This document shows positions 1 to 64,000 of a DNA stretch of 64,000 nt, piece by piece (position 1 is the stretch's first letter; every line of letters starts with the position of its first letter). The position numbers were made by a program, and so were the translations under genes. Source of the stretch: Ilex aquifolium (taxonomy: Eukaryota > Streptophyta > Magnoliopsida > Aquifoliales > Aquifoliaceae); the NCBI GenBank assembly GCA_951799425.1, contig OX637398.1, forward strand, positions 16,092,270-16,156,269, read 5' to 3'. Under the pieces are notes generated by a model. It made no database searches, was not told where the DNA came from, and saw only the letters and a program-made list of their open reading frames with translations.

Positions 1-954
1 GAAATTTACCTAACAAGTACATATATACACCCATTTCATACCAACCTTGCTTAGCACATTTGGTACCCATTTCCCACACATGACATACATTGGTGGTACA
101 TTAAACTAGAGAATGTGATTTAAATCATACCACACATTCTCAATACCCATTTCACCCAAATAACCACAATAGGCAAGTGATACATATATATATACACCTA
201 CCCATTCCATATAACCTTCCTAGGTTGGAAATAAACCTAAGTAGGAAGAAAACCCTACCTCTTGTAGCGTGTAGAATCGCCGTGGGAAGCTCCTAGAACT
301 CAAAGCAAGCTTGAATCCTTCACTTCCAAATTTTCGGCCCTCCAACGTTCGGTGAAAACCGTCGTTTTTGGTACCCACGCGTAGCCCTCGACGCGTAGAG
401 CAACTCTTGTTCTTGGCCCGAATCGATTTGAGCGCTAGAACGGAGTAGATCGTAGAGAGAAGGTGGAGTTTTCTCTCATTTTCCCTCTCTTCTTTTCTCT
501 CGGCTGAAACCGGCTGAATGGTGAAGGAGAAGTCTGATTTTTCAGACTTTAGGCCCCTATTTATATTTTTAGGATACTTGGCCCACAATTGGCCACATGT
601 CCTATTTAATTTCGGGTCCGTTTTAATCCCGAAACGACTAAATTTCGCTCCGGTTCAAGTTCGAATTATTTTTAATTCAACTTGCCTCTAATATTTCCCC
701 AAACTTTAAAATTTTATAAAAATTTCGTGCACGGGGTCACCCGAGGCCCGTTTGTCTCGTAAAACGCGAAAAATCCGACTATCTCGGAATTCAACGAAAT
801 TTGACGTGGTAACTAGATTTCGCGAGACGAATCCAATGGTGGAATCCGTTTCGTCATCCGAGATTTAGAAAAATTCAGTTTTTCAACTAGTACCGAAGTG
901 ACAATTCACTTATTGCCCTTGTTCGTCAAAGTTTAAATTTTCCGGGGTTTCACA
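1..954 (-). mobile_element. Partial LTR of a Ty3/gypsy-type retrotransposon inserted in another element
   Basis: Read on the minus strand this begins TGTGAAACCCCGG at 954 and continues past the left edge of the window, so only one end is visible. TGTGAAACC is a common start for gypsy LTRs. A TATA box lies about 390 bp from that end and the GC-rich transcribed leader follows it, as expected for a U3-R order. The junction at 954/955 interrupts the pol reading frame of the neighbouring Tat-like element in the middle of a conserved motif. The 5 bases 955-959 (GCACG) should recur at the other end of this insertion, outside the window. The open frame at 220-588 (minus) has no recognisable homology and is probably leader sequence. 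Confidence 0.6.
558..565 (-). promoter_or_regulatory. LTR TATA box (TATAAATA)
   Basis: TATAAATA followed by GGGGCC on the minus strand. It sits inside the LTR at a position compatible with the U3/R boundary. Transcription would run leftwards, with a start expected about 25-35 bases downstream. Confidence 0.5.
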
Positions 955-1187
955 GCACGCCTTGGTTTTTGCTTCACGGGCTTATAAGTGGGATCAACAT
1001 GGAGCTTGTGAGTTATAACATTGGGCCTTATGCATTTCATCTCTGTGGCGTCCCATGCAAACACATCCACATTATTTCTCAAAAAATCGGTCATCTCTTC
1101 CTGTTCGGCTAGGGATGTGGCAAATCCAATCAGGAAGTATCTCTCTTCGTCGCCTTCTGCCAGGAGTACCTTCCAGAGATCTTCCAT
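955..1187 (-). pseudogene. Pol fragment immediately upstream of reverse transcriptase (Tat-like gypsy)
   Basis: The minus-strand frame contains DVFAWDATEM, VITHKLHVDP and YKPVKQKPRR. These match the conserved stretch that precedes the RT fingers in plant gypsy pol. It lies in the same frame as the protease at 1248-1823, with in-frame stops between 1188 and 1247, so the original polyprotein is broken there. The frame ends where the LTR at 954 begins, and no RT catalytic motif is present. It is a truncated pseudogene. Confidence 0.75.
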
Positions 1188-1247
1188 TGATCAATCGGCT
1201 GGGTCGATCCGCTGCGCATCGATCCCCAGTCGGCCAGACTATAATTG

Positions 1248-1823
1248 CTATTTTTTCAGAACTTCCTCCAGGGCACATTCATTCTCCTTGGAGGCGACCC
1301 CGACCTTTACAACGGCGTAGAAACAACTTTTAGCGAACGCTTGGTCTCCAAAAATCTCCATTATCCCCCTTGGAGTGGGGAATTTAAGCTTCTGGTGGTA
1401 GTTGGAGTGCACTGTCCCAAGCAAATGCAACCAAGTCCGTCCCATGATAATATTGTATGGTGAGTCGGAGTCGATCACTACGAACTCCGTGTCAATGGTG
1501 ACAGGCCTTGTGATGACTGGGAGAGTAATCTTGCCAAGAGACAGGGCAAACGATCCATTGAATCTGACAAGGGGAGTTTTGACCATGGTCAGGTCCTTGG
1601 ACCCAAGGCCCACTCGTTTGAATACGTCAAAGTACATGACCTCCGACGAGCTTCCCGAGTCCACCAGCGCTCTCTTGACGTCAAATTCGTCGATTCGTAA
1701 AGTTATGATCAACGCGTCCTCGTGGGGGTGGACCACGCATGCTAGGTCGGCTTTGAAAAAGGTGATACTCCTATAATCTGTACGAGGCCTCTTGCTTGTT
1801 TGGCCCCCATCCTTGTCTCCCAC
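1248..1823 (-). pseudogene. Retroelement aspartic protease (Tat-like gypsy)
   Basis: A 191-residue frame with the retropepsin active-site motif ALVDSGSSSEVMY near residue 55, and a flap and C-terminal region ending YNIIMGRTWLH near residue 125. Both are typical of plant gypsy pol proteases, which mature the Gag-Pol polyprotein in the virus-like particle. The catalytic Asp-Ser-Gly is intact. The frame is open through the whole domain but is separated from gag on one side and RT on the other by stops, so it cannot make a full polyprotein. Confidence 0.8.
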
Positions 1824-1866
1824 CTTTCAGGCGAAGGCTATTCTTTTTAGGTCAAACCTAAGGGTG

Positions 1867-2883
1867 TTAGTTGTTGGATGCTCTAAGGGGCAGACATGGA
1901 TGACGTCGATGATGTTGCCACGGACGACAGTCTGGTCCCCGCAGCATGTGTCCCCCTTGGTGGATCTTCCTCGACAAACTCCTTGAGATGTCCCTCTTGT
2001 ACCAACTTTTCCAGGAAGGATTTGTAAACTCTGCAATCTTCGGTGAGGTGTCACACGTCCTTGTGGTACGAACACCTCGCATTTTGGTTTTTAGTGGGTG
2101 GATCGCCCAGCATATTTGGAGGCCATTTAAAGAAGGGCTCCTTCTTATTTTGTTCAACAACTTGTAGATAGGCTCCTTGAATGGAGTGTGGACCCCCTTG
2201 AAGGGGTTCCATGATGCAGGGATCAATCCCTTCTTGGGAGGGCCTTCTTCCTTCTCTTTCCCCTTTTTCTTTGGGGCCAGGCTCTTACCTTTACTCCCCA
2301 TCAGTTCATCCTTTACCATGGAGTATTTATTGATTCGGGCCATTAACTCGCCCATATCGGTTGGCGTTTTCTTTGTCAAGGACCTATAAAGGTCGGTGTC
2401 CCTAGAGAGGCCAAGTCTGAAAGAGGCCGCAGTCATGACCTCGGAGCATCCCTCCACCTCATTCACTTCTTCCCAGTACCTGGCGGCGTACTGGCGGAGT
2501 GTCTCACCTTCCTTCCGCCAGAGGGTCAACACTGATCTGACATCCTTAAGGAGCTTACTCCCTATTATGAACCTGACGAAAAATTGTCTGGTCAGCTCCT
2601 TCTAGGATCATAAACTGCCGGGTGGAAGCATCTCGAACCATTTCATGGCAGTGTCCCCTAGGCTCATTGAAAATACTTGGCATAGCAGCCTATGGTCCAA
2701 GTGGTATAAGGATATCACTTGCTTGTACTGTCGAAGATGAGCTTTCGGATCTAAACGCCCATCGTAAACTTTGAACCTTGGCACCACAAACTTTTTTGGT
2801 ATCTCCATCTCTAGGATGTTCTTGGTGAAGGGTGACAGGATGGCTTCATCCTCCATATTGTCATCTGAGGTGGACTTTTCCAT
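1867..2883 (-). pseudogene. Gag of the Tat-like gypsy element, broken
   Basis: Two minus-strand frames make up this gag. The N-terminal piece (2608-2883) has the pattern KVYDGRLDPKAHLRQY and GDTAMKWFEMLPPGSL, which is the retrotransposon Gag domain. The C-terminal piece (1867-2532) continues with LWRKEGETLRQYAARYWEEV, then a basic lysine-rich tract. The two halves abut with a frame break around 2533-2607. Weaker gag-like sequence with several stops continues towards 3400. No intact zinc knuckle was found. Gag would package the element RNA; this copy cannot. Confidence 0.75.
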
Positions 2884-3540
2884 CTTAATGGGATCTAGCC
2901 TGGTCCTAAGATCTCCCTCCTTATGGTGTCTTTTTTCATCCCCTTAGCGTCGAGCAGCATGCCCCTAGCTCCTCCATCCTTCACGGACAAGGTTGATCCC
3001 TCCTCGGACTCGTCTGCGCCCCCTCACCCAGACAGTCTCTGAAGGAGGTCATTCAAAGCCAATGGCTTCGTCTTCTTGGCTCGGACCCTGAGGTCCTGTC
3101 CCTTGGCTCTCGGGCGCTTCGGAATCCTAGAGCACCCTGCTCAGCCGCTGAGGCTGTTCCTTAAATCTTCAGGTGCCACCTCCCTGATGGAGGCCCCCTT
3201 AGTCGGCTGTAAGGTCCGAGATCCTCTGGCAGTGAGTGCAAACTCATCCAACCAATTTAGGACATTCACGTTATTCTCCTCTATCTTTCAGAATCAATCT
3301 TCCAACCATTCTTCGATGAGATTGACGAGTTGACGGGCTAAGGGATCGTCTTTATCGCCCCCCAGGGTTAGTTTGATTTGGCGAGTTTTTTTCCTTGAAA
3401 TGATTGAATGCTCTTTGTTGACACTTTCGACACGATCCTTCGTTCTTGATACAGAAGGAGTCTGTGCATCTTTATTTCTTTGCTCCCTATCCTTTCAAGC
3501 GGGTGTTCACCATAGTCTTTGTCTCAAGAAAACTCGGTTG
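2884..3540 (-). other. Degenerate gag N-terminus and untranslated leader
   Basis: Between the recognisable gag and the primer-binding site. The minus strand still reads as gag-like peptide in the 3230-3400 stretch, with multiple stops. No other gene is visible. Confidence 0.45.
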
Positions 3541-3560
3541 TTCCCATAGACAGAGCCAAA
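3541..3560 (-). promoter_or_regulatory. Primer-binding site of the Tat-like element
   Basis: The minus strand reads TTTGGCTCTGTCTATGGGAA directly after the LTR end at 3562. It resembles the TTGGCnnCGTCTGTGGGAA type seen in Tat-clade elements and has a recognisable cousin in this window at 55930-55947. Mismatches suggest decay. Confidence 0.55.
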
Positions 3561-3889
3561 CTGTGCGCGATGATTTTCGCACAATAAAAGAAAATGACAG
3601 ATCTCGCATTTGATGAACACGAGACTTACCTGAAAGTCGAGGATCCCTTGGCAAGAGGGAGTGATAGAGCTCCTAAGGAGTGGTGATGAGTTGTCTTTCT
3701 AGCTGTCCACGCGATTCCAGCGAATCGGGAAGGAATCTGCCACTCAAAAAAAAGAGTTAGAAGGACGCCAGAGTGTTTTCTGACGTAACCCCTACGACGG
3801 TCAAGTTAGTCTGTGTGAGAGAGGGGATATGGCACTGGTGTATTGCTGAGAATATGGTTTGCTTACCTCTCTCTCCAATTTTTGAGAGT

Positions 3890-3897
3890 TATTTATA
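3890..3897 (-). promoter_or_regulatory. LTR TATA box
   Basis: TATAAATAACTC on the minus strand, about 330 bp from the 3' end of the LTR and downstream of the G-box array, so it is well placed as the retrotransposon core promoter. Confidence 0.5.
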
Positions 3898-4376
3898 CCT
3901 TCAAGGGGGTCATCATTGCTGGCAAGTGGGTCCCCCTAGGGAGAGACCCCCATTGACCTATCTGGGAGGCAGGTGGGGGTAAACAGTCCTTGGGAAGAAT
4001 GTCTCCTGTCTCACTTGGAAAGTCAATCAGCATTAAATGCTCGGGCCCTCAAACACTTAATGCCCTTCCTCTAAGGCTCTCTGGACGATAAACACGTCTC
4101 ATCCTCCTGAATGATCATTGAATGCTCTTCTGGGATGGCTGCGCGCCAGTGGGGGCATTCTTGTCCATTGACCTCCAACTCTGTACTTCGCGCCACGTGT
4201 CATAATTCCATTTGGTCGCTGGTTATGTCTTTTTTGCCATCCTGACTTTTTTTGGGAAAGCAAGTTTAATGATTCATTGTCTAACTCTGACTTTAATAGG
4301 CTGCAACCGTCAATAATCCGCCTTGTGGCCGAGGTGACGTGTCTAAAATCAGACCTCGGGATCGAATAACCCCAAG

Positions 4377-4520
4377 GACACGTGTCAAAGTCACAGTGCT
4401 GCAAGAGCTCATACGCCGAGGACACGTGTCTTCATCAGGATGCTGGAGGTGTTCTTGGTGCCGAAGACATGTGTCTTCATCACATTGCTGGATATGTCAT
4501 CGGTGCTGAGGACACGTGTC
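4377..4520 (-). promoter_or_regulatory. U3 array of four GACACGTGTC-type G-box elements at about 45-bp spacing
   Basis: GACACGTGTC occurs at 4377-4386, 4421-4430 and 4511-4520, with the variant GACATGTGTC at 4466-4475. Start-to-start spacing is 44, 45 and 45 bases. The surrounding sequence also repeats, so this is a tandem repeat carrying the motif. CACGTG also occurs at 4194-4199. CACGTG G-boxes are bound by plant bZIP and bHLH factors. The role as an LTR enhancer is an inference. Confidence 0.6.
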
Positions 4521-4649
4521 AACTCCCCGTTCTTTCTCAGTCTCATCAGTTTTAAACTAAAATTATCATTACTACTTTTTTCTTGGGTCATGAGAATGTA
4601 AATAGAAATGCATGAAAAGTTCTGGAAGTTACACAAATGCTATGGAAGA

Positions 4650-5279
4650 CCTGAAGAAAATTTTGCAAGCCTAAGTTTGTTGGTTAATAGGGTTGAATAT
4701 GGTTTTTGTAATAGAATTAATCACGCATTTTTGAAGTAAGTATTACTTTGACAAAACCAAACCGTGAAGATGAGAGTAAGAAGTTGCAGAAGAATGATCT
4801 TACACATAGTCACGGTCTCTCAAATATGCTTTTCTTTTATTATTTTGGTTCTTATTCTTTTAGTTTTTTTCACTTTAGTCCCTTAACTTATCAATTTAGT
4901 TTAATAAAAAATATCGCTTAAATTAATTAAGGAAGTGATTACATGCGTCTCACTTGACCATAATGGAGGAAGAGTTAGTGAAACTTTAAGGGGAAAAAAC
5001 GATAATATTGAAAGATAAGCATCAAAGTAGCATAAAAATCTATTGGTTTATTAGTCTATGTATTAAGTCATTGTAGAGTTTGCCTCAATAAGACGACGCT
5101 CTTGTGTATAGTTTAAGTGTTAATTAATCTTTTTTTTTTTTTTTTTGTGATTCAATGGTCAGAAGTGTTCGAACAAATTTACGCACGCCTCAATTAATTT
5201 TCTCTCCGGTCCAGTCAAAACAGACCATTCACGTCGGAGCTAGAGTATTTATGATGACCTAATTTTATGGGGTTACAAA
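4650..5279. other. No gene seen; AT-rich spacer before the MULE
   Basis: Contains a T-run near 5128-5145 and no open frame with recognisable homology. It is the left flank of the MULE target site. Confidence 0.5.
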
Positions 5280-5288
5280 TATTTAAAT
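5280..5288. repeat. Left 9-bp target site duplication of the MULE
   Basis: TATTTAAAT, identical to 22672-22680 and directly abutting the left terminal inverted repeat. Confidence 0.9.
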
Positions 5289-5345
5289 GAGGAATTTAGA
5301 AGCCGGTACAATTTTTTAGACTTACTTAGGTAAAAGTACAAAACA
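5289..5345 (+). repeat. Left terminal inverted repeat of the MULE
   Basis: Matches the reverse complement of 22615-22671. The first 24 bases align without a gap but with several mismatches; the next about 30 (around TTTTAGACTTA and AAAAGT) are nearly identical. Confidence 0.85.
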
Positions 5346-5752
5346 AAAACTTATTTAGGTAGAAGTGCATTTTTAAAAAAAATACCGATATTGCAATTGG
5401 TAAATAGTAAAAATATGGTAACCGATGGAATTCCTTCCGTTTTTTTTGGCAAAAATCGTGTAATGGGAGGGAAAAGAGGGGATTTAATTATCTTCTTCCA
5501 TCTTCTTCGGCAGAGTGTTTGTATGTCTATTGGAATGCCAGACCTGCCATACTTGTGAGTGTTCTTCCTCTCTGTAAAAAATGGTTTCAATTTAGTGTTC
5601 ATCGTCTAACAAGAGGAATACTACATACTGTTTATGGTCTTTAAACAAGAGCATTGCGAGGTTTCTGAATCATCTCCTCAAATTTCTGAATCGTCGCAAA
5701 CGGATAATCAACTGCGAATCGTCTCCGACAAATTCTTCTCCGAAAATTGCAG

Positions 5753-6509
5753 GTGATATTACTGTTTGGGTTTTTTTTTTCCGTTCATTAATTTTCTCTT
5801 GCTCCACAATCTGTGTTGTTTGATTTTGGGGAAAAAACCCTATTTTAGTGAATTTATAATAACAAATTACAGGTTTATAATTTACGATTAAGTAACCTAA
5901 TTTGTTCAAAAATTGTGTAACTGTTTTAAGTAACTATTTAGAATGACAAATAACAAACTGTTAATATTCAAAAATTAATGGTTGATATTGTTTTGACCTT
6001 ACAATGCAGTTCCAAATTTTATTGCTGCTTACATAATATTCAAATGTTTTTTAGTATCTTATTTGTGATTACAAATTACAAACAGTTAATATTCAAAGAT
6101 GAATGATTGTAACTGTATTGAGTAACTATCTTCTGTATGAAATCATTCAACCCTGATATATGTTATTGGTAACTGTATATATTATATGTATATTAGTTGC
6201 GTTAAGTATATGTTACTAAATGGTTTAATGTTCAAAAAATGTATGATTGTAACTGTATTGAGAAACTAATCTGTGTATTAAGTATTACATTCTTATATAG
6301 GATATTGGTAACTGTACTTAGTATCTGTACTTGAGATACTATGTACTTGAGATACTATGTGCAATTGAGTAATGATGCTTTTACAAAATTAGGTGAATTT
6401 CATTCTAACGAATTAAACAGTTACCAATTTATGGAATAATGGTTAGTGTAAATATAGATATACCATATATACTTGTATGAAACCATAACGCTATTGATTC
6501 ATTAAACAG
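5753..6509 (+). other. Probable 5'-UTR intron of the Ulp1-like gene
   Basis: A donor GCAG|GTGATA at 5753 and an acceptor TTAAACAG at 6502-6509 lie just before the ATG at 6513. Inside, the motif TAACTGT and its variants recur. An intron in the 5' leader is inferred from splice-site quality and the lack of coding sequence. Confidence 0.5.
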
Positions 6510-8119
6510 GTCATGGCGAACAAAAAAGCTTCAAAACACAGACCTGTAGTAAGGGGCAGCAAAAAAATTCCACAGCAAGAGTCACAAGCAACAAATACAA
6601 AGGTCACTGGTGCAAAATACAACCCTCAATACAGATCAAATATGCTTGCCATCATCAGGGCAATTGAAGAGCTTCATTTAAATGATTATCACAAGACATC
6701 GTTGCAAAAGACCCTCTTCTGGCTGCTTTTTGAATGTATAATTGACCAAACATTGGACAAAACATGGTGCCGTAAAAGTGACAGCTGCATTCTTGAAATT
6801 TTATTATGTTTCAATTCAGATACTTCAAGATTCAATATCGGGAGCAAAAAATTGAGACTGCGACCTAATGATGTCACCCTAATATTTGGGATACAAGATG
6901 GGTGTGAAAAGATTGATTGGACGATACATGGAAAATCAGTTACACCCTTTACAGAATGATGGTTCAAGAAGGATCGGAGGTTAACAACTACGTTGATAAG
7001 AAGCAAGCTGAAACATGCGTCCGAATTGGACAGTGAGAATGGGTACGATGACTTGGCTAGATTATTATGTTTGTATCTGTTGGCAACATTTTTTTTCCCA
7101 GTAACGGGAAACACAATGAGTTGGGGGTTGGTACCATATATTGAAAAGTTGGATGCATGTAGAAAATACAATTGCTCCGAAGCTATAACTGATACTCTAA
7201 TTTCATCATTGAAGAAGAAGAAGGAAACGCCATCAGCTATAAATGGATGCGTCCTCCTAATACCAGTAAGTGTCTTAATATAAGTAATATATAAATTTGA
7301 GTCTTTAAATTACTTTGATAGCACCAAATATGATATAATAATCATAATGTTGTATGTTGCAGTACTGGCTGTGTGAACACACCTCCATGTTAACTCCCAG
7401 CACTGAGAGGCCATTTCCTCGGTTCCTCAAATGGAACTTACCAAGTCTGAATAGGGCAATCAAGCAAAAATGTTTGGCAAATATCATGGCAAATGAGGTA
7501 AGTCTCAGTTCATAAATTATAATCCCTATAACTTGTAACTGTTTTGAAAAATGCAACTATGTCAATGTTTGTTAATTAAATTTATTTTATCCTTAGATCA
7601 TGAAGCAAAGACTGAAGAGAACTAAGGAAGAGAGAATGTTTATATCATCGAAAAAGAAGGCAGGAAAAGAATTGAAAAAAGCAATGGAGCAAGAGTTAGA
7701 TGACAATGACAAAGTTGACATAGAAGAAAATGGTGTTGGAAAGACATCAATTGGTGATGATGAATGTTCAAATGAAATGGGACAATTGGTTGACTTAGTT
7801 GAAGTTAATGTTACCCAACCAATAGAAATACAGTCAAGAGATCAAGAGGTTTGGATTGACAGTGAAAATGACAACATTATGAGAGAGAGAGATGAATTTC
7901 AAAAGATTGTTGCTGAGTTGATGGTGAAGGACAAATTAAACCAAGAAAAGATTGCCGAGTTGGCCAATGAGAATGAAGCGTTGAAAAGACACATGCAAGA
8001 CAGTGTTGACATGGGGCATCACAAGGTATATTTAAATTAACCGTTATAATGTATATGGGAATCTGTTGCATAGTTTTGTGAGTCATTTTATGTGTGTATC
8101 CATAGTATACCTGAATGGT

Positions 8120-8290
8120 GTAACTGTTTCAGTATAGTTAGTTACAAGTTCAGCCCTGTGTGGTATAACTGTATTTGAATTAACATGTTAACTGTTTCAG
8201 CCCTGTGTTGTATAACTGTATTTGGATTAACATGTTAACTGTTTCAGCCCTGTGTTGTATAACTGTATTTGGATTAACATGTTACATGTT
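8120..8290 (+). repeat. 47-bp tandem repeat in the third coding intron
   Basis: About 2.7 copies of a unit containing AACTGTTTCAGCCCTGTG followed by GGATTAACATGTT, in which TAACTGT occurs twice per unit. Confidence 0.75.
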
Positions 8291-8399
8291 ACTAATTTAT
8301 GAGGAAATATATTTAACAATGTGGTGCAATTATTTTTTAACATATTTGAGTAACTGTTTTGAATTCTTAACTGTTTGTCTTGGTATAACTATTGTACTA

Positions 8400-8710
8400 T
8401 CTAATACAGTGTAACGTTATGGTGTAACTGATTTGTCCAGATGCATTAGATAACAAAGTTGATCCAAAACAGTTACACCATATATGAATCTCCATATTTG
8501 AGCTGCAGTTGGATGTTTTGGGAATGAATAGACAATTGGTTGACTTAGTTGAAGTTAATGTCTGTATCTATACTATACCTGAATGGTGTAACTGTGTCTG
8601 TATACTTTGTTACATGTTAAAGTGCATCTATTTTGTGCTCATGTTTGAGTGACTGTTTCATCCCTATGTAACTTATATGGTGTAATTGCTTTTTGGTTTT
8701 TGTTATGTAA
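8400..8710 (+). repeat. Diverged intronic copy of the 262-bp MULE repeat
   Basis: The stretch from the paired GTTACACCATATAT motif through TTGGATGTTTTGGGAATGAA and ACAATTGGTTGACTTAGTTG matches the repeat units at 17554-18578. It lies in the third coding intron, far from the array but inside the same MULE. Confidence 0.7.
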
Positions 8711-8953
8711 CTGTTTTTGTTAATTGTGTAATGAATTGGTTAACTATTATTTTCATAATGAGTTCATGCAGCAAGATGAAGTGCAAGGGGACATTCCATC
8801 CGATTATAATGTTCAATCATCAAAGATTACAGTTTCAATGTTACAAATATTTGATAGAGACACAAAAATCGTCCAACTTGAGACATTGGTTCATACGATG
8901 CATAATGAAAAAGACGCAATTGAGGCCGAAAATGTGACATTAAAAGAGAATGT

Positions 8954-10267
8954 TGATTAACCATCAAAAGTGCTATTTTATTACATTTAATAATTGGTTA
9001 ATTGCATATTATTTGTGATTAAATGTGTTAAATTCCTTGATTTTCTAATTTGATACTTTTTCTAGTTGTTTGGTTTATTTTGCAGGTAAATTGGTTGATT
9101 TAAAGTAATAATGGATAATGCAAGTGAAGCAATCACTAGAGGAAGAATCACAATTGATAAGGATTGAAGAGTCAAGATTGGGATAGGAAGACTTGAAGAT
9201 AAATCAGAATTTTAATCCTTATAAGAGTTTAAGTGAGAAGAAAACTCATTTAAAGTTGGATTAGAAAAGTTTCCTAAAAGATAAGGATTTGACACGTCTT
9301 CCGTATTTCATTAATAACTTTTGACTCCGATATCGGATTGACCTGATTTTTGTGGGGTTGGAAATAAGACTTCAAGGGCTACAGAAGTGTATTTCACGAA
9401 AATTTCGTGATTCAGTCTCTAAATATGCGAAATTCAAGCTCGAAGTCTGGACAGATTTTGTACCCGCGGGCCCCAAGATTTATGCACGGGATTTAACCTT
9501 ACAAGACATCTTTTTGGGAAAGGAATTCCTTCCAACCTGTACTTATGATTTATTTTACTATAAATAAGGACTCTCATCTAGTGAGAGAAAAAAGGAATTA
9601 GATTAGGATTTATTTTATATATTCTTTTTTCCATCTTTTTATTTCGTCATGTCTGGCTAGAAGGCTAAGCTAGGGCTAGGGAAGAACCTCTCAACGGAGT
9701 ACGGTATTTTTATTGACTCTTGTACTTAAGGATTTATGTTATTGTGTTAATTTAATCCTTAATATTTTAGCAAAGTGTTTATGCTGTATAAACTCTTGAG
9801 TTGTTGTGCCACGTACATCAATTTCTTGATTTTCTCTGCGTGTAAATCACTGGTTATTCCATGCTGGAAGGATTAACATTATTTCATAAAATAATATGAT
9901 TGAATGATTATTCAGGTTCCTGGTAGTCTTTTGATTATAACCATTGGATTTATCACTTGATTTGTTAATTGGTTTAACTGACATTTAATTCCTCTTTCAA
10001 GTCAAGCTTTGAGTATTTAACTATTATTGTATGAAGTTGAGAGGGAGTACCTGATGCTCTAGTATTTTATTTATTACTGTTTTAATTATCAAAAATCACT
10101 TTTCTCCAATCAACAACTTTCTAAACAAATCCTTTTCCGTTCAAATTACTTTTGTTGTTTGTGTGATTGTTCCTTGTTACAATTTCTCGTGGGATCGACC
10201 TCGGACTTCCGAGAATATATTACTTTGCTCAACCTGCGCTTGGGTTTACACTTTTAAAGTTGAAGCA
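8954..10267 (+). mobile_element. 5' LTR of the Athila-like element
   Basis: TGATTAACC start, GAAGCA end, 1314 bp, nearly identical to 13319-14632. TATA box TATAAATA at 9559-9566. Upstream of it are the palindrome TCCGATATCGGA (9326-9337) and an inverted repeat CACGAAA-A-TTTCGTG. The open frame 9352-9567 lies upstream of the TATA box and is probably fortuitous. Confidence 0.9.
9559..9566 (+). promoter_or_regulatory. LTR TATA box of the Athila-like element
   Basis: TATAAATAAGGACTC, repeated at 13924-13931 in the 3' LTR. The transcribed leader would start about 30 bases downstream. Confidence 0.6.
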
Positions 10268-10273
10268 AGTTTT

Positions 10274-10291
10274 TGGCGCCGTTGCCGGGGA
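10274..10291 (+). promoter_or_regulatory. Primer-binding site, tRNA-Asp type
   Basis: TGGCGCCGTTGCCGGGGA is complementary to the 3' end of plant tRNA-Asp. It is the primer site used by Athila-related elements. It starts 6 bases after the LTR end. Confidence 0.85.
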
Positions 10292-10482
10292 ATTGAAAGA
10301 CAAGGAGCCATTACATCATTGAGGTTTGCTTGATTTGAGATTCGTCACAGATCCGGTAATCTCGTTCCTTTTGTTTTTTATTTATTGTTAATTATTTGTT
10401 TCATTTTTCCTCAGGTTAGATATTTCATAATTTTTATTTTTATATTTTATATTTCTTTTAATGTGGTGTGAAGATTTCCCCG

Positions 10483-11256
10483 ATGGAGGAACTGTGCGTG
10501 TTTTGTGATGTGTATGGGCATCCCATTGAGGTTTGCCCTTTAATTCCAACTGCTCGAAAAATTTTGAGGAATGTGACAATTGTCTTACCTAATTCTTCTC
10601 AACCTTACCCCGACCATTGTTTTGAAACTTTTTATCCCAATTTTGGTTGGGGGAATGAACATTATCAGTTACCTATATATGTCACATCTCCACAAGACCC
10701 TCCCCAATATCCACCCTACCATGACCTACAAGAAGAGAATTTGGAGAATATTCTTAACGAATTTATGCAAAGCCAACTAGCTTTCAATGCCCAAACAAGT
10801 CAAGATATTAAAGAGATACAAGATATACTCAATATATTGATACAAAAACAAGAGGTTAAAAATAGTCAATATGAGAGTGATTCTTTTCCTGAACTACAAA
10901 CTGAGGATGAATCCATTAATACTCTTGATAGTGAAGAATTTAGTGACATTATTATTCCACAAGAGGCTAATGAGCCCAAAGACCTTTCATTATCAACAAG
11001 TAGTAATGACATTCACATATCTAATCTTAGTGAGGGTATGAAAGTTGAGTTGTGTGTTGTAATTGATAAAAATCTATTTTCTATCTCAATGTTAGATTTG
11101 CATAAAAATGTATATATCTCCCTTTTCTTGCATACTCTAATAATATCTTGGGTATATGAGTGGATAGTTCGATTAAAAGAGTTGCTTCGACACCACATTT
11201 TTAATCCAATAAAATTGAATGGTCGCATATTCAAATATGACTTTAAGCCGAATTGA
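10483..11256 (+). CDS. Gag-like remnant ORF with an N-terminal zinc knuckle
   Basis: A 257-residue frame starting at the first ATG (10483). The start MEELCVFCDVYGHPIEVC fits a CX2CX4HX4C zinc knuckle, the nucleic-acid-binding motif of Gag. It is followed by a PNFGWGNE-type motif and a predicted helical stretch (ENLENILNEFMQSQLAF). In Athila-type gag the knuckle also precedes a HPNFSW-like motif and such a helix, so this looks like the C-terminal half of gag with its N-terminal domain deleted. The last 80 residues contain a hydrophobic stretch and I do not recognise them. The frame is intact in this young copy, but whether it is translated is unknown. Confidence 0.6.
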   Translation: MEELCVFCDVYGHPIEVCPLIPTARKILRNVTIVLPNSSQPYPDHCFETFYPNFGWGNEHYQLPIYVTSPQDPPQYPPYHDLQEENLENILNEFMQSQLAFNAQTSQDIKEIQDILNILIQKQEVKNSQYESDSFPELQTEDESINTLDSEEFSDIIIPQEANEPKDLSLSTSSNDIHISNLSEGMKVELCVVIDKNLFSISMLDLHKNVYISLFLHTLIISWVYEWIVRLKELLRHHIFNPIKLNGRIFKYDFKPN

Positions 11257-11483
11257 GTGTGAGCTTTTATTTTTATTTGTACATAGTAGTTAGATTTTAT
11301 TTTATTTTATTTTTAATTTTAGTTTTGTTTCTATTTGATTTAATTTATAGTTTTGTCAAGTCTTTTATTTTTAGGTTTTTGAGTTGTTGCAGCACCAGGT
11401 ATTCCTATCTCTTTGATCTTTATTCATTATTTTTACTGAGCAATAAGATATTTATTTTTACATTGAGGACAATGTTGGATTTA

Positions 11484-11493
11484 GGTTGGGGGG
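11484..11493 (+). other. Internal polypurine-tract-like sequence
   Basis: GGTTGGGGGG preceded by ACATTGAGGACAATG, strongly resembling the true polypurine tract at 13306-13318. It lies about 1.8 kb before the 3' LTR. It may be an internal (central) tract or a decayed former 3' boundary. Confidence 0.4.
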
Positions 11494-12214
11494 TATGAGT
11501 ATGCCTTGTGTTGTGAAAATTCCTAGTTTATTTTTTTTAGTTTATTTACTTTGCTAAAAAAAAAATATAAAAAAAAATTGTTGGTTATTAAATATTTAAA
11601 TAACATTTTTATGCATAATTTGATACCACAATATAGAAATAATTTGCTTAACTTTAAATTTGTAACTGTTTAAGCATTATATAGAACTTTATTCTATATT
11701 TTTGTATTTCATATCATGTTCTTATAAAAACTCAAAATTTGTGCACTTTAGACTTTACCAAGTTGAAAATTTATTAGGTATTTTACCTTGAGAACTTGAA
11801 ACATATAGTGGAGATGCATAAAAACCCTAGTGAGTTTTGATCCAATCTTTCTTGAAGGGTTATTTACATTTACTCAATAAAAAATATTTTTATTCAGCTA
11901 TTCTCCTTCAATAGTCTCATTATTTTTGTTTTGGTTAACACCAATATTGTGAATGATTGCTTGACTTTGAATTATTTGCATGGGAAGTGTGTTATCAAAA
12001 GCTCTTGAGATATGATTTTAGGCCATCTTTGATTATTTGAGCCTAAACCTTATTCTTTGAATATTATTATCCCTAAAAGCCATGATTGAGCCTTTGAAGC
12101 AAAAATTTATTTCTTATACCCAACATATAATAACCAAGCCAATGAAAAAAATAATATCTTTTACCCTTGGTTATCCTGAGATTGAATTTTTATTGTTTAT
12201 GTAATTTGGGAGAT

Positions 12215-12440
12215 GTTGGTTAAGAAAAGAAAAGAAAAAAAAGAGTTTTACATACTTGTGAATATTTGCATTAGATGTCTTGCTGAAAAAAAAGAAGAAA
12301 AGAAAAAAAAAAAAAAAGTTGAAAAAAAAAAAGAAAGACAATATGTCTAGCAGTGAAAAAAACAGATTGCAAAAAAAAAAAGAGAAAAAGAGAAAAAATA
12401 GCAAGCATGTGTTTGAAAAGAAAAAAAATATGAGCAAGTG
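12215..12440 (+). repeat. Adenine-rich AAAAG tract in the 3' noncoding region
   Basis: Long runs of A interrupted by G (AAAAGAAAAAAAAG-like). The minus-strand frame here is only low-complexity Phe/Leu. Similar A-rich spacers are common between the ORF and 3' LTR of Athila-related elements. Confidence 0.5.
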
Positions 12441-13305
12441 ATGTAAATTGTGCTTCTAAAGGATGGAGAGTGAAAGGCTATGGAAATAAGTTTGGTTGTG
12501 TAATGTACATGTTCTCTCGGGATAGTCTTTTGAATTCCTGAATATCCTTCGTTTCAAAACCCTAATCCCAAGGCCCCATTACAACCTTAAATAAAGACCT
12601 ATTTGATCTCAAGAGTGTATTGATGGATGCATGACTTGTGTGAATAAGGAAGAAAATGGTGATTATTTATTTATTGTGTGTTGATTTCCTTTCATGAGAT
12701 TATGTCAAATCAATTTCTTTTGGATTACAATTATTTTAATGGAACATGTGAGCATTATTTTGTTTTGACTTAAATATCTTCTTCTCACATGTGATATTTG
12801 AGGGAATAGTCACTATAATCTGAGAGAATCTTTTATGAGTGAATTATCTAGTGAGATTTGGCATTGAGACGAATAGTTGATAGTTGTAGAGGTGATTACC
12901 AGATAAATTACTGACTTGGTATAGTTAATTCACACTACACACGAGTTTATATGAGAATATGATAAGTGCATACATTTATATAGCGCATAGTTCTATATTT
13001 TGTTTTGCATGTGCTTATAAAGAGTTTGCATCTTAGAATTTTTAGATTGTGGTAGCAATTTGTGTTATAAAATTATTATTTAGATATTTGATTACAGGTT
13101 GATGTTTGTGGGTATCATCTCTGGAAACCTTCACGAGACTATACTCGTCCACTAGGGGGAACCTAGGGGTTTAAAGGCTTGTTGCATATGCTAAATGCAA
13201 TCGTGAGTCCTACGAAAGTGGATTTGTATTTTATTTTATTAGGTTATTTTATTTTTTAGTTTTTAGATTTTGTGATACATGTATTACTAGGGACTAGTAA
13301 TATTC

Positions 13306-13318
13306 AGGTTGGGGGGTG
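13306..13318 (+). promoter_or_regulatory. Polypurine tract of the Athila-like element
   Basis: AGGTTGGGGGGTG directly before the 3' LTR start at 13319. It primes plus-strand DNA synthesis. Confidence 0.8.
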
Positions 13319-14632
13319 TGATTAACCATCAAAAGTGCTATTTTATTATATTTAATAATTGGTTAATTGCATATTATTTGTGATTAAATGTGTTAAATTC
13401 CTTGATTTTCTAATTTGATATTTTTTCTAGTTGTTTGGTTTATTTTGCAGGTAAATTGGTTGATTTAAAGTAATAATGGATAATGCAAGTGAAGCAATCA
13501 CTAGAGGAAGAATCACAATTGATAAGGATTGAAGAGTCAAGATTGGGATAGGAAGACTTGAAGATAAATCAGAATTTTAATCCTTATAAGAGTTTAAGTG
13601 AGAAGAAAACTCATTTAAAGTTGGATTAGGAAAGTTTCATAAAAGATAAGGATTTGACACGTTTTCAGTATTTCATTCATAACTTTTGACTCCGATATCG
13701 GATTGACCTGATTTTTGTGGGGTTGGAAAGAATACTTCAAGGGCTACAGAAGTGTATTTCACGAAAATTTCGTGATTCAGTCTCTAAATATGCGAAATTC
13801 AAGCTCGAAGTCTGGACAGATTTTGTACCCGCGGGCCCCAAGATTTATGCACGGGATTTAACCTTACAAGACATCTTTTTGGGAAAGGAATTCCTTCCAA
13901 CCTGTACTTATGATTTATTTTACTATAAATAAGGACTCTCATCTAGTGAGAGAAAAAAGGAATTAGATTAGGATTTATTTTATATATTCTTTTTTCCATC
14001 TTTTTATTTCGTCATGTCTGGCTAGAAGGCTAAGCTAGGGCTAGGGGAGAACCTCTCAACGGAGTACGGTATTTTTATTGACTCTTGTACTTAAGGATTT
14101 ATGTTATTGTGTTAATTTAATCCTTAATATTTTAGCAAAGTGTTTATGCTGTATAAACTCTTGAGTTGTTGTGCCACATACATCAATTGCTTGATTTTCC
14201 CTGCGTGTAAATCACTGGTTATTCCATGCTGGAAGGATTAACATTATTTCATAAAATAATATGATTGAATGATTATTCAGGTTCCTGGTAGTCTTTTGAT
14301 TATAACCATTGGATTTATCACTTGATTTGTTAATTGGTTTAACTGACATTTAATTCCTCTTTCAAGTCAAGCTTTGAGTCTTTAACTATTATTGTATGAA
14401 GTTGAGAGGGAGTACCTGATGCTCTAGTATTTTATTTATTACTGTTTTAATTATCAAAAATCACTTTTCTCCAATCAACAACTTTCTAAACAAATCCTTT
14501 TCCGTTCAAATTACTTTTGTTGTTTGTGTGATTGTTCCTTGTTACAATTCCTCGTGGGATCGACCTCGGACTTCCGAGAATATATTACTTTGCTCAACCT
14601 GCGCTTGGGTTTACACTTTTAAAGTTGAAGCA
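13319..14632 (+). mobile_element. 3' LTR of the Athila-like element
   Basis: 1314 bp, the same length as the 5' LTR. It is followed by the target duplication AATGT, after which the Ulp1-like exon 4 resumes in frame. Confidence 0.92.
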
Positions 14633-15844
14633 AATGTCATAGTATTGGAAGCTGAAAATGCAGAATTAATAGATCAAATAAATGAGTTGACAGTGCACAA
14701 CATCACTCAGAATCTGAATACCATCAATCCTAATGACAGTGCAAAAATTGGTCAAACTTCAATGGTTCGAAAGCTGAAGACCAAAGAGAGAAAGAGAAAA
14801 ATACTTGAGGATTACGAGTATAGCAAAAAGAAAAAGGGCAAGGGACACATTGAGGGGTCACAGTCAATTATCACCCTCAAGGATGAAGCAGACAAGATCA
14901 GTGCAGCGAAAGAACAAGCGAAAATCGATAAGGAAATTGCAAGGTTGTGGAACATTTGTCAGAAAACGAATCGGCCTATCTATGATCAATTACAACAAAT
15001 CAATGATACAGAAGGACCAACGTACGTATATTATATATTCTAACATTTATGTATTATGCTACTAGTTTTTCATTGAAATACATGAATTTACTCACTATAC
15101 TTTTATTAAAAAATATGAACTTACCTTATATGACTGTGCTCTGACCATATAGGACACCCATTTGGTCCGGTGTTTCAATTGGAAAGTACATAAATGTTGT
15201 AGACGCATTGAAACTGGTTGGAGGATGTGAACTGTACAACAGTGTACGTATTAAACTTAAATCTTTTTTTGTCCACATCACAAAATTGTCAACTTAAAAT
15301 GTTTTCATGTAATCTATTTGCATGCACCAAGTACTGTTTTGAACGTTCTTTTATACATTGTAACAGATTATAGATTGCTGGGGAGATATGCTGCTTGAAC
15401 TTGATGCTTACAACGAGCAGTTAACGTATAAAAAACGTTGCTTCTTCTTCAACAGTCTATGTTTGGTACATTAAAATTTATTGACATTTTTTTTTTAATT
15501 TCAGTATTGTTATATTTCAATTTAATTGTCCATAAATTGGGTTATGTGTAGACATTCGTTACAAAAAACATGAATCTATGCAAAGACCAAATTGACAAAA
15601 ACCTCATTTTGGGAAGAGATCGTCGATTCCTTGTATTTCCCATGAATTCCAATGGTCAAAACAACCTTGTGGAACCTTGGCATTGGACATTGTTAGTGTT
15701 GGATACTGACGCTGGATCTTAGACACACTACAATTCTAACAAACCACGAACAGTGAGGAGGGACGTGTGGCTGGATGATTCAAGAGTATTGGTAAAAAAC
15801 AACTGAATCCCATTGTATTTGTTTGAGTTTTGCAGTATCATAGC

Positions 15845-17118
15845 TGCTTCAACTTTAGAATTGATCACCCAAGTGCAGGTTATGCGAAGTAATATAATAC
15901 TCGGAAGTCCGAGGTCGAACCACAAGGAATTGTAACAAGGAACAATCACACAAACAATAAAAGTAATTTAAAAGGAAAAAGAATAAATTTGGTTTTAAAA
16001 CAATACTAAAGCATCGGGTACCCCCTCTCAACTTCATACAATAATAGTTAAAGACTCAAAGCTTGACTTGAAACAGGAATTAAATGTCAGTTAATCCGAT
16101 TAACAAATCAAGTGATAAATCCAAAGGTTATAATCAAAAGACTACCAGGAACCTGAATAATCATTCAATCATATTATTTTATGAAATAATGTTAATCCTT
16201 CCAGCGTGGAATAACCAGTGATTTACACGCAGGGAAACTCAAGCAATCGATGTACGTGGCACAACAACTCAGGAGTCTATACAGCATAAACACTTTGCTA
16301 AAAGATTAGGGATTAAATTAACACAATAACATAAATCCTTAAGTACAAGAGTCAATAAAAATACCGTACTCCGTCGAGAGGTTTTCCCCTAGCCCTAGCT
16401 TAGCCTTTTAGCCAGACATGACGAACTAAAAATAAAAAGATGGAAAAAAGAATAAATAAAATAAATCCTAATCTAATTCCCCCTCTCTCAATAGATGAGA
16501 GCCTCTATTTATAAGAAAATAAATCCTAAATACAGGTTGAAAGGAATTCCTTTCCCAAAAAGATGTCTTGTAAGGTTAAATCCCGTGCATAAATCTTGGG
16601 CCCCGCGGATACAAAATCTGTCCAGACTTCGAACTTGAATTTCGCATATTTAGAGACTGAATCACGAAATTTTCGTGAAATAAACTTCTGTAGCCCTTGA
16701 AGTCTTCTTTCCAACCCCACAAAAATCAGGTCAATCCGATATCGGAGTCAAAAGTTATGAATGAAATACTGAAGACGTGTCAAATCCTTATCTTTTAGGA
16801 AATTTTCCTAATCCAACTTTAAATGAGTTTTCTTCTCACTTAAACTCTTGTAAGGATTAAAATTCTGATTTATCTTCAAGTCTTCCTATCCCAATCTTGA
16901 CTCTTCAATCCTTATCAATTGTGATTCTTCCTCTAGTGATTGTTTCACTTGCATTATCCATTATTACTTTAAATCAACCAATTTACCTGCAAAATAAACC
17001 AAACAGCTAGAAAAAGTATCAAACTAGAAAATCAAGGAATTTAACACATTTAATCACAAATAATATGCAATTAACCAATTATTAAATATAATAAGATATC
17101 ACTTTTGATGGTTAATCA
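15845..17118 (-). mobile_element. Solo LTR of the same Athila-like family, opposite orientation
   Basis: The reverse complement starts TGATTAACC and aligns along its whole length with the LTRs of 8954-14632, including the TCCGATATCGGA palindrome. It is flanked by the 5-bp duplication ATAGC (15840-15844 and 17119-17123). At 1274 bp it has small deletions, and it is more diverged than the two LTRs of the full element, so it is probably older. No internal sequence remains, which indicates LTR-LTR recombination. It lies in the seventh coding intron of the Ulp1-like gene. Confidence 0.9.
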
Positions 17119-17553
17119 ATAGCTAGCACTAATATCTGTCATTGAATAACATGCAGAAAGATTATGTTGAAAAGAAAATTAGTGAAATGCAGGCAGCCGA
17201 TGGAATTGACATTGACCCCTCAGACAATGTTCTTCCACTGACAGCGTATGAGAAAATGCCACAACAAATGGCAGATTCGTACGTATTATTTTTTAACGTT
17301 AATTCATTCAAAATCAATGAAATGTTAGTAACAAAACCTATAATGCAGGGTCGATTGTGGACTGTTCGTTTGCTACATAATGCGACAGCTTGCAAATGAC
17401 GAAGACATACCAGAAAAGTTGACAGCTGCACAAGTGAAAAAATTCCGGACGGAAATAATGGAAATGTTCTTAAACCATTCCAATTCTTGTACAGTAAATG
17501 ATTTCCATGAAAGGATGAAATTGAAAGAAATATATGAATAGTACTATTTGTAA

Positions 17554-18578
17554 TTGGATGTTTTGGGAATGAAATGAGACTATTGGTTGACTTAGTTGAA
17601 GTTAATATGTGTGTCTATAATATACCTGGATGGAGTAACTGTTTAAGTATACTTCTTTACATGTTAAAGTGCAGCTATTTGGTGCACAGGCTTTGAGTAA
17701 CTGTTTCAGCTCTGTGTACCCTTTATGTTGTAACTGTTTTGTCCACCTGCAGTATATAACAAAGGTACTTACAAAACAGCTACACCATATATCAATAGTC
17801 CTATTTGAGATGTAATTGGATGTTTTGGGAATGAAATGAGACTATTGGTTGACTTAGTTGAAGTTTATGTGTGTGTATATACTATAACTGAATGGTGTAA
17901 CTGTTTCAGTACACTTCTTTACATGTTAAAGTGCAGCTATTTGGTGTAGCTGCTTTGAGTAGCTGTTTCAGCTCTGTGTACCATTTATGGTGTAACTCTT
18001 GTGTCCAACTGCATTATATAACAAAGTTACCTACAAAACAGCTACACCATATAGCCATAGTCCTATTTGAGATGTAGTTGGATGTTTTGGGATTGAAATG
18101 AGACAATTGGTTGACTTAGTTGTATTTAATGTGTGTATATATAATATACCTGGATGGAGTAACTGTTTCAGTATACTTCTTTACATGTTAAAGTGCATCT
18201 ATTTGGTGCACAGGCTTTGAGTAACTGTTTCAGCTCTGTGTACCATTTATGATGTAACTGTTTTGTCCACCTGCATTATAAAACAAAGTTACCTACAAAA
18301 CAGTTACATCATATATCGATGGTCCTATTTGAGATGTAGTTGGATGTTTTGGGATTGAAATGAGCCAATTGGTTGACTTAGTTGTATTTAATGTGTGTAT
18401 ATATAATATACCTGGATGGAGTAACTGTTTCAGAATACTTCTTTACATGTTAAAGTGCATCTATTTGGTGCACAGGCTTTGAGTAACTGTTTCAGCTCTG
18501 TGTACCATTTATGGTGTAACTGTTTTGTCCACCAGCAGTATATAACAAAAGTTACCTACAAAACAGCTACACAATATA
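17554..18578 (+). repeat. 262-bp tandem repeat, nearly four copies
   Basis: TTGGATGTTTTGGGA recurs at 17554, 17816, 18078 and 18340, exactly 262 bases apart each time. The array begins 13 bases after the stop codon of the Ulp1-like gene. Each unit has several TAACTGT or ACAGTTA motifs and a segment, ATTGGTTGACTTAGTTG, also found in exon 3 of that gene. Confidence 0.92.
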
Positions 18579-18901
18579 TCAATACTTTAGATGCATTGTG
18601 TTGAATAAATGTAACAGTGACCACATCCCATACTTTAGATGCAATGTGTTGAATACTTTAGATGCACGTGAACAGTGATCACATCCCATAATTCCTACAG
18701 GTATCCCTGATATACACATTGATTTCCCAATTTTGATTTTCCATTCATCCCCCAAAATTTAATCAACATACAAAAATTTGCACCCATACTATAACATCCA
18801 TATTAACATATCCATAAAAGAACTATTACTAACATAAAACAGCAACTGAAAAAAATAAATATTCAAATAAAAAAATTATTAGTTTAAAATAGTAATGCCA
18901 A

Positions 18902-21421
18902 TCACAAAGGTTCTTTACAAGATTTCTTGTTGTGACTACCTAACCGTCCACACCGACCACATCGAATTTGTCTAATAAGTTCTCCCCTTGACCTAATTCT
19001 ACATTTTTTGGGTCGGCCCGGCTGCTTCTTAGTTGATGGTGGCAAAATATCAGCTTCGTCAACATTGAAGTCCGAACGACCAAGAGTAGGGATTGGGAGT
19101 ATAGGTTGAGCGTATGATTTCTTGTATGTACTAACATGATAATAATAATCAACAAACTCATTCATATTTCTCTCACTTTTACGTATTGCCGCTACTGCAT
19201 GAGAACAAGGAAACCCATTAATCTGCCATTGAAAGCATGAACACGTGTCATTCTGAATGTCGACTGAAACAGAAGGATTTGAATTAACTTCATACACATC
19301 ATGGTTCGAAACACTAACAGCCCAAGACCTGCTTTTGGCAAATGCAACCTGTAATCTTGAATCCATCTCAGGACATAAATTTTCATTCCATGTACAGGCA
19401 GTGATCATCCTAGCACCAATTTGATTCATAATTTGACACCGAATAGTGTCAACCATGCTCGTAATGGGTAAATGTCGTGCTTTCATAATCCACGAATTGA
19501 ACGACTCCACTGCATTAGAGTTCATCTCGCCATAACGTCTACCTTTAAAGTATGCATTTGCCCAATGCTCGTATGGAAGATTATCCAAAAAATGTTTCAC
19601 AATGTAACCACCCTCACTTCGAAAAGCTTCAATTTTTTGGGTAAACAGTGAAATGGTGGGGGCATAAGCACACTCACACAACAACACCACCATATGCTCC
19701 CTAAATCCATTTGAATAACGACTACCACTGAACTTGTCCCGCAAGTTCGCCTTCAAGTGCTGCAAACAAAAAGCGTGGTGACACTTTGGAAAATCTTTGG
19801 CATTGCTTCCAACAAACCAACATTACGATCAGAGACAAATGTAATGTCCCTATTCAGATCCAAAATCTCTGACAATTGTTGTAAGAACCATAACCAATTT
19901 GCCTCATTTTCCGAGTCAACAATCACAAACGCTAGTGGATATAATCCTGAAATACAAAAGTAAATGTATATAGTTAATTGAAATATTAAAACGATTGCCT
20001 ACAGATTCACATCAGTGCAAAAAAAATACACCAACCTGTTATATTAAAATAGTTACAATAAACACATACAATTATACTATTTAAGTACCGCAAAAATATA
20101 TACATAATACAGTTACAGTATATAGTTAAAAACAAAATATTCATACACACCATTTTATAATGGGTTTGTAAGGTGTGGGTACAATTTTATAGACTTATTT
20201 AGGCAAAAGTGTACCGCAAACCACATCATAGAGTACCTATAACAAACCACACACTTAGAAAAAAAAAAAAGACCAAATACAACAAAGAAAATACAAAAGC
20301 GACATTTAAATAAAAAAGGTTAAAAGAATTATACCCTGATTACCATCCTTCCCAATTGCCGAAAGAATGCATCCTTTGTACTTTCCTTTAATGAATGTCC
20401 CATCAATGAATAAAATTGGACGACAATAATTGAAACCATCAATACAAGCCTTGAAGGACACAAACAATCTATGTAAACGGTTAGACTCATTATCACAATG
20501 CAAAACTATATGGCTCTCAGGGTTTGTATTACTCGCAGCATCCACATACCAACGTAACTGTTTGTACGATAACGTATGATCCCCAAAAAGTATACCCTTT
20601 GCTTTTTCCACCCTCATCCAAGTTTGGTGATAAGATATGTCAAGACCATAAGATGTAAGGAAATCACTAACCACGTCAACTGGACGAGTGGACGTCTGAT
20701 CACGGACATTATCAACAATCAAATCTCCAATCAAATTACAAGATAATCTCTTATTCTTTGTGGTACGCAACGCTACTCCACATGTGTGTTCATTATTCAT
20801 TTTCCGTATGTAAAAGAAACCATTAAGTTTTTGAATCGTAGCATTTACATGTCATCCACACCCTTTATCATACTTCGAAGCGCACTCAGCAATAACCCTA
20901 TCCCTACAATTCCTCACATAATTAAACTTGAACCCAATCTCTATTGAGTATTTGCACAGAGCTTTCCTGAAATGTGTGACACCACCTTCAAACCTTTGGC
21001 CTACACGGCTTATTTCATTTGACCACCCAGCTGTTAACAATACTTTTTCCGTATGTGAGCAAAAGCTAGGGAGCAAATCATCATCACACTCAACCCCATC
21101 GCCGCAAATATGAACATCTTCAAGCAAATTATCATCAACCACCACACGTGACTCTTTATCTTGCCTAGTTACCATGACCTCAGCATGATTAACATTTATC
21201 ATGCGCATTATATCAAACATATTACGCAAGTCCTCATCATTTTGCAAACAACATTTTGGGTGCCCTGGAATAGAATATGACATGACAACAGACAAATTAC
21301 CCAATTCCTCCCATTTTCCGCAAAGCCTACCATAAATGAAATCAAATGTTGCACGAGCAAAACATCTGATAATAAAGGTGTCAACATCATATTTGCATAC
21401 AAGTAGCACTATTCCCTCCAT
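18902..21421 (-). pseudogene. MuDR-type MULE transposase, two coding exons, disrupted
   Basis: Exon 1 is 21421-20335 and exon 2 is 19946-18902, joined across a GT/AG intron (20334-19947), about 710 codons originally. Exon 1 has an N-terminal domain, then the MuDR DNA-binding region (FKFNYVRNCRD, CASKYDKGC), then the catalytic core beginning FIDGTFIKG (Asp codon 20402-20404). Exon 2 has VSDRN (Asp codon 19828-19830) and NAVESFN (Glu codon 19505-19507), completing the DDE triad. A SWIM zinc finger (CSCFQWQINGFPCSH) and a C-terminal zinc knuckle (CGRCGRLGSHNKKSC) follow. Lesions: TGA at 20852-20854 where Trp is expected, and a one-base frameshift between about 19784 and 19800. An acceptor at 21425 suggests an upstream 5'-UTR exon. 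Confidence 0.88.
20162..20212 (+). repeat. Internal copy of the MULE terminal repeat, inside the transposase intron
   Basis: About 50 bases containing AGGTGTGGGTACAATTTTAT and ACTTATTTAGGCAAAAGTG, closely matching the outer terminal repeats, in the orientation of the left end. It is closer in sequence to the right terminal repeat than the left one is. Confidence 0.8.
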
Positions 21422-21447
21422 TTCCTGATTACGACAAGGAAAAAATG

Positions 21448-21812
21448 AATGACAATGTATCAATACAAAAAAAAAAAAACCGAAAACAGTCATACAAAAC
21501 AGTTACATTAAATGAAAATACAAATGCCTGAATTAATTAGTGTCATACTGGAAGAAAAACATGAAACAAAAAATAGTTACAATATACAGACTCTACCAAA
21601 ATTGATATTGGCTGAAACATTGCATAAAGGGGAATGACAATGTATCAATGCAAAAAAAAAAAAAAAACGAAAACAGTCATACAAAATAGTTACATTAAAA
21701 AAAAATACAAATGCCTGAATTAATTAGTGTCATACTGGAAGAAAAACATAAAACAAAAAATAGTTACAATATACAGGCTCTACCAAAATTGATATTGGCT
21801 TAAACATTGCAT
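21448..21812 (+). repeat. 185-bp tandem duplication upstream of the transposase
   Basis: Two consecutive copies starting AATGACAATGTATCAAT at 21448 and 21633, each with an A-run and ACAGTTAC/TAGTTAC motifs. They sit in the presumed promoter or 5'-UTR intron of the transposase. Confidence 0.85.
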
Positions 21813-22614
21813 AAAAGATCATTTACAATTAAACATAACTCTGATAAAAAAACAGTTACACCCATTAACACAAAAATAATTTTTTGTTTCCTTCATTCCA
21901 ACAACGAAAAAAAAAATCAAATCGAAACAGTTACACTACTTATAATCAAGGCAGAACTTTTCTCCAATTCAATTCATCAGGGGACATACATAAAACAAGA
22001 TCAAACATAGGAATTCCCCAACAAAAATGACCGAATAAAAGAATACATAAAATTATTAACAACTAACCTCCAAGACGATGAACATAGGAATTTCCAAAAA
22101 AAAAAACAAGTAAAATCAGAAATATAATTATTATGTGTATATGAAAAAATATACACCCATTAACAACAGTTACACCCATTAGAATCAAAGTAGTTTTTTT
22201 TCCCAATCATTTCATCAGCGAAGAAAAAAAAAAAAATAGTGGACGTCTGATAAAAAAAAACCGAATTTTTTCAATCGTTTAAACGAACAAACCTTCAAAC
22301 GATACCGATGATTGATGATTGCAATTGTTTTTACGAACAAATTCTTCTCCGGAAAAGTTTTGCAATTCTGCTGTTGAATACACTCTTACAGCCGTATATT
22401 GTCCAACCGTTTATTCCATAAAAAACTGCTCATTCAAAATTTGAAAAATAAAGATAACAATTATGGAATCTTTAGATATTTGTTTCCTCAAATAACTATC
22501 AAATATTGCTGCATAAATTAAGAAAGGGTGTTTAGGTAAAAAAGATTTCATTTGAATTTTGTACCTAAACCAAAAAAGTTTTATAAAAATTGTACTTAAA
22601 TGAATAAACAACTT

Positions 22615-22671
22615 ATCCATACACTTTTGCCTAAATAAGTCTAAAAAATTGTACCCACACCTAAAAAACTC
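22615..22671 (-). repeat. Right terminal inverted repeat of the MULE
   Basis: Inverted partner of 5289-5345. It ends at 22671, directly before the duplication TATTTAAAT. Confidence 0.88.
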
Positions 22672-22680
22672 TATTTAAAT
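22672..22680. repeat. Right 9-bp target site duplication of the MULE
   Basis: TATTTAAAT, identical to 5280-5288. Confidence 0.9.
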
Positions 22681-22767
22681 TTATGACGTCTGAATTTGTA
22701 GCTCGTACTTATTACCAATTGTGGTTTAATTAATTAATGTTTTAACCATGCTAAAAGAAAATCAATT

Positions 22768-23144
22768 GAGCTTGTTTGGTATGTTTCTTTAGAGGGGTTT
22801 GGATTGACTTGTCCAAACTTTTTCAAACCCAAAGATGAGATTCAATATTTAATGTTGTTTATACTCATGTTTGGTATGCACTGGGATATATGATTATTAT
22901 GATAATATATTTGTATATAAATGACTATTTAACCCCTTAACCAATTTAATATTGGATATATAAAATATATGAGGGTACCCCCATGGGTTTCATGAAACCC
23001 ATGAACTTGGGTTTCATGACCGGACCTAAATTAAACTGGGTTTCAAACCCTGAGCTAAATGTGTATTTGTCAAATATGAGTTTAAGGGTGTTCATTTTTC
23101 AACCCATATTCCAAAACCCTCCCATATCCGTGTACCAAACAGGC
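22768..23144. mobile_element. Decayed Tourist-like MITE (copy A)
   Basis: Aligns along its length with the MITE at 36505-36950, including CTTGTTTGGTATG near one end, ACCAAACAGGCC at the other, and the palindrome CATGGGTTTCATGAAACCC inside. It is 377 bp against 446 bp for copy B. No clean 3-bp duplication remains. It lies 87 bases beyond the MULE. Confidence 0.75.
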
Positions 23145-23145
23145 C

Positions 23146-23346
23146 TTGGTGGATGATAGTCATGAAATACGGAGTGAACAAGTAAACGGTCAAAACAAGC
23201 AAAACAACTCAACGGTCAGTTTTGGCCAGAATGGCGTGGAAGAACGTACAACGTTTGATAATGACAACACATCTGACATATTTGGAAAGATGAATACGAC
23301 GTCGCCGCACAAAGACGAACCCAACGAAGGTGACACCGTTTTATAA
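23146..23346 (+). CDS. Orphan ORF, unrecognised, directly next to a MITE end
   Basis: A 66-codon frame rich in Asn, Asp, Gln and Ser, with no motif I recognise. It begins at the MITE boundary and its base composition is less AT-rich than its surroundings. It could be the last exon of a lost gene, truncated by the MITE, or chance. No promoter, partner exon or start context supports expression. Confidence 0.2.
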   Translation: MVDDSHEIRSEQVNGQNKQNNSTVSFGQNGVEERTTFDNDNTSDIFGKMNTTSPHKDEPNEGDTVL

Positions 23347-24443
23347 CGTTTGGCGTGTGCATATAAACTTGCTTTTTTTTTTTTTTGATCAAAATATAAA
23401 CTTGCTTAGGACGACCGAAGATGTGTGTGTGTTTTTTTTTTGGTTTGGAGGGTTTGGGGGTTAGGGGTTAGGTGTGTATATCAAATTCAGTTTTGTTTTG
23501 ATATTTTAAAACTATGTATTAATTTATCAAAGAAGTTCTATTTTTTGTAATGTTCAAACTCATGACGAAATCCTAACCGTCCATACAGACTCGAGGTGCT
23601 TTGATTTCTTTCTAGACTTTAAAACTATTTTAAAAATGTTGATTCAATTGAAAAATTATTACTCCAAAAAAAAAGGTTACAATTCAATCGGATTAAATAT
23701 GAATTCCAAAAAAAAAAAAATTATGTTACAACTTCGAAAACGTGGAGATTGATTCAAAAACATCAGGCTCGATCCCCACTTTTCTAATTCAATTAAGTAC
23801 TAATTTAATCTTTTTGAGCCGTAATGTAACATTAAATTCGAAAGAAATTGATCCGTCCTTTGTCAAATCAAATTTAATGTCTTGAAGTGACCAATCATAC
23901 TGAAATTTATTAGTGTCAAACATTGACAGATTAGCTAGGGACACAACTTGCATGCACACCACACAGTCTTTCAGTATGTTTCTCTTCTTCCACTTGTTTT
24001 TCTAGCAATCTATTGTTATCGGAATTGAATGAATAGCTAAGCCTTGGTGTTTGATATTGACAGCATATGTGATGAAGAAGGCATTTCGATCCATTCTAAT
24101 CCACATTTTTTTCCAATTTTCTTTCATGACAATTTATTAATATATAATAGATTCTATTTTAACCCATAATGTACCGTGAAGGAAATTAAGAGCAATTGCA
24201 TTAAATAGAATTTCGATCCATAATAAAGTTAGTTCAATTATATGAGAAATAAATAGCAACCTAATGCACAATGTTCTTATCATTGAAAGACTTAAGAGTT
24301 GTCTAATGTACACCAAGTTATCCTCGAGAAAATTGTTTTTTTTTTAATAAAAGATAATATTTTCCTATTTTGGGTTCTAATGACAATCTTCTAATATGAA
24401 ATTTATGGTAAGGATTATTATCAAACAAATGTCTTTCTTAATT
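23347..24443. other. No gene seen; AT-rich with A/T runs
   Basis: Only short open frames and homopolymer runs. No family is recognisable on either strand. Confidence 0.45.
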
Positions 24444-24452
24444 TAAATATTA

Positions 24453-25006
24453 GGGTTAATTGCACTGGAGGTCCCCAGAGTATGGAGTTTGTCTTATTTT
24501 GGTCTCCAATATTTTAATTGCATCATTTTGGTCTCTGAAATATTGAATATGTTTCTATATGGTTCCTTAAGCAGACAATGTCTAAATTGCTAATGATTTT
24601 TTTATCATAAACTTGTTATATGATACTTAAATGTGAACAAAAAAATAATTTGGATAACTCTTGACCAAATTTCTACTCAAATTTTAGTTAAATACCTACC
24701 TAAATTACACAGTTTTGATCATAAACTATTCAAATTTTGGTCAAAAGTTACTCATATTACACAATTTTTTTGTCAAGATCTACCCAAATTTTGTTTAAGA
24801 GCTATCAAAATTATTTTTTGTTCATATTTAACTATTACGTAACAAGTTTATGATAAAAAATTGTTAACAATCTGAACGCTGTCTGCTTGAAGGAGATCAT
24901 ATAGAAACACATTCAATACTTCAGGGACTAAAATGATATAATTAAAATAGTGGGGACTAAAATGAAACAAATTTAATACTTTAGGGACCTCTAGTACAAT
25001 TAACTC
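24453..25006. mobile_element. Foldback MITE, probably Mutator-type
   Basis: Long inverted ends (GGGTTAATTGCACTGGAGG against GAGTTAATTGTACTAGAGG), each about 150 bp, enclose an AT-rich centre. The flanking 9-mers TAAATATTA (24444-24452) and TAAATATAA (25007-25015) match at 8 of 9 positions, as for a MULE-type duplication. Confidence 0.75.
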
Positions 25007-25015
25007 TAAATATAA

Positions 25016-25552
25016 TAAAGGGGGGGGGGGCTCTCACTGTCAACTATTTTGAAATTTCAGTCTGGTGCTTGTCCTATAGGCATAACAGTAGGGACATGAC
25101 ATTGAAAACCTATACATACACAGACATTATATTAATCTAGGTAACAGTAAAACAAAAAAAAGGATAGCTAAAGGTGAAAGGAACACTTTGGTCTCAATCC
25201 ATGCTGACAAATATCAACTTAGCCTTAGCCACAAGCTCACTAAGCGGCTAGTTAAGTCGGCTTTTAAACTTTCCACTTTTAATTTCCCTTTCCCCTAACA
25301 AGGCCTTGCACTTATTATCACTTCCCACCACTATTACTTGTAGTCACCAGAATTCTAACCAAAAATCTGCAAACCATTTGATTTCTTCAAGTTTTCAATG
25401 TACCATTTTAGTGGAATTCTAAATCTTAAATATGCATTTATATATATTTTTTTTGTCTTTTTACTTTTTCATTATTCTATTTTTTTTTTTTTTTTTTTAA
25501 AAATCGTTCTTACTAAATACAATGAAAGAAAAGAAAAATTCCTCATTTGAAG
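25016..25552. other. No gene seen
   Basis: Begins with a short G-run (25021-25030). There are T-runs near 25480 and no recognisable coding sequence. Confidence 0.4.
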
Positions 25553-27075
25553 CAGAGGCGGAGGGACATTAGGGCCAGGGGACTTAGGGCCACCCTCAAA
25601 TTGAAATTTTTTTTATGTATATATAGAAAATGACTGAGTATATTACAGATACGTTTCAAGCATATTTGAATATATTTTGGAGATATGGAAACTTATTTTA
25701 TAAAAAAATTACGAGCTTCTTTAAATATTGAATCAAAAGTAGGATTATTATGTGATAAAATATAGGATTATTTTGTAATTTTTAGGATCTTTGTATATGA
25801 ATTATTTTGCTACTTTTTATCATATTTTTACTTATAATTCTTGCCTAATTATTTTTTTTTCTTTCTAAACTATGAGTTACAACTAGTATTTAATTTCTGA
25901 TTTATTGTATTTTATTGTGGTAGAGCTTTCTGTGGTTGATATATTTTTGGGTACAATTTATGATTTTTTTTGTTTGTACTCTTAATTTAAACGTGAAATT
26001 ACTAGTAATTGACCTACAATTAATTTTTAATTTTTAACAATTGACTTCTATATAAAAAAAATATAAAATTACTAGTTATTGCTCGTGCTTGAAGACACAG
26101 AGTAATAAAAAAAATTGTCAATCATAAACATATTCATATTCACACTAAAAATCGAATCATAAACATAAAGGAGAGAAAAAAAAAATTAAAGCAATGGTTG
26201 TAGTGGGGCTGAGCGATGGTAGTAGTGGTGGGCAGCAATGGTGGTTATGGTGGAAAACAATGATGGTTGTTGTGGGCAACGATGATCGTGGTGGTGGTGG
26301 CGGTTGTGGGTGGCAACAAGATGATGGTGGTATTAGTTTTTGGGTGACGATGGTAGTAGTAACAGCCTAGGGTGATGGCGGCGGTGGTGGTGGTGGGTGG
26401 TATTGGGCGACGGTAATAGTGGTTGGCAGTGGTGGTGGTAGGGCGGCAACAGTGGTGATGGCGGTGGTGGGTTGTGGTTGTAAGCAGTGACGATGATGGT
26501 GATGGGTGTGAGTGGTGATAGGTGATGATGGGTGCTTGTGGGCGACGGTGGTAGTGAGTGGTGGCGAAAGTCAGTGATGGTGATAGGTGTGGTGGGGGGT
26601 GGGTGATAGTGGGTGGCAGCGATGGTGGGCGATGATGGGTGGTGGTAGTTTGTGGTGAAGTGTTTTGTAGAGAAGTAATTTTAAATAAGTAGAAGTTTTT
26701 TTTTTTTTTTTACTTATTTAAGTAGTAAAACTACTTTTGACTTATTCGGAAGTAATTAAAATAAGTTGTTTAAAATATTATTTTTTTTAAAGTGTTTATG
26801 AGAAGTTATAAATCTTAGAAGCACTTTTGAAAAATCACTCAAACACACTCTTAGGGGACCTATTTTCCCTATTAAATTTGAAGAGTTAATATTAGTTATC
26901 GGATTAATTTTAAAGTAAAATTTAAAACGATCTCAACCGTAAAAATCCAAAATCATTTTTTATGTTGTACTTTATTATACAAATCATTATATTTTTATCC
27001 ATTAAAAAATATTAATTAAATTTTGGAATTGAAGTGTCCACCTAAACTAAATTCTTGTGTCCCACCACTGCCTTG
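25553..27075. mobile_element. Possible hAT-type non-autonomous element
   Basis: The left end CAGAGGCGGAGGGACA and the inverted right end CAAGGCAGTGGTGGGACA resemble hAT termini. I could not find an 8-bp target duplication, so the limits are tentative. The interior has no open frame and contains a GGT-rich low-complexity block. Confidence 0.35.
26200..26650 (+). repeat. G-rich imperfect trinucleotide tract (GGT/GAT/GGC)
   Basis: About 450 bp of GGTGGTGG, GATGATGG and GGCGACGG-like units. It is strongly strand-asymmetric (G on plus) in an otherwise AT-rich region. Confidence 0.8.
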
Positions 27076-27083
27076 AAAGACAG

Positions 27084-27775
27084 AAAGTGTACCACCCTAC
27101 ACCACCCACATAAGTGAATGCATGGCAATGAACTTCCAGAGTGATCAATTCCGCATTACATGGGGCCTATACTATAATACCTCAAATATATCAGTTGATT
27201 CTTATTCTGGAGTCCAAATTTTCTGTGCAAGTTAGTAAGATTCTGATGTTATTAATGTGTGATAAGTACAATCATTGTCATTAACATAACCGTTGTTGCT
27301 GTAAAGTAGTTGATTATCGGTGATACGCAAAGATTTCAACCCTCTAATTAATCTTTAATATTGATTAAGTTACTGTAATTTGGTGGTTCTTGTTGCAGAT
27401 TCTGCATTTTAAAATGTTTGCATTAGTCACATATGAGTTGTTATGTTGTCACTGTTGGAACAACGGGGGGGAATCCTTGAAAGCATAGTACTCTGCTGAA
27501 ACACAGGAGACCAACTTTGTATGAATGAGTTTACATATATTATTAGCTAGGTGTTCTTCATTTGAACAAACAGCAGACTGTATTTCCTAGTACCAGATCC
27601 TAGGTTCTCAGAAATTTCATTGGATCTCCCAAGTAGATTACCTGTGTGAATGATCAACATTGACAACTTGTTAATAAGAATGATTGTGCTATTGTCAAGA
27701 TTCTGAAATATGTTTTAAACTCTGCTCTACATATCTTGATGCATAGATGTGGAAGAAGAACATAATAATAATGAT
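27084..27775. other. No gene seen
   Basis: Mixed composition and no recognisable homology. It is the left flank of the copia element. Confidence 0.4.
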
Positions 27776-27780
27776 GTTGA
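27776..27780. repeat. 5-bp target duplication of the copia element (GTTGA)
   Basis: Identical to 34829-34833. Confidence 0.88.
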
Positions 27781-28965
27781 TGTTGGTTGTGGTATTCCAA
27801 ATATAGTAAAATCACTTATTGAAATTTCTGATTTGAAACATGTAAAGTATAACAAAACAGTAACAATCAAATGCGAAACAGTTACACAGAAACAGTCTTA
27901 AACGAAAGAGTTATACAAAAGAGTTACACGAAAGAGTTAAATGTAATTGTTTGTATAACCAATATAAAAAACTAACCCGATTGCAGAACAAGAATTGTTA
28001 TTGAACTTTAAGTAGATCAATGCTAGTGTTTGACACTATGTCTTTAAGACAGATTTCGCCCCCACACACGGTGCTTATGGAATATCGAGCGTCTGCCTCC
28101 CAAGATACAATGATCTTAACACGAGCAGAAGTAGCACTCCAATCTACTCGTCCAGCGAATCAAAAATTGTGTTGTGTACTCTCCAAATGCAGACTGACTT
28201 AATGCCGAAAATGCAATGCACTAATGTCTGCCTTAATGGACTGATGAATGAATTGAATGAATAAATCAGAATGGTAATGATCCTGGGTATTTATAGACAC
28301 GTTGGTGACTTTCCGGATAGCCACCATTACTAAAAGACACAACCCAGTATGAAAAGACATAACTCAATGCAAGGCAGAAAACACCAATTGTAATTGTTCT
28401 GTATGAACAGTCACAACTCATTCGGACTGGAATAAACCTAAACCAGTGCAATCCAACGGGTACCGAAAATTAATTTCGGGTCAGAAATTCTCACCCAATT
28501 AATTAAATGAATTTTCTCCAAAAATATAGGGCTTGGTCTAAACCACACCCGAGCCCGGGTCGTGGAGTGGCGGCGGGCGGCGCGCGTGTGTGGTAGAACC
28601 GAAGACATGTAGATGCTCGTTCCGCTCATAAAACTGTGGTACCCCTTGGGGCCCAATCCCTTAGAGCAAACTTAGCCTATATATGCCCATGTAGAACTTC
28701 TTCCTCAACCAATGTGGGATTGGTGTCAAATCCCACATTGCACATCCTTTATTTTCACATTTCAAGAGGGTCACTTTTGAGCCTATTTTCTCATTCATTT
28801 CTTACTCGATTTGAGCAAGTGAATATACTACATTATTCTCCTCATTGAGTAGAATATGGACCCACGAAAATTTGTTCGAAACAAAGAACGGGTCCTACTT
28901 TAATTTAGGCTCAAAGTCGACCAAAAATTTAGTTTTTACTCTTAAAAATCTGTTTTGGTCCAACA
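27781..28965 (-). mobile_element. 3' LTR of the copia element
   Basis: 1185 bp. A TATA box CTATAAATACC lies on the minus strand near 28290-28300. It holds about 54 bp around 28385-28438 that the 5' LTR lacks, and an extra short repeat of AACGAAAGAGTTA type near 27900. Confidence 0.9.
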
Positions 28966-28976
28966 ATCCCCCACAT
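28966..28976 (-). promoter_or_regulatory. Polypurine tract of the copia element
   Basis: TGTGGGGGAT on the minus strand directly precedes the 3' LTR. Confidence 0.75.
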
Positions 28977-29543
28977 GAATGGAAAATTGGTTGTTAGTAT
29001 GCAAATGATAATGCTGACACACTATAGAGAGTACATCTTTGGAAAGATCGTGCATCGAGATAGGTAGCTTTTGGACTTGAACCTTCCCTAGTGAAAACCT
29101 ATCGAACTTACCGACTAAATAGTGAACATGATGTCTTGAACTATTTCAGCTGTTTGATAAATCAGATCGAATAGACTTCACACAGTCTCTTTTTTAACAC
29201 AATTGGTTCTCATGATTGTGTTCATTTTGGCCCTGAACAACTCCTGGTTTTCATGAGTGCTTTAGAGAATTCAGCCTTTATAAATTCTCACAGAAGCGGC
29301 CCCTTCACACCCATATAGGTGACTCTTATTAGGAATATCCTGTAATATCTCACTTGGATTTTTCAATATATAAGAGTCATTAAAAGCATAGCTTACCCTA
29401 ATAAACTCTGCAGGCAGCACTAGGTTATCATAGGAATAGGTAGGAGATATTATTTCCTTAGTGCTTCTTTTGAACCACGCATAATTCGGTTGTCCCTTTG
29501 AATCTAGATCCTGGAATCTCCAATCAACTAGGTTGGGTTGTCA

Positions 29544-30992
29544 TTAAGGTGACTCTTGTGTCATAGGCTTTAGTCTCATTCCCCTCGATGTGCAATTTAT
29601 TTGCTCTCTCGTCAATTCTTTAGTAAACGGATCCGCTAGATTATCCTTTGATTTTATATAATCAATAGAAATAATCTCATTTGAGAGCAATTGTCTAACG
29701 GTATTATGTCTATGACGTATATGTCTAAACTTACTATTATACATGTCACTCTGTGCCCTACCAATTGCAGATTGGCTATCACAATGTATACAAATTGCTG
29801 ACACAGGTTTAGGCCATATTGGAATATCCTCTAAAAATTGACGAAGCCACTCAGCTTCCTCTCCTGCTTTATCTAAAGCAATAAATTCAGATTCCATTGT
29901 GGATCTGGCAATACACGTTTACTTAGAGGATTTCCAAGATACAGCTGCACCACCAAATGTAAAAACATAACCACTTGTGGATTTTGTATCCTTTATATCA
30001 GATATCCAGTTTGCATCACTATACCCTTCAAGCACAGCTGTATATCTTGTATAGTGCAATCCATAATTCAGGGTATATCTTAAGTATCTAAGAACTCTGA
30101 TAATTGTCTTCCAATGGTCTACTCTCGGGTTACTCGTATATCTACTCAATTTACTAACTGAGTATGTTATATATGGTCTAGTGCAGTTCATGACATACAT
30201 TAGACTGTCAATGATACGAGAGTATTCCAATTGTGATATGCTTTGACCAGTATTTTTAGACAAATGAAGATTTATATCAACTGGTGTTCTAGCAATGCTG
30301 CTTTCATATTTGTCGAACTTTTCAAGTATTTTCTCAATATAATGTGATTGAGATAATATAAGTCCATCAGATGTTCTAGAAATTTTAATTCCTAATATAA
30401 CATCTGCAACACCCAAATCCTTCATGTCAAATTTACTAGACAACATTTTCTTGGTAGCTATAATAATATTATTATTACTACCTAAAATAAGCATATCATC
30501 TACATATAGGCAACCAATGACATATACATTATTTGTGTCTTTAACCTAGACACATTTATCACATTCATTAATTGTGAAACCATTTGATATCATTACCTTG
30601 TCAAATTTCTCATGCCATTATTTTGGTGCTTGCTTTAAACCTAAAAGTGATTTAACAAATCTACACACTTTCTTCTCTTGTCCCGGAGAAATGAACCCTT
30701 CAGGTTGGTCCATATAAATTTTCTCATTTAAGTCACTATTTAGGAAAGTTGTTTTCACATCCATTTGGTGTATCTCAAGATTATGCAATGCTGCAATAGC
30801 TATGAGCATACAAATAGATGTTATTCTCGTGACAGGAGAATATGTATCAAAGTAATCAAGACCTTCCTTTTGTTTGTAACCTTTAGCTACAAGTCTAGCC
30901 TTGCACTTATCAATTGATCCATCAGTTTTTATTTTCCTTTTGAAAATCCATTTACACCCCAATGGTTTACTCCCTGGAGGAAGATCTACCAA
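29544..30992 (-). pseudogene. Copia reverse transcriptase and RNase H
   Basis: Three minus-strand pieces. 30992-30618 opens the RT with CKWIFKRK, KARLVAKGY and MDVKTTFLN. 30494-29919 holds the catalytic YVDDMLIL, then [10 protein letters not shown] and the connection region with SDANW. 29897-29544 is RNase H, with MESEFIAL and CDSQSAIG. Breaks occur at about 30617, 30545-30495 and 29918. The YVDD box is intact. The enzyme would copy the element RNA to DNA, but this copy cannot be made as one protein. Confidence 0.9.
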
Positions 30993-31145
30993 CTCTCAGG
31001 TATGATTTTGCATGATGGATTCAATTTCACTGTTTACAGCTTCTTTCCACATAGGTGCTTCAGGAGTGGACATCGCTTCATTAAAGATTTGAGGCTCATT
31101 TTCTAATAAATATATTAGAAAATCTGGACCATAGGACTTGAAAGT

Positions 31146-32408
31146 TCATGGCCTCTTACTGCGTCTAAGTGCCTCTTCACTTTCTTCATTTATAGACTCA
31201 TGGTCTATATTACTAGTCACATTATCATGAGTTCTTTTAAGAGAACTCTCATCACATGCATTTTTACTAGGAAAAATATTTTCAAAGAATGATGTATTTC
31301 TTGACTCAATGATTGTATTAACATGTATATCATGAATATCAGATTTATGCACTAGAAAACGATATGCACTGCTATTTATTGCATAACCAATAAATATACA
31401 ATCAATAGTCTTAGGTCCTATTTTAATCCTTTTGGGAATAGGAACCATCACCTTAGCTAAACACCCCCACACTTTTAAATATTTGTAGGAAGGACTCCGA
31501 CCTTTCCATAATTCATAAGGGGTTTTGTCTAACTTCTTGTGGGGTAATTTATTTAAAATATAGTTTGCTGAAAGTAACGCTTCTCCCCACAAGTTCTGAG
31601 GTAATCCCGAACTAATCAACATGGCATTCATCATCTCTTTCAATGTTCTATTTTTACGTTCAGCAATCCCATTTTGCTGAGGTGTATAAGGCACAGAAAT
31701 CTGGTGAATAATACCATGTTCTTGACAGAACCTATTAAAAGGTGCATCATATTCACCACCTCGATCACTTCTTATTACCTTAATCTTTTTGTCAAGTTGA
31801 TTCTCAACCTCATTCTTATAATGCATAAATTTTTTCAATGCTTCATCTTTACTCCTGAGCAAATATACATAACAATATCTTGTACAATCATCAATAAAAA
31901 TAACAAAGTACTTCTTTCCATCTCTAGTTTGAACATATTTCAAATCACATGTATCACTATGAATTAACTCTAGAGGTTCAGTACTTCTTTCAATATTATG
32001 AAATGATGCTCTTGTTAATTTTGATTCAACACATGTCTCACATTTATGATTTGCATCAATATTGAATTTAGGCAACAATTCTAAATTCATTAATTTACGC
32101 ATAGTATCAAAATTAACATGTCATAATCTATCATGTCATACATTGGAAGACTCAAGCATATAAGCAGAAGATGTGTTCTTATTATTAAAATTTGATATAA
32201 TTGTCATTACATTCATCTTAAAGAGTCCATCGCTCATATATCTCTTGCCTACATAAATTCCACTCTTGGTGAGTACAAATTTTTCGGACTCAAAAACCAA
32301 CCTAAAACCCTTCTTACTCAACAACGATCTAGACACAAGATTCTTTCGAATTTCTAGAACATGTAACACATCGTTGAGAGTAAGTTCTTTTCCATAAGTC
32401 ATCTTCAA
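31146..32408 (-). pseudogene. Copia GAG-pre-integrase and integrase
   Basis: The frame 32408-32136 covers the link after protease. After two stops near 32117-32135, the frame 32102-31146 has the zinc-binding CETC pair, then the integrase core: HSDTCDL, VIFIDDCTRY, RSDRGGEYD and NGIAERKNRT, which supply the DDE residues. It ends in a Ser- and Asn-rich linker and a stop at 31146, where RT should continue. Catalytic residues look intact; the frame does not. Confidence 0.9.
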
Positions 32409-32417
32409 TATAACCTT

Positions 32418-32675
32418 TCATTTGCCTTCAACTTTGGAAGTAGAGGAATTTCCCATGAATAGTTGTTCTCCATCATTAATTGTTTCATATGAAGAGAACA
32501 TCTTCTTATCCGAACATATGTGTCTAGTGGCCCCGGTGTCCACCCACCATTCCTTGGTATTTCCTACCAAGTTCACTTCGGATACTACAGCAGAAAAACT
32601 TATGTTAGAAACATTTTCAGAAATTTTTTCTACCTCGGTTATATTGGCTTGGACAGCCTTTCTCTTGTAGTTCAC
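32418..32675 (-). pseudogene. Copia aspartic protease
   Basis: WWVDTGATRHICSDK contains the DTG(A) active site typical of copia retropepsins, followed by MGNSSTSKVEGK. Upstream it runs from gag across a stop after the zinc knuckle; downstream it stops at about 32418. Confidence 0.85.
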
Positions 32676-32690
32676 TTGTGCTTTACGGCT

Positions 32691-33530
32691 TCAACAATCC
32701 TTTGCACGATGTCCCGGTTTATTGCACACAAAGCAGTTGCCTTTGAACCTTTTGGAATCACCACCCTTAGCCCCTTGTTGGCCAACATACTTCTTTTTCT
32801 TGTTGGTTTTATATTCCTCTTCAATCACATGTGTTTTTGACTCAATGGAATGATTAACAACCTTCTTTTCGGAGACTCTATTTTCCTCCTCAATCCTCAA
32901 TCTCATAATTAAGTCTTCAAGTTTCATGTCTTTGCGTTTGTGCTTCAAATAGTTTTTGAAGTCCTTCCAATTTGGCGGTAATTTCTCAATAATTGCAGCC
33001 ACTTGAAAAGATTCACTAAGCACTATCCCTTCGGCATGAATCTCATGTAGGATCACTAGAAGATCTGGAACTTGACTTATGATAGTCTTGGAATCCACCA
33101 TTTTGTAATCAAGGAATCTGCCCACAACGAAATTCTTCATTCCGGCATCCTCTGTTTTGTATTTTTTATCCAAGGATTCCCACAACTCTCTAGCCGTCTT
33201 GATTGGACTATACACATTATATAATGTGTTATCCAATCAATTGAGGATATAGTTTTTGCACAGAAAATCAGAGTGCTTCCATGCATCCACCGCAGCAACA
33301 ACTTGGCGGTCGGTCTCATTCTCACTACAAACAGGAGCATCCTCACGAAGAAACTTTGCAAGATTCAATGTAGTGAGATAGAACAGTATTTTTTGTTGTC
33401 ATCTCTTGAAATCGTTCCCATTGAACTTTTCGGGTTTCTCCCCATGAGACACATGAGTAGAAACAGAAATAGGCACCACAGGCACAACATGATTTGTAGT
33501 AGCAGGAATATTATTATCATTTGCAGCTAT
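32691..33530 (-). pseudogene. Copia Gag
   Basis: A UBN2-type copia gag. The N-terminal part (33530-33240) is open except for in-frame stops near 33401 and 33239. The rest has LYNVYSPIKTARELWESLD, FVVGRFLDYKM and LPPNWKDFKNYLKHKR, and ends in the zinc knuckle CFVCNKPGHRAKDC followed by a stop in place of Arg. It would form the capsid. Confidence 0.88.
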
Positions 33531-33714
33531 TTCTGATAAACACATATTACAAACTATTCAAATTAGGAAAACAGTAACAGTTTTCAAAGCAAGTTATTAA
33601 AACAGAGACAATAAATGTTACTGTTCAATGTCACTGTTTTGAAATTACTATTTTATCGTTTCTGTATGGTGTCACTGTTTGGTGTAACATGTATCGAAAA
33701 ATCTGTCTTAAAAT

Positions 33715-34828
33715 TGTTGGTTGTGGTATTCCAAATATAGTAAAATCACTTATTGAAATTTCTGATTTAAAACATGTAAAGTATAACAAAACAGTAACAA
33801 TCAAATGCGAAACAGTTACACATAAACAGTCTTAAACGAAAGAGTTACACGTAACTGTTTGTATAACCAATTTAAAAACTAACCCGATTGCAGAACAGGA
33901 ACTGTTATTGAACTTTAGGTAGATCAAGGCTAGTGTTTGACACTATGTCCTTAAGACAGATTTCGCCCCCACACACGGTGCTTATGGAATATCGAGCGTC
34001 TGTCTCCCAAGATACAATGATCTTAACAAGAGCAGAAGTAGCACTCAAATCTACTCGTCCAGCGAACCAAAAATTGTGTTGTGTACTCTCCAAATACAGA
34101 CTAACTTAATGCCGAAAATGCAATGCACTAATGTCTGCCTTAATGAATTGATGAATGAATTGAATGAATAAATCAGAATGGTAATGATCTTGGGTATTTA
34201 TAGACACGTTGGTGACTTTCCGGATAGCCACCATTACTAAAAGACACAACCCAGTATGAAAAGACATAACTCAATGCAAGGCAGAAGAAACCTGAACCAG
34301 TGCGATTCAACGGGTACCGAAAATTAATTTCGGGTCAGAAATTCTCGCTCAATTAATTAAATGAATTTTCTCCAAAAATATAGGGCTTGGTCTAAACCAC
34401 CCCAAGCCCGGCCTAGGTTGTGGCGTGGCGGGCGGGCAATGCGCGCGCGCGCGAGGTAGAACCGAAGGCATGTAGGTGCTCGCTCCGCTCATAAAACTGT
34501 GGTACCTCTTGGGGCCCAATCCCTTAGAGCAAACTTAGCTTATATATGTCCATGTAGAACTTCTTCCTCAACCAATGTGGGATTGGTGTCAAATCCCACA
34601 TTGCACATCCTTTATTTTCACATTTCAAGAGGGTCACTTTGAAGCCTATTTTCTTATTCATTTCTTACTCGATTTGAGCAAGTGAATATACTACATTATT
34701 CTCCTTACGGAGTAGAATATGGACCCATGAAAATTTATTCAAAACAACGAACGGGTCACACTTTAATTTAGGCTCAGAGTCGACCAAAAATTCAATTTTT
34801 ACTCTTAAAAATCTGTTTTGGTCCAACA
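33715..34828 (-). mobile_element. 5' LTR of the copia element
   Basis: 1114 bp, aligned with the 3' LTR along its length except for the missing block near 34284-34290. I could not find a standard initiator-Met primer site next to it at 33700-33714, so the primer is unidentified. Confidence 0.88.
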
Positions 34829-34833
34829 GTTGA

Positions 34834-35770
34834 CTCTTCTACAAATTCCATGTTAATTTTCTAGTCAGTATTGAGGGGTTCGTCTAATTTAGTGACAAAC
34901 CTATGGGGTTCCAAAGTAATTTTTCCTTTTTTTTTGGGTGGGAGTGGGAGTGGGAGGGGATTTTCTCCAGGCCCGTTTGGTCATTGGAATAGTAAATATG
35001 CAACAAAACTTTAGAGAATTATAAATTACAGTTTTACCCAAGAAGAACTATATAACATTAAAGTAGAATTCTTGCATGCAGACATGTTATGGGTCAGAAA
35101 ATCTATTCATCCTAACCAAAATCCTATGTTTTGTCTCACCCCACATTTTTAAATCACAAGCTTGAAAGTTACTGGTAGAGATTACTTACATTTAAAAGTG
35201 TCAAAATATGACACGATTCATTAACATAACACAAAATTATATAGTTTGAGTTTTCCTTAATCCACCCATTTTGTAAATGAGTGAATTCGACACAATACAA
35301 TTAATAAACAAACCGGGTACAGGTGAAACCAATCAAAAGAAATACACGACACATACTCGTTTATATGCTAGTTATATACGACACCAATCCAATATGCCGT
35401 GATTCGTTAAACACGAATTTATAAACAAATTAAGTATAAATAGAATGTTTTTTAACACACCCCGATAAAACCCGACACGAACCCGCCTAATCGAACACAA
35501 TTTACAGAAAAAAATGATTTACAATTTTTTCGTTTCAAATGAGTGCTATACTCATCAAATTTTTCACCTTTTATTTTGCACAAAATTATAGGGGGAGCTT
35601 GGATTAGTGGGTATGATTGACTTGTGCTAAAAATCGAATAAAATTGTGTCATATCATTTATGTAAGAATTTGGTGCATGCATGCTTCTATTTTTTTTTTG
35701 TTAAGATTTGTCTAATAACAATTCGAAACAAATGTTTCATTATCAATAGGCCTTACCCTGTCTCATCGAA
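34834..35770. other. No gene seen
   Basis: AT-rich. Contains sequence resembling the ACACGA/CCGACACG repeat type seen at 53270 and 55300, near 35210-35480, probably a remnant of the same repeat class. Confidence 0.4.
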
Positions 35771-35773
35771 CCC

Positions 35774-35787
35774 TGTGTGTGTGTGTG

Positions 35788-35831
<44 letters not shown>
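35774..35831 (+). repeat. Compound microsatellite (TG)n-(GA)n
   Basis: About 7 TG units followed after TTT by about 20 GA units. Confidence 0.95.
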
Positions 35832-35833
<2 letters not shown>

Positions 35834-35842
35834 GATGATGGA

Positions 35843-36020
35843 GTTTATAGTGACAGCATTGTTTGGATGTGGTTGTAATGGTTTGGAAGATTAGGGACAA
35901 AAGATTTCCTCGGGCTGGGCCAGACATGGGATACCACTCGAAAGTAAACAGCTCATCCAGAATCAAAAGGGCACTTTAGTGGGCCCTATGAAAAGCCGCT
36001 TTCAGGTAGGGTCCATGGGC
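35843..36020 (+). repeat. Left arm of a dispersed inverted duplication
   Basis: Shares TTATAGTGACAGCATT, CCTCGGGCTGGGCCAGAC and AAGCCGCTTTC-like stretches, in reverse complement, with 38141-38310. About 2.1 kb separates the arms. Confidence 0.75.
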
Positions 36021-36504
36021 CCATCACTCCCCAAAGATGCGAGGACAAAGGCGCCCAATGAAAGGACTTGGAAAAAAACGCCTATAAGGAACCACGAAAT
36101 CAATGGGCACGACATTTCTTGGCGAGTGTGGAACACCTTCCCCTCCCAGTCCCAGCCATGAAAACCCCCTAACCTTTGATTGGATTTGAATTGAATTTCA
36201 TTTGATCCGAACTCAAATTCTAATTTAACTTTTAAATTCTGACTTTGAAATATCGACTCTTATTTAAATAAAAAATTTGAGTCAAAAATAAAGATGATTG
36301 GACAAGTTATATTATAATTTATATATTTATATATATAATAATTTAGATCGAATCATAACTGGATCAAAACTTGGTATAATCTATTGAGAATTTGTGAAAC
36401 ACGAAATATCATATTCGGATCCGAATTTGAGTAATAAATGAAAATTATTAATTATTAATAAAATTTAGATTCAAATCTATTTAGATCAAAACTCAATCAA
36501 TTAA

Positions 36505-36950
36505 GGGCTTGCTTGGTATGTTTTTTGCGAGGGGTTTGGATTGGATTGTCCAAATCCGGGTTTGACCCAAAGATGGAATTCAAAGATAGGATTCAACATT
36601 CAATGCTATCCATACCCATGTTTGGTATGCGCAGGGATATATGATTATTATGATAATATATTTGTATATAAATAACTATTTTGCCCCTTAACCAATTTGT
36701 ATATATGAGGTATATAGGATATATAGGGGTATAAATGTCATTTGCATGTTAAACCCCCAAACCAACATATAAAACCCACCCCCCCTTTGGGTTTCATGAA
36801 ACTCAAATATGAGGGTTTCATGACCGGACCATGAGCGGGCCGGGTTTGAAATCCTATCCATACTTTACACATATCAAACATGGGTTTAAGGGGGTTTACT
36901 CCCCAACCCATGTTCTCAAACCCCCCCAAATCCCCATACCAAACAAGCCC
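36505..36950. mobile_element. Tourist-like MITE (copy B)
   Basis: 446 bp with inverted ends GGGCTTGCTTGGTATG and GGGCTTGTTTGGTATG, flanked by TAA (36502-36504 and 36951-36953), the PIF/Harbinger-type duplication. It has no coding capacity. Copy A is at 22768-23144. Confidence 0.85.
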
Positions 36951-37189
36951 TAAGGGTCTTGAGTGAATGGGGGTCAATAGGGGCGCGTGGATATTCAAAA
37001 CATAGAAGAGTGAGGAAGGTAAAAAGGACGATAAAGTGTGGACCCCAAGTATGTGTCAGATGGTTGGTGAGAGGTAGACCCTAGAGTAAATATTGGGGTA
37101 GTATTATAGGTGAGAAATTTCTGTCACTATCCCCATTTTCACTCTCTGTATATCGTCACCCATGTTTGAGTCTCTGTCCACTTTTCAGT

Positions 37190-37340
37190 TTATCTCTGTC
37201 AATGATGCTCAGATCCCCATGCATCTTGTGAGCCCTTCCTTGATTTCTGCGCCCATCATATCATATCCAAGTAGCTATCTATGAGCCAACGGGAAAATAG
37301 CTTAAGCCGACCAGGCCATAAACATAAAAGATTCATAAGT
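37190..37340 (+). repeat. Unrecognised dispersed segment, copy 1
   Basis: CTCAGATCCCCATGCATCTT, GAGCCAACG and AGCCGACCAG are shared in the same order with 59085-59270. No protein family is recognised. Confidence 0.6.
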
Positions 37341-37783
37341 TGAAAGCTAAAGAGTTGTCTAAAAACATGGGTTCAATAGTGTATGTATGTGTTTTATTTC
37401 TACCTGCTCTTTGTTTTTGGGTCGATCTTTATCTTATAGACACTACGAGACAATTAAGCATGGCATAGAAAGTGGAAGCTTGAGCTTTCTGCCTTAAACT
37501 CTCTTCATTCAATCAATTTATGATATATTATTACACAAAGATTCAACCACTACTAATTACTAATTACTTTGTAGTAGCGTTGTAACTGAAATCTTGAGCC
37601 AATGAATTTCTTTAAAAGCATGTTTTCATATCCAAATTCATTGGAAGAAAGAGGAATATTTATTTTATGAACTTCAAAAATCTACCCAAAATATTTTGAT
37701 ACTTATCCTTCAAGACTATGCTTGATATCGACATATATATGCACTTATCAAATACAATGATCCTAAACTAGAATAGACAAAAC

Positions 37784-37785
<2 letters not shown>

Positions 37786-37822
<37 letters not shown>
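37786..37822 (+). repeat. (CT)n microsatellite
   Basis: About 18 CT units. Confidence 0.95.
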
Positions 37823-37825
<3 letters not shown>

Positions 37826-38140
37826 AGGCTTGAAAGTTACCGGTGGATATTACTTCCACCAGTTTGCAAACGAAATTACGGCGTCAGAATATCTTGATGA
37901 ATGTATTTCTCACAATTGTTGATAACCAAGAAAATCATTCTTCACTCACCTATAATTTGTATAACGAAATGAAAAAAAAAGTTTACATTTTTTGTTTGCT
38001 TTATTGAGACTTAAAAAATTGAGATCGCGTGCCCATGGAGTTTTGTAGTTGAGTTGCATGGGGTGGAATTCTACAATCGCTAAGAGATCGCGTGTCCATG
38101 GAGTTCTTAGTTCCATATAGGCGCACCGTTTGCCAGCCCA

Positions 38141-38310
38141 TTCGGGCCCACCAGAAAGCGGCTCTTCCTATGGCCCACTTAAAGGGGCACTTTTTCTTCT
38201 AGATGAGTTGTGTTCGGTGGTGTCCCAAGTCTGGCCCAGCCCGAGGAATCCTCTTGGCCTTGTCTTCCAGGCCACTATCACCACACCTAGTCAATGCTGT
38301 CACTATAAGC
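38141..38310 (-). repeat. Right arm of the inverted duplication
   Basis: Reverse-complement partner of 35843-36020, with small gaps. Confidence 0.75.
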
Positions 38311-38432
38311 TTCCTCTTTCACTTTTTCTTGTGACCTTGAATTCTCTCACATATTTCTTTTTTATTGTGGATTATTCGGACTAGCTTACGTTTACATTGT
38401 CTTATCCTTTCTCGGGTTCAATCAAAGTCCTA

Positions 38433-38850
38433 GTAGTCTGTTCTCAAAATGGTCCCAACTTTCTATGCAGAAAGGGAAAGAGAAATAGAAAGAAAGATGA
38501 AAATGTTCGATGTGCTTGTTTCCGAGCATGTAGACACCTTGAAAATAAATGTTATTTGAATTTGAGCAACTGTCACTAATCATCTTATGTTATGAACCGA
38601 TCATTCTTGCCCATGACAAAAGAAAAGTGATTAGGTGCCTCCCGGCGAGGGCTCAATTAGATGCTTGATGGCGACTGAATTTTTCAATTTTTATGTGTAT
38701 CCGAATGTCTTATCGCACTCGTCTAATCTTCGTGGACACTAGGAAATACTCCTACCATATGCACCATATAATTACCGAGATGAAGTCCTGGGATGCAGAG
38801 GCAGAGCTACATGTGAAGGTCTGAGGACAGTTTCCCTCACTGACTTTTGA
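38433..38850 (+). repeat. Split copy of a segment found inverted at 59975-60120
   Basis: AGTCTGTTCTCAAAATGGTC to AAAGATGA (38433-38500), and GATGAAGTCCTGGGATGCAG onward (38783-38850), are contiguous in the copy at 60 kb but separated here by about 280 bp. The extra DNA looks like an insertion. Its identity is unknown. Confidence 0.55.
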
Positions 38851-38859
38851 GCAATTGTT

Positions 38860-39560
38860 GACCTTACCCTACGGGTAAGAATTATAATATTTTATCTTCC
38901 TATCGAATATTTTGTGAAAGAATTTTTTCTTAGTCTATCCTACCCGATCAAGTGTACTATTCCTATCCGAATTCCGTCAAAAACAATCGGGTACGAAGTC
39001 GGATAGGAAATCGGGTGAACACATATTTTTTAGTTATTAATTTTTGGATCATTTTAATAATTTAATTAAGTAACATGCACCAATTAACTAACACAATAAA
39101 CCAATAACACTAAAAAAAACACAATAAATTCGATAATACATAAACAATTACAATAAAACACAACAAGAAAATCATAAACATCAATACATCATATATACAA
39201 AAGCCATAAATATCAATAAAACATTAGGATTTTTAAATTTTAATTTTTAGGGATTAATTAACAATTGAATTAAGTAATTGATTTTAATTCACAACATGTA
39301 TAAGCCATATAAGTAAGCATGAAAATAAAGAACCTAAGCAATTTTAGTACAAGAAACATGAAGAATGAGGATAGAGATAGTTAGTTAACATAAAAATTAT
39401 ACGTGGTAATATAGATTTGGTGAACTCTAAATCAGTTAAAAGTTGTTTAATGAAATAAATATCAAACTTGGACAGATTCCAAACTATATTACGGAAGATG
39501 ATTGTTGATTTTCTTGGAATTATTGTAGGCAATGGTATGAGAGTGAACTGCACCAATGAA
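38860..39560. other. No gene seen; AT-rich flank of a solo LTR
   Basis: No recognisable coding sequence or repeat family on either strand. Confidence 0.4.
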
Positions 39561-39565
39561 ACATT

Positions 39566-40667
39566 TGTTGGACCAAAACAGATTTTTGGTCGATTTTGAG
39601 CCTAAATTAAAGTAGGACCCGATTATTATTTTGAATAATATTTCGTGGGTTCATATTCTACTCCATGAGGAGAATAATGTAGTATATTAATTTGCTCAAA
39701 TCGAGTAAGAAATGAATGAGAAAATAGGCTCCAAAGTGACCCTCTTGAAGAGTGAAAAATAAAGCAAAGTGCAATGTGGGATTTGACACCAATCCCACAT
39801 TGGTTGAGGAAGAGATCCAACATGGGCATATATAGGCCAAGTTTGCTCCATAGGTTGGGCCCCAAGGGGTACCATAGTTTTATGAGCGGAGCGAGGACCT
39901 ACATGCCATTCAGTTCAACCACACACGCGCGCGCCGCCCGACCAAGTCGGGTCGGGTGTGGGTTAGACCAAGCCTAATTTTTTGGACAAAATTCGTTTAA
40001 TTAAATGGGTTTAATCCGAAATTGATTTCCGTATCCATGGATCGCACTACAGTTATTCTCTTGGTGTCTACTGGCTGTTGATTTATTCCTAGGTTGCGTC
40101 TGTTAGAGTGGTGACTGTCCGGAAAGTCACCAAAGGGCCAATAACTACCCAGGATCATTACCATTCATTAACACTTAATTTCATTCGGTCATTTTCATTA
40201 AGGGAGACAGTGCATTACATTAGACAGACTGTGCATTGCATTTTCGGCATTAAGGCAGTGCATTTGGAGAGTACACAACACAAGTTTGGTTCGCTGGACA
40301 GATAGATTGGAGTGCTACTTCTATCTGTGTAAAGATCATTGTATCCTGGGAGGCAGGCGCTCGAGATTCCATAAGTACCGTGTGTGGGGGCGAAATCTGT
40401 CTTAAGGACATAGTGTCAAACACTAGCCTTGATCTACCTAAAGTTCAATATCAGTTCATGTTCTACAATCGGGTTAGTAATTATATTGGATTATACGAAT
40501 TGTTACATGTAACTGTATACTGTAACTGTTTCGTTCAAACTATATTCTGTGCAAAATTGGACGATTTGATTGCTACTGTTTTTTCCTTTTGCATTACATA
40601 TATCATATCAGAAGTTTCAATAAGTGATTTCACTATATTTGATATCTGGAATACCACACGGACAACA
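39566..40667 (+). mobile_element. Solo LTR of the copia family, opposite orientation to the full element
   Basis: Begins TGTTGGACC and ends CAACA, aligning along 1.1 kb with the reverse complement of 27781-28965. It is flanked by ACATT (39561-39565 and 40668-40672). The open frames inside it are not genes. Confidence 0.92.
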
Positions 40668-40672
40668 ACATT

Positions 40673-41470
40673 AATAAAAAACTATGAATGAGTAGTTACC
40701 GTTAGAATGATACATACTAATATGATTGTTTTGAACTTTAAATACCTAAGCAAATTCTAAACTCAACTATATATATAGTCATGCATGCACACTGTCAATC
40801 ATCTTTAAGTGGGAGTCGTGAGAGAGAGCAAATATTTTGCTTTCTTCTCTGTCTACTTGCTAATCAGTTTTTTTCTATAACTTACTGGACTGGAACTGGG
40901 CTGATGATTGAGGTGGAAGACGCAAGAGATGGAGACGTGAGTGGGAAGTGGGTTGGTTGTTTCATAGGGGAGACGATAATAGAGAGAGATAAACGATAGG
41001 AAATTGATAAGAAAGTGACACTAAATAATCTTTTATATTTACCTTTTAAACTATTCAACGATAAGCTAATTCAAAAATTGAAAGAAAGATTAGTAAAAGT
41101 GCAAGTTAAAGTAAGAGCCGGGTGGGAGGAAAATTCAGAGACGGGTCGAGACAAACATGGGTAGTGAGAAAAAGGAATAATTGTGCTCTTAGTTAAAATG
41201 AGTTATCTAATTAATTAAAAATTTTAAACATTACAAAAAATAGATACAGTCTATTAATGTGAAGCCACATAAGTTTTTAGTAATTAAAAACTAAAAAATT
41301 AGGATGGTTAAAACGGAGGCTTCTACTTGTTTCTTGTTTGTAGATACATCTCTTTACAGGGTATTAAATTAAAATTCTAAAACATACGCCAAATTTTGTT
41401 GAAATTGCAGTGGGGGCAACTATTACCATTGCCTCCACTCTGGCCCTGAATTTTGGGTATAGTATCTAAT
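40673..41470. other. No gene seen
   Basis: A 72-codon frame at 40781-40999 has no recognisable motif and I do not call it a gene. Confidence 0.4.
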
Positions 41471-41475
41471 TTTAT

Positions 41476-42960
41476 AGGAAAAATTTCATCCACATCCCAT
41501 CTAGTTAGGTCTAAATTTAATGACTCTTTCTCGATTATGAAACTTCACTGCACCTCCTTTGGATTTATACTTTCAAATCAAAAACACCTTATTAATGGTA
41601 ACTTCTAATTTTGCCAATACATAAAGTAACGATTTGACTATATATTTTTTGAAAATGTCAAAACTATTTTTTGTTATGTAAATAGATTAAAATGCCCTCA
41701 ACCCTTAGGAAAAATTTCATCTACACCACCTATAGTTAGGTCTAAATTCAATGACACCTCCTCTCGATTCTAAAACTTTACTGCATACCCTTCTGGTTAT
41801 ACTTTCAAATCAATGACACCCCCTTAACTGTAATTTTTGCCTCTGCTAGTAGATAAAGTAATGATTTGACTAAATATTTTGTAAAAATGCCAAAATTACC
41901 TTTTGTTACTTAAATGGACTAAAATGCCCACAATTCTTTCTCATTATATATGCCCTAGCCAACCAGTAAGCGTGATTTTTATCATTATATTATCCTAATA
42001 AATTTTTTATCATTTTAAAGCGCTGCATGATAATTTTGTTATAATATTAGTCATCATATTATCACTCATTTAATTACATAATTGAGTTATAATTAAAAAT
42101 ATTTTTTCTATAATAAAAATTACATCGATAAAGTCAATGTCAAAATCTCATCCATTTACAACTCATCTGATATCGTCTGTCCTCCACAACGTCACTTGAC
42201 TACCCTTCACACATCACTTTTCATATATAAAATTTAAATATTATTTGATAAAATTTAATATTAATTGAATAAATTTTGTTTTAATTTGATAAAATTAAAT
42301 ATTAATTCAGTGTTGATTTGATAAAATTTAATGTTAATTGAATAAATTTAAATGTTGTTTTATTGAAATTGAATGTTTATTTAATGTTAAATTAAATAAC
42401 TGACATTAATTTGATAAATTTAAATGTTAAATTAATGAAATTTAATATTATATTTAATATACTAAATTTTAATTTAATAAAATTAAATGTCAATTTGGTA
42501 TTGATTTGATAAAATTAAATAATAATTTAATGTTAAATTAAAGAAATAATATTAATTTGATGAAATAAAATATTAAATTAATATAACTAAATACTAATTT
42601 GAAAAAAATAAATATCAATTTGTGTTGATTTGATGAGATGAAATGTTACTTTAGTTTAAATTAAATAAAAGACATTAATTTGATAAAATTAAATATTAAA
42701 TTGATGAACCTAAAAGTTAATATAAAAAAACTAAAAAGGGATGCATTAAAATTTCAGAATCGGAAGGGAATATTGCTAAAGATTTGTCTATTTATAAGAG
42801 GTGTCGTTGAAATTATATCTATTTATTTATTAGAGGTGTGGATAAAATTTACCCTATAAAATATTCAGGGGTATTTATATAAATTAACAATAGCCGTTAA
42901 TGTCGTAACCCGACAAATAATGATAAGGAGTGACACTGAAATTTTAAAATTAAAAGAGAG
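41476..42960. repeat. Foldback-like repeat block with an AT-rich core
   Basis: Two tandem units of about 230 bp (41476-41705 and 41708-41940) share GAAAAATTTCATC, TTAGGTCTAAATT and ATAAAGTAA. Between about 42230 and 42720 lies a degenerate AATTTGATAAAATTAAAT minisatellite. The right side (42770-42960) has weak inverted similarity to the left units. Confidence 0.55.
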
Positions 42961-43109
42961 TGTTGTTGAATATAGACATAAGCACAAAAAGTTCGGATGA
43001 ATTTTTCTCAATTTTATATTATACAATTATCTTGTCTGGAGGGGATATGGGGACCCTCACTCAAATCTCATCTATATTGCTCTTCTCTCACCTGTCACCT
43101 GTCACCTGT

Positions 43110-45320
43110 CAAATCTGCCCTTAATTATGGTAAATTGCATACAATTTTACAAAATTTCACTCTAGTGGCTTGTGATCGATCACAAACTTATTATTTTTCA
43201 AAAAAATTTGGGAGAGACTACTGCAACCTTGCGATAGATCACAAGATCTTAGGATAGATCGCAAATATTTTGGAAATAAAAAATAATAATTTCGATATAT
43301 TCTGAATAATAATTTTGATATATTCTAAAAAATAATAATATTTATTCTAAAAATATATTCCGAAAAAAATTAATGAATTTAATGTTTATTTTCATCCAAT
43401 TCATCAAATTAACCCCAAATTAACATTCAATTTCAACAATTTAAAATTCATATTCATCAGATTAATAATAAATCCACCTTAAATTTTATTTATTAATACT
43501 CAATTTCATCCAAATAAAACCAAACTGACTGTCAATTTTATCAAATTAACATTGAAATTTCAAATTTTAAAATTTAATTTCATCTAAATAAACAGCAAAT
43601 TAGCATTTGATTTCATCAAATTATAATTAAATTGCATCAAATTAAAAATAAATTAGCTTTTAATTTAATTTATTTATAGTTTCAGAAATTTAATACCATA
43701 TAGACAGCCATTTTTATCAAATTAACATAAAATTTTATGAATTTAACATTCAATTTCATCCAATCCATTAAATTAACACTAAATTAACATTAGATATCAT
43801 CAATTCAAAATTTAATTTCATCAAATTAATATCAAATCACTATCAACTTTATTTATTAAAATCAAATTTCATCAAATTAACATCAAATTGACCATTAATT
43901 TTACTGTGTCAAAATTCAATTTCATCAAATTAACATCAAATTCACCTTCAATTTTACTTATTGATTTCAGACAATTTTATCAAGTTAATAATCAATTGCA
44001 TCCAATTTGATGACCAATTCATTAAATTAATACTAAATTAACATTCGATTTCATTAAATTAATACCAAATTAATTACCAATTTTATCACATTAATATCAA
44101 AATTCATCAAATTGACAATCAATTTCATCCGATTAAGATTCAATTCAATAAATCAACATAAATTAATATTCGATTTCATCAATTAAAGTTTTAATTTCTT
44201 CAAATTAACACGAAATTAATCTTCAATTTTATTTTTTAAAATTGAATTTCATAAAATTAATACCAAATTGACATTTAATTTTATCAAATTAACATTAATA
44301 TTCATAAATTTGACATTCAATTTCATTTGATTGACATTCAATTCATCAAATAAACACCAAATTAATATTTAATTTCATCAATTCAAAATTCAATTTCACA
44401 AAAAGCAAGAATCAAATGTTAAATTGATTATTTTGGTGATAATCTGATGAATTGAATGTTAGTTAGATGAAACTAAATGTTAATTGTATGAAATTGAATG
44501 TTAATTTGATGAATTGATTATTAATTTGAAGAAATTTAAGGTCATTTTGAATGTATATTACATGAATTAAATAGAATTGAAGGTTAAATTAACAAATTTA
44601 GTGCTAATTTGATGAATTGAATATTAGTTGGATTAAATTTAATGTATAATCTATGAATTACAATATTAATTGAAGATTAATTGCCAAAAAATAAGTCAAG
44701 AATACATGTGATCGATCCGAAACATTCTTTTAATAAGTCAAGAATACCTGTGAATTTTATATTAATTTTGGTGAAAGTGAATTTTGAATTTGTGAAATAG
44801 AAAGTTTATTTTTTTTAAAATTTTAAATTTTATTTTGAATTGACTAAATTTTTAATTGGTGAAATTAAATTTTATGAATGTTTATGATTTATCACAAGAA
44901 CTTGAGATTTATCACAAGGTTATAGTAGTCTGCCCCAAAAGTGGTTTCCTGAGAGATTGTGATCGATCATAGAGTAAAACGATAGATCATTGTACTTCAT
45001 GACAATTTTTTTTTTCTACGAAAAAAAATTGCTGTCGATCCTATATTTTTGTGATAAATCATAGTACTATATTTTTTGTGATCTATCCCCATAGATTAGG
45101 ATCTATCGCAAAAGTTTAGAATATACCTTAAAATGTTAAAAGAATGTTTGGGATCGATCCCAACTATTTGGGATCGATCACAAGTATCATTGACTCAATT
45201 TTTTTTGAAAAATTGTAAGTTTTGGATCGATCACAATTGTCTATGATCGATCACAAGATTACTAGAGTGAGATTTAACAAAACCTTGGACAATTTACCAC
45301 ATTTGAGGGTAAGTTTTCAA
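43110..45320. mobile_element. Foldback element with inverted ends and GATCGATC palindromes
   Basis: The left end (GGTAAATTGCATACAATTTT, then TTTCACTCTAGTGGCTTGTG) matches the reverse complement of the sequence before 45320. The interior holds a degenerate minisatellite of about 20 bp at 43370-44400, in which TTCATCAAATTAACAT recurs, then at about 44430-44660 the same motif on the other strand. Variants of TTGTGATCGATCACAA recur near both ends. There is no coding sequence. No target duplication was identified, so the exact limits are uncertain. Confidence 0.55.
43170..43185. other. Perfect 16-bp palindrome TTGTGATCGATCACAA
   Basis: Related sites occur at about 44955, 45155-45185, 45228-45262 and 46010. 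It is the consensus of a recurring motif in this block. Confidence 0.8.
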
Positions 45321-45559
45321 CAATTATGGATAAATTTATAAATTTAGAGGTTAATTTACGACTGTTTTGATTAATATTACAACTGTTTTGGTTAATATTA
45401 TGTAATTCTGGGTAACATTACGAGGATTAAGGGTAAATTTACGACAAAAAGAGGTTAAATTAAAACTGTAGTGAATAAATTTACCACAATTGGGGAAATG
45501 TTATAATATTAAAGGAAAAATTTATTATAATTCAGGGTTAAATATAATGATTATGTAAA

Positions 45560-46230
45560 ATTTTCACTATTGATGTAAATTTCTCACTAATGTTATACAT
45601 TTATCATTGATGTTGTAATTTTGCCCACTGCTGTGTTAATTTTTCCCACAAATATTGTAAGTTTAGAATGATTGTAGTTAAGGTTATTAGTATATAGACA
45701 AATTTTACTTTTATTTTGGTTAATATTATGAGAACCGCAGATAATAATATAAACTTAAAGGTAAATTTACGATATCAATGGGATGCACTAGTGTTATATT
45801 TACGACAAATGTAGTTAAAAGTGTCAATCGTACTTTTACCACCATATTGAGCAAAGTTTGCCCACTACTGTTGTAATTTACCCACTGTTGTTGTAAATTT
45901 TTCACTGATGTTGTAAATTGTTCATTGATATTGTAAATTTGTCCACTACTGTTGTAAATTTTTCCACTGATGTTGTAATTTTTTCACTAATCGATCAGTT
46001 AATATTAGTGATCGATCACAAACCCACAAAATATAGTTTTGGTACTTTAAATGGTGGTAAAAATTTGCCCACTATTGTAGTAATTGTGTCTCTTACTGTA
46101 GTAAATTGTCCATTGATGTTGCAATTTTGTCCACTATTGTTGTAAATTTTTCACTGATGTTATAATTTTTACCACTATTGTGGTAATTTTGTTCACGACT
46201 GTTGTAAATTTTTCACTAATGTTATAATTT
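45560..46230 (+). repeat. Degenerate roughly 20-bp minisatellite (TGTTGTAAATTTTTCACTGA)
   Basis: Many imperfect units of the pattern TGTTGTAA followed by a T-rich stretch and CACT, interrupted near 45680-45850. One GATCGATCACAA site lies at about 46010. Confidence 0.75.
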
Positions 46231-46369
46231 TGTCCTCCATTGACAATTTTTTTGGTATGGCACCGAAATATTTTATTTCCGTACTGTACTCTGGTCCTTT
46301 ATTGTTCTATTGACCCACTTCATTCATTGACTTAAGCGTCAGATTTCAACAAATACCACAACGGTGCCC

Positions 46370-46600
46370 TCTTTTATTAGCCCTTGTTCTCTTAACAGGA
46401 CCACCCAACCAGAACCACGAAGATCTAGAAGAACTGTGCAACTAAAGTCACTTCACCTGTTCAAGCACTCACTCCAACAAAAACCAGAACACCTCGCACC
46501 TATGAGCCAAGGTTAAAGCACAACCTCCGTGCAGAGACTACGGGTGTCCAACCTCCCAAGTCTGCTCCAAAATCAATGCAGCAGATGTTATGGTTCGTTT
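46370..46600 (+). other. Higher-GC coding-like stretch, unrecognised
   Basis: A less AT-rich segment that reads as a Pro-, Thr- and Lys-rich peptide on the plus strand (ALTPTKTRTPRTYEPRLK). No start, splice partner or known family. It could be an exon remnant. Confidence 0.2.
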
Positions 46601-47128
46601 TCCCTTAGTATAGTTTATTAGTTTAGTACTAAAAAATACAGCACCATACTTTGAAAGCATGTTGAAAGTTAAGTGTTCTTTATAACATTTAGTCCAATGG
46701 TATTTGAAGGGACATAAAACGATTGCGCATAATTAAAACAGTTAATGAAATCACGTGTCCTGAAATACATTATCAAAATCACGTGCAAAAAATACGAGGG
46801 AAATACAACATCAACCACAGTCAGACCAAACCGATTATCAGTATTTAAGTCAATAGACCGTACTGTCAAATCAAATAGCACAACCGAGCACAACGTAAAA
46901 AAAAGTTTTTTACAGAAACCCTTTGACAAGCAAGAGAGTAATACAAGGACGAATTGACGAGAACATTGCATTAATTATACGAGAATACTCACCACGCCTT
47001 TTTAAACTTACATAACGGAGAAAAAGTTTAGGAGAGACCTTAGCATCCAAAAAGGATTCGATTAAACATTAGGTGTGTCATCTAATACGTCGAAAAGCTA
47101 AGGTCATGCTATAGACCTTGTCGTACAA

Positions 47129-47230
47129 TCTTATAAAAATGAGGTTATGCCTGAGTTAATGGTACACAAAAAAGTTCCTCCAAATTCCTTTGTTTTCTTT
47201 CAGAACCATTATTAACTTAGGTATCAGAGT
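47129..47230 (+). mobile_element. Possible LTR end and initiator-Met-type primer-binding site
   Basis: A TATA-like TTATAAAAAT at about 47130 is followed after about 85 bases by TAGGTATCAGAGTGC, close to the TGGTATCAGAGC primer site of many plant LTR elements. No gag or pol follows. It is likely a fragment. Confidence 0.35.
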
Positions 47231-47239
47231 GCTTTCGAC

Positions 47240-48340
47240 CAGTCTACCTCTTATCTCTGACAGTTTATTCGTTTTGCAAGGTGAACAGTGCGATCCTAAT
47301 TCACTTTTCCCAAATCAAAATTGAACTCTTGAAAGGTAAGAGATTTTTTTGCCTCTTATAGTATGTGACTGATCCAACATTGTGCATGTGGGATGGGGTG
47401 TTTTGCATATGCCCGGTAGGATTAGCTGGGTGCGAAAAGGTGTTTAGATATGTTTGGTTAGAAAGAAAATAATAATGGAAAAAAAAAATGATAGAAAATA
47501 AAGTAAAAAAAAAAATGAAGGAAAATATATTTCCATACATGTATTTCGTTAGTATAAAAAAATTGTAAGAAAGTTTTAAAATTTTTTTAATAAAGTAAAG
47601 GTACAAGAAAAAGTTTTCAATTGTCTAAATTATCTTTAATTATATTAAATTAGTCTAAAGAATTGAAAAATATGTATTATAATTAAAATTTAAAAAAATT
47701 TAAAAAAAGTGACTCTTAACCTAATTCTGAGGTAAGGATCGATTTAAACCTAGATCTTTTTCGAGTAAGATTCTATGGTAAACTTAGCCCATATCAAGCT
47801 TTTTCAAAATTAATAATTAATTAAATATTTTATAAAAAATAAGGTAAAATGAAAAATTAGACTATATATCACAACTTTCTTGCTTTACCTTATATTTTTG
47901 CAAGAAAAAAAAGTTTGTTAGTTGTGGGAAAATCTAAGCATCGAAGAAAAATTATTTTTTATATCATTTTTTATTTTATGCTAACCAAACTCATGAAAAA
48001 ATTAAAAAATTTCTCTTTATTTTATTCTTACCATTATCCTGCTAATCAAACGAAGTTTAAGATACTCCGAATTAGGGCAAAAAAAAATACTATGAGTCCA
48101 ACAAAAAAATAATTCGAACCATTTTTTTGAATTGAATGATCTACAATTATTGATTTAAAAAATAATAAGTAATAAATTAAGAAAAAATGCATGTTTGGCA
48201 TGTTTTTATTGTCCAAAATATAATCGTACGAAAAATACATTTCGGTACTATATATAAGATTCCCCCGTTGAAGAATGATTGCTTCATAGCTTGGGATGAA
48301 TAATTTCAAGGTTTGTACAAGCTCGGAAACGAGCATATAG
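47240..48340. other. No gene seen; AT-rich
   Basis: Low-complexity A/T runs and no recognisable coding sequence. Confidence 0.4.
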
Positions 48341-48349
48341 GAAAGATTT

Positions 48350-50290
48350 TCATCTTTCTTCTGCTTTTCTTTTGATTTCGACTGGAACTTTTTCCAAGCA
48401 AACTGACATTAGGGTAAGCTGCCATGGACCTCCTGCAAGACAGCAGTAATGGTCAGTTCTGAACTTTGAATATCCTCCTCTAGATGCTGGACCATTTTTG
48501 AAAGTTGGATTATCAACAGGCCTGCCTCCCATAGGGGCCCTGTTGAATCATGTAAAGCAGATGTTTTGGTATGTATCAAACTAGAAAGAACGTTGAATGA
48601 GGAGGAAGAAAAAAAAATCTGTTTCATTTGTCTATATTTATATTAATTTAACTCCGAGATGTGATGAGCAGACGGCTATGACTAGAACAAATAATAAATA
48701 AGTCATACTAATGTCAACACGAATAACCCACTTAGTTGGTATTCTAAGACAAACATTTTCAATTTTTTTCTCTAATTTTTTATTCTTAATCCAGCATTAT
48801 AAAAAACGAATTGTATAGTTTTTTATTCTTGTTTTGTTATTATTTGAATCAATTAGATTTATAATTTATAGAAGAGTCGTGTATAGTTGATTTGATTGAA
48901 AGAGAAATGGATAGTAATTATGTGCTCTCCAGTTCTCTATTTCCAGGAACACTACAATAATCCAAGATAACGTAATTCATTTTAATTATAGTAACTCAGT
49001 TTATTGACATTTAGTTTTTTAACCATAGTAATTCGATTTATTTACATTTAACTACAGTAAACATTTTAATCATACTTACTTTTTAACCAAAATAAATGGA
49101 GAAAATTATATTCACACCCCCTGAGGTTTATCACTTAATCACTCAAACCCCCTGACATTTGAAGTATTACACTCAGATCCCCTAAAGTTTGTACGCGCGT
49201 AACACTTAGATCCTTGCTGTAAATATATCCAGTAATAAATTACATTCAGACCCCCTGAAGTTTGTAAACATATATTACTTAGACCCCTTAAGTTTAAAAT
49301 GTTATACTTAGACCAAAAATACTTCAATCAAAAATAGAATATCAAATATTTTAAATTTTACAATTAAAATTCATGTTCTATTGTATCATTTATTAAAATA
49401 AAATAAAAAAATTCAAATTCAAATTTTTCTTAAAAATCGTAATTAGTATACAATTAGTATATAATTATATTGTATACTAATTACAATTTTTTAAGAAAAA
49501 ATTGAATTTTTATTTTTGATTTTAATTCAATAAATGATACAATAAAACACGAATTTTGGTTGTAAAATTTAACATATTTGATATTCTATCTTTTAATTGA
49601 AGTATTTTTTGTCTAAGTATAACATTTTAAATTTAAGAAGTCTAAGTATTATATGCATACAAACTTCAAGGGGGTCTAGGTATAATTTATTAACGGATAT
49701 ATTTACAGCAGGGGTCTAAGTGTTATTAGCGTACAAATTTTAAGGGGTCTGTGTGTAATATTTTAAATATCTGAGTTATTAAGTGACAAACCTTAAGAGG
49801 TGTAGGTATAATTCTCCCAAATAAATATTATAACCAAATTTACCTCTTCACTACAAGCAGAAACAGATATTTTAATCACTAACTTATATTTAAACCTCGG
49901 TTATAAAAAAGACATGTTTTACTGGCGAAAGCTAGAAAAGACCCTTATTTAATTCACATACCAACTTGGAGGGGAAATATCTTGATCAACATGTACGATG
50001 AGTCACTAGTTTTGGTCCTACCAAGAATAATCAAGTGTAAATGCATTGGGTTCTCTTCTGTCCCTTGCTATTAGCTAACCATTATTTTCAACTCCAGTCC
50101 TGTAGCTCCAATGGACAACACATACAAAATGGGTCCTCCGATTTCAGATTTAGCAATGTTGAGGTCAACATCAGAGTTATGGGGAAGGACTTGGACCAAG
50201 GCAGTCTATTCCTTAAGGTCACTCCATTAATGGTGTTCCTTTCGTACAGATGGCACTGGAGTTGTAGATCAAAGCTCCATAGCTAGAAAG
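48350..50290. repeat. Duplicated unrecognised segment, copy 1, split by a MITE
   Basis: 48350-48450 and 49925-50290 match, in the same order and orientation, 60040-60180 and 60390-60960. Shared blocks include TTGGTCCTACC, GATTTCAGATTT, GTACAGATGGCAC and AAAGCTCCATAGCTAGAAA. The frame at 48409-48627 (minus) has a coiled-coil-like stretch. The original gene or element is not recognised. Confidence 0.6.
49098..49817. mobile_element. Large foldback MITE, Mutator-type
   Basis: The left and right halves are inverted copies over most of 720 bp (GGAGAAAATTATATT and GGAGAATTATACC ends; repeated CCCCCTGA/TTTGTA motifs). Flanking 9-mers AAAATAAAT and CAAATAAAT match at 8 of 9 bases. It is non-coding. 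Confidence 0.8.
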
Positions 50291-50580
50291 GACTCGTCGG
50301 GATTTTTTTTTTTTTGGGGAGGGGGGGACCTATCTCATTTAAAAACTAGCAATTATTTGTGCTTGAAAGCACTATGTTATTTGTACAAAAAATATAAACA
50401 TTTCCTCATGCACAAAGGCAGTATATAACACAAAATTTCAACAAACAACAATTAATATGAACCTGCTCAAAAATTTTGACAAAATCAATCCACGTTCACA
50501 AAATTTGCCCTTGCAAAAAGGCATTGTATAATGTAAAAATCCCGCCAATTACAATATAAAGAAGTATTTTTATATTTTTT

Positions 50581-50934
50581 AGAACATCTCTAACCCTTAC
50601 TCAAATTTAGATTCAAATTTAAATTTGAGTAAAAAAAGCCGAAAAAACTTGCTCCAGCTTTTGACTCAAACTTATAGCAAATCAAGGAAGACTCGTTTTT
50701 TTACTCAAATCAAAGGAAACTCAAATCTTTACTCAAATCTTTAAATGGTGTGATTTCAACTTCTTTTAAATATTCAATGGTCATCTTTATTCTCTTTTAA
50801 ATTTGGGTTTGCCCTCATTTAAATTTGAATTTCTCCTCCTTTAAATTTAAGTTTGTTCCTTTGAGTCATTTGTATCAAATCAAGTTTTTTACTTAAGTTT
50901 TTTACTCAAATTTAGTCATAGTTAGAGATGCTCT
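50581..50934. mobile_element. MITE with AGAACATCTCTAAC ends
   Basis: Left AGAACATCTCTAAC and inverted right AGAGCATCTCTAAC enclose a non-coding AT-rich interior rich in ACTCAAAT. This is a common plant MITE end type. I could not assign a target duplication. Confidence 0.65.
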
Positions 50935-51139
50935 CAGATGAATAATTGTATGTTTATAGTCACGGGCGGAGCTATACATCTCTTCTCAGTTTTTTTGTCC
51001 AAATATTTTTTTTATATAGATTTTAATATATTCTAAATTTGCCCCACAAAAAAAAAAAAAAAAACAACTCATACATTTTAATTTACTCAATAATTTCTAA
51101 CATTAAAATTAAATTTCTTTAATCAATTGAGTAAACTTA

Positions 51140-52351
51140 TGTTTGACCAAAAACAGTTTCTCAAAATAGTTACTTAAGTGTGAAAACTGAATTTTAGGTC
51201 GACTTTGAGCCTAAATTAAAGTGAGACATGTTCGTTATTTCGAATAAATTTTCGTGTGTTCGTATTCTACTCCATGAGGAGAATAATGTAGTATATTCAC
51301 CTGCTCAAATCGAGTAAGAAATGAATAAGAAAATAGGCTCCAAAGTGACTCTCTTGAAATGTTAAAATAAAGGTTATGCAATGTGGAATTTGACACAAAT
51401 CCCACATTGGTTGAGGAAGAAGTTCTAGATGGGCAGATATAAGCCAAATTTTCTCTATGGGATTGGGCCCCAAGGGGTACCACAATTTTATAAGTAGAGC
51501 GAGCGTCTACATGTCTTCGGTTCTCCCACACACGCGCTATCTTTTTGGAGACCAAGCTCCATGGGATTAGGTCGGGCTCGGGCACGGGTACGGGTGTGGG
51601 TGTGAGTGTGGTTTAGACCAAGCCCTATCTTTTTGGAGAAAATTCGTTTAATTAATTGGGCGTTAATTTCTTAACCAGAAATTTAATTTTCGGTGTCCGT
51701 TGGATTTGAATTCGCACTGGTTCGGATTTGTTGTTTCCATCCAGTCCAAAATTGAGTTGTGTCTGTTCATAAAGAACAGTTACACAAGTGGTGTCTTCTG
51801 GCTGCATGTGACTGTTGGATTACATCCGTTCAGATAGTGACTGTCCGAATCAGTCACCATTCTATCTATAAATAACTCAGTAACATAATCATTTTGCATC
51901 CAATATATTATTAGTCATTTAAGACAGTCTTATACATCATTAAAACAGTCTGCATTTTGGAGAGTACACAACACAATTTCTAGTTCGTTGGACGAGTAGA
52001 TTGGAGTGCTACTTCTACTCGTGTGAAGATTATTGTATTCTGGGAGACAGACGCTTTATATTTCATAAGCACCGTGTGTAGGGGCAAAATCTGTCTTAAG
52101 GACATAGTATCAAACACTAGTCTTGATCTATATAAAGTTCAATAATAGTTTCTGTTCTGCAATCGGGTTAGTATTTATATTGTTTAAACAAACAGTTACT
52201 TGTAACTGTTTCTGTAAGATTGCTGTAATTGTTTTGTTAATTCTACTGTAACTGTTTCACACTTGATTGTTACTGTTTATTATATATTACATATTTCAAA
52301 TCAGAAATTTCAATAAGTGATTTTACTATATTTAGAATACCACAAACAACA
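51140..52351 (+). mobile_element. Solo LTR of the copia family, second copy
   Basis: Aligns with the reverse complement of the copia LTR, from TGTTTGACC to the CCACAAACAACA end, with a TATA box (CTATAAATAA) near 51875. Flanking 5-mers ACTTA and ATCTT or TCTTA do not match exactly, so its duplication is decayed. It is more diverged than the copy at 39566. Confidence 0.85.
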
Positions 52352-52357
52352 ATCTTA

Positions 52358-52765
52358 ATCATTGTTTATTTAGTTGAATCTCTCAACATGTGTTCAAGAA
52401 ATTTTGAAGCTTTTCGTTCCCTCCCCAATATTTTGTCCCTTTTCCCTCATCTATGTTACTTTTGATACATCAAATGATAATATTATTATTCCATATTTCT
52501 ATAATATAAAAATTAATCACTAACAATGGTAAAGATGAGATTGCTCCATTATTGACTTGGTATAGGGTCTCAACATTAAATGTATTTTATTTGTTAATCT
52601 AATGGTAATAATCCATTAACTTTTAAAATTTAGTACATGTGGTATTGTTGGTACTAAATTTTTTGCCCCCACTACCACCCGTTTCTGGCTCTGCCATTAT
52701 TTACGATCTAAAATTACATACAATTAATCAATGAACAAAGGTGATCAAATCAATCATTCAAACCA
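52358..52765. other. No gene seen
   Basis: AT-rich, no recognisable feature. Confidence 0.4.
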
Positions 52766-52769
52766 TAAA

Positions 52770-53263
52770 TGGTGAGTACCTTCAGCAACAACAATGAATG
52801 ATGCTACAGAGAGTGATGATAAAATGAGAAACAGTGAAAGGAAAAATAGAAGCAGAGAAAAATAATCTGCCAAAGGTTGAGTAGCAGAATGATGAAGGTA
52901 GAAGAAGAAGTATTTCTCATGGATATCTTTTCTTACGTCTATGCTTGTACATATATACAGGAGTTGGACCTCCAATCTCATAAATCATGGGATTGTTACC
53001 AAGAATCTTGCTATACAAATAAGGTAATTGCTAAAAACTAAATTCTATACAAGGAATGAAAAGTTCAAACTTTAGGGAATAATTAGAGAGGGATTTTACC
53101 AAACGTGTTGCATGTATTGTTGTCCTAAGACTCCCCATCAAGATAGCGCATGGAGATTCGTAACACCCATCTTGCCTAATAAACAATGGAATTGTTCGCC
53201 ACCAAGGGTCTTAGTGAATATGTTGGCAAGGTGGTGTTGTGTGGGTATGTGAGTGGTCGAAAT
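52770..53263 (-). mobile_element. Copia 3' end: RNase H C-terminus, polypurine tract and 3' LTR
   Basis: The minus strand at 53255-53140 reads TKTLGGEQFHCLLGKMGV-like peptide, the end of copia RNase H. TGATGGGGAG follows as the polypurine tract, then a 3' LTR of about 360 bp (53130-52770) ending CTCACCA. The frame 52754-52981 lies in that LTR and is not a gene. The upstream part is cut off at 53264 by the hAT-like sequence. Confidence 0.7.
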
Positions 53264-53515
53264 TAGAGGTGGTAATTTATGACACAACACTAAAACACGA
53301 CTCGAACTCGACACGAAATTATCAGGTTAGGGTTGATCATTTCTCAACATGAACCCGTAAATGACACAACCCATTAACACTAACAATAAATGGGTTGGGT
53401 TAATGTCAAACACGAGCAACACGAAATTGACACGATTAACACGTTTAGCTAATATTATAGAAATAAAATGCTAATTATTTTTTATTGTTTATCAAGCATT
53501 GACAAACAATAAAAA

Positions 53516-53925
53516 ATATGTGGGATTGTGGGTAGCTCATAAGATTGCGAGGAGAGAGTCGCTAAGCTGGAAGCTGAGCCTGAAGTTGCTTGCATGAGGG
53601 CATAGGTAGAGTTGTGATCACTCATAAGAGGGCTACCAGAGTAAAAGCTCACTCCTAGGAGATGGAGATGAGGAAGGAGTTTGCCGAGAATGTTGTCCAT
53701 GACCTGTGGGATAGCGCTGCTAGCGCTTTTATTGATGGCTACAAGTAGTTCAGGGCGAAAGCTTTAGTGGCTTTTCCCAGCATAAACTTCTCGGGATTTG
53801 TCCCATATAAGGAGCAAGGCGCAAGTGGTGATGATGATGGCAAGGGTTCTGATGAGAGTGGATTAGACAACAGCGAGGAGGGCGATGACAGCGAAGGTAA
53901 CCAGAGTGCTGAGGATGGTTAATAG
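53516..53925 (+). pseudogene. C-terminus of a gypsy-associated protein, antisense to the gag next to it
   Basis: The plus strand reads a helical Glu- and Lys-rich stretch, then FRAKALVAFPSINFSGF, then an acidic tail (DDDGKGSDESGLDNSEEG). It resembles the C-terminus of the so-called gypsy-type transposase proteins encoded antisense in some Tat-lineage elements. An in-frame TAG lies near 53746. Together with gag on the other strand, it suggests an internally deleted element. Confidence 0.5.
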
Positions 53926-54059
53926 ATTTTTCCTTTTGCCCTTATGTTTTTTCTCTTTTTTTTAGGTAGTGTCCGGCTGTGCTCAGAATGACTTTTGTTT
54001 CCAAACTTCTTGTGAAATGAAAAGCAAGACAATTTTTGTGGTGAATTCGCAAAGCTTTA

Positions 54060-54690
54060 TTTGATAATTGTTTGTAATTCACGTGAGAACTCTCCGTGCC
54101 TGGCTTTGGTAACGTCCTCGACGTTCATATATTTTTGGGCTTTTGATATTAATTCTAAAATGCTCTTTGGTGGATGCTTCAAAACTGAAAGTAGAAAACT
54201 GGATGAGTTCAAACCTCCTATGAAGGCAGCCATGGTGACTTTTTCGTCTGACTCTTCAATCTGGAGGACCTCCTCATTAAAGAGTACGGTAACTCTTTAG
54301 ACTTTCGTCTTGGTCTTGCTTGATGCCAAACAAGTCGGTAACAGGCTTCTAGGACACGAAGGATTTACTTAGTTCAGCAAAAGAATTAATGGAAACTAGT
54401 CTAAGTTTGGCGAACCACTGGCGCGCAGATCCCATGAGGGTGATAGGAAAACCTCTGCACATAATTTTGTCTAGTATTTTATGCAACTGAATGAGGGATT
54501 TATAGGTGTCAAGGTGGTCCAGTGGATCTTTTGAGCCATAAAAAATCTCCACAATTGACATTCTGAACTTTGAGGGGATGGTATAGTTGGCCACATCAAC
54601 TACGAATGGTGTGTCAGTACGCCCATAAGGTACTCAACTGTTTTTGGCCCTCGTGCTTTCATGGCGTTGAAGACGTCGCCCAGTTGGTTT
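54060..54690 (-). pseudogene. Gypsy Gag fragment
   Basis: The minus strand carries FYGSKDPLDHLDTYKSLIQL and GSARQWFAKLRLVSINSF, the retrotransposon Gag domain, open at 54594-54349. It continues with frame breaks to about 54060 (FNEEVLQIEESDEKVTMAAF). Upstream to 54690 it reads LGDVFNAMKARGPKTVEYL. It starts abruptly where the hAT-like sequence begins. Confidence 0.75.
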
Positions 54691-55499
54691 TGCACTTATT
54701 TGATTTTACACATTAACACGACACAAACTGAATATGAAATTAACGAGTCAAACACGAAACTAAATGGGTCAATGGGTAAAAACGGAACAACACGCTTAAA
54801 CACGAAAAAAATCATGTCAAGTTCATGTCAAAAATCAGGTCAATCCAATTTTGACCTGATTAACCTATATATTTTAAACGGGTTGATATGATTCGGACAT
54901 AAACTCGACTTAACACATTGTAGACTCATTTAAATTGTTTATAGTAGTACAGTTTGCCTATTATGTATGACTGATGTGATCTTAATATTATTATTTATTA
55001 GTTTTTTCTTCTACTATGGTAATTGACAGTATAATTCTTAGCATTGTTATGGCAGTATATTAGTATAGTTCTTCCTTTAATTTTTGGGTTGAAACTTGAA
55101 TACATTTTAATTAATTTCATTGATGAGATGCGATATGTTATTGGTGACAAAATTATTTGAAATTTCGGATGAATGATTGAATAGTATATTTAATGTTATT
55201 GAACAAGTGTAGAAACAGGTTATGTGTGTTAAACAAGTCGTGTTATGTGTGTTAAATAGGTTAAATAGGTCATGTTGTGTATGTTAACCTGAAAATGACT
55301 TGTTTATTAAACGTATCAAACAAGTCGGGTTTGGATAACCCGTTTAATGATCAGGTCAGATCAATATTTACATATCTCGACACGATTATTAAACAGGTCA
55401 GGTTCATGTTTTGAGATTTTTGACACAAACTCGAAATCAACCCAACACAAAATGACCCAACCCGACACCTTTGACACCCCTAGTTGAAAACTCCCTAAA

Positions 55500-55920
55500 A
55501 GGTTGTTATAGTAGATTTTATGGTCCACATATTGGTTTTCCTCCTCATCTACTTGAAATGAAGGGTTGTCAGCATGGGAGGATGGAACGGGCGCACAAGG
55601 AAAGGGAGCCAGGGCACCTTAGCGTTGAGGTGGGGGCGCCTTGGCGCAGCAGCGATGTGCCTTGGCGCACTGAGCGACGCGCCTGGGGTGTTGGCCTTCT
55701 TGGACGCTGGGGCACGTCTCTTTGAGGATGCCCAACAAGCATCATTTAGAGGAGTTGTTGGTTTAGGTTTACCAACAATTGCATAGTCTCCAGTAATTGT
55801 GGTCTAGTGACGAGGTTTGTCGGTGGGGGCGGGACCTCATCGCGATGTGGTTGATCATCATCTTGTTGATTCATGGATCTAGTTATAACCATAAGAAGCT
55901 GGAATATGGTAGAGTGAAAA
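55500..55920 (-). pseudogene. Gag N-terminal region of a Tat-like element
   Basis: Just inside the primer-binding site the minus strand begins MVITRSMNQQDDDQPHRDEV, then PPPPTNLVTRPQLLETMQLL and a stop. The rest is Arg- and Pro-rich in broken frames. It probably belonged with a gag such as the one at 54060-54690. Confidence 0.55.
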
Positions 55921-55929
55921 CTAAATTGT

Positions 55930-55947
55930 TCCCACAGACGATGCCAA
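55930..55947 (-). promoter_or_regulatory. Primer-binding site of a Tat-like gypsy element
   Basis: TTGGCATCGTCTGTGGGAA on the minus strand, one base after the LTR end at 55949. It closely resembles the TTGGCGCCGTCTGTGGGAA type. Confidence 0.75.
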
Positions 55948-55948
55948 C

Positions 55949-56457
55949 TGATGATGCACAAATGTGTTTATATAAAATCAATCAAAGATGTAGTGGTGTA
56001 TGTGATGGGGTAAGTTCAACACAGTAAAAGACACAGATTAGGTGGCTCGGTCTAAGTGACCTACTCCACGAGGAATGGCTATGGTGGCCGAAGAGTCTTA
56101 TTACTTAAGGTGTGTAGAGTGTTGAAATTTATGTAATATCTCCATGTATAGTCGGAACTTACAATTTATAGGTGAGTAGAATTTCACAAGGTCTTCAAGG
56201 GAGCCTTTATTGAAGCGCAGAGTGGGGCAGTTCTGTGAGGCCATCATCATTCTCGTAATGGGCGAGGTGATTTCGTGAAGTTGGCGATGTGTACCATAAT
56301 GACTGCGTTCCACGATTCCCTTCCTAAGATCGAGATCTCCACGTGTGCTAATAATAGAATTGTCTTCCAAGACGGTGTGCTTGGCCCAATTGAAATTTAG
56401 AAGAGCTTTTGTTGGTATGCATCTGTAATATGAGTCTGATCTAGGCCGAGCCCATCA
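55949..56457 (-). mobile_element. 5' LTR of the Tat-like element
   Basis: Termini TGATG and CATCA, about 509 bp, with a TATA-like ACCTATAAATTG on the minus strand near 56163-56172. The inner end is fixed by the primer-binding site; the outer end is a best guess. Confidence 0.55.
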
Positions 56458-57340
56458 AATGGTGTAAAGAATGATTTTGAAGCGTCAATTAAGATTGTTG
56501 CACTAGATACTTGCCCACCCCCAGTCTCAAAAAAATAAGAATTCATTTAACATGGTTTGAGAAGTACGATTAGAAAAATTTACACAAGCTTATAGAGAAC
56601 TTTGTAATTACAAATATGTGCTAAAGTTTTGTAATTCTTCTTGCATTCTTATTGTAATTTTTCGTTACAGACCTATAGACCTTTAAAGTCTCACCTTGAA
56701 AAAAAAAATTAATACACAAATTATGTGAATGGTTTTATTGAAATATGACCAATGATATGTTTCAATCACGGGTTAAAGTGGGATAACTCTAGTACGATAG
56801 GAAAAAAAAGTATGCAGAGTCCATATATCTCACATTCGGTAAGTAAAAAAATACATCGGAAATCCGGTATGAAAAGTCAAGTTTAACCCATCTACATGAG
56901 TTAAATAAAATCCAGGGGACGTGGATTGTTTTTTGGGAAATTTGTGGGGAGGTACACTTTTTTTAAAATATTCCTGAAAAAGTCTATCGTCCAAACTTTT
57001 AGGTTAGTAAGTATACTTTCTATAAAACATTTGGTGGTTAAGTACATAATTTCAAATATTCATATTTTAGTAGTACCTAAATGCCCTTACCTATTTTATG
57101 CAATATTTAGTAGTTTCATTCTTCTTCTTCTTTTGATTCTATTTTTATTGACCGAGTAATTTCCTACTTTAATGGGCAATTTATCGTTTGAATATTAAAA
57201 AGATTACAAAAATATATTTGGCAGTTAACATTTTTGTTGTATATTGATCTAAATTGTAATCATTATTTTTCATATTCATCGTTTTCAAACAACCACCGAT
57301 ACCCATTATCGGTATTCTATAAGAGGAGTCATCAATTTTC
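56458..57340. other. No gene seen
   Basis: AT-rich with no recognisable family. Confidence 0.4.
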
Positions 57341-57595
57341 TGGTGATGTCACACTATTTTTAAAATTACGTCACTTTTTAATGTCACACTATTTTTTAAT
57401 TATGACAGACTATTTTTAAAATTATGTCACCCTTTAAGGTCACATTATTTTTAAAATTATATAACTCTTTGATGTCACATTATTTTTTTAAGTATGTCAC
57501 ACTATTTTTTAATTATATCACTCTTTATTATGTGAATTCACTATTTAATGTCATTTTTTGATGTCACGTTATTTCTTAATTATGTCACTCTTTTA
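57341..57595 (+). repeat. Minisatellite (ATGTCACACTATTTTTTAAT)
   Basis: About a dozen imperfect units of TGTCAC followed by a T-rich stretch, with a unit length of roughly 18 to 22 bp. Confidence 0.8.
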
Positions 57596-58099
57596 TTTAC
57601 GAACCCAAATTCATGAGGTTTTTGAAATTTTAGGGATTTGGGAGTTAATAAGTAAGAACTTTTTAGGAAAATCATAACATTTTAATATAAGAAAATAGTT
57701 GCTTTTAAAATCTAAGTAGTTGCCTTTTTTCATAGAAAGAATTTCGGCTATACATTTTTATGGAAGGATTGCATCAATTTAAAAGTTTTCCCCTTGAATC
57801 TTGCATGAACATTCCATGATTGAAGGAGTTTGAATAAAACTCCGTTGAAATAACAACTCAGTTAATGAATTGATTTTGTTTCTTAATTCGGTTTAGCTAA
57901 TTCAGTAAATAGATAATTAAGGGTATTAGAGTCCTTTTAATCTGAATTATACTTCTTAACAAAAAAATTTGGTAATTGGACTTTTTGACAGTTAAGTTAT
58001 TAAAAGTGTACCGGCCCACAAATATCCTAATTCTTGTCCTCAAGTCAAGAGTGTCTATGTTCCGGCTTTCCTAGACCGCCATTCCTCATCTCCTATGAC

Positions 58100-58930
58100 C
58101 TTACAATTTTTTACATCTCTATTATTAAAAAAATCATTGACACATTTTCTAATTTATATTTAAATATCACTGACACCTTCTGCTATTAAACCAACACTTA
58201 TAACAAAAATAAATTATCTAAAATATCAAAATTGTCCTTACATAAAACTGAAACAATCTTTCTACATAAAATACGATTAAAATTCGAGCCGATTAAAATT
58301 TATTTTTCTATATATTAAAATTCGAACAGATTAAATTTTTTTTCTACATATTAAAATTTGAATCAATTAAAATTCTATTCAAGCTGATTAAATTTTATTT
58401 TACGTATTAATTTTGAGCCTATTAAAAGTGTTTTTTACGTATTAAAATTTGAGTCAATTTGAGTTTTGCTTGAGTTGTTAGTCCCGATTAAAGTTAGTTT
58501 CAAGTCGATTATAATTTATATTTTTTTATTTATTAAAATTCTATACAAGTTGATAAAAAATTATTTTTTATGTATTAAAATTTGAGTCAATTAATATATT
58601 TTTTTTTATGTATTAAAATTTGAATCAATTAAAATTTAATGCGAGTTAATTAAAATTTGATTTGAGCATCGAATAAAATTTTAATTAGGTCGAATCGAAT
58701 TTTAATCTGCCTGAATTTTAATACTTTAAAAAATTTAGAAAATAAAAGGGTCTCATTGAGCATATGTCTATCTAGAGATGGTGTGGATTAAGTTTTTTCT
58801 AAAATATATAATAGATAATTTAGTAAAATTGCATTCTAATTAACACCCTTAATCTGACAGAGGGTGTTAGTGAAGATTCAAAAAATACAAAGAGGTGTCC
58901 TTGAAAAAAATTACAATTTTTTTTTTGTCT
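58100..58930. repeat. Foldback-like block with an AT-rich core, similar in style to 41476-42960
   Basis: The outer parts (CACTGACACCTTCTG left; AACACCCTCTGTCAG inverted right) are weakly inverted. The core repeats TTAAAATTTGAATCAATTAA and GAGCTGATTAAA-like units. Confidence 0.5.
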
Positions 58931-59084
58931 TATTAGAATTTTTAAATTTAAATTATAATTTTTGTTAGATTTTTTTTTTTTTTTATCAAAATATTTTTTG
59001 TTAGATCAAGTGATAACTTAGGACCAATAATAAGTTACCATAAAATTCATAATAACGATATGGGATATATATATATATTGTTTA

Positions 59085-59270
59085 CATTAGGAACCCACTT
59101 TTCAGCATATTTCTGTCAATGCTCAGATCCCCATGCATCTTGTAAGCCCCTCCCTTTGAGTTATGCGCCATCTTTTTTGTTTTGTTTTGTGTCATTACGT
59201 CCGATTAAACAGCTGTATGAGCCAACGAGGAAGGAGCTTGAGCCGACCAGCCAAAAACATAAAGATTCTC
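59085..59270 (+). repeat. Unrecognised dispersed segment, copy 2
   Basis: Partner of 37190-37340 in the same orientation. Confidence 0.6.
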
Positions 59271-59974
59271 TTTTAGTATTTTAATAAAGAAATCCTCTCG
59301 TCGATATATGTATAAATATTAATGTATGAATTTAGAAACCTTGCTGGAATTATGATCACTAAAAAAATACAATATAGAAATGCTAAACTTAGCTTGTTAT
59401 TTTCTGTTGATGCCAGAGATTGACAGTCAATTGCCCAACGAAAATACCTGAAAAGCAAGTCGAAGGCCGGAAGATTTTAGGGTCAGCATCAACTCTTTGA
59501 TGTTTAAGTCAAAAATAGGATAAGGAAATTGAATTTTAAGTTTGGAGCTTGGATCATTTACCTATTTGCATCATCTCTCTCCTTAATTAGAATTGGGTAG
59601 AATATCCTAGATTCCGAGTTGTGAAGTGGAGATAAACTTCTTGTTTAAGTGGGACTCGGGAGTTGAGCTGAACTAGTCAAGCATGAAAAGTTGGGGAGCT
59701 AATGAGCAAGCGAGCTACGACCTGCCAAGCTCCAAAGTTCGAGTTCATGTTCTGCCAAATTTTCCCTCATCAATTTCAATCCAAAATAAAGAAACAAGAA
59801 ATATATCCCAGCGTTTGATTTCCTTTTTTTATCATCTAGTAAGTATTTTTTTTTTATCGAAGTAGGTCCAATAGTATGTGCTCTATCTCATAAGGAGAGA
59901 TCAAATGATCGTCCTTGTAGGGGCGGAGCCACGATTCAATATTAGAAAGGACTAAAATATGAATGAAAAGTCAG

Positions 59975-60960
59975 TGGGGGGGGGAACTGTCCTCAGACCT
60001 TGATCACATGTAGCTCCGCGCCTGCATCCCAGGACTTCATCTTTCTTCTGTTTCTCTTTCTGCCCTACAAAGTTGGGACCATTTTGAGAACAGACTACTG
60101 AGACTTTTACACAGCAAACTGACTTTAATGTTCGCTTACCATTCACCTCGTGAGTGCCAACATTAATGGCCAAGTCTAAAAAATATCCTCCACAACATGT
60201 CAGAATTATGTATCGGTTAACACAACACGAATCGAAAACCGACTCGACTCAGCTAACTAATATGAATAATTATTATTGTGTCAAACTAACAGAAGGCTTA
60301 TCGTAAGAAAATAGGATTCTATAGTTTTTATATTGACATGAATGCCAAATAAAACGATCAGACAAGGACACGAGACAAGTGAATTGAATGTACAAACCAG
60401 GAAAAGACCCCTATTCAATTCACACCAACTTGCAGGGAGCACGTCGTAATTAACTCGGTCGATCAGTCACTAGGCTTGGTCCTACCTAGAATAATCAGAG
60501 TGTAAATGAGTTTGTTGGTTGTTAGTATACAGCCATTTTGCAAGTCCAATCCTTCATCTCTAACGGACAACACACACACTGACACCCACACAAATATATA
60601 TATATATATATATATTTGTACACATATTAATAGTTTTTATAGATCATGTATTTTGAAAAAAAAAAGAAGATTTTTTTAAAAAATAATTATTATCTGATAT
60701 AACGAGATCGATTGTTTGGGCACTGGAATTTTATGTTACATCGTATTTTTATGTACAGATTATGACTAGTATATAAAAATCATAAATGGGTATGGGTCCT
60801 TGGATTTCAGATTTCGCAAAGCTGAGGTTAACATCAGAAGCATGGGGGAGAAGGATTAGGACAAAGGCTGTCCATTCCTTATTAAGCTCACTGCAATGGT
60901 GTCCCTTATGTACAGATGGCACAAAGAGTTGAAGATGAAAGCTCCATAGCTAGAAAAGAC
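59975..60960. repeat. Duplicated unrecognised segment, copy 2
   Basis: Collinear with 48350-50290 from 60040 on. The part 59975-60120 is also present, inverted and split, at 38433-38850. There is no intact frame; short peptides such as VCSQNGPNFVGQKEKQ are shared among copies. It may derive from an old gene or element. Confidence 0.55.
60588..60620. repeat. (TA)n microsatellite with palindromic flanks
   Basis: ACAAATATATATATAT...ATATTTGTAC, about 13 AT units. Confidence 0.9.
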
Positions 60961-63246
60961 TCGTGGTGATGGGGGACTCAGTTGATTGGACAATTGACCT
61001 ACCTCATTTACATACATGCCGGCTGACAGACCCACCACAACAGATATCATTTTTAGCACATCGCTGCAATTCTGGCTTTGCATAACCTTCATAAGACACA
61101 AAGGTGCATACTGCATTTGAACCTAAAAATAGGTGATTTATCAAGCTCTAGATGATCTAAAGGATTATGTAGATCATCTAACATTTGAGCCAACTTAACC
61201 TCATGAGCCAATGGACGGCTAAGGTCCAAGGGGCGTACCCCTAAACAATTTCCTTATCCAAGGCTCCGTTTTCACATAAGCATAACTGCTTCAATAATGT
61301 GAGAAACTGCGCACACAATGGAAGTATACTTAAAGTCGTCTTTTTTTAAACAATTATTAGACAATCAGTTTCTCTCCGCTTTGAATCTAAAGTTAGTATT
61401 CCGATAAGACTGACAGAAACTTTTGACTTATTGCTCTTGTCAATCGGAATGGAATGGTCTTGAATTTAAAAAATCTAAATTGGTAGATGTTGAGGGAAAG
61501 GCGGTGATCCAAATTATGGGTTAGGACTTGCAAGAAAACCTAGGAGAGAGAGAAGTCACTCGGGTCTATTCAATTTCAAGTTGACAAGTTAATGGGCTCG
61601 GGCTAGCCAAGCCCAAGTTACATTCACTGAAATATAGGCTGTATGAGTACTTCATTATTGGCACAGCCCAAGAAAATTTGAGGGTTTGTTTGGCAGATAT
61701 TATTCTTATTAGTAGACCTAGCAAGGAATCAAATTTCAATTCATCTTTAATTGAGATATTTGATTCCGATCAAGTTGATTTTTAACGAGTTCAGATATAA
61801 ACCCTAAAGACATAAACCATCAAAAAAATGGATCTGAGCTCTCAAACCGATGGCTCAGATCAGTCAAAATCCTATCTTTTAACCATGTTCAACAATAGCA
61901 TTAGGGTAATATTATTCTTCTCACGTGTAACGTGTCGGCCCAAATCTCTTTAGTTCGGCGGGTATTTCTCACTCGACGGAGTATTTCCGGCGATTGCTTG
62001 AATTAGATTCAATTGCTTTATCTCAGTACTTCCTGAGATAAAATCAATCGATTGCCTTTAAGCAAATAAAATAACTTAACAAATATTAACAAAAGTGCAT
62101 ATTTTTATTAATACTAGCAATGCACAATGTGTCTTACACATAAACAAATTTAAACGTGAATTGTATTTGTAATTAAATTAAATGATAAATTAGATGGCAA
62201 ATAATTTGTCCTTACTTTAATTAAAAAATAAATATAAATTATTAATTTATTTTATAAGTTTTTAAATATCTGATATGTCATTTATTTAGGTATCTATCCA
62301 ACCCCTTTAGGCATTTGCATATCTAATTATATTATAGAATTATTAATTTTTTTTTTTAAATAGATTGATTAGATCGCTTATATTATTATAATATTACATA
62401 CTAAAAAATAAAATATAACATATATTTGATCATAGAATTCAATATAGTAATTACATGTTTATAATAACTTAACATGTATAGGACTTTACTTCTTCATATA
62501 GATATAAAAAATTGTATGTAACTGTACTACTAATAAAAGAGTTCAAAAGAATTTAGAAATCTTTATAAAAAAAAGTTCAAAAGAATTTATTCAAAACAAG
62601 TTGAAATTAAATAGGAGTAAAAAATAAAAAATAAATAAAAATATATAGATGGGTATAATTGACTTTATAATAATAATTAAGAATAAAATAAAAAATCAAA
62701 TTTTTTTTTACAGATTCTAACATTTATAAAAGACTGATGAAATAGTCTTGACTGCAAACACTAAATTATATCCTAAATTATACCAAAAACTAGTTCTAAT
62801 GATACCCAATCATGGGTCTTTGTTAGACTTGATCGTCCTTCGTTTTGTCATAAAAGTCACAGTAACTTGTCATGATTCTTTACTTGATAACTCTCATCAC
62901 TGGAATTTCGAAAACCATGATAATCAGACATCTTTCCTTGGATAACTCATTGTATAATTGTTATCCTCCGAATTTCAGAGACCACATTAACTAAACTATC
63001 TTTTCCCACGTTATTAAATTTCTGTTATTTAGCAAAACTTTTTGAAGATTTATCCGTAACGACTATCTTTTATCACACATTTCCTAAGACTATGAAATAT
63101 GGGCCAAACAACAAGCTACTAAATTGTGGCCTTTTGGGCCAATAAATTGAGCCTATCCTGGTTTTCATATATCAATGCATTCGACATCTTCGGCTCTAGG
63201 GGTTGAGGCTGTGGCCTTTCATACTTTGAACCAACACTCTTTTGTG
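60961..63246. other. No gene seen; increasingly AT-rich
   Basis: Short frames only. A short inverted repeat (CTCAGTACTTCCTGAG) near 62025 has no evident context. Confidence 0.4.
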
Positions 63247-63262
63247 AAGACTTATGGAGCCC

Positions 63263-63482
63263 AACCGTAAGGGTACCTCGAAAGACGGGTTGTAAATTCA
63301 GACGCTTTGAGTTCAAATCTTAACAATTTCTTGAAGGTAGGCTATGAAGAATTTATCCCTCATGAATTCCATAATCTCGGCGTGGACGGTCTGCCTTTGA
63401 CTTGACCGGAGAGAGGATTAGTCGAGATTCGCGTAAGTTGATCCGAATATCCCTAACCGTCGAACTTAAAAAAAAAAAAACC
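63263..63482 (+). mobile_element. tRNA-derived SINE
   Basis: The 3' body has GATTAGTCGAGATTCGCGTAA, typical of Au/TS-like plant SINEs, and ends in a 13-base A tail. A box-B-like GAGTTCAAATC lies at about 63309-63319, a remnant of the RNA polymerase III internal promoter. It is flanked by a 15-bp duplication (63248-63262 and 63483-63497) matching at 14 of 15 bases, as expected from LINE-driven insertion. Confidence 0.88.
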
Positions 63483-63497
63483 AGACTTATTGAGCCC

Positions 63498-64000
63498 TGA
63501 GCTCCCAAAATTGGGGTCATCTCAGGAGGATTCTCTGGATATGTTAGTCCACTTCCATAGAAAGTGCCCGTTGTTTGGGTTTCAACCCAACATTGGCAAC
63601 ACATTACTCCCGAAATGTCTCTATTTTAGGGTGTAGATTTTGCAATTCTTGAAGCTGCAAACCCGACTTGCAGCAATTCTTGGGTTAGAATCCCGATTCC
63701 TTCTACAACCCAACGCAGTTCCTTGGCACAGACTGCAAACCCATTAGATTTAGTCGAAACGGGCTCGAGAGATATATGAGTAAATCAGTTAAATTCGCCA
63801 AATAAATAAGTTGACACAAATCTAACTAAACACTACACAAACTTGTTAAACATAACTTTGACACCATAAAACCCGACACTAAGCAAACCCGACTTTACAA
63901 ATTATTAATGAATTGAATATAAATTGAGTACATTTTCACAAAAACACAATTCAGCTCAAAGCTAGAAGGACATGTATGGTATATTGGTATTATCATGATG
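63498..64000. other. No gene seen
   Basis: Mixed composition and no recognisable element. Confidence 0.4.

Follow-up and report, generated by a model that had tools for sequence, protein, structure and literature searches.

The window analysed here, the whole stretch of 64,000 nucleotides of Ilex aquifolium DNA, raises the question of whether the 17.4 kb lying between its positions 5280 and 22680 form a single MULE, and of what an Ulp1-type gene and long noncoding repeats could do for such an element. A sequence-only reading had proposed a bounded MULE with two convergent genes, which stands, together with an element size and gene phases, which do not. Indeed, the MULE spans positions 5289-22671 as one element, flanked by a perfect 9-bp target duplication (TATTTAAAT); a target-site duplication of this length is a feature of the Mutator superfamily, as are the MULE/MuDR transposase domains described below. 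A Pack-MULE identity (captured gene fragment, without transposase) does not apply since a transposase gene is present. The limits of the element are as follows:

5280..5288, unstranded: target-site duplication TATTTAAAT, left copy (duplication scoring; empty sites)
5289..5337, plus strand: left terminal inverted repeat, starting GAGGAATTTAGAAGCCGGTAC... (repeat comparison, left-end search)
22623..22671, minus strand: right terminal inverted repeat (repeat comparison, right-end search)
22672..22680, unstranded: target-site duplication TATTTAAAT, right copy (duplication scoring)

The precise bounds and perfect duplication that had been claimed were borne out by the relatives, whose full sequences are the best 20 of 44 close convergent ones. 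Both ends were detected in 16 of the 20 fetched relatives, and the four copies without a detected end, in part short stretches, were excluded from the duplication and density counts. A perfect duplication of at least 9 bp flanks 15 of 17 copies (16 relatives and the window), whereas among 272 mismatched pairs of flanks, scored in the same manner as a control, only 3 do so. The terminal inverted repeats are present as described but match imperfectly (79% over 56 bp), and the left terminus starts GGGGAATTTAG... in 14 of the 16 full relatives. With the window's own copy counted in both lists, 40 of the 41 left-end matches listed begin at query positions 1-14 (boundary at position 8) and 40 of the 41 right-end matches listed at positions 1-25 (boundary at 12). 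The two ends and the two genes recur together in many copies. Furthermore, the joined flanks align across the junction to 5 other loci at 71-73% identity, among the 41 matches listed; these loci are paralogous empty sites, and because they span the junction the two ends belong together in one insertion.

The 17.4 kb, previously given as the size of the element, include two nested LTR-retrotransposon insertions, without which its own length is about 10.4 kb; 15 of the 16 full relatives measure 9.7-10.7 kb and the remaining one 13.2 kb. These insertions are:

8954..14632, plus strand: nested LTR retrotransposon (repeat comparison, ORF list; duplication AATGT)
15845..17118, minus strand: inverted solo LTR in intron 7 (duplication ATAGC)

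The LTRs of the former (8954-10267 and 13319-14632) are identical at 1299 of 1314 positions (98.9%), and a polymerase-like ORF was not seen between 8954 and 14632 in the ORF list. This retrotransposon interrupts exon 4 of the Ulp1-type gene, which is organized as follows:

5917..6425, plus strand: upstream region with repeated GTAACTGT words (word search)
6513..7265, plus strand: exon 1, PMD/DUF1985-like N-terminus, in-frame TGA at 6957-6959 (alignment, profile search)
7363..7497, plus strand: exon 2 (alignment)
7597..8025, plus strand: exon 3 (alignment)
8026..8771, plus strand: intron 3 with GTAACTGT words (word search, alignment)
8772..8953, plus strand: exon 4, first part, where the LTR retrotransposon interrupts it (5' limit placed after a relative)
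14633..15021, plus strand: exon 4, second part (alignment)
15153..15243, plus strand: exon 5 (alignment)
15367..15465, plus strand: exon 6 (alignment ends at 15463; donor taken from a relative)
15552..15791, plus strand: exon 7, catalytic His region (WHW), in-frame TAG at 15720-15722 (alignment)
17157..17278, plus strand: exon 8, catalytic Gln region (PQQ) (alignment)
17349..17541, plus strand: exon 9, catalytic Cys region (VDCG) through the stop codon (alignment)

The product of this nine-exon gene is roughly 860-875 residues long and is composed of a PMD/DUF1985-like N-terminus, a middle part that is probably coiled-coil, judged by eye, and an Ulp1/C48 protease domain. The Peptidase_C48 profile matches above its cut-off (28.0 bits versus 20.7) and the catalytic His, Gln and Cys are encoded in all 20 relatives. 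At the other end of the protein, DUF1985 gives sub-threshold matches in 12 of the 13 proteins translated from exon 1, the best at E 0.0042; the profile search of the full-length protein returned no DUF1985 match, and PMD is also below its cut-off (26.9 bits versus 34.9). Searching PDB sequences with the C48 portion gave weak matches only, the best being SENP8 (E 0.073), and the structure predicted for exon 1, with a mean pLDDT of 54, was too poor to be used as evidence. Intron 3 contains a 47-bp tandem repeat (8149-8284).

The transposase gene lies on the opposite strand:

18902..19946, minus strand: exon 2, rest of the MULE domain, SWIM (ORF list, profile search, alignment)
19947..20334, minus strand: intron (alignment)
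20335..21421, minus strand: exon 1, MuDR DNA-binding domain and start of the MULE domain, in-frame TGA at 20852-20854 (profile search, alignment)
21447..22175, minus strand: upstream region with minus-strand GTAACTGT words (word search)

In a relative, the transposase matches MULE (68.3 bits), DBD_Tnp_Mut (39.9) and SWIM (33.2), each above its cut-off, and the exon pieces of the window copy match these profiles too. A CCHC-like knuckle was seen by eye in exon 2, and the upstream region contains a 187-bp two-copy repeat. The right terminus of the element recurs as a stray copy in the intron (about 20160-20213), and an inverted piece similar to it occurs in at least 5 of the 20 relatives, in a listing of up to four pieces per copy. 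An alternative 2.5-kb element ending at this stray terminus (20154-20213) was rejected, its flanks having no common duplication by eye.

The phases of both genes had been described as consistent throughout. The two in-frame stops and the retrotransposon in exon 4 contradict this for the Ulp1-type gene, as do the in-frame stop in exon 1 and a frameshift within exon 2 for the transposase gene. The window copy is a decayed, pseudogenised relic with both genes broken and is therefore a poor reference, not the useful one it had been taken for.

The convergent gene pair is nevertheless real, and the window element belongs to a large two-gene MULE family of this plant genome. Among transposase matches of at least 82% identity, 45 of the 47 scored (window included) lie within 20 kb of an Ulp1-type match in convergent orientation; the same holds for 35 of 46 at 70-82% and for 1 of 36 at 60-70%. 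Copy counts are lower bounds, as 129 and 150 matches were scored of 1268 and 438 candidates, and many copies are broken. Pooled dN/dS over the 20 relatives is 0.40 for the Ulp1-type gene (codon bootstrap 0.33-0.49), with 0.34 for the N-terminus, 0.34 for the C48 region and 0.51 for the middle; for the transposase it is 0.44 in all 20 relatives and 0.25 in the 17 that remain when three damaged copies are left out. The Ulp1-type gene, previously called a passenger, is thus no chance passenger: it is fixed as the second gene of the family and subject to purifying selection.

The noncoding repeat arrays that had been noticed are also present; the conserved 8-bp word within them had been missed. 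The main array lies between the gene ends:

17549..18584, plus strand: four-copy 262-bp tandem array, GTAACTGT-rich (repeat and word search)

ACAGTTAC is the top enriched 8-mer in all 20 relatives, with 27-38 occurrences per fetched stretch versus about 0.5 expected. In the 16 relatives with both ends it occurs 491 times in noncoding, 15 times in coding and once in flanking sequence (5.4, 0.2 and 0.04 per kb, respectively). Its orientation mostly follows each gene's own direction, with 337 plus and 72 minus occurrences on the Ulp1 side, while all 82 on the transposase side are minus. Outside the array, words are intact in 211 of 254 comparisons (0.83, a level attained by none of 2000 random sets), versus 0.48 for all noncoding 8-mers there; 16 of 19 word sites are more intact than their own neighbourhood (Wilcoxon p 2.7e-5), as are 25 of 28, 24 of 27 and 29 of 36 in three other reference copies. 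Helical spacing of the words (about 10.5 bp) gave no clear pattern in four lists. ACAGTTAC is not specific to this MULE family and is dense in other repeats too. Indeed, a paired-word pattern was found at 1527 places versus 128 for the reversed control; among the first 100 listed, 20 lie within 9 kb of listed family or relative matches and 80 lie farther than 9 kb, copies without recognisable genes scoring as outside the family.

In more distant sister subfamilies, which possess both genes too, the corresponding noncoding regions hold other words, namely AGTGTAAC, CATGTAAC, AATGTCAC and AGAGTGAC/AGTGTCAC, as derived from two full and three partial sister sequences. ACAGTTAC is absent from the two full sister copies, which have other words instead. 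The core GTNAC, picked after the words had been seen, is enriched in all six subfamily regions tested (z 4.0-7.6, with approximate coding masks for two sister copies), and its middle base and flanks vary among them; in nine other window regions it is not enriched (z -1.1 to 1.7). The top-ranked 8-mer is one without GTNAC in three of the five sister regions. Word orientation looks mixed in one sister.

The dN/dS values and the constraint on the words demonstrate function, without saying which function. By analogy, we favour as rather probable that the Ulp1-type protein is a self-encoded, sequence-specific anti-silencing factor. The protein, or its N-terminal domain, would bind the word where it is dense, that is, in the upstream regions, in introns and between the genes, and would locally counteract host silencing, as VANC does for VANDAL MULEs; its C48 domain may free silencing factors of SUMO or of a modifier akin to it. 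This would permit the expression of copies whose proteins are intact, and any copy having both ends would be mobilised by the transposase. Protein and word would diversify together between subfamilies, tandem duplication spreading the word.

The strongest competitor, which is rather unlikely, holds that the word is a host transcription factor site, an enhancer amplified by several unrelated repeats, and that the Ulp1-type protein does something else. ACAGTTAC contains the CNGTTR/TAACTG form of plant MYB factor sites. In keeping with a host factor, its occurrences are upstream and intronic and mostly follow the direction of transcription, and it is dense in other repeats, including short inverted-pair repeats and both of the direct repeats that flank a copia-like element in the window. 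However, the words of the sister subfamilies differ and are presumably not MYB-like, and for this reason a self-encoded, changing binder fits better. It is very unlikely that the array arose by neutral expansion of a tandem repeat and that the Ulp1-type gene is a host-captured passenger in decay (transduplication): the 262-bp unit does contain a 40-42-bp piece of exon 3, repeated in every unit, and broken copies abound, but dN/dS is far under 1 for both genes, gene order is fixed in nearly all close matches and the words outside the array are better conserved than their surroundings. That the words are transposase-binding (subterminal) sites required for excision is hardly credible, for although their conservation and repetition match those of subterminal motifs in other DNA transposons, the word nearest an end lies 509-649 bp away in three reference copies and about 630 bp in a fourth, and words continue through the introns and the region between the genes.

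The anti-silencing reading draws on known systems, the family apparently paralleling the Ulp1-bearing (Kaonashi/KIU) type of VANDAL MULEs, with VANC as a further parallel. The Arabidopsis Kaonashi (KI/KIU) elements are said to have been described by Hoen in 2006 as Ulp1-bearing VANDAL-type MULEs, and an EMBO J article by Sasaki from 2022 reportedly treats the VANDAL/VANC anti-silencing systems. Kaonashi elements show small-RNA targeting and pollen expression; purifying selection on the Ulp1-type gene is a trait of theirs that the Ilex family shares. The likeness to Kaonashi that had been suggested is sound: these elements also have an Ulp1-domain gene reverse to the transposase gene, high copy number and a MuDR-type transposase (PMC13317346, PMC2528002). 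Kaonashi is described as non-TIR, whereas the Ilex family has short imperfect terminal inverted repeats, with the same ends in full relatives; ULP-bearing TIR MULEs are mentioned for melon (PMC2528002), and TIRs for some elements grouped with VANDAL (PMC6446971).

VANDAL21/VANC21 and VANDAL6/VANC6 likewise have a second TE gene and one-orientation words that occupy introns, tandem repeats and upstream regions and vary between related families (PMC5735166, PMC10398659). The clustered short words of the Ilex family, noncoding, mostly in one orientation and in tandem repeats, agree with this; they are unlike the published VANC words (YAGTATTAY and AGTTGTCC/AGTTGTAC, found in intronic and upstream tandem repeats; PMC5735166). 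The paired-word places show that density of the Ilex word is not confined to the cognate and closely related families but occurs in several repeat contexts, whereas the VANC21 word is dense uniquely in VANDAL21 and the VANC6 words are common to related VANDALs. The Ilex protein also differs from VANC in its Ulp1 domain and sub-threshold DUF1985 match. Antisense-PMD MULEs (MUDR, MUDRAVI2 and VANDAL groups) share the 9-bp duplication, a SWIM-bearing transposase and an antisense PMD-like ORF (PMC6446971); in the Ilex family, by contrast, a single gene of nine exons joins the PMD-like part to the C48 protease, and arrays of words are documented. Ikeda et al. 2017 (PMC5418596) speculated that MULE-captured PMD proteins act in anti-silencing, while PMC13317346 describes as unknown what the Ulp1 domain does for such MULEs.

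A bolder version, which we regard as rather unlikely, would have the PMD/DUF1985-Ulp1 protein act as a VANC-like anti-silencer, the words diversify round a palindromic GTNAC, and unrelated repeats, including LTR retrotransposons, acquire the word and exploit the protein. In summary, this family links a PMD/DUF1985-like and Ulp1 protein to conserved words that change among subfamilies, so that binding could be tested directly with defined probes and proteins. That other repeats share the word is either a hint that they freeload on a transposon's anti-silencer or evidence of a host factor.

The noncoding DNA of the MULE at 5289-22671, in which a Ulp1-type gene (plus strand) is convergent to a transposase gene (minus strand), repeats an 8-bp word, ACAGTTAC (also given as GTAACTGT). 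This word is the top enriched 8-mer in the window copy, with 29 occurrences vs 0.49 expected when the two LTR insertions are left out of the count, and also in 20/20 relatives, i.e. close copies elsewhere in the genome (27-38 per stretch); the relatives retrieved in full are the best 20 of 44 close convergent ones. The features of the element and of its target are:

5280-5288 and 22672-22680: target-site duplication, 9 bp, TATTTAAAT
8954-14632: nested LTR retrotransposon; LTRs of 1314 bp, identical at 1299/1314 positions; duplication AATGT
15845-17118: nested inverted solo LTR, ~94% like the LTRs of the nested retrotransposon; duplication ATAGC
17549-18584: tandem array with a 262-bp unit
20160-20213: stray right MULE terminus inside the transposase intron
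C10:3875972, C16:7080365, C2:57123099, C19:18203064, C8:4785124 (contig:position in the genome searched): loci matching the joined flanks

The 9-bp duplication and the precise boundaries proposed in the sequence-only reading were both confirmed. Indeed, the termini are imperfect inverted repeats, and when the 800-Mb genome (103 contigs) was searched with a left-end query of 479 bp and a right-end query of 483 bp, 40/41 rows for the former and 40/41 for the latter (window counted) began at or near the proposed terminus. Both ends were detected in 16/20 retrieved relatives; a perfect duplication of at least 9 bp was found in 15/17 copies (these 16 and the window copy), vs 3/272 pairings of flanks taken from different copies. 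The first bases are GGGG in 14/16 both-ended relatives and GAGG in the window copy, whose 3' end is CTC where the majority of copies end in CCC. Furthermore, the joined flanks of the window copy align in one piece over the junction with the five other loci, at 71-73% identity. The MULE thus went into one copy of an older repeat, the other copies of which are paralogous empty sites, and its two ends stem from a single insertion.

The proposed size of 17.4 kb did not stand, as the window copy was made longer by two later insertions, the LTR retrotransposon and the solo LTR; the both-ended relatives measure 9.7-10.7 kb in 15/16 cases and 13.2 kb in the remaining one. Nor do its genes have all phases consistent, as had been modelled: two in-frame stops interrupt the Ulp1-type gene, whose exon 4 holds the LTR element, and the transposase gene is broken by a stop at 20852-20854 and by a frameshift. 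An inverted piece similar to the stray right terminus is present in at least 5 of the 20 retrieved relatives.

Among the relatives, (i) one has a Ulp1-type gene of nine exons, with 875 codons before the stop, including 2 in-frame stops there, (ii) another encodes a Ulp1-type protein of 862 residues with a Peptidase_C48 domain above and a plant mobile domain (PMD) below the cut-off, and (iii) a third encodes a transposase with MuDR DNA-binding, MULE and SWIM domains, all above the cut-off. Exon-1 proteins searched alone gave sub-threshold matches to DUF1985 in 12/13 and to PMD in 10/13, and the C48 catalytic His, Gln and Cys are all there in 20/20 relatives. DUF1985-like matches also occur at 35 places in the genome (2/35 over the Pfam cut-off), away from the places listed for the window MULE family. 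With the 20 relatives pooled, dN/dS comes to 0.40 (0.33-0.49) in the Ulp1-type gene and 0.44 (0.36-0.52) in the transposase, the latter falling to 0.25 (0.19-0.31) once three damaged copies are dropped.

Other copies sharing both ends and both genes were recovered. At least 129 scored matches were found for the transposase C-terminal exon and at least 150 for the Ulp1-type exon-1 piece; among scored matches, a convergent Ulp1-type match lies within 20 kb for 45/47 at >=82% transposase identity, 35/46 at 70-82% and 1/36 at 60-70%. This distribution indicates that the Ulp1-type gene is a fixed component of one clade of MULEs; outside this clade it is either absent or outside the scored matches.

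The 16 both-ended relatives together hold 491 occurrences of ACAGTTAC in their noncoding element DNA (90.3 kb), 15 in their coding DNA (75.7 kb) and one in their flanks (25.3 kb). The word was not found in the outermost ~0.5 kb at either element end. Its orientation largely follows the reading direction of each gene: on the Ulp1 side 337 words are plus and 72 minus, and on the transposase side all 82 are minus (0 plus). With one copy as reference, words outside the array are intact in 211/254 comparisons (0.83) vs 0.48 for all noncoding 8-mers there, an intactness reached by 0/2000 random position sets, and words inside the array in 103/149 (0.69) vs 0.38. Conservation exceeds that of the surroundings at 16/19 sites (p 2.7e-5, p-values being only indicative given the relatedness of the copies and a possible contribution of gene conversion), and at 25/28, 24/27 and 29/36 sites with three further reference copies. 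The TAACT bases of the word are 96-100% identical among copies, compared with 70-98% for other positions within 25-35 bp. Every unit of the array holds a 40-42-bp piece of Ulp1-type exon 3, which suggests that the array arose by expansion of an exon-intron segment of this gene.

More distant subfamilies with the same two genes (sisters) carry other words. No occurrence of ACAGTTAC was found in two full sister copies: one has AGTGTAAC as its top word, and in the second AGAGAGAC ranks first, ahead of further words such as AGAGTGAC and AGTGTCAC. In three partial sisters, whose words were taken from the region between the genes, these are ACAGTTAC with AAAGTTAC (89% transposase identity), CATGTAAC, AGTGTTAC and AGTGTAAC (73%), and AATGTCAC with several of its relatives (70%). 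The core GTNAC is enriched in 6/6 regions, namely the window subfamily and the five sisters (z 4.0 to 7.6, vs -1.1 to 1.7 in nine other window regions), the middle base being A/T in four of them, C/G in another, and both A/T and C/G in the sixth. However, this core was picked only after the words had been seen, it ranks 1, 1, 2, 3, 5 and 11 among gapped cores in the six regions, the top-ranked 8-mer lacks it in 3/5 sister regions (AGAGAGAC, CCAATCAC, GACATTGA), and in one sister the words seem to point both ways. GTNAC as the common core of the subfamily words is thus kept as a hypothesis with support.

The word is also present outside the MULE family. Genome-wide, GTAACTGT words paired at a distance of 10-40 bp were found at 1527 places, vs 128 for the reversed pattern. 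Among the first 100 places listed, 20 have a listed match of the MULE family or its relatives no more than 9 kb away, and the remaining 80, among which MULE copies with neither gene left would be counted, belong to at least four further repeat contexts. On contig C1 of the genome searched (G000), e.g. at 5987378 and 5987693, short recurrent repeats carry oppositely oriented paired GTAACTGT ~315 bp apart. Other repeats in the window are:

1248-2943, minus strand: Gag/protease-like ORFs, gypsy-type by eye
27781-34723: copia-type retrotransposon flanked by two direct repeats with blockwise identity of 85-96%
29919-33236, minus strand: copia-type integrase and reverse-transcriptase ORFs, by eye
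39582-40488 and 51191-52182: pair of direct repeats with 82-88% identity, ~11.6 kb apart, possibly LTRs of another element; GTAACTGT words at or just past their right ends
42227-44671: AT-rich, ~2.4 kb, many degenerate ~21-bp and ~52-bp repeats, part of them inverted
49139-49786: long, nearly palindromic hairpin whose nested inverted arms (80-89% complementary) surround a 14-bp centre

Both direct repeats around the copia-like element (27781-34723) carry ACAGTTAC, as the MULE does.

The closest known system is the anti-silencing of Arabidopsis VANDAL MULEs by VANC proteins, notably the Ulp1-bearing Kaonashi/KIU type (PMC5735166, PMC10398659, PMC13317346). The word of VANC21 is described as reaching high density uniquely in VANDAL21 (PMC5735166), whereas the word of the window family is also found in other repeats; VANC6 words, however, are common to related VANDALs. 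Ikeda et al. 2017 speculated that PMD serves MULEs as an anti-silencing factor. By analogy, the Ulp1-type protein would bind the word and counter methylation, with the protease perhaps taking part. The boldest reading, a VANC-like PMD/DUF1985-Ulp1 anti-silencer with words diversifying around GTNAC and unrelated repeats exploiting the same protein, is regarded as rather unlikely in its entirety. Among the open-literature papers retrieved by queries on other terms, and judged by titles and abstract openings, none was found to describe ACAGTTAC words or GTNAC words for MULEs that bear Ulp1. VANC-like anti-silencing systems whose motifs change, and which involve DUF1985, DUF287 and Ulp1 domains, were reportedly described as arising in eudicots by Sasaki et al. 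in 2022. If so, the window family would be a further member of these systems, with new words.
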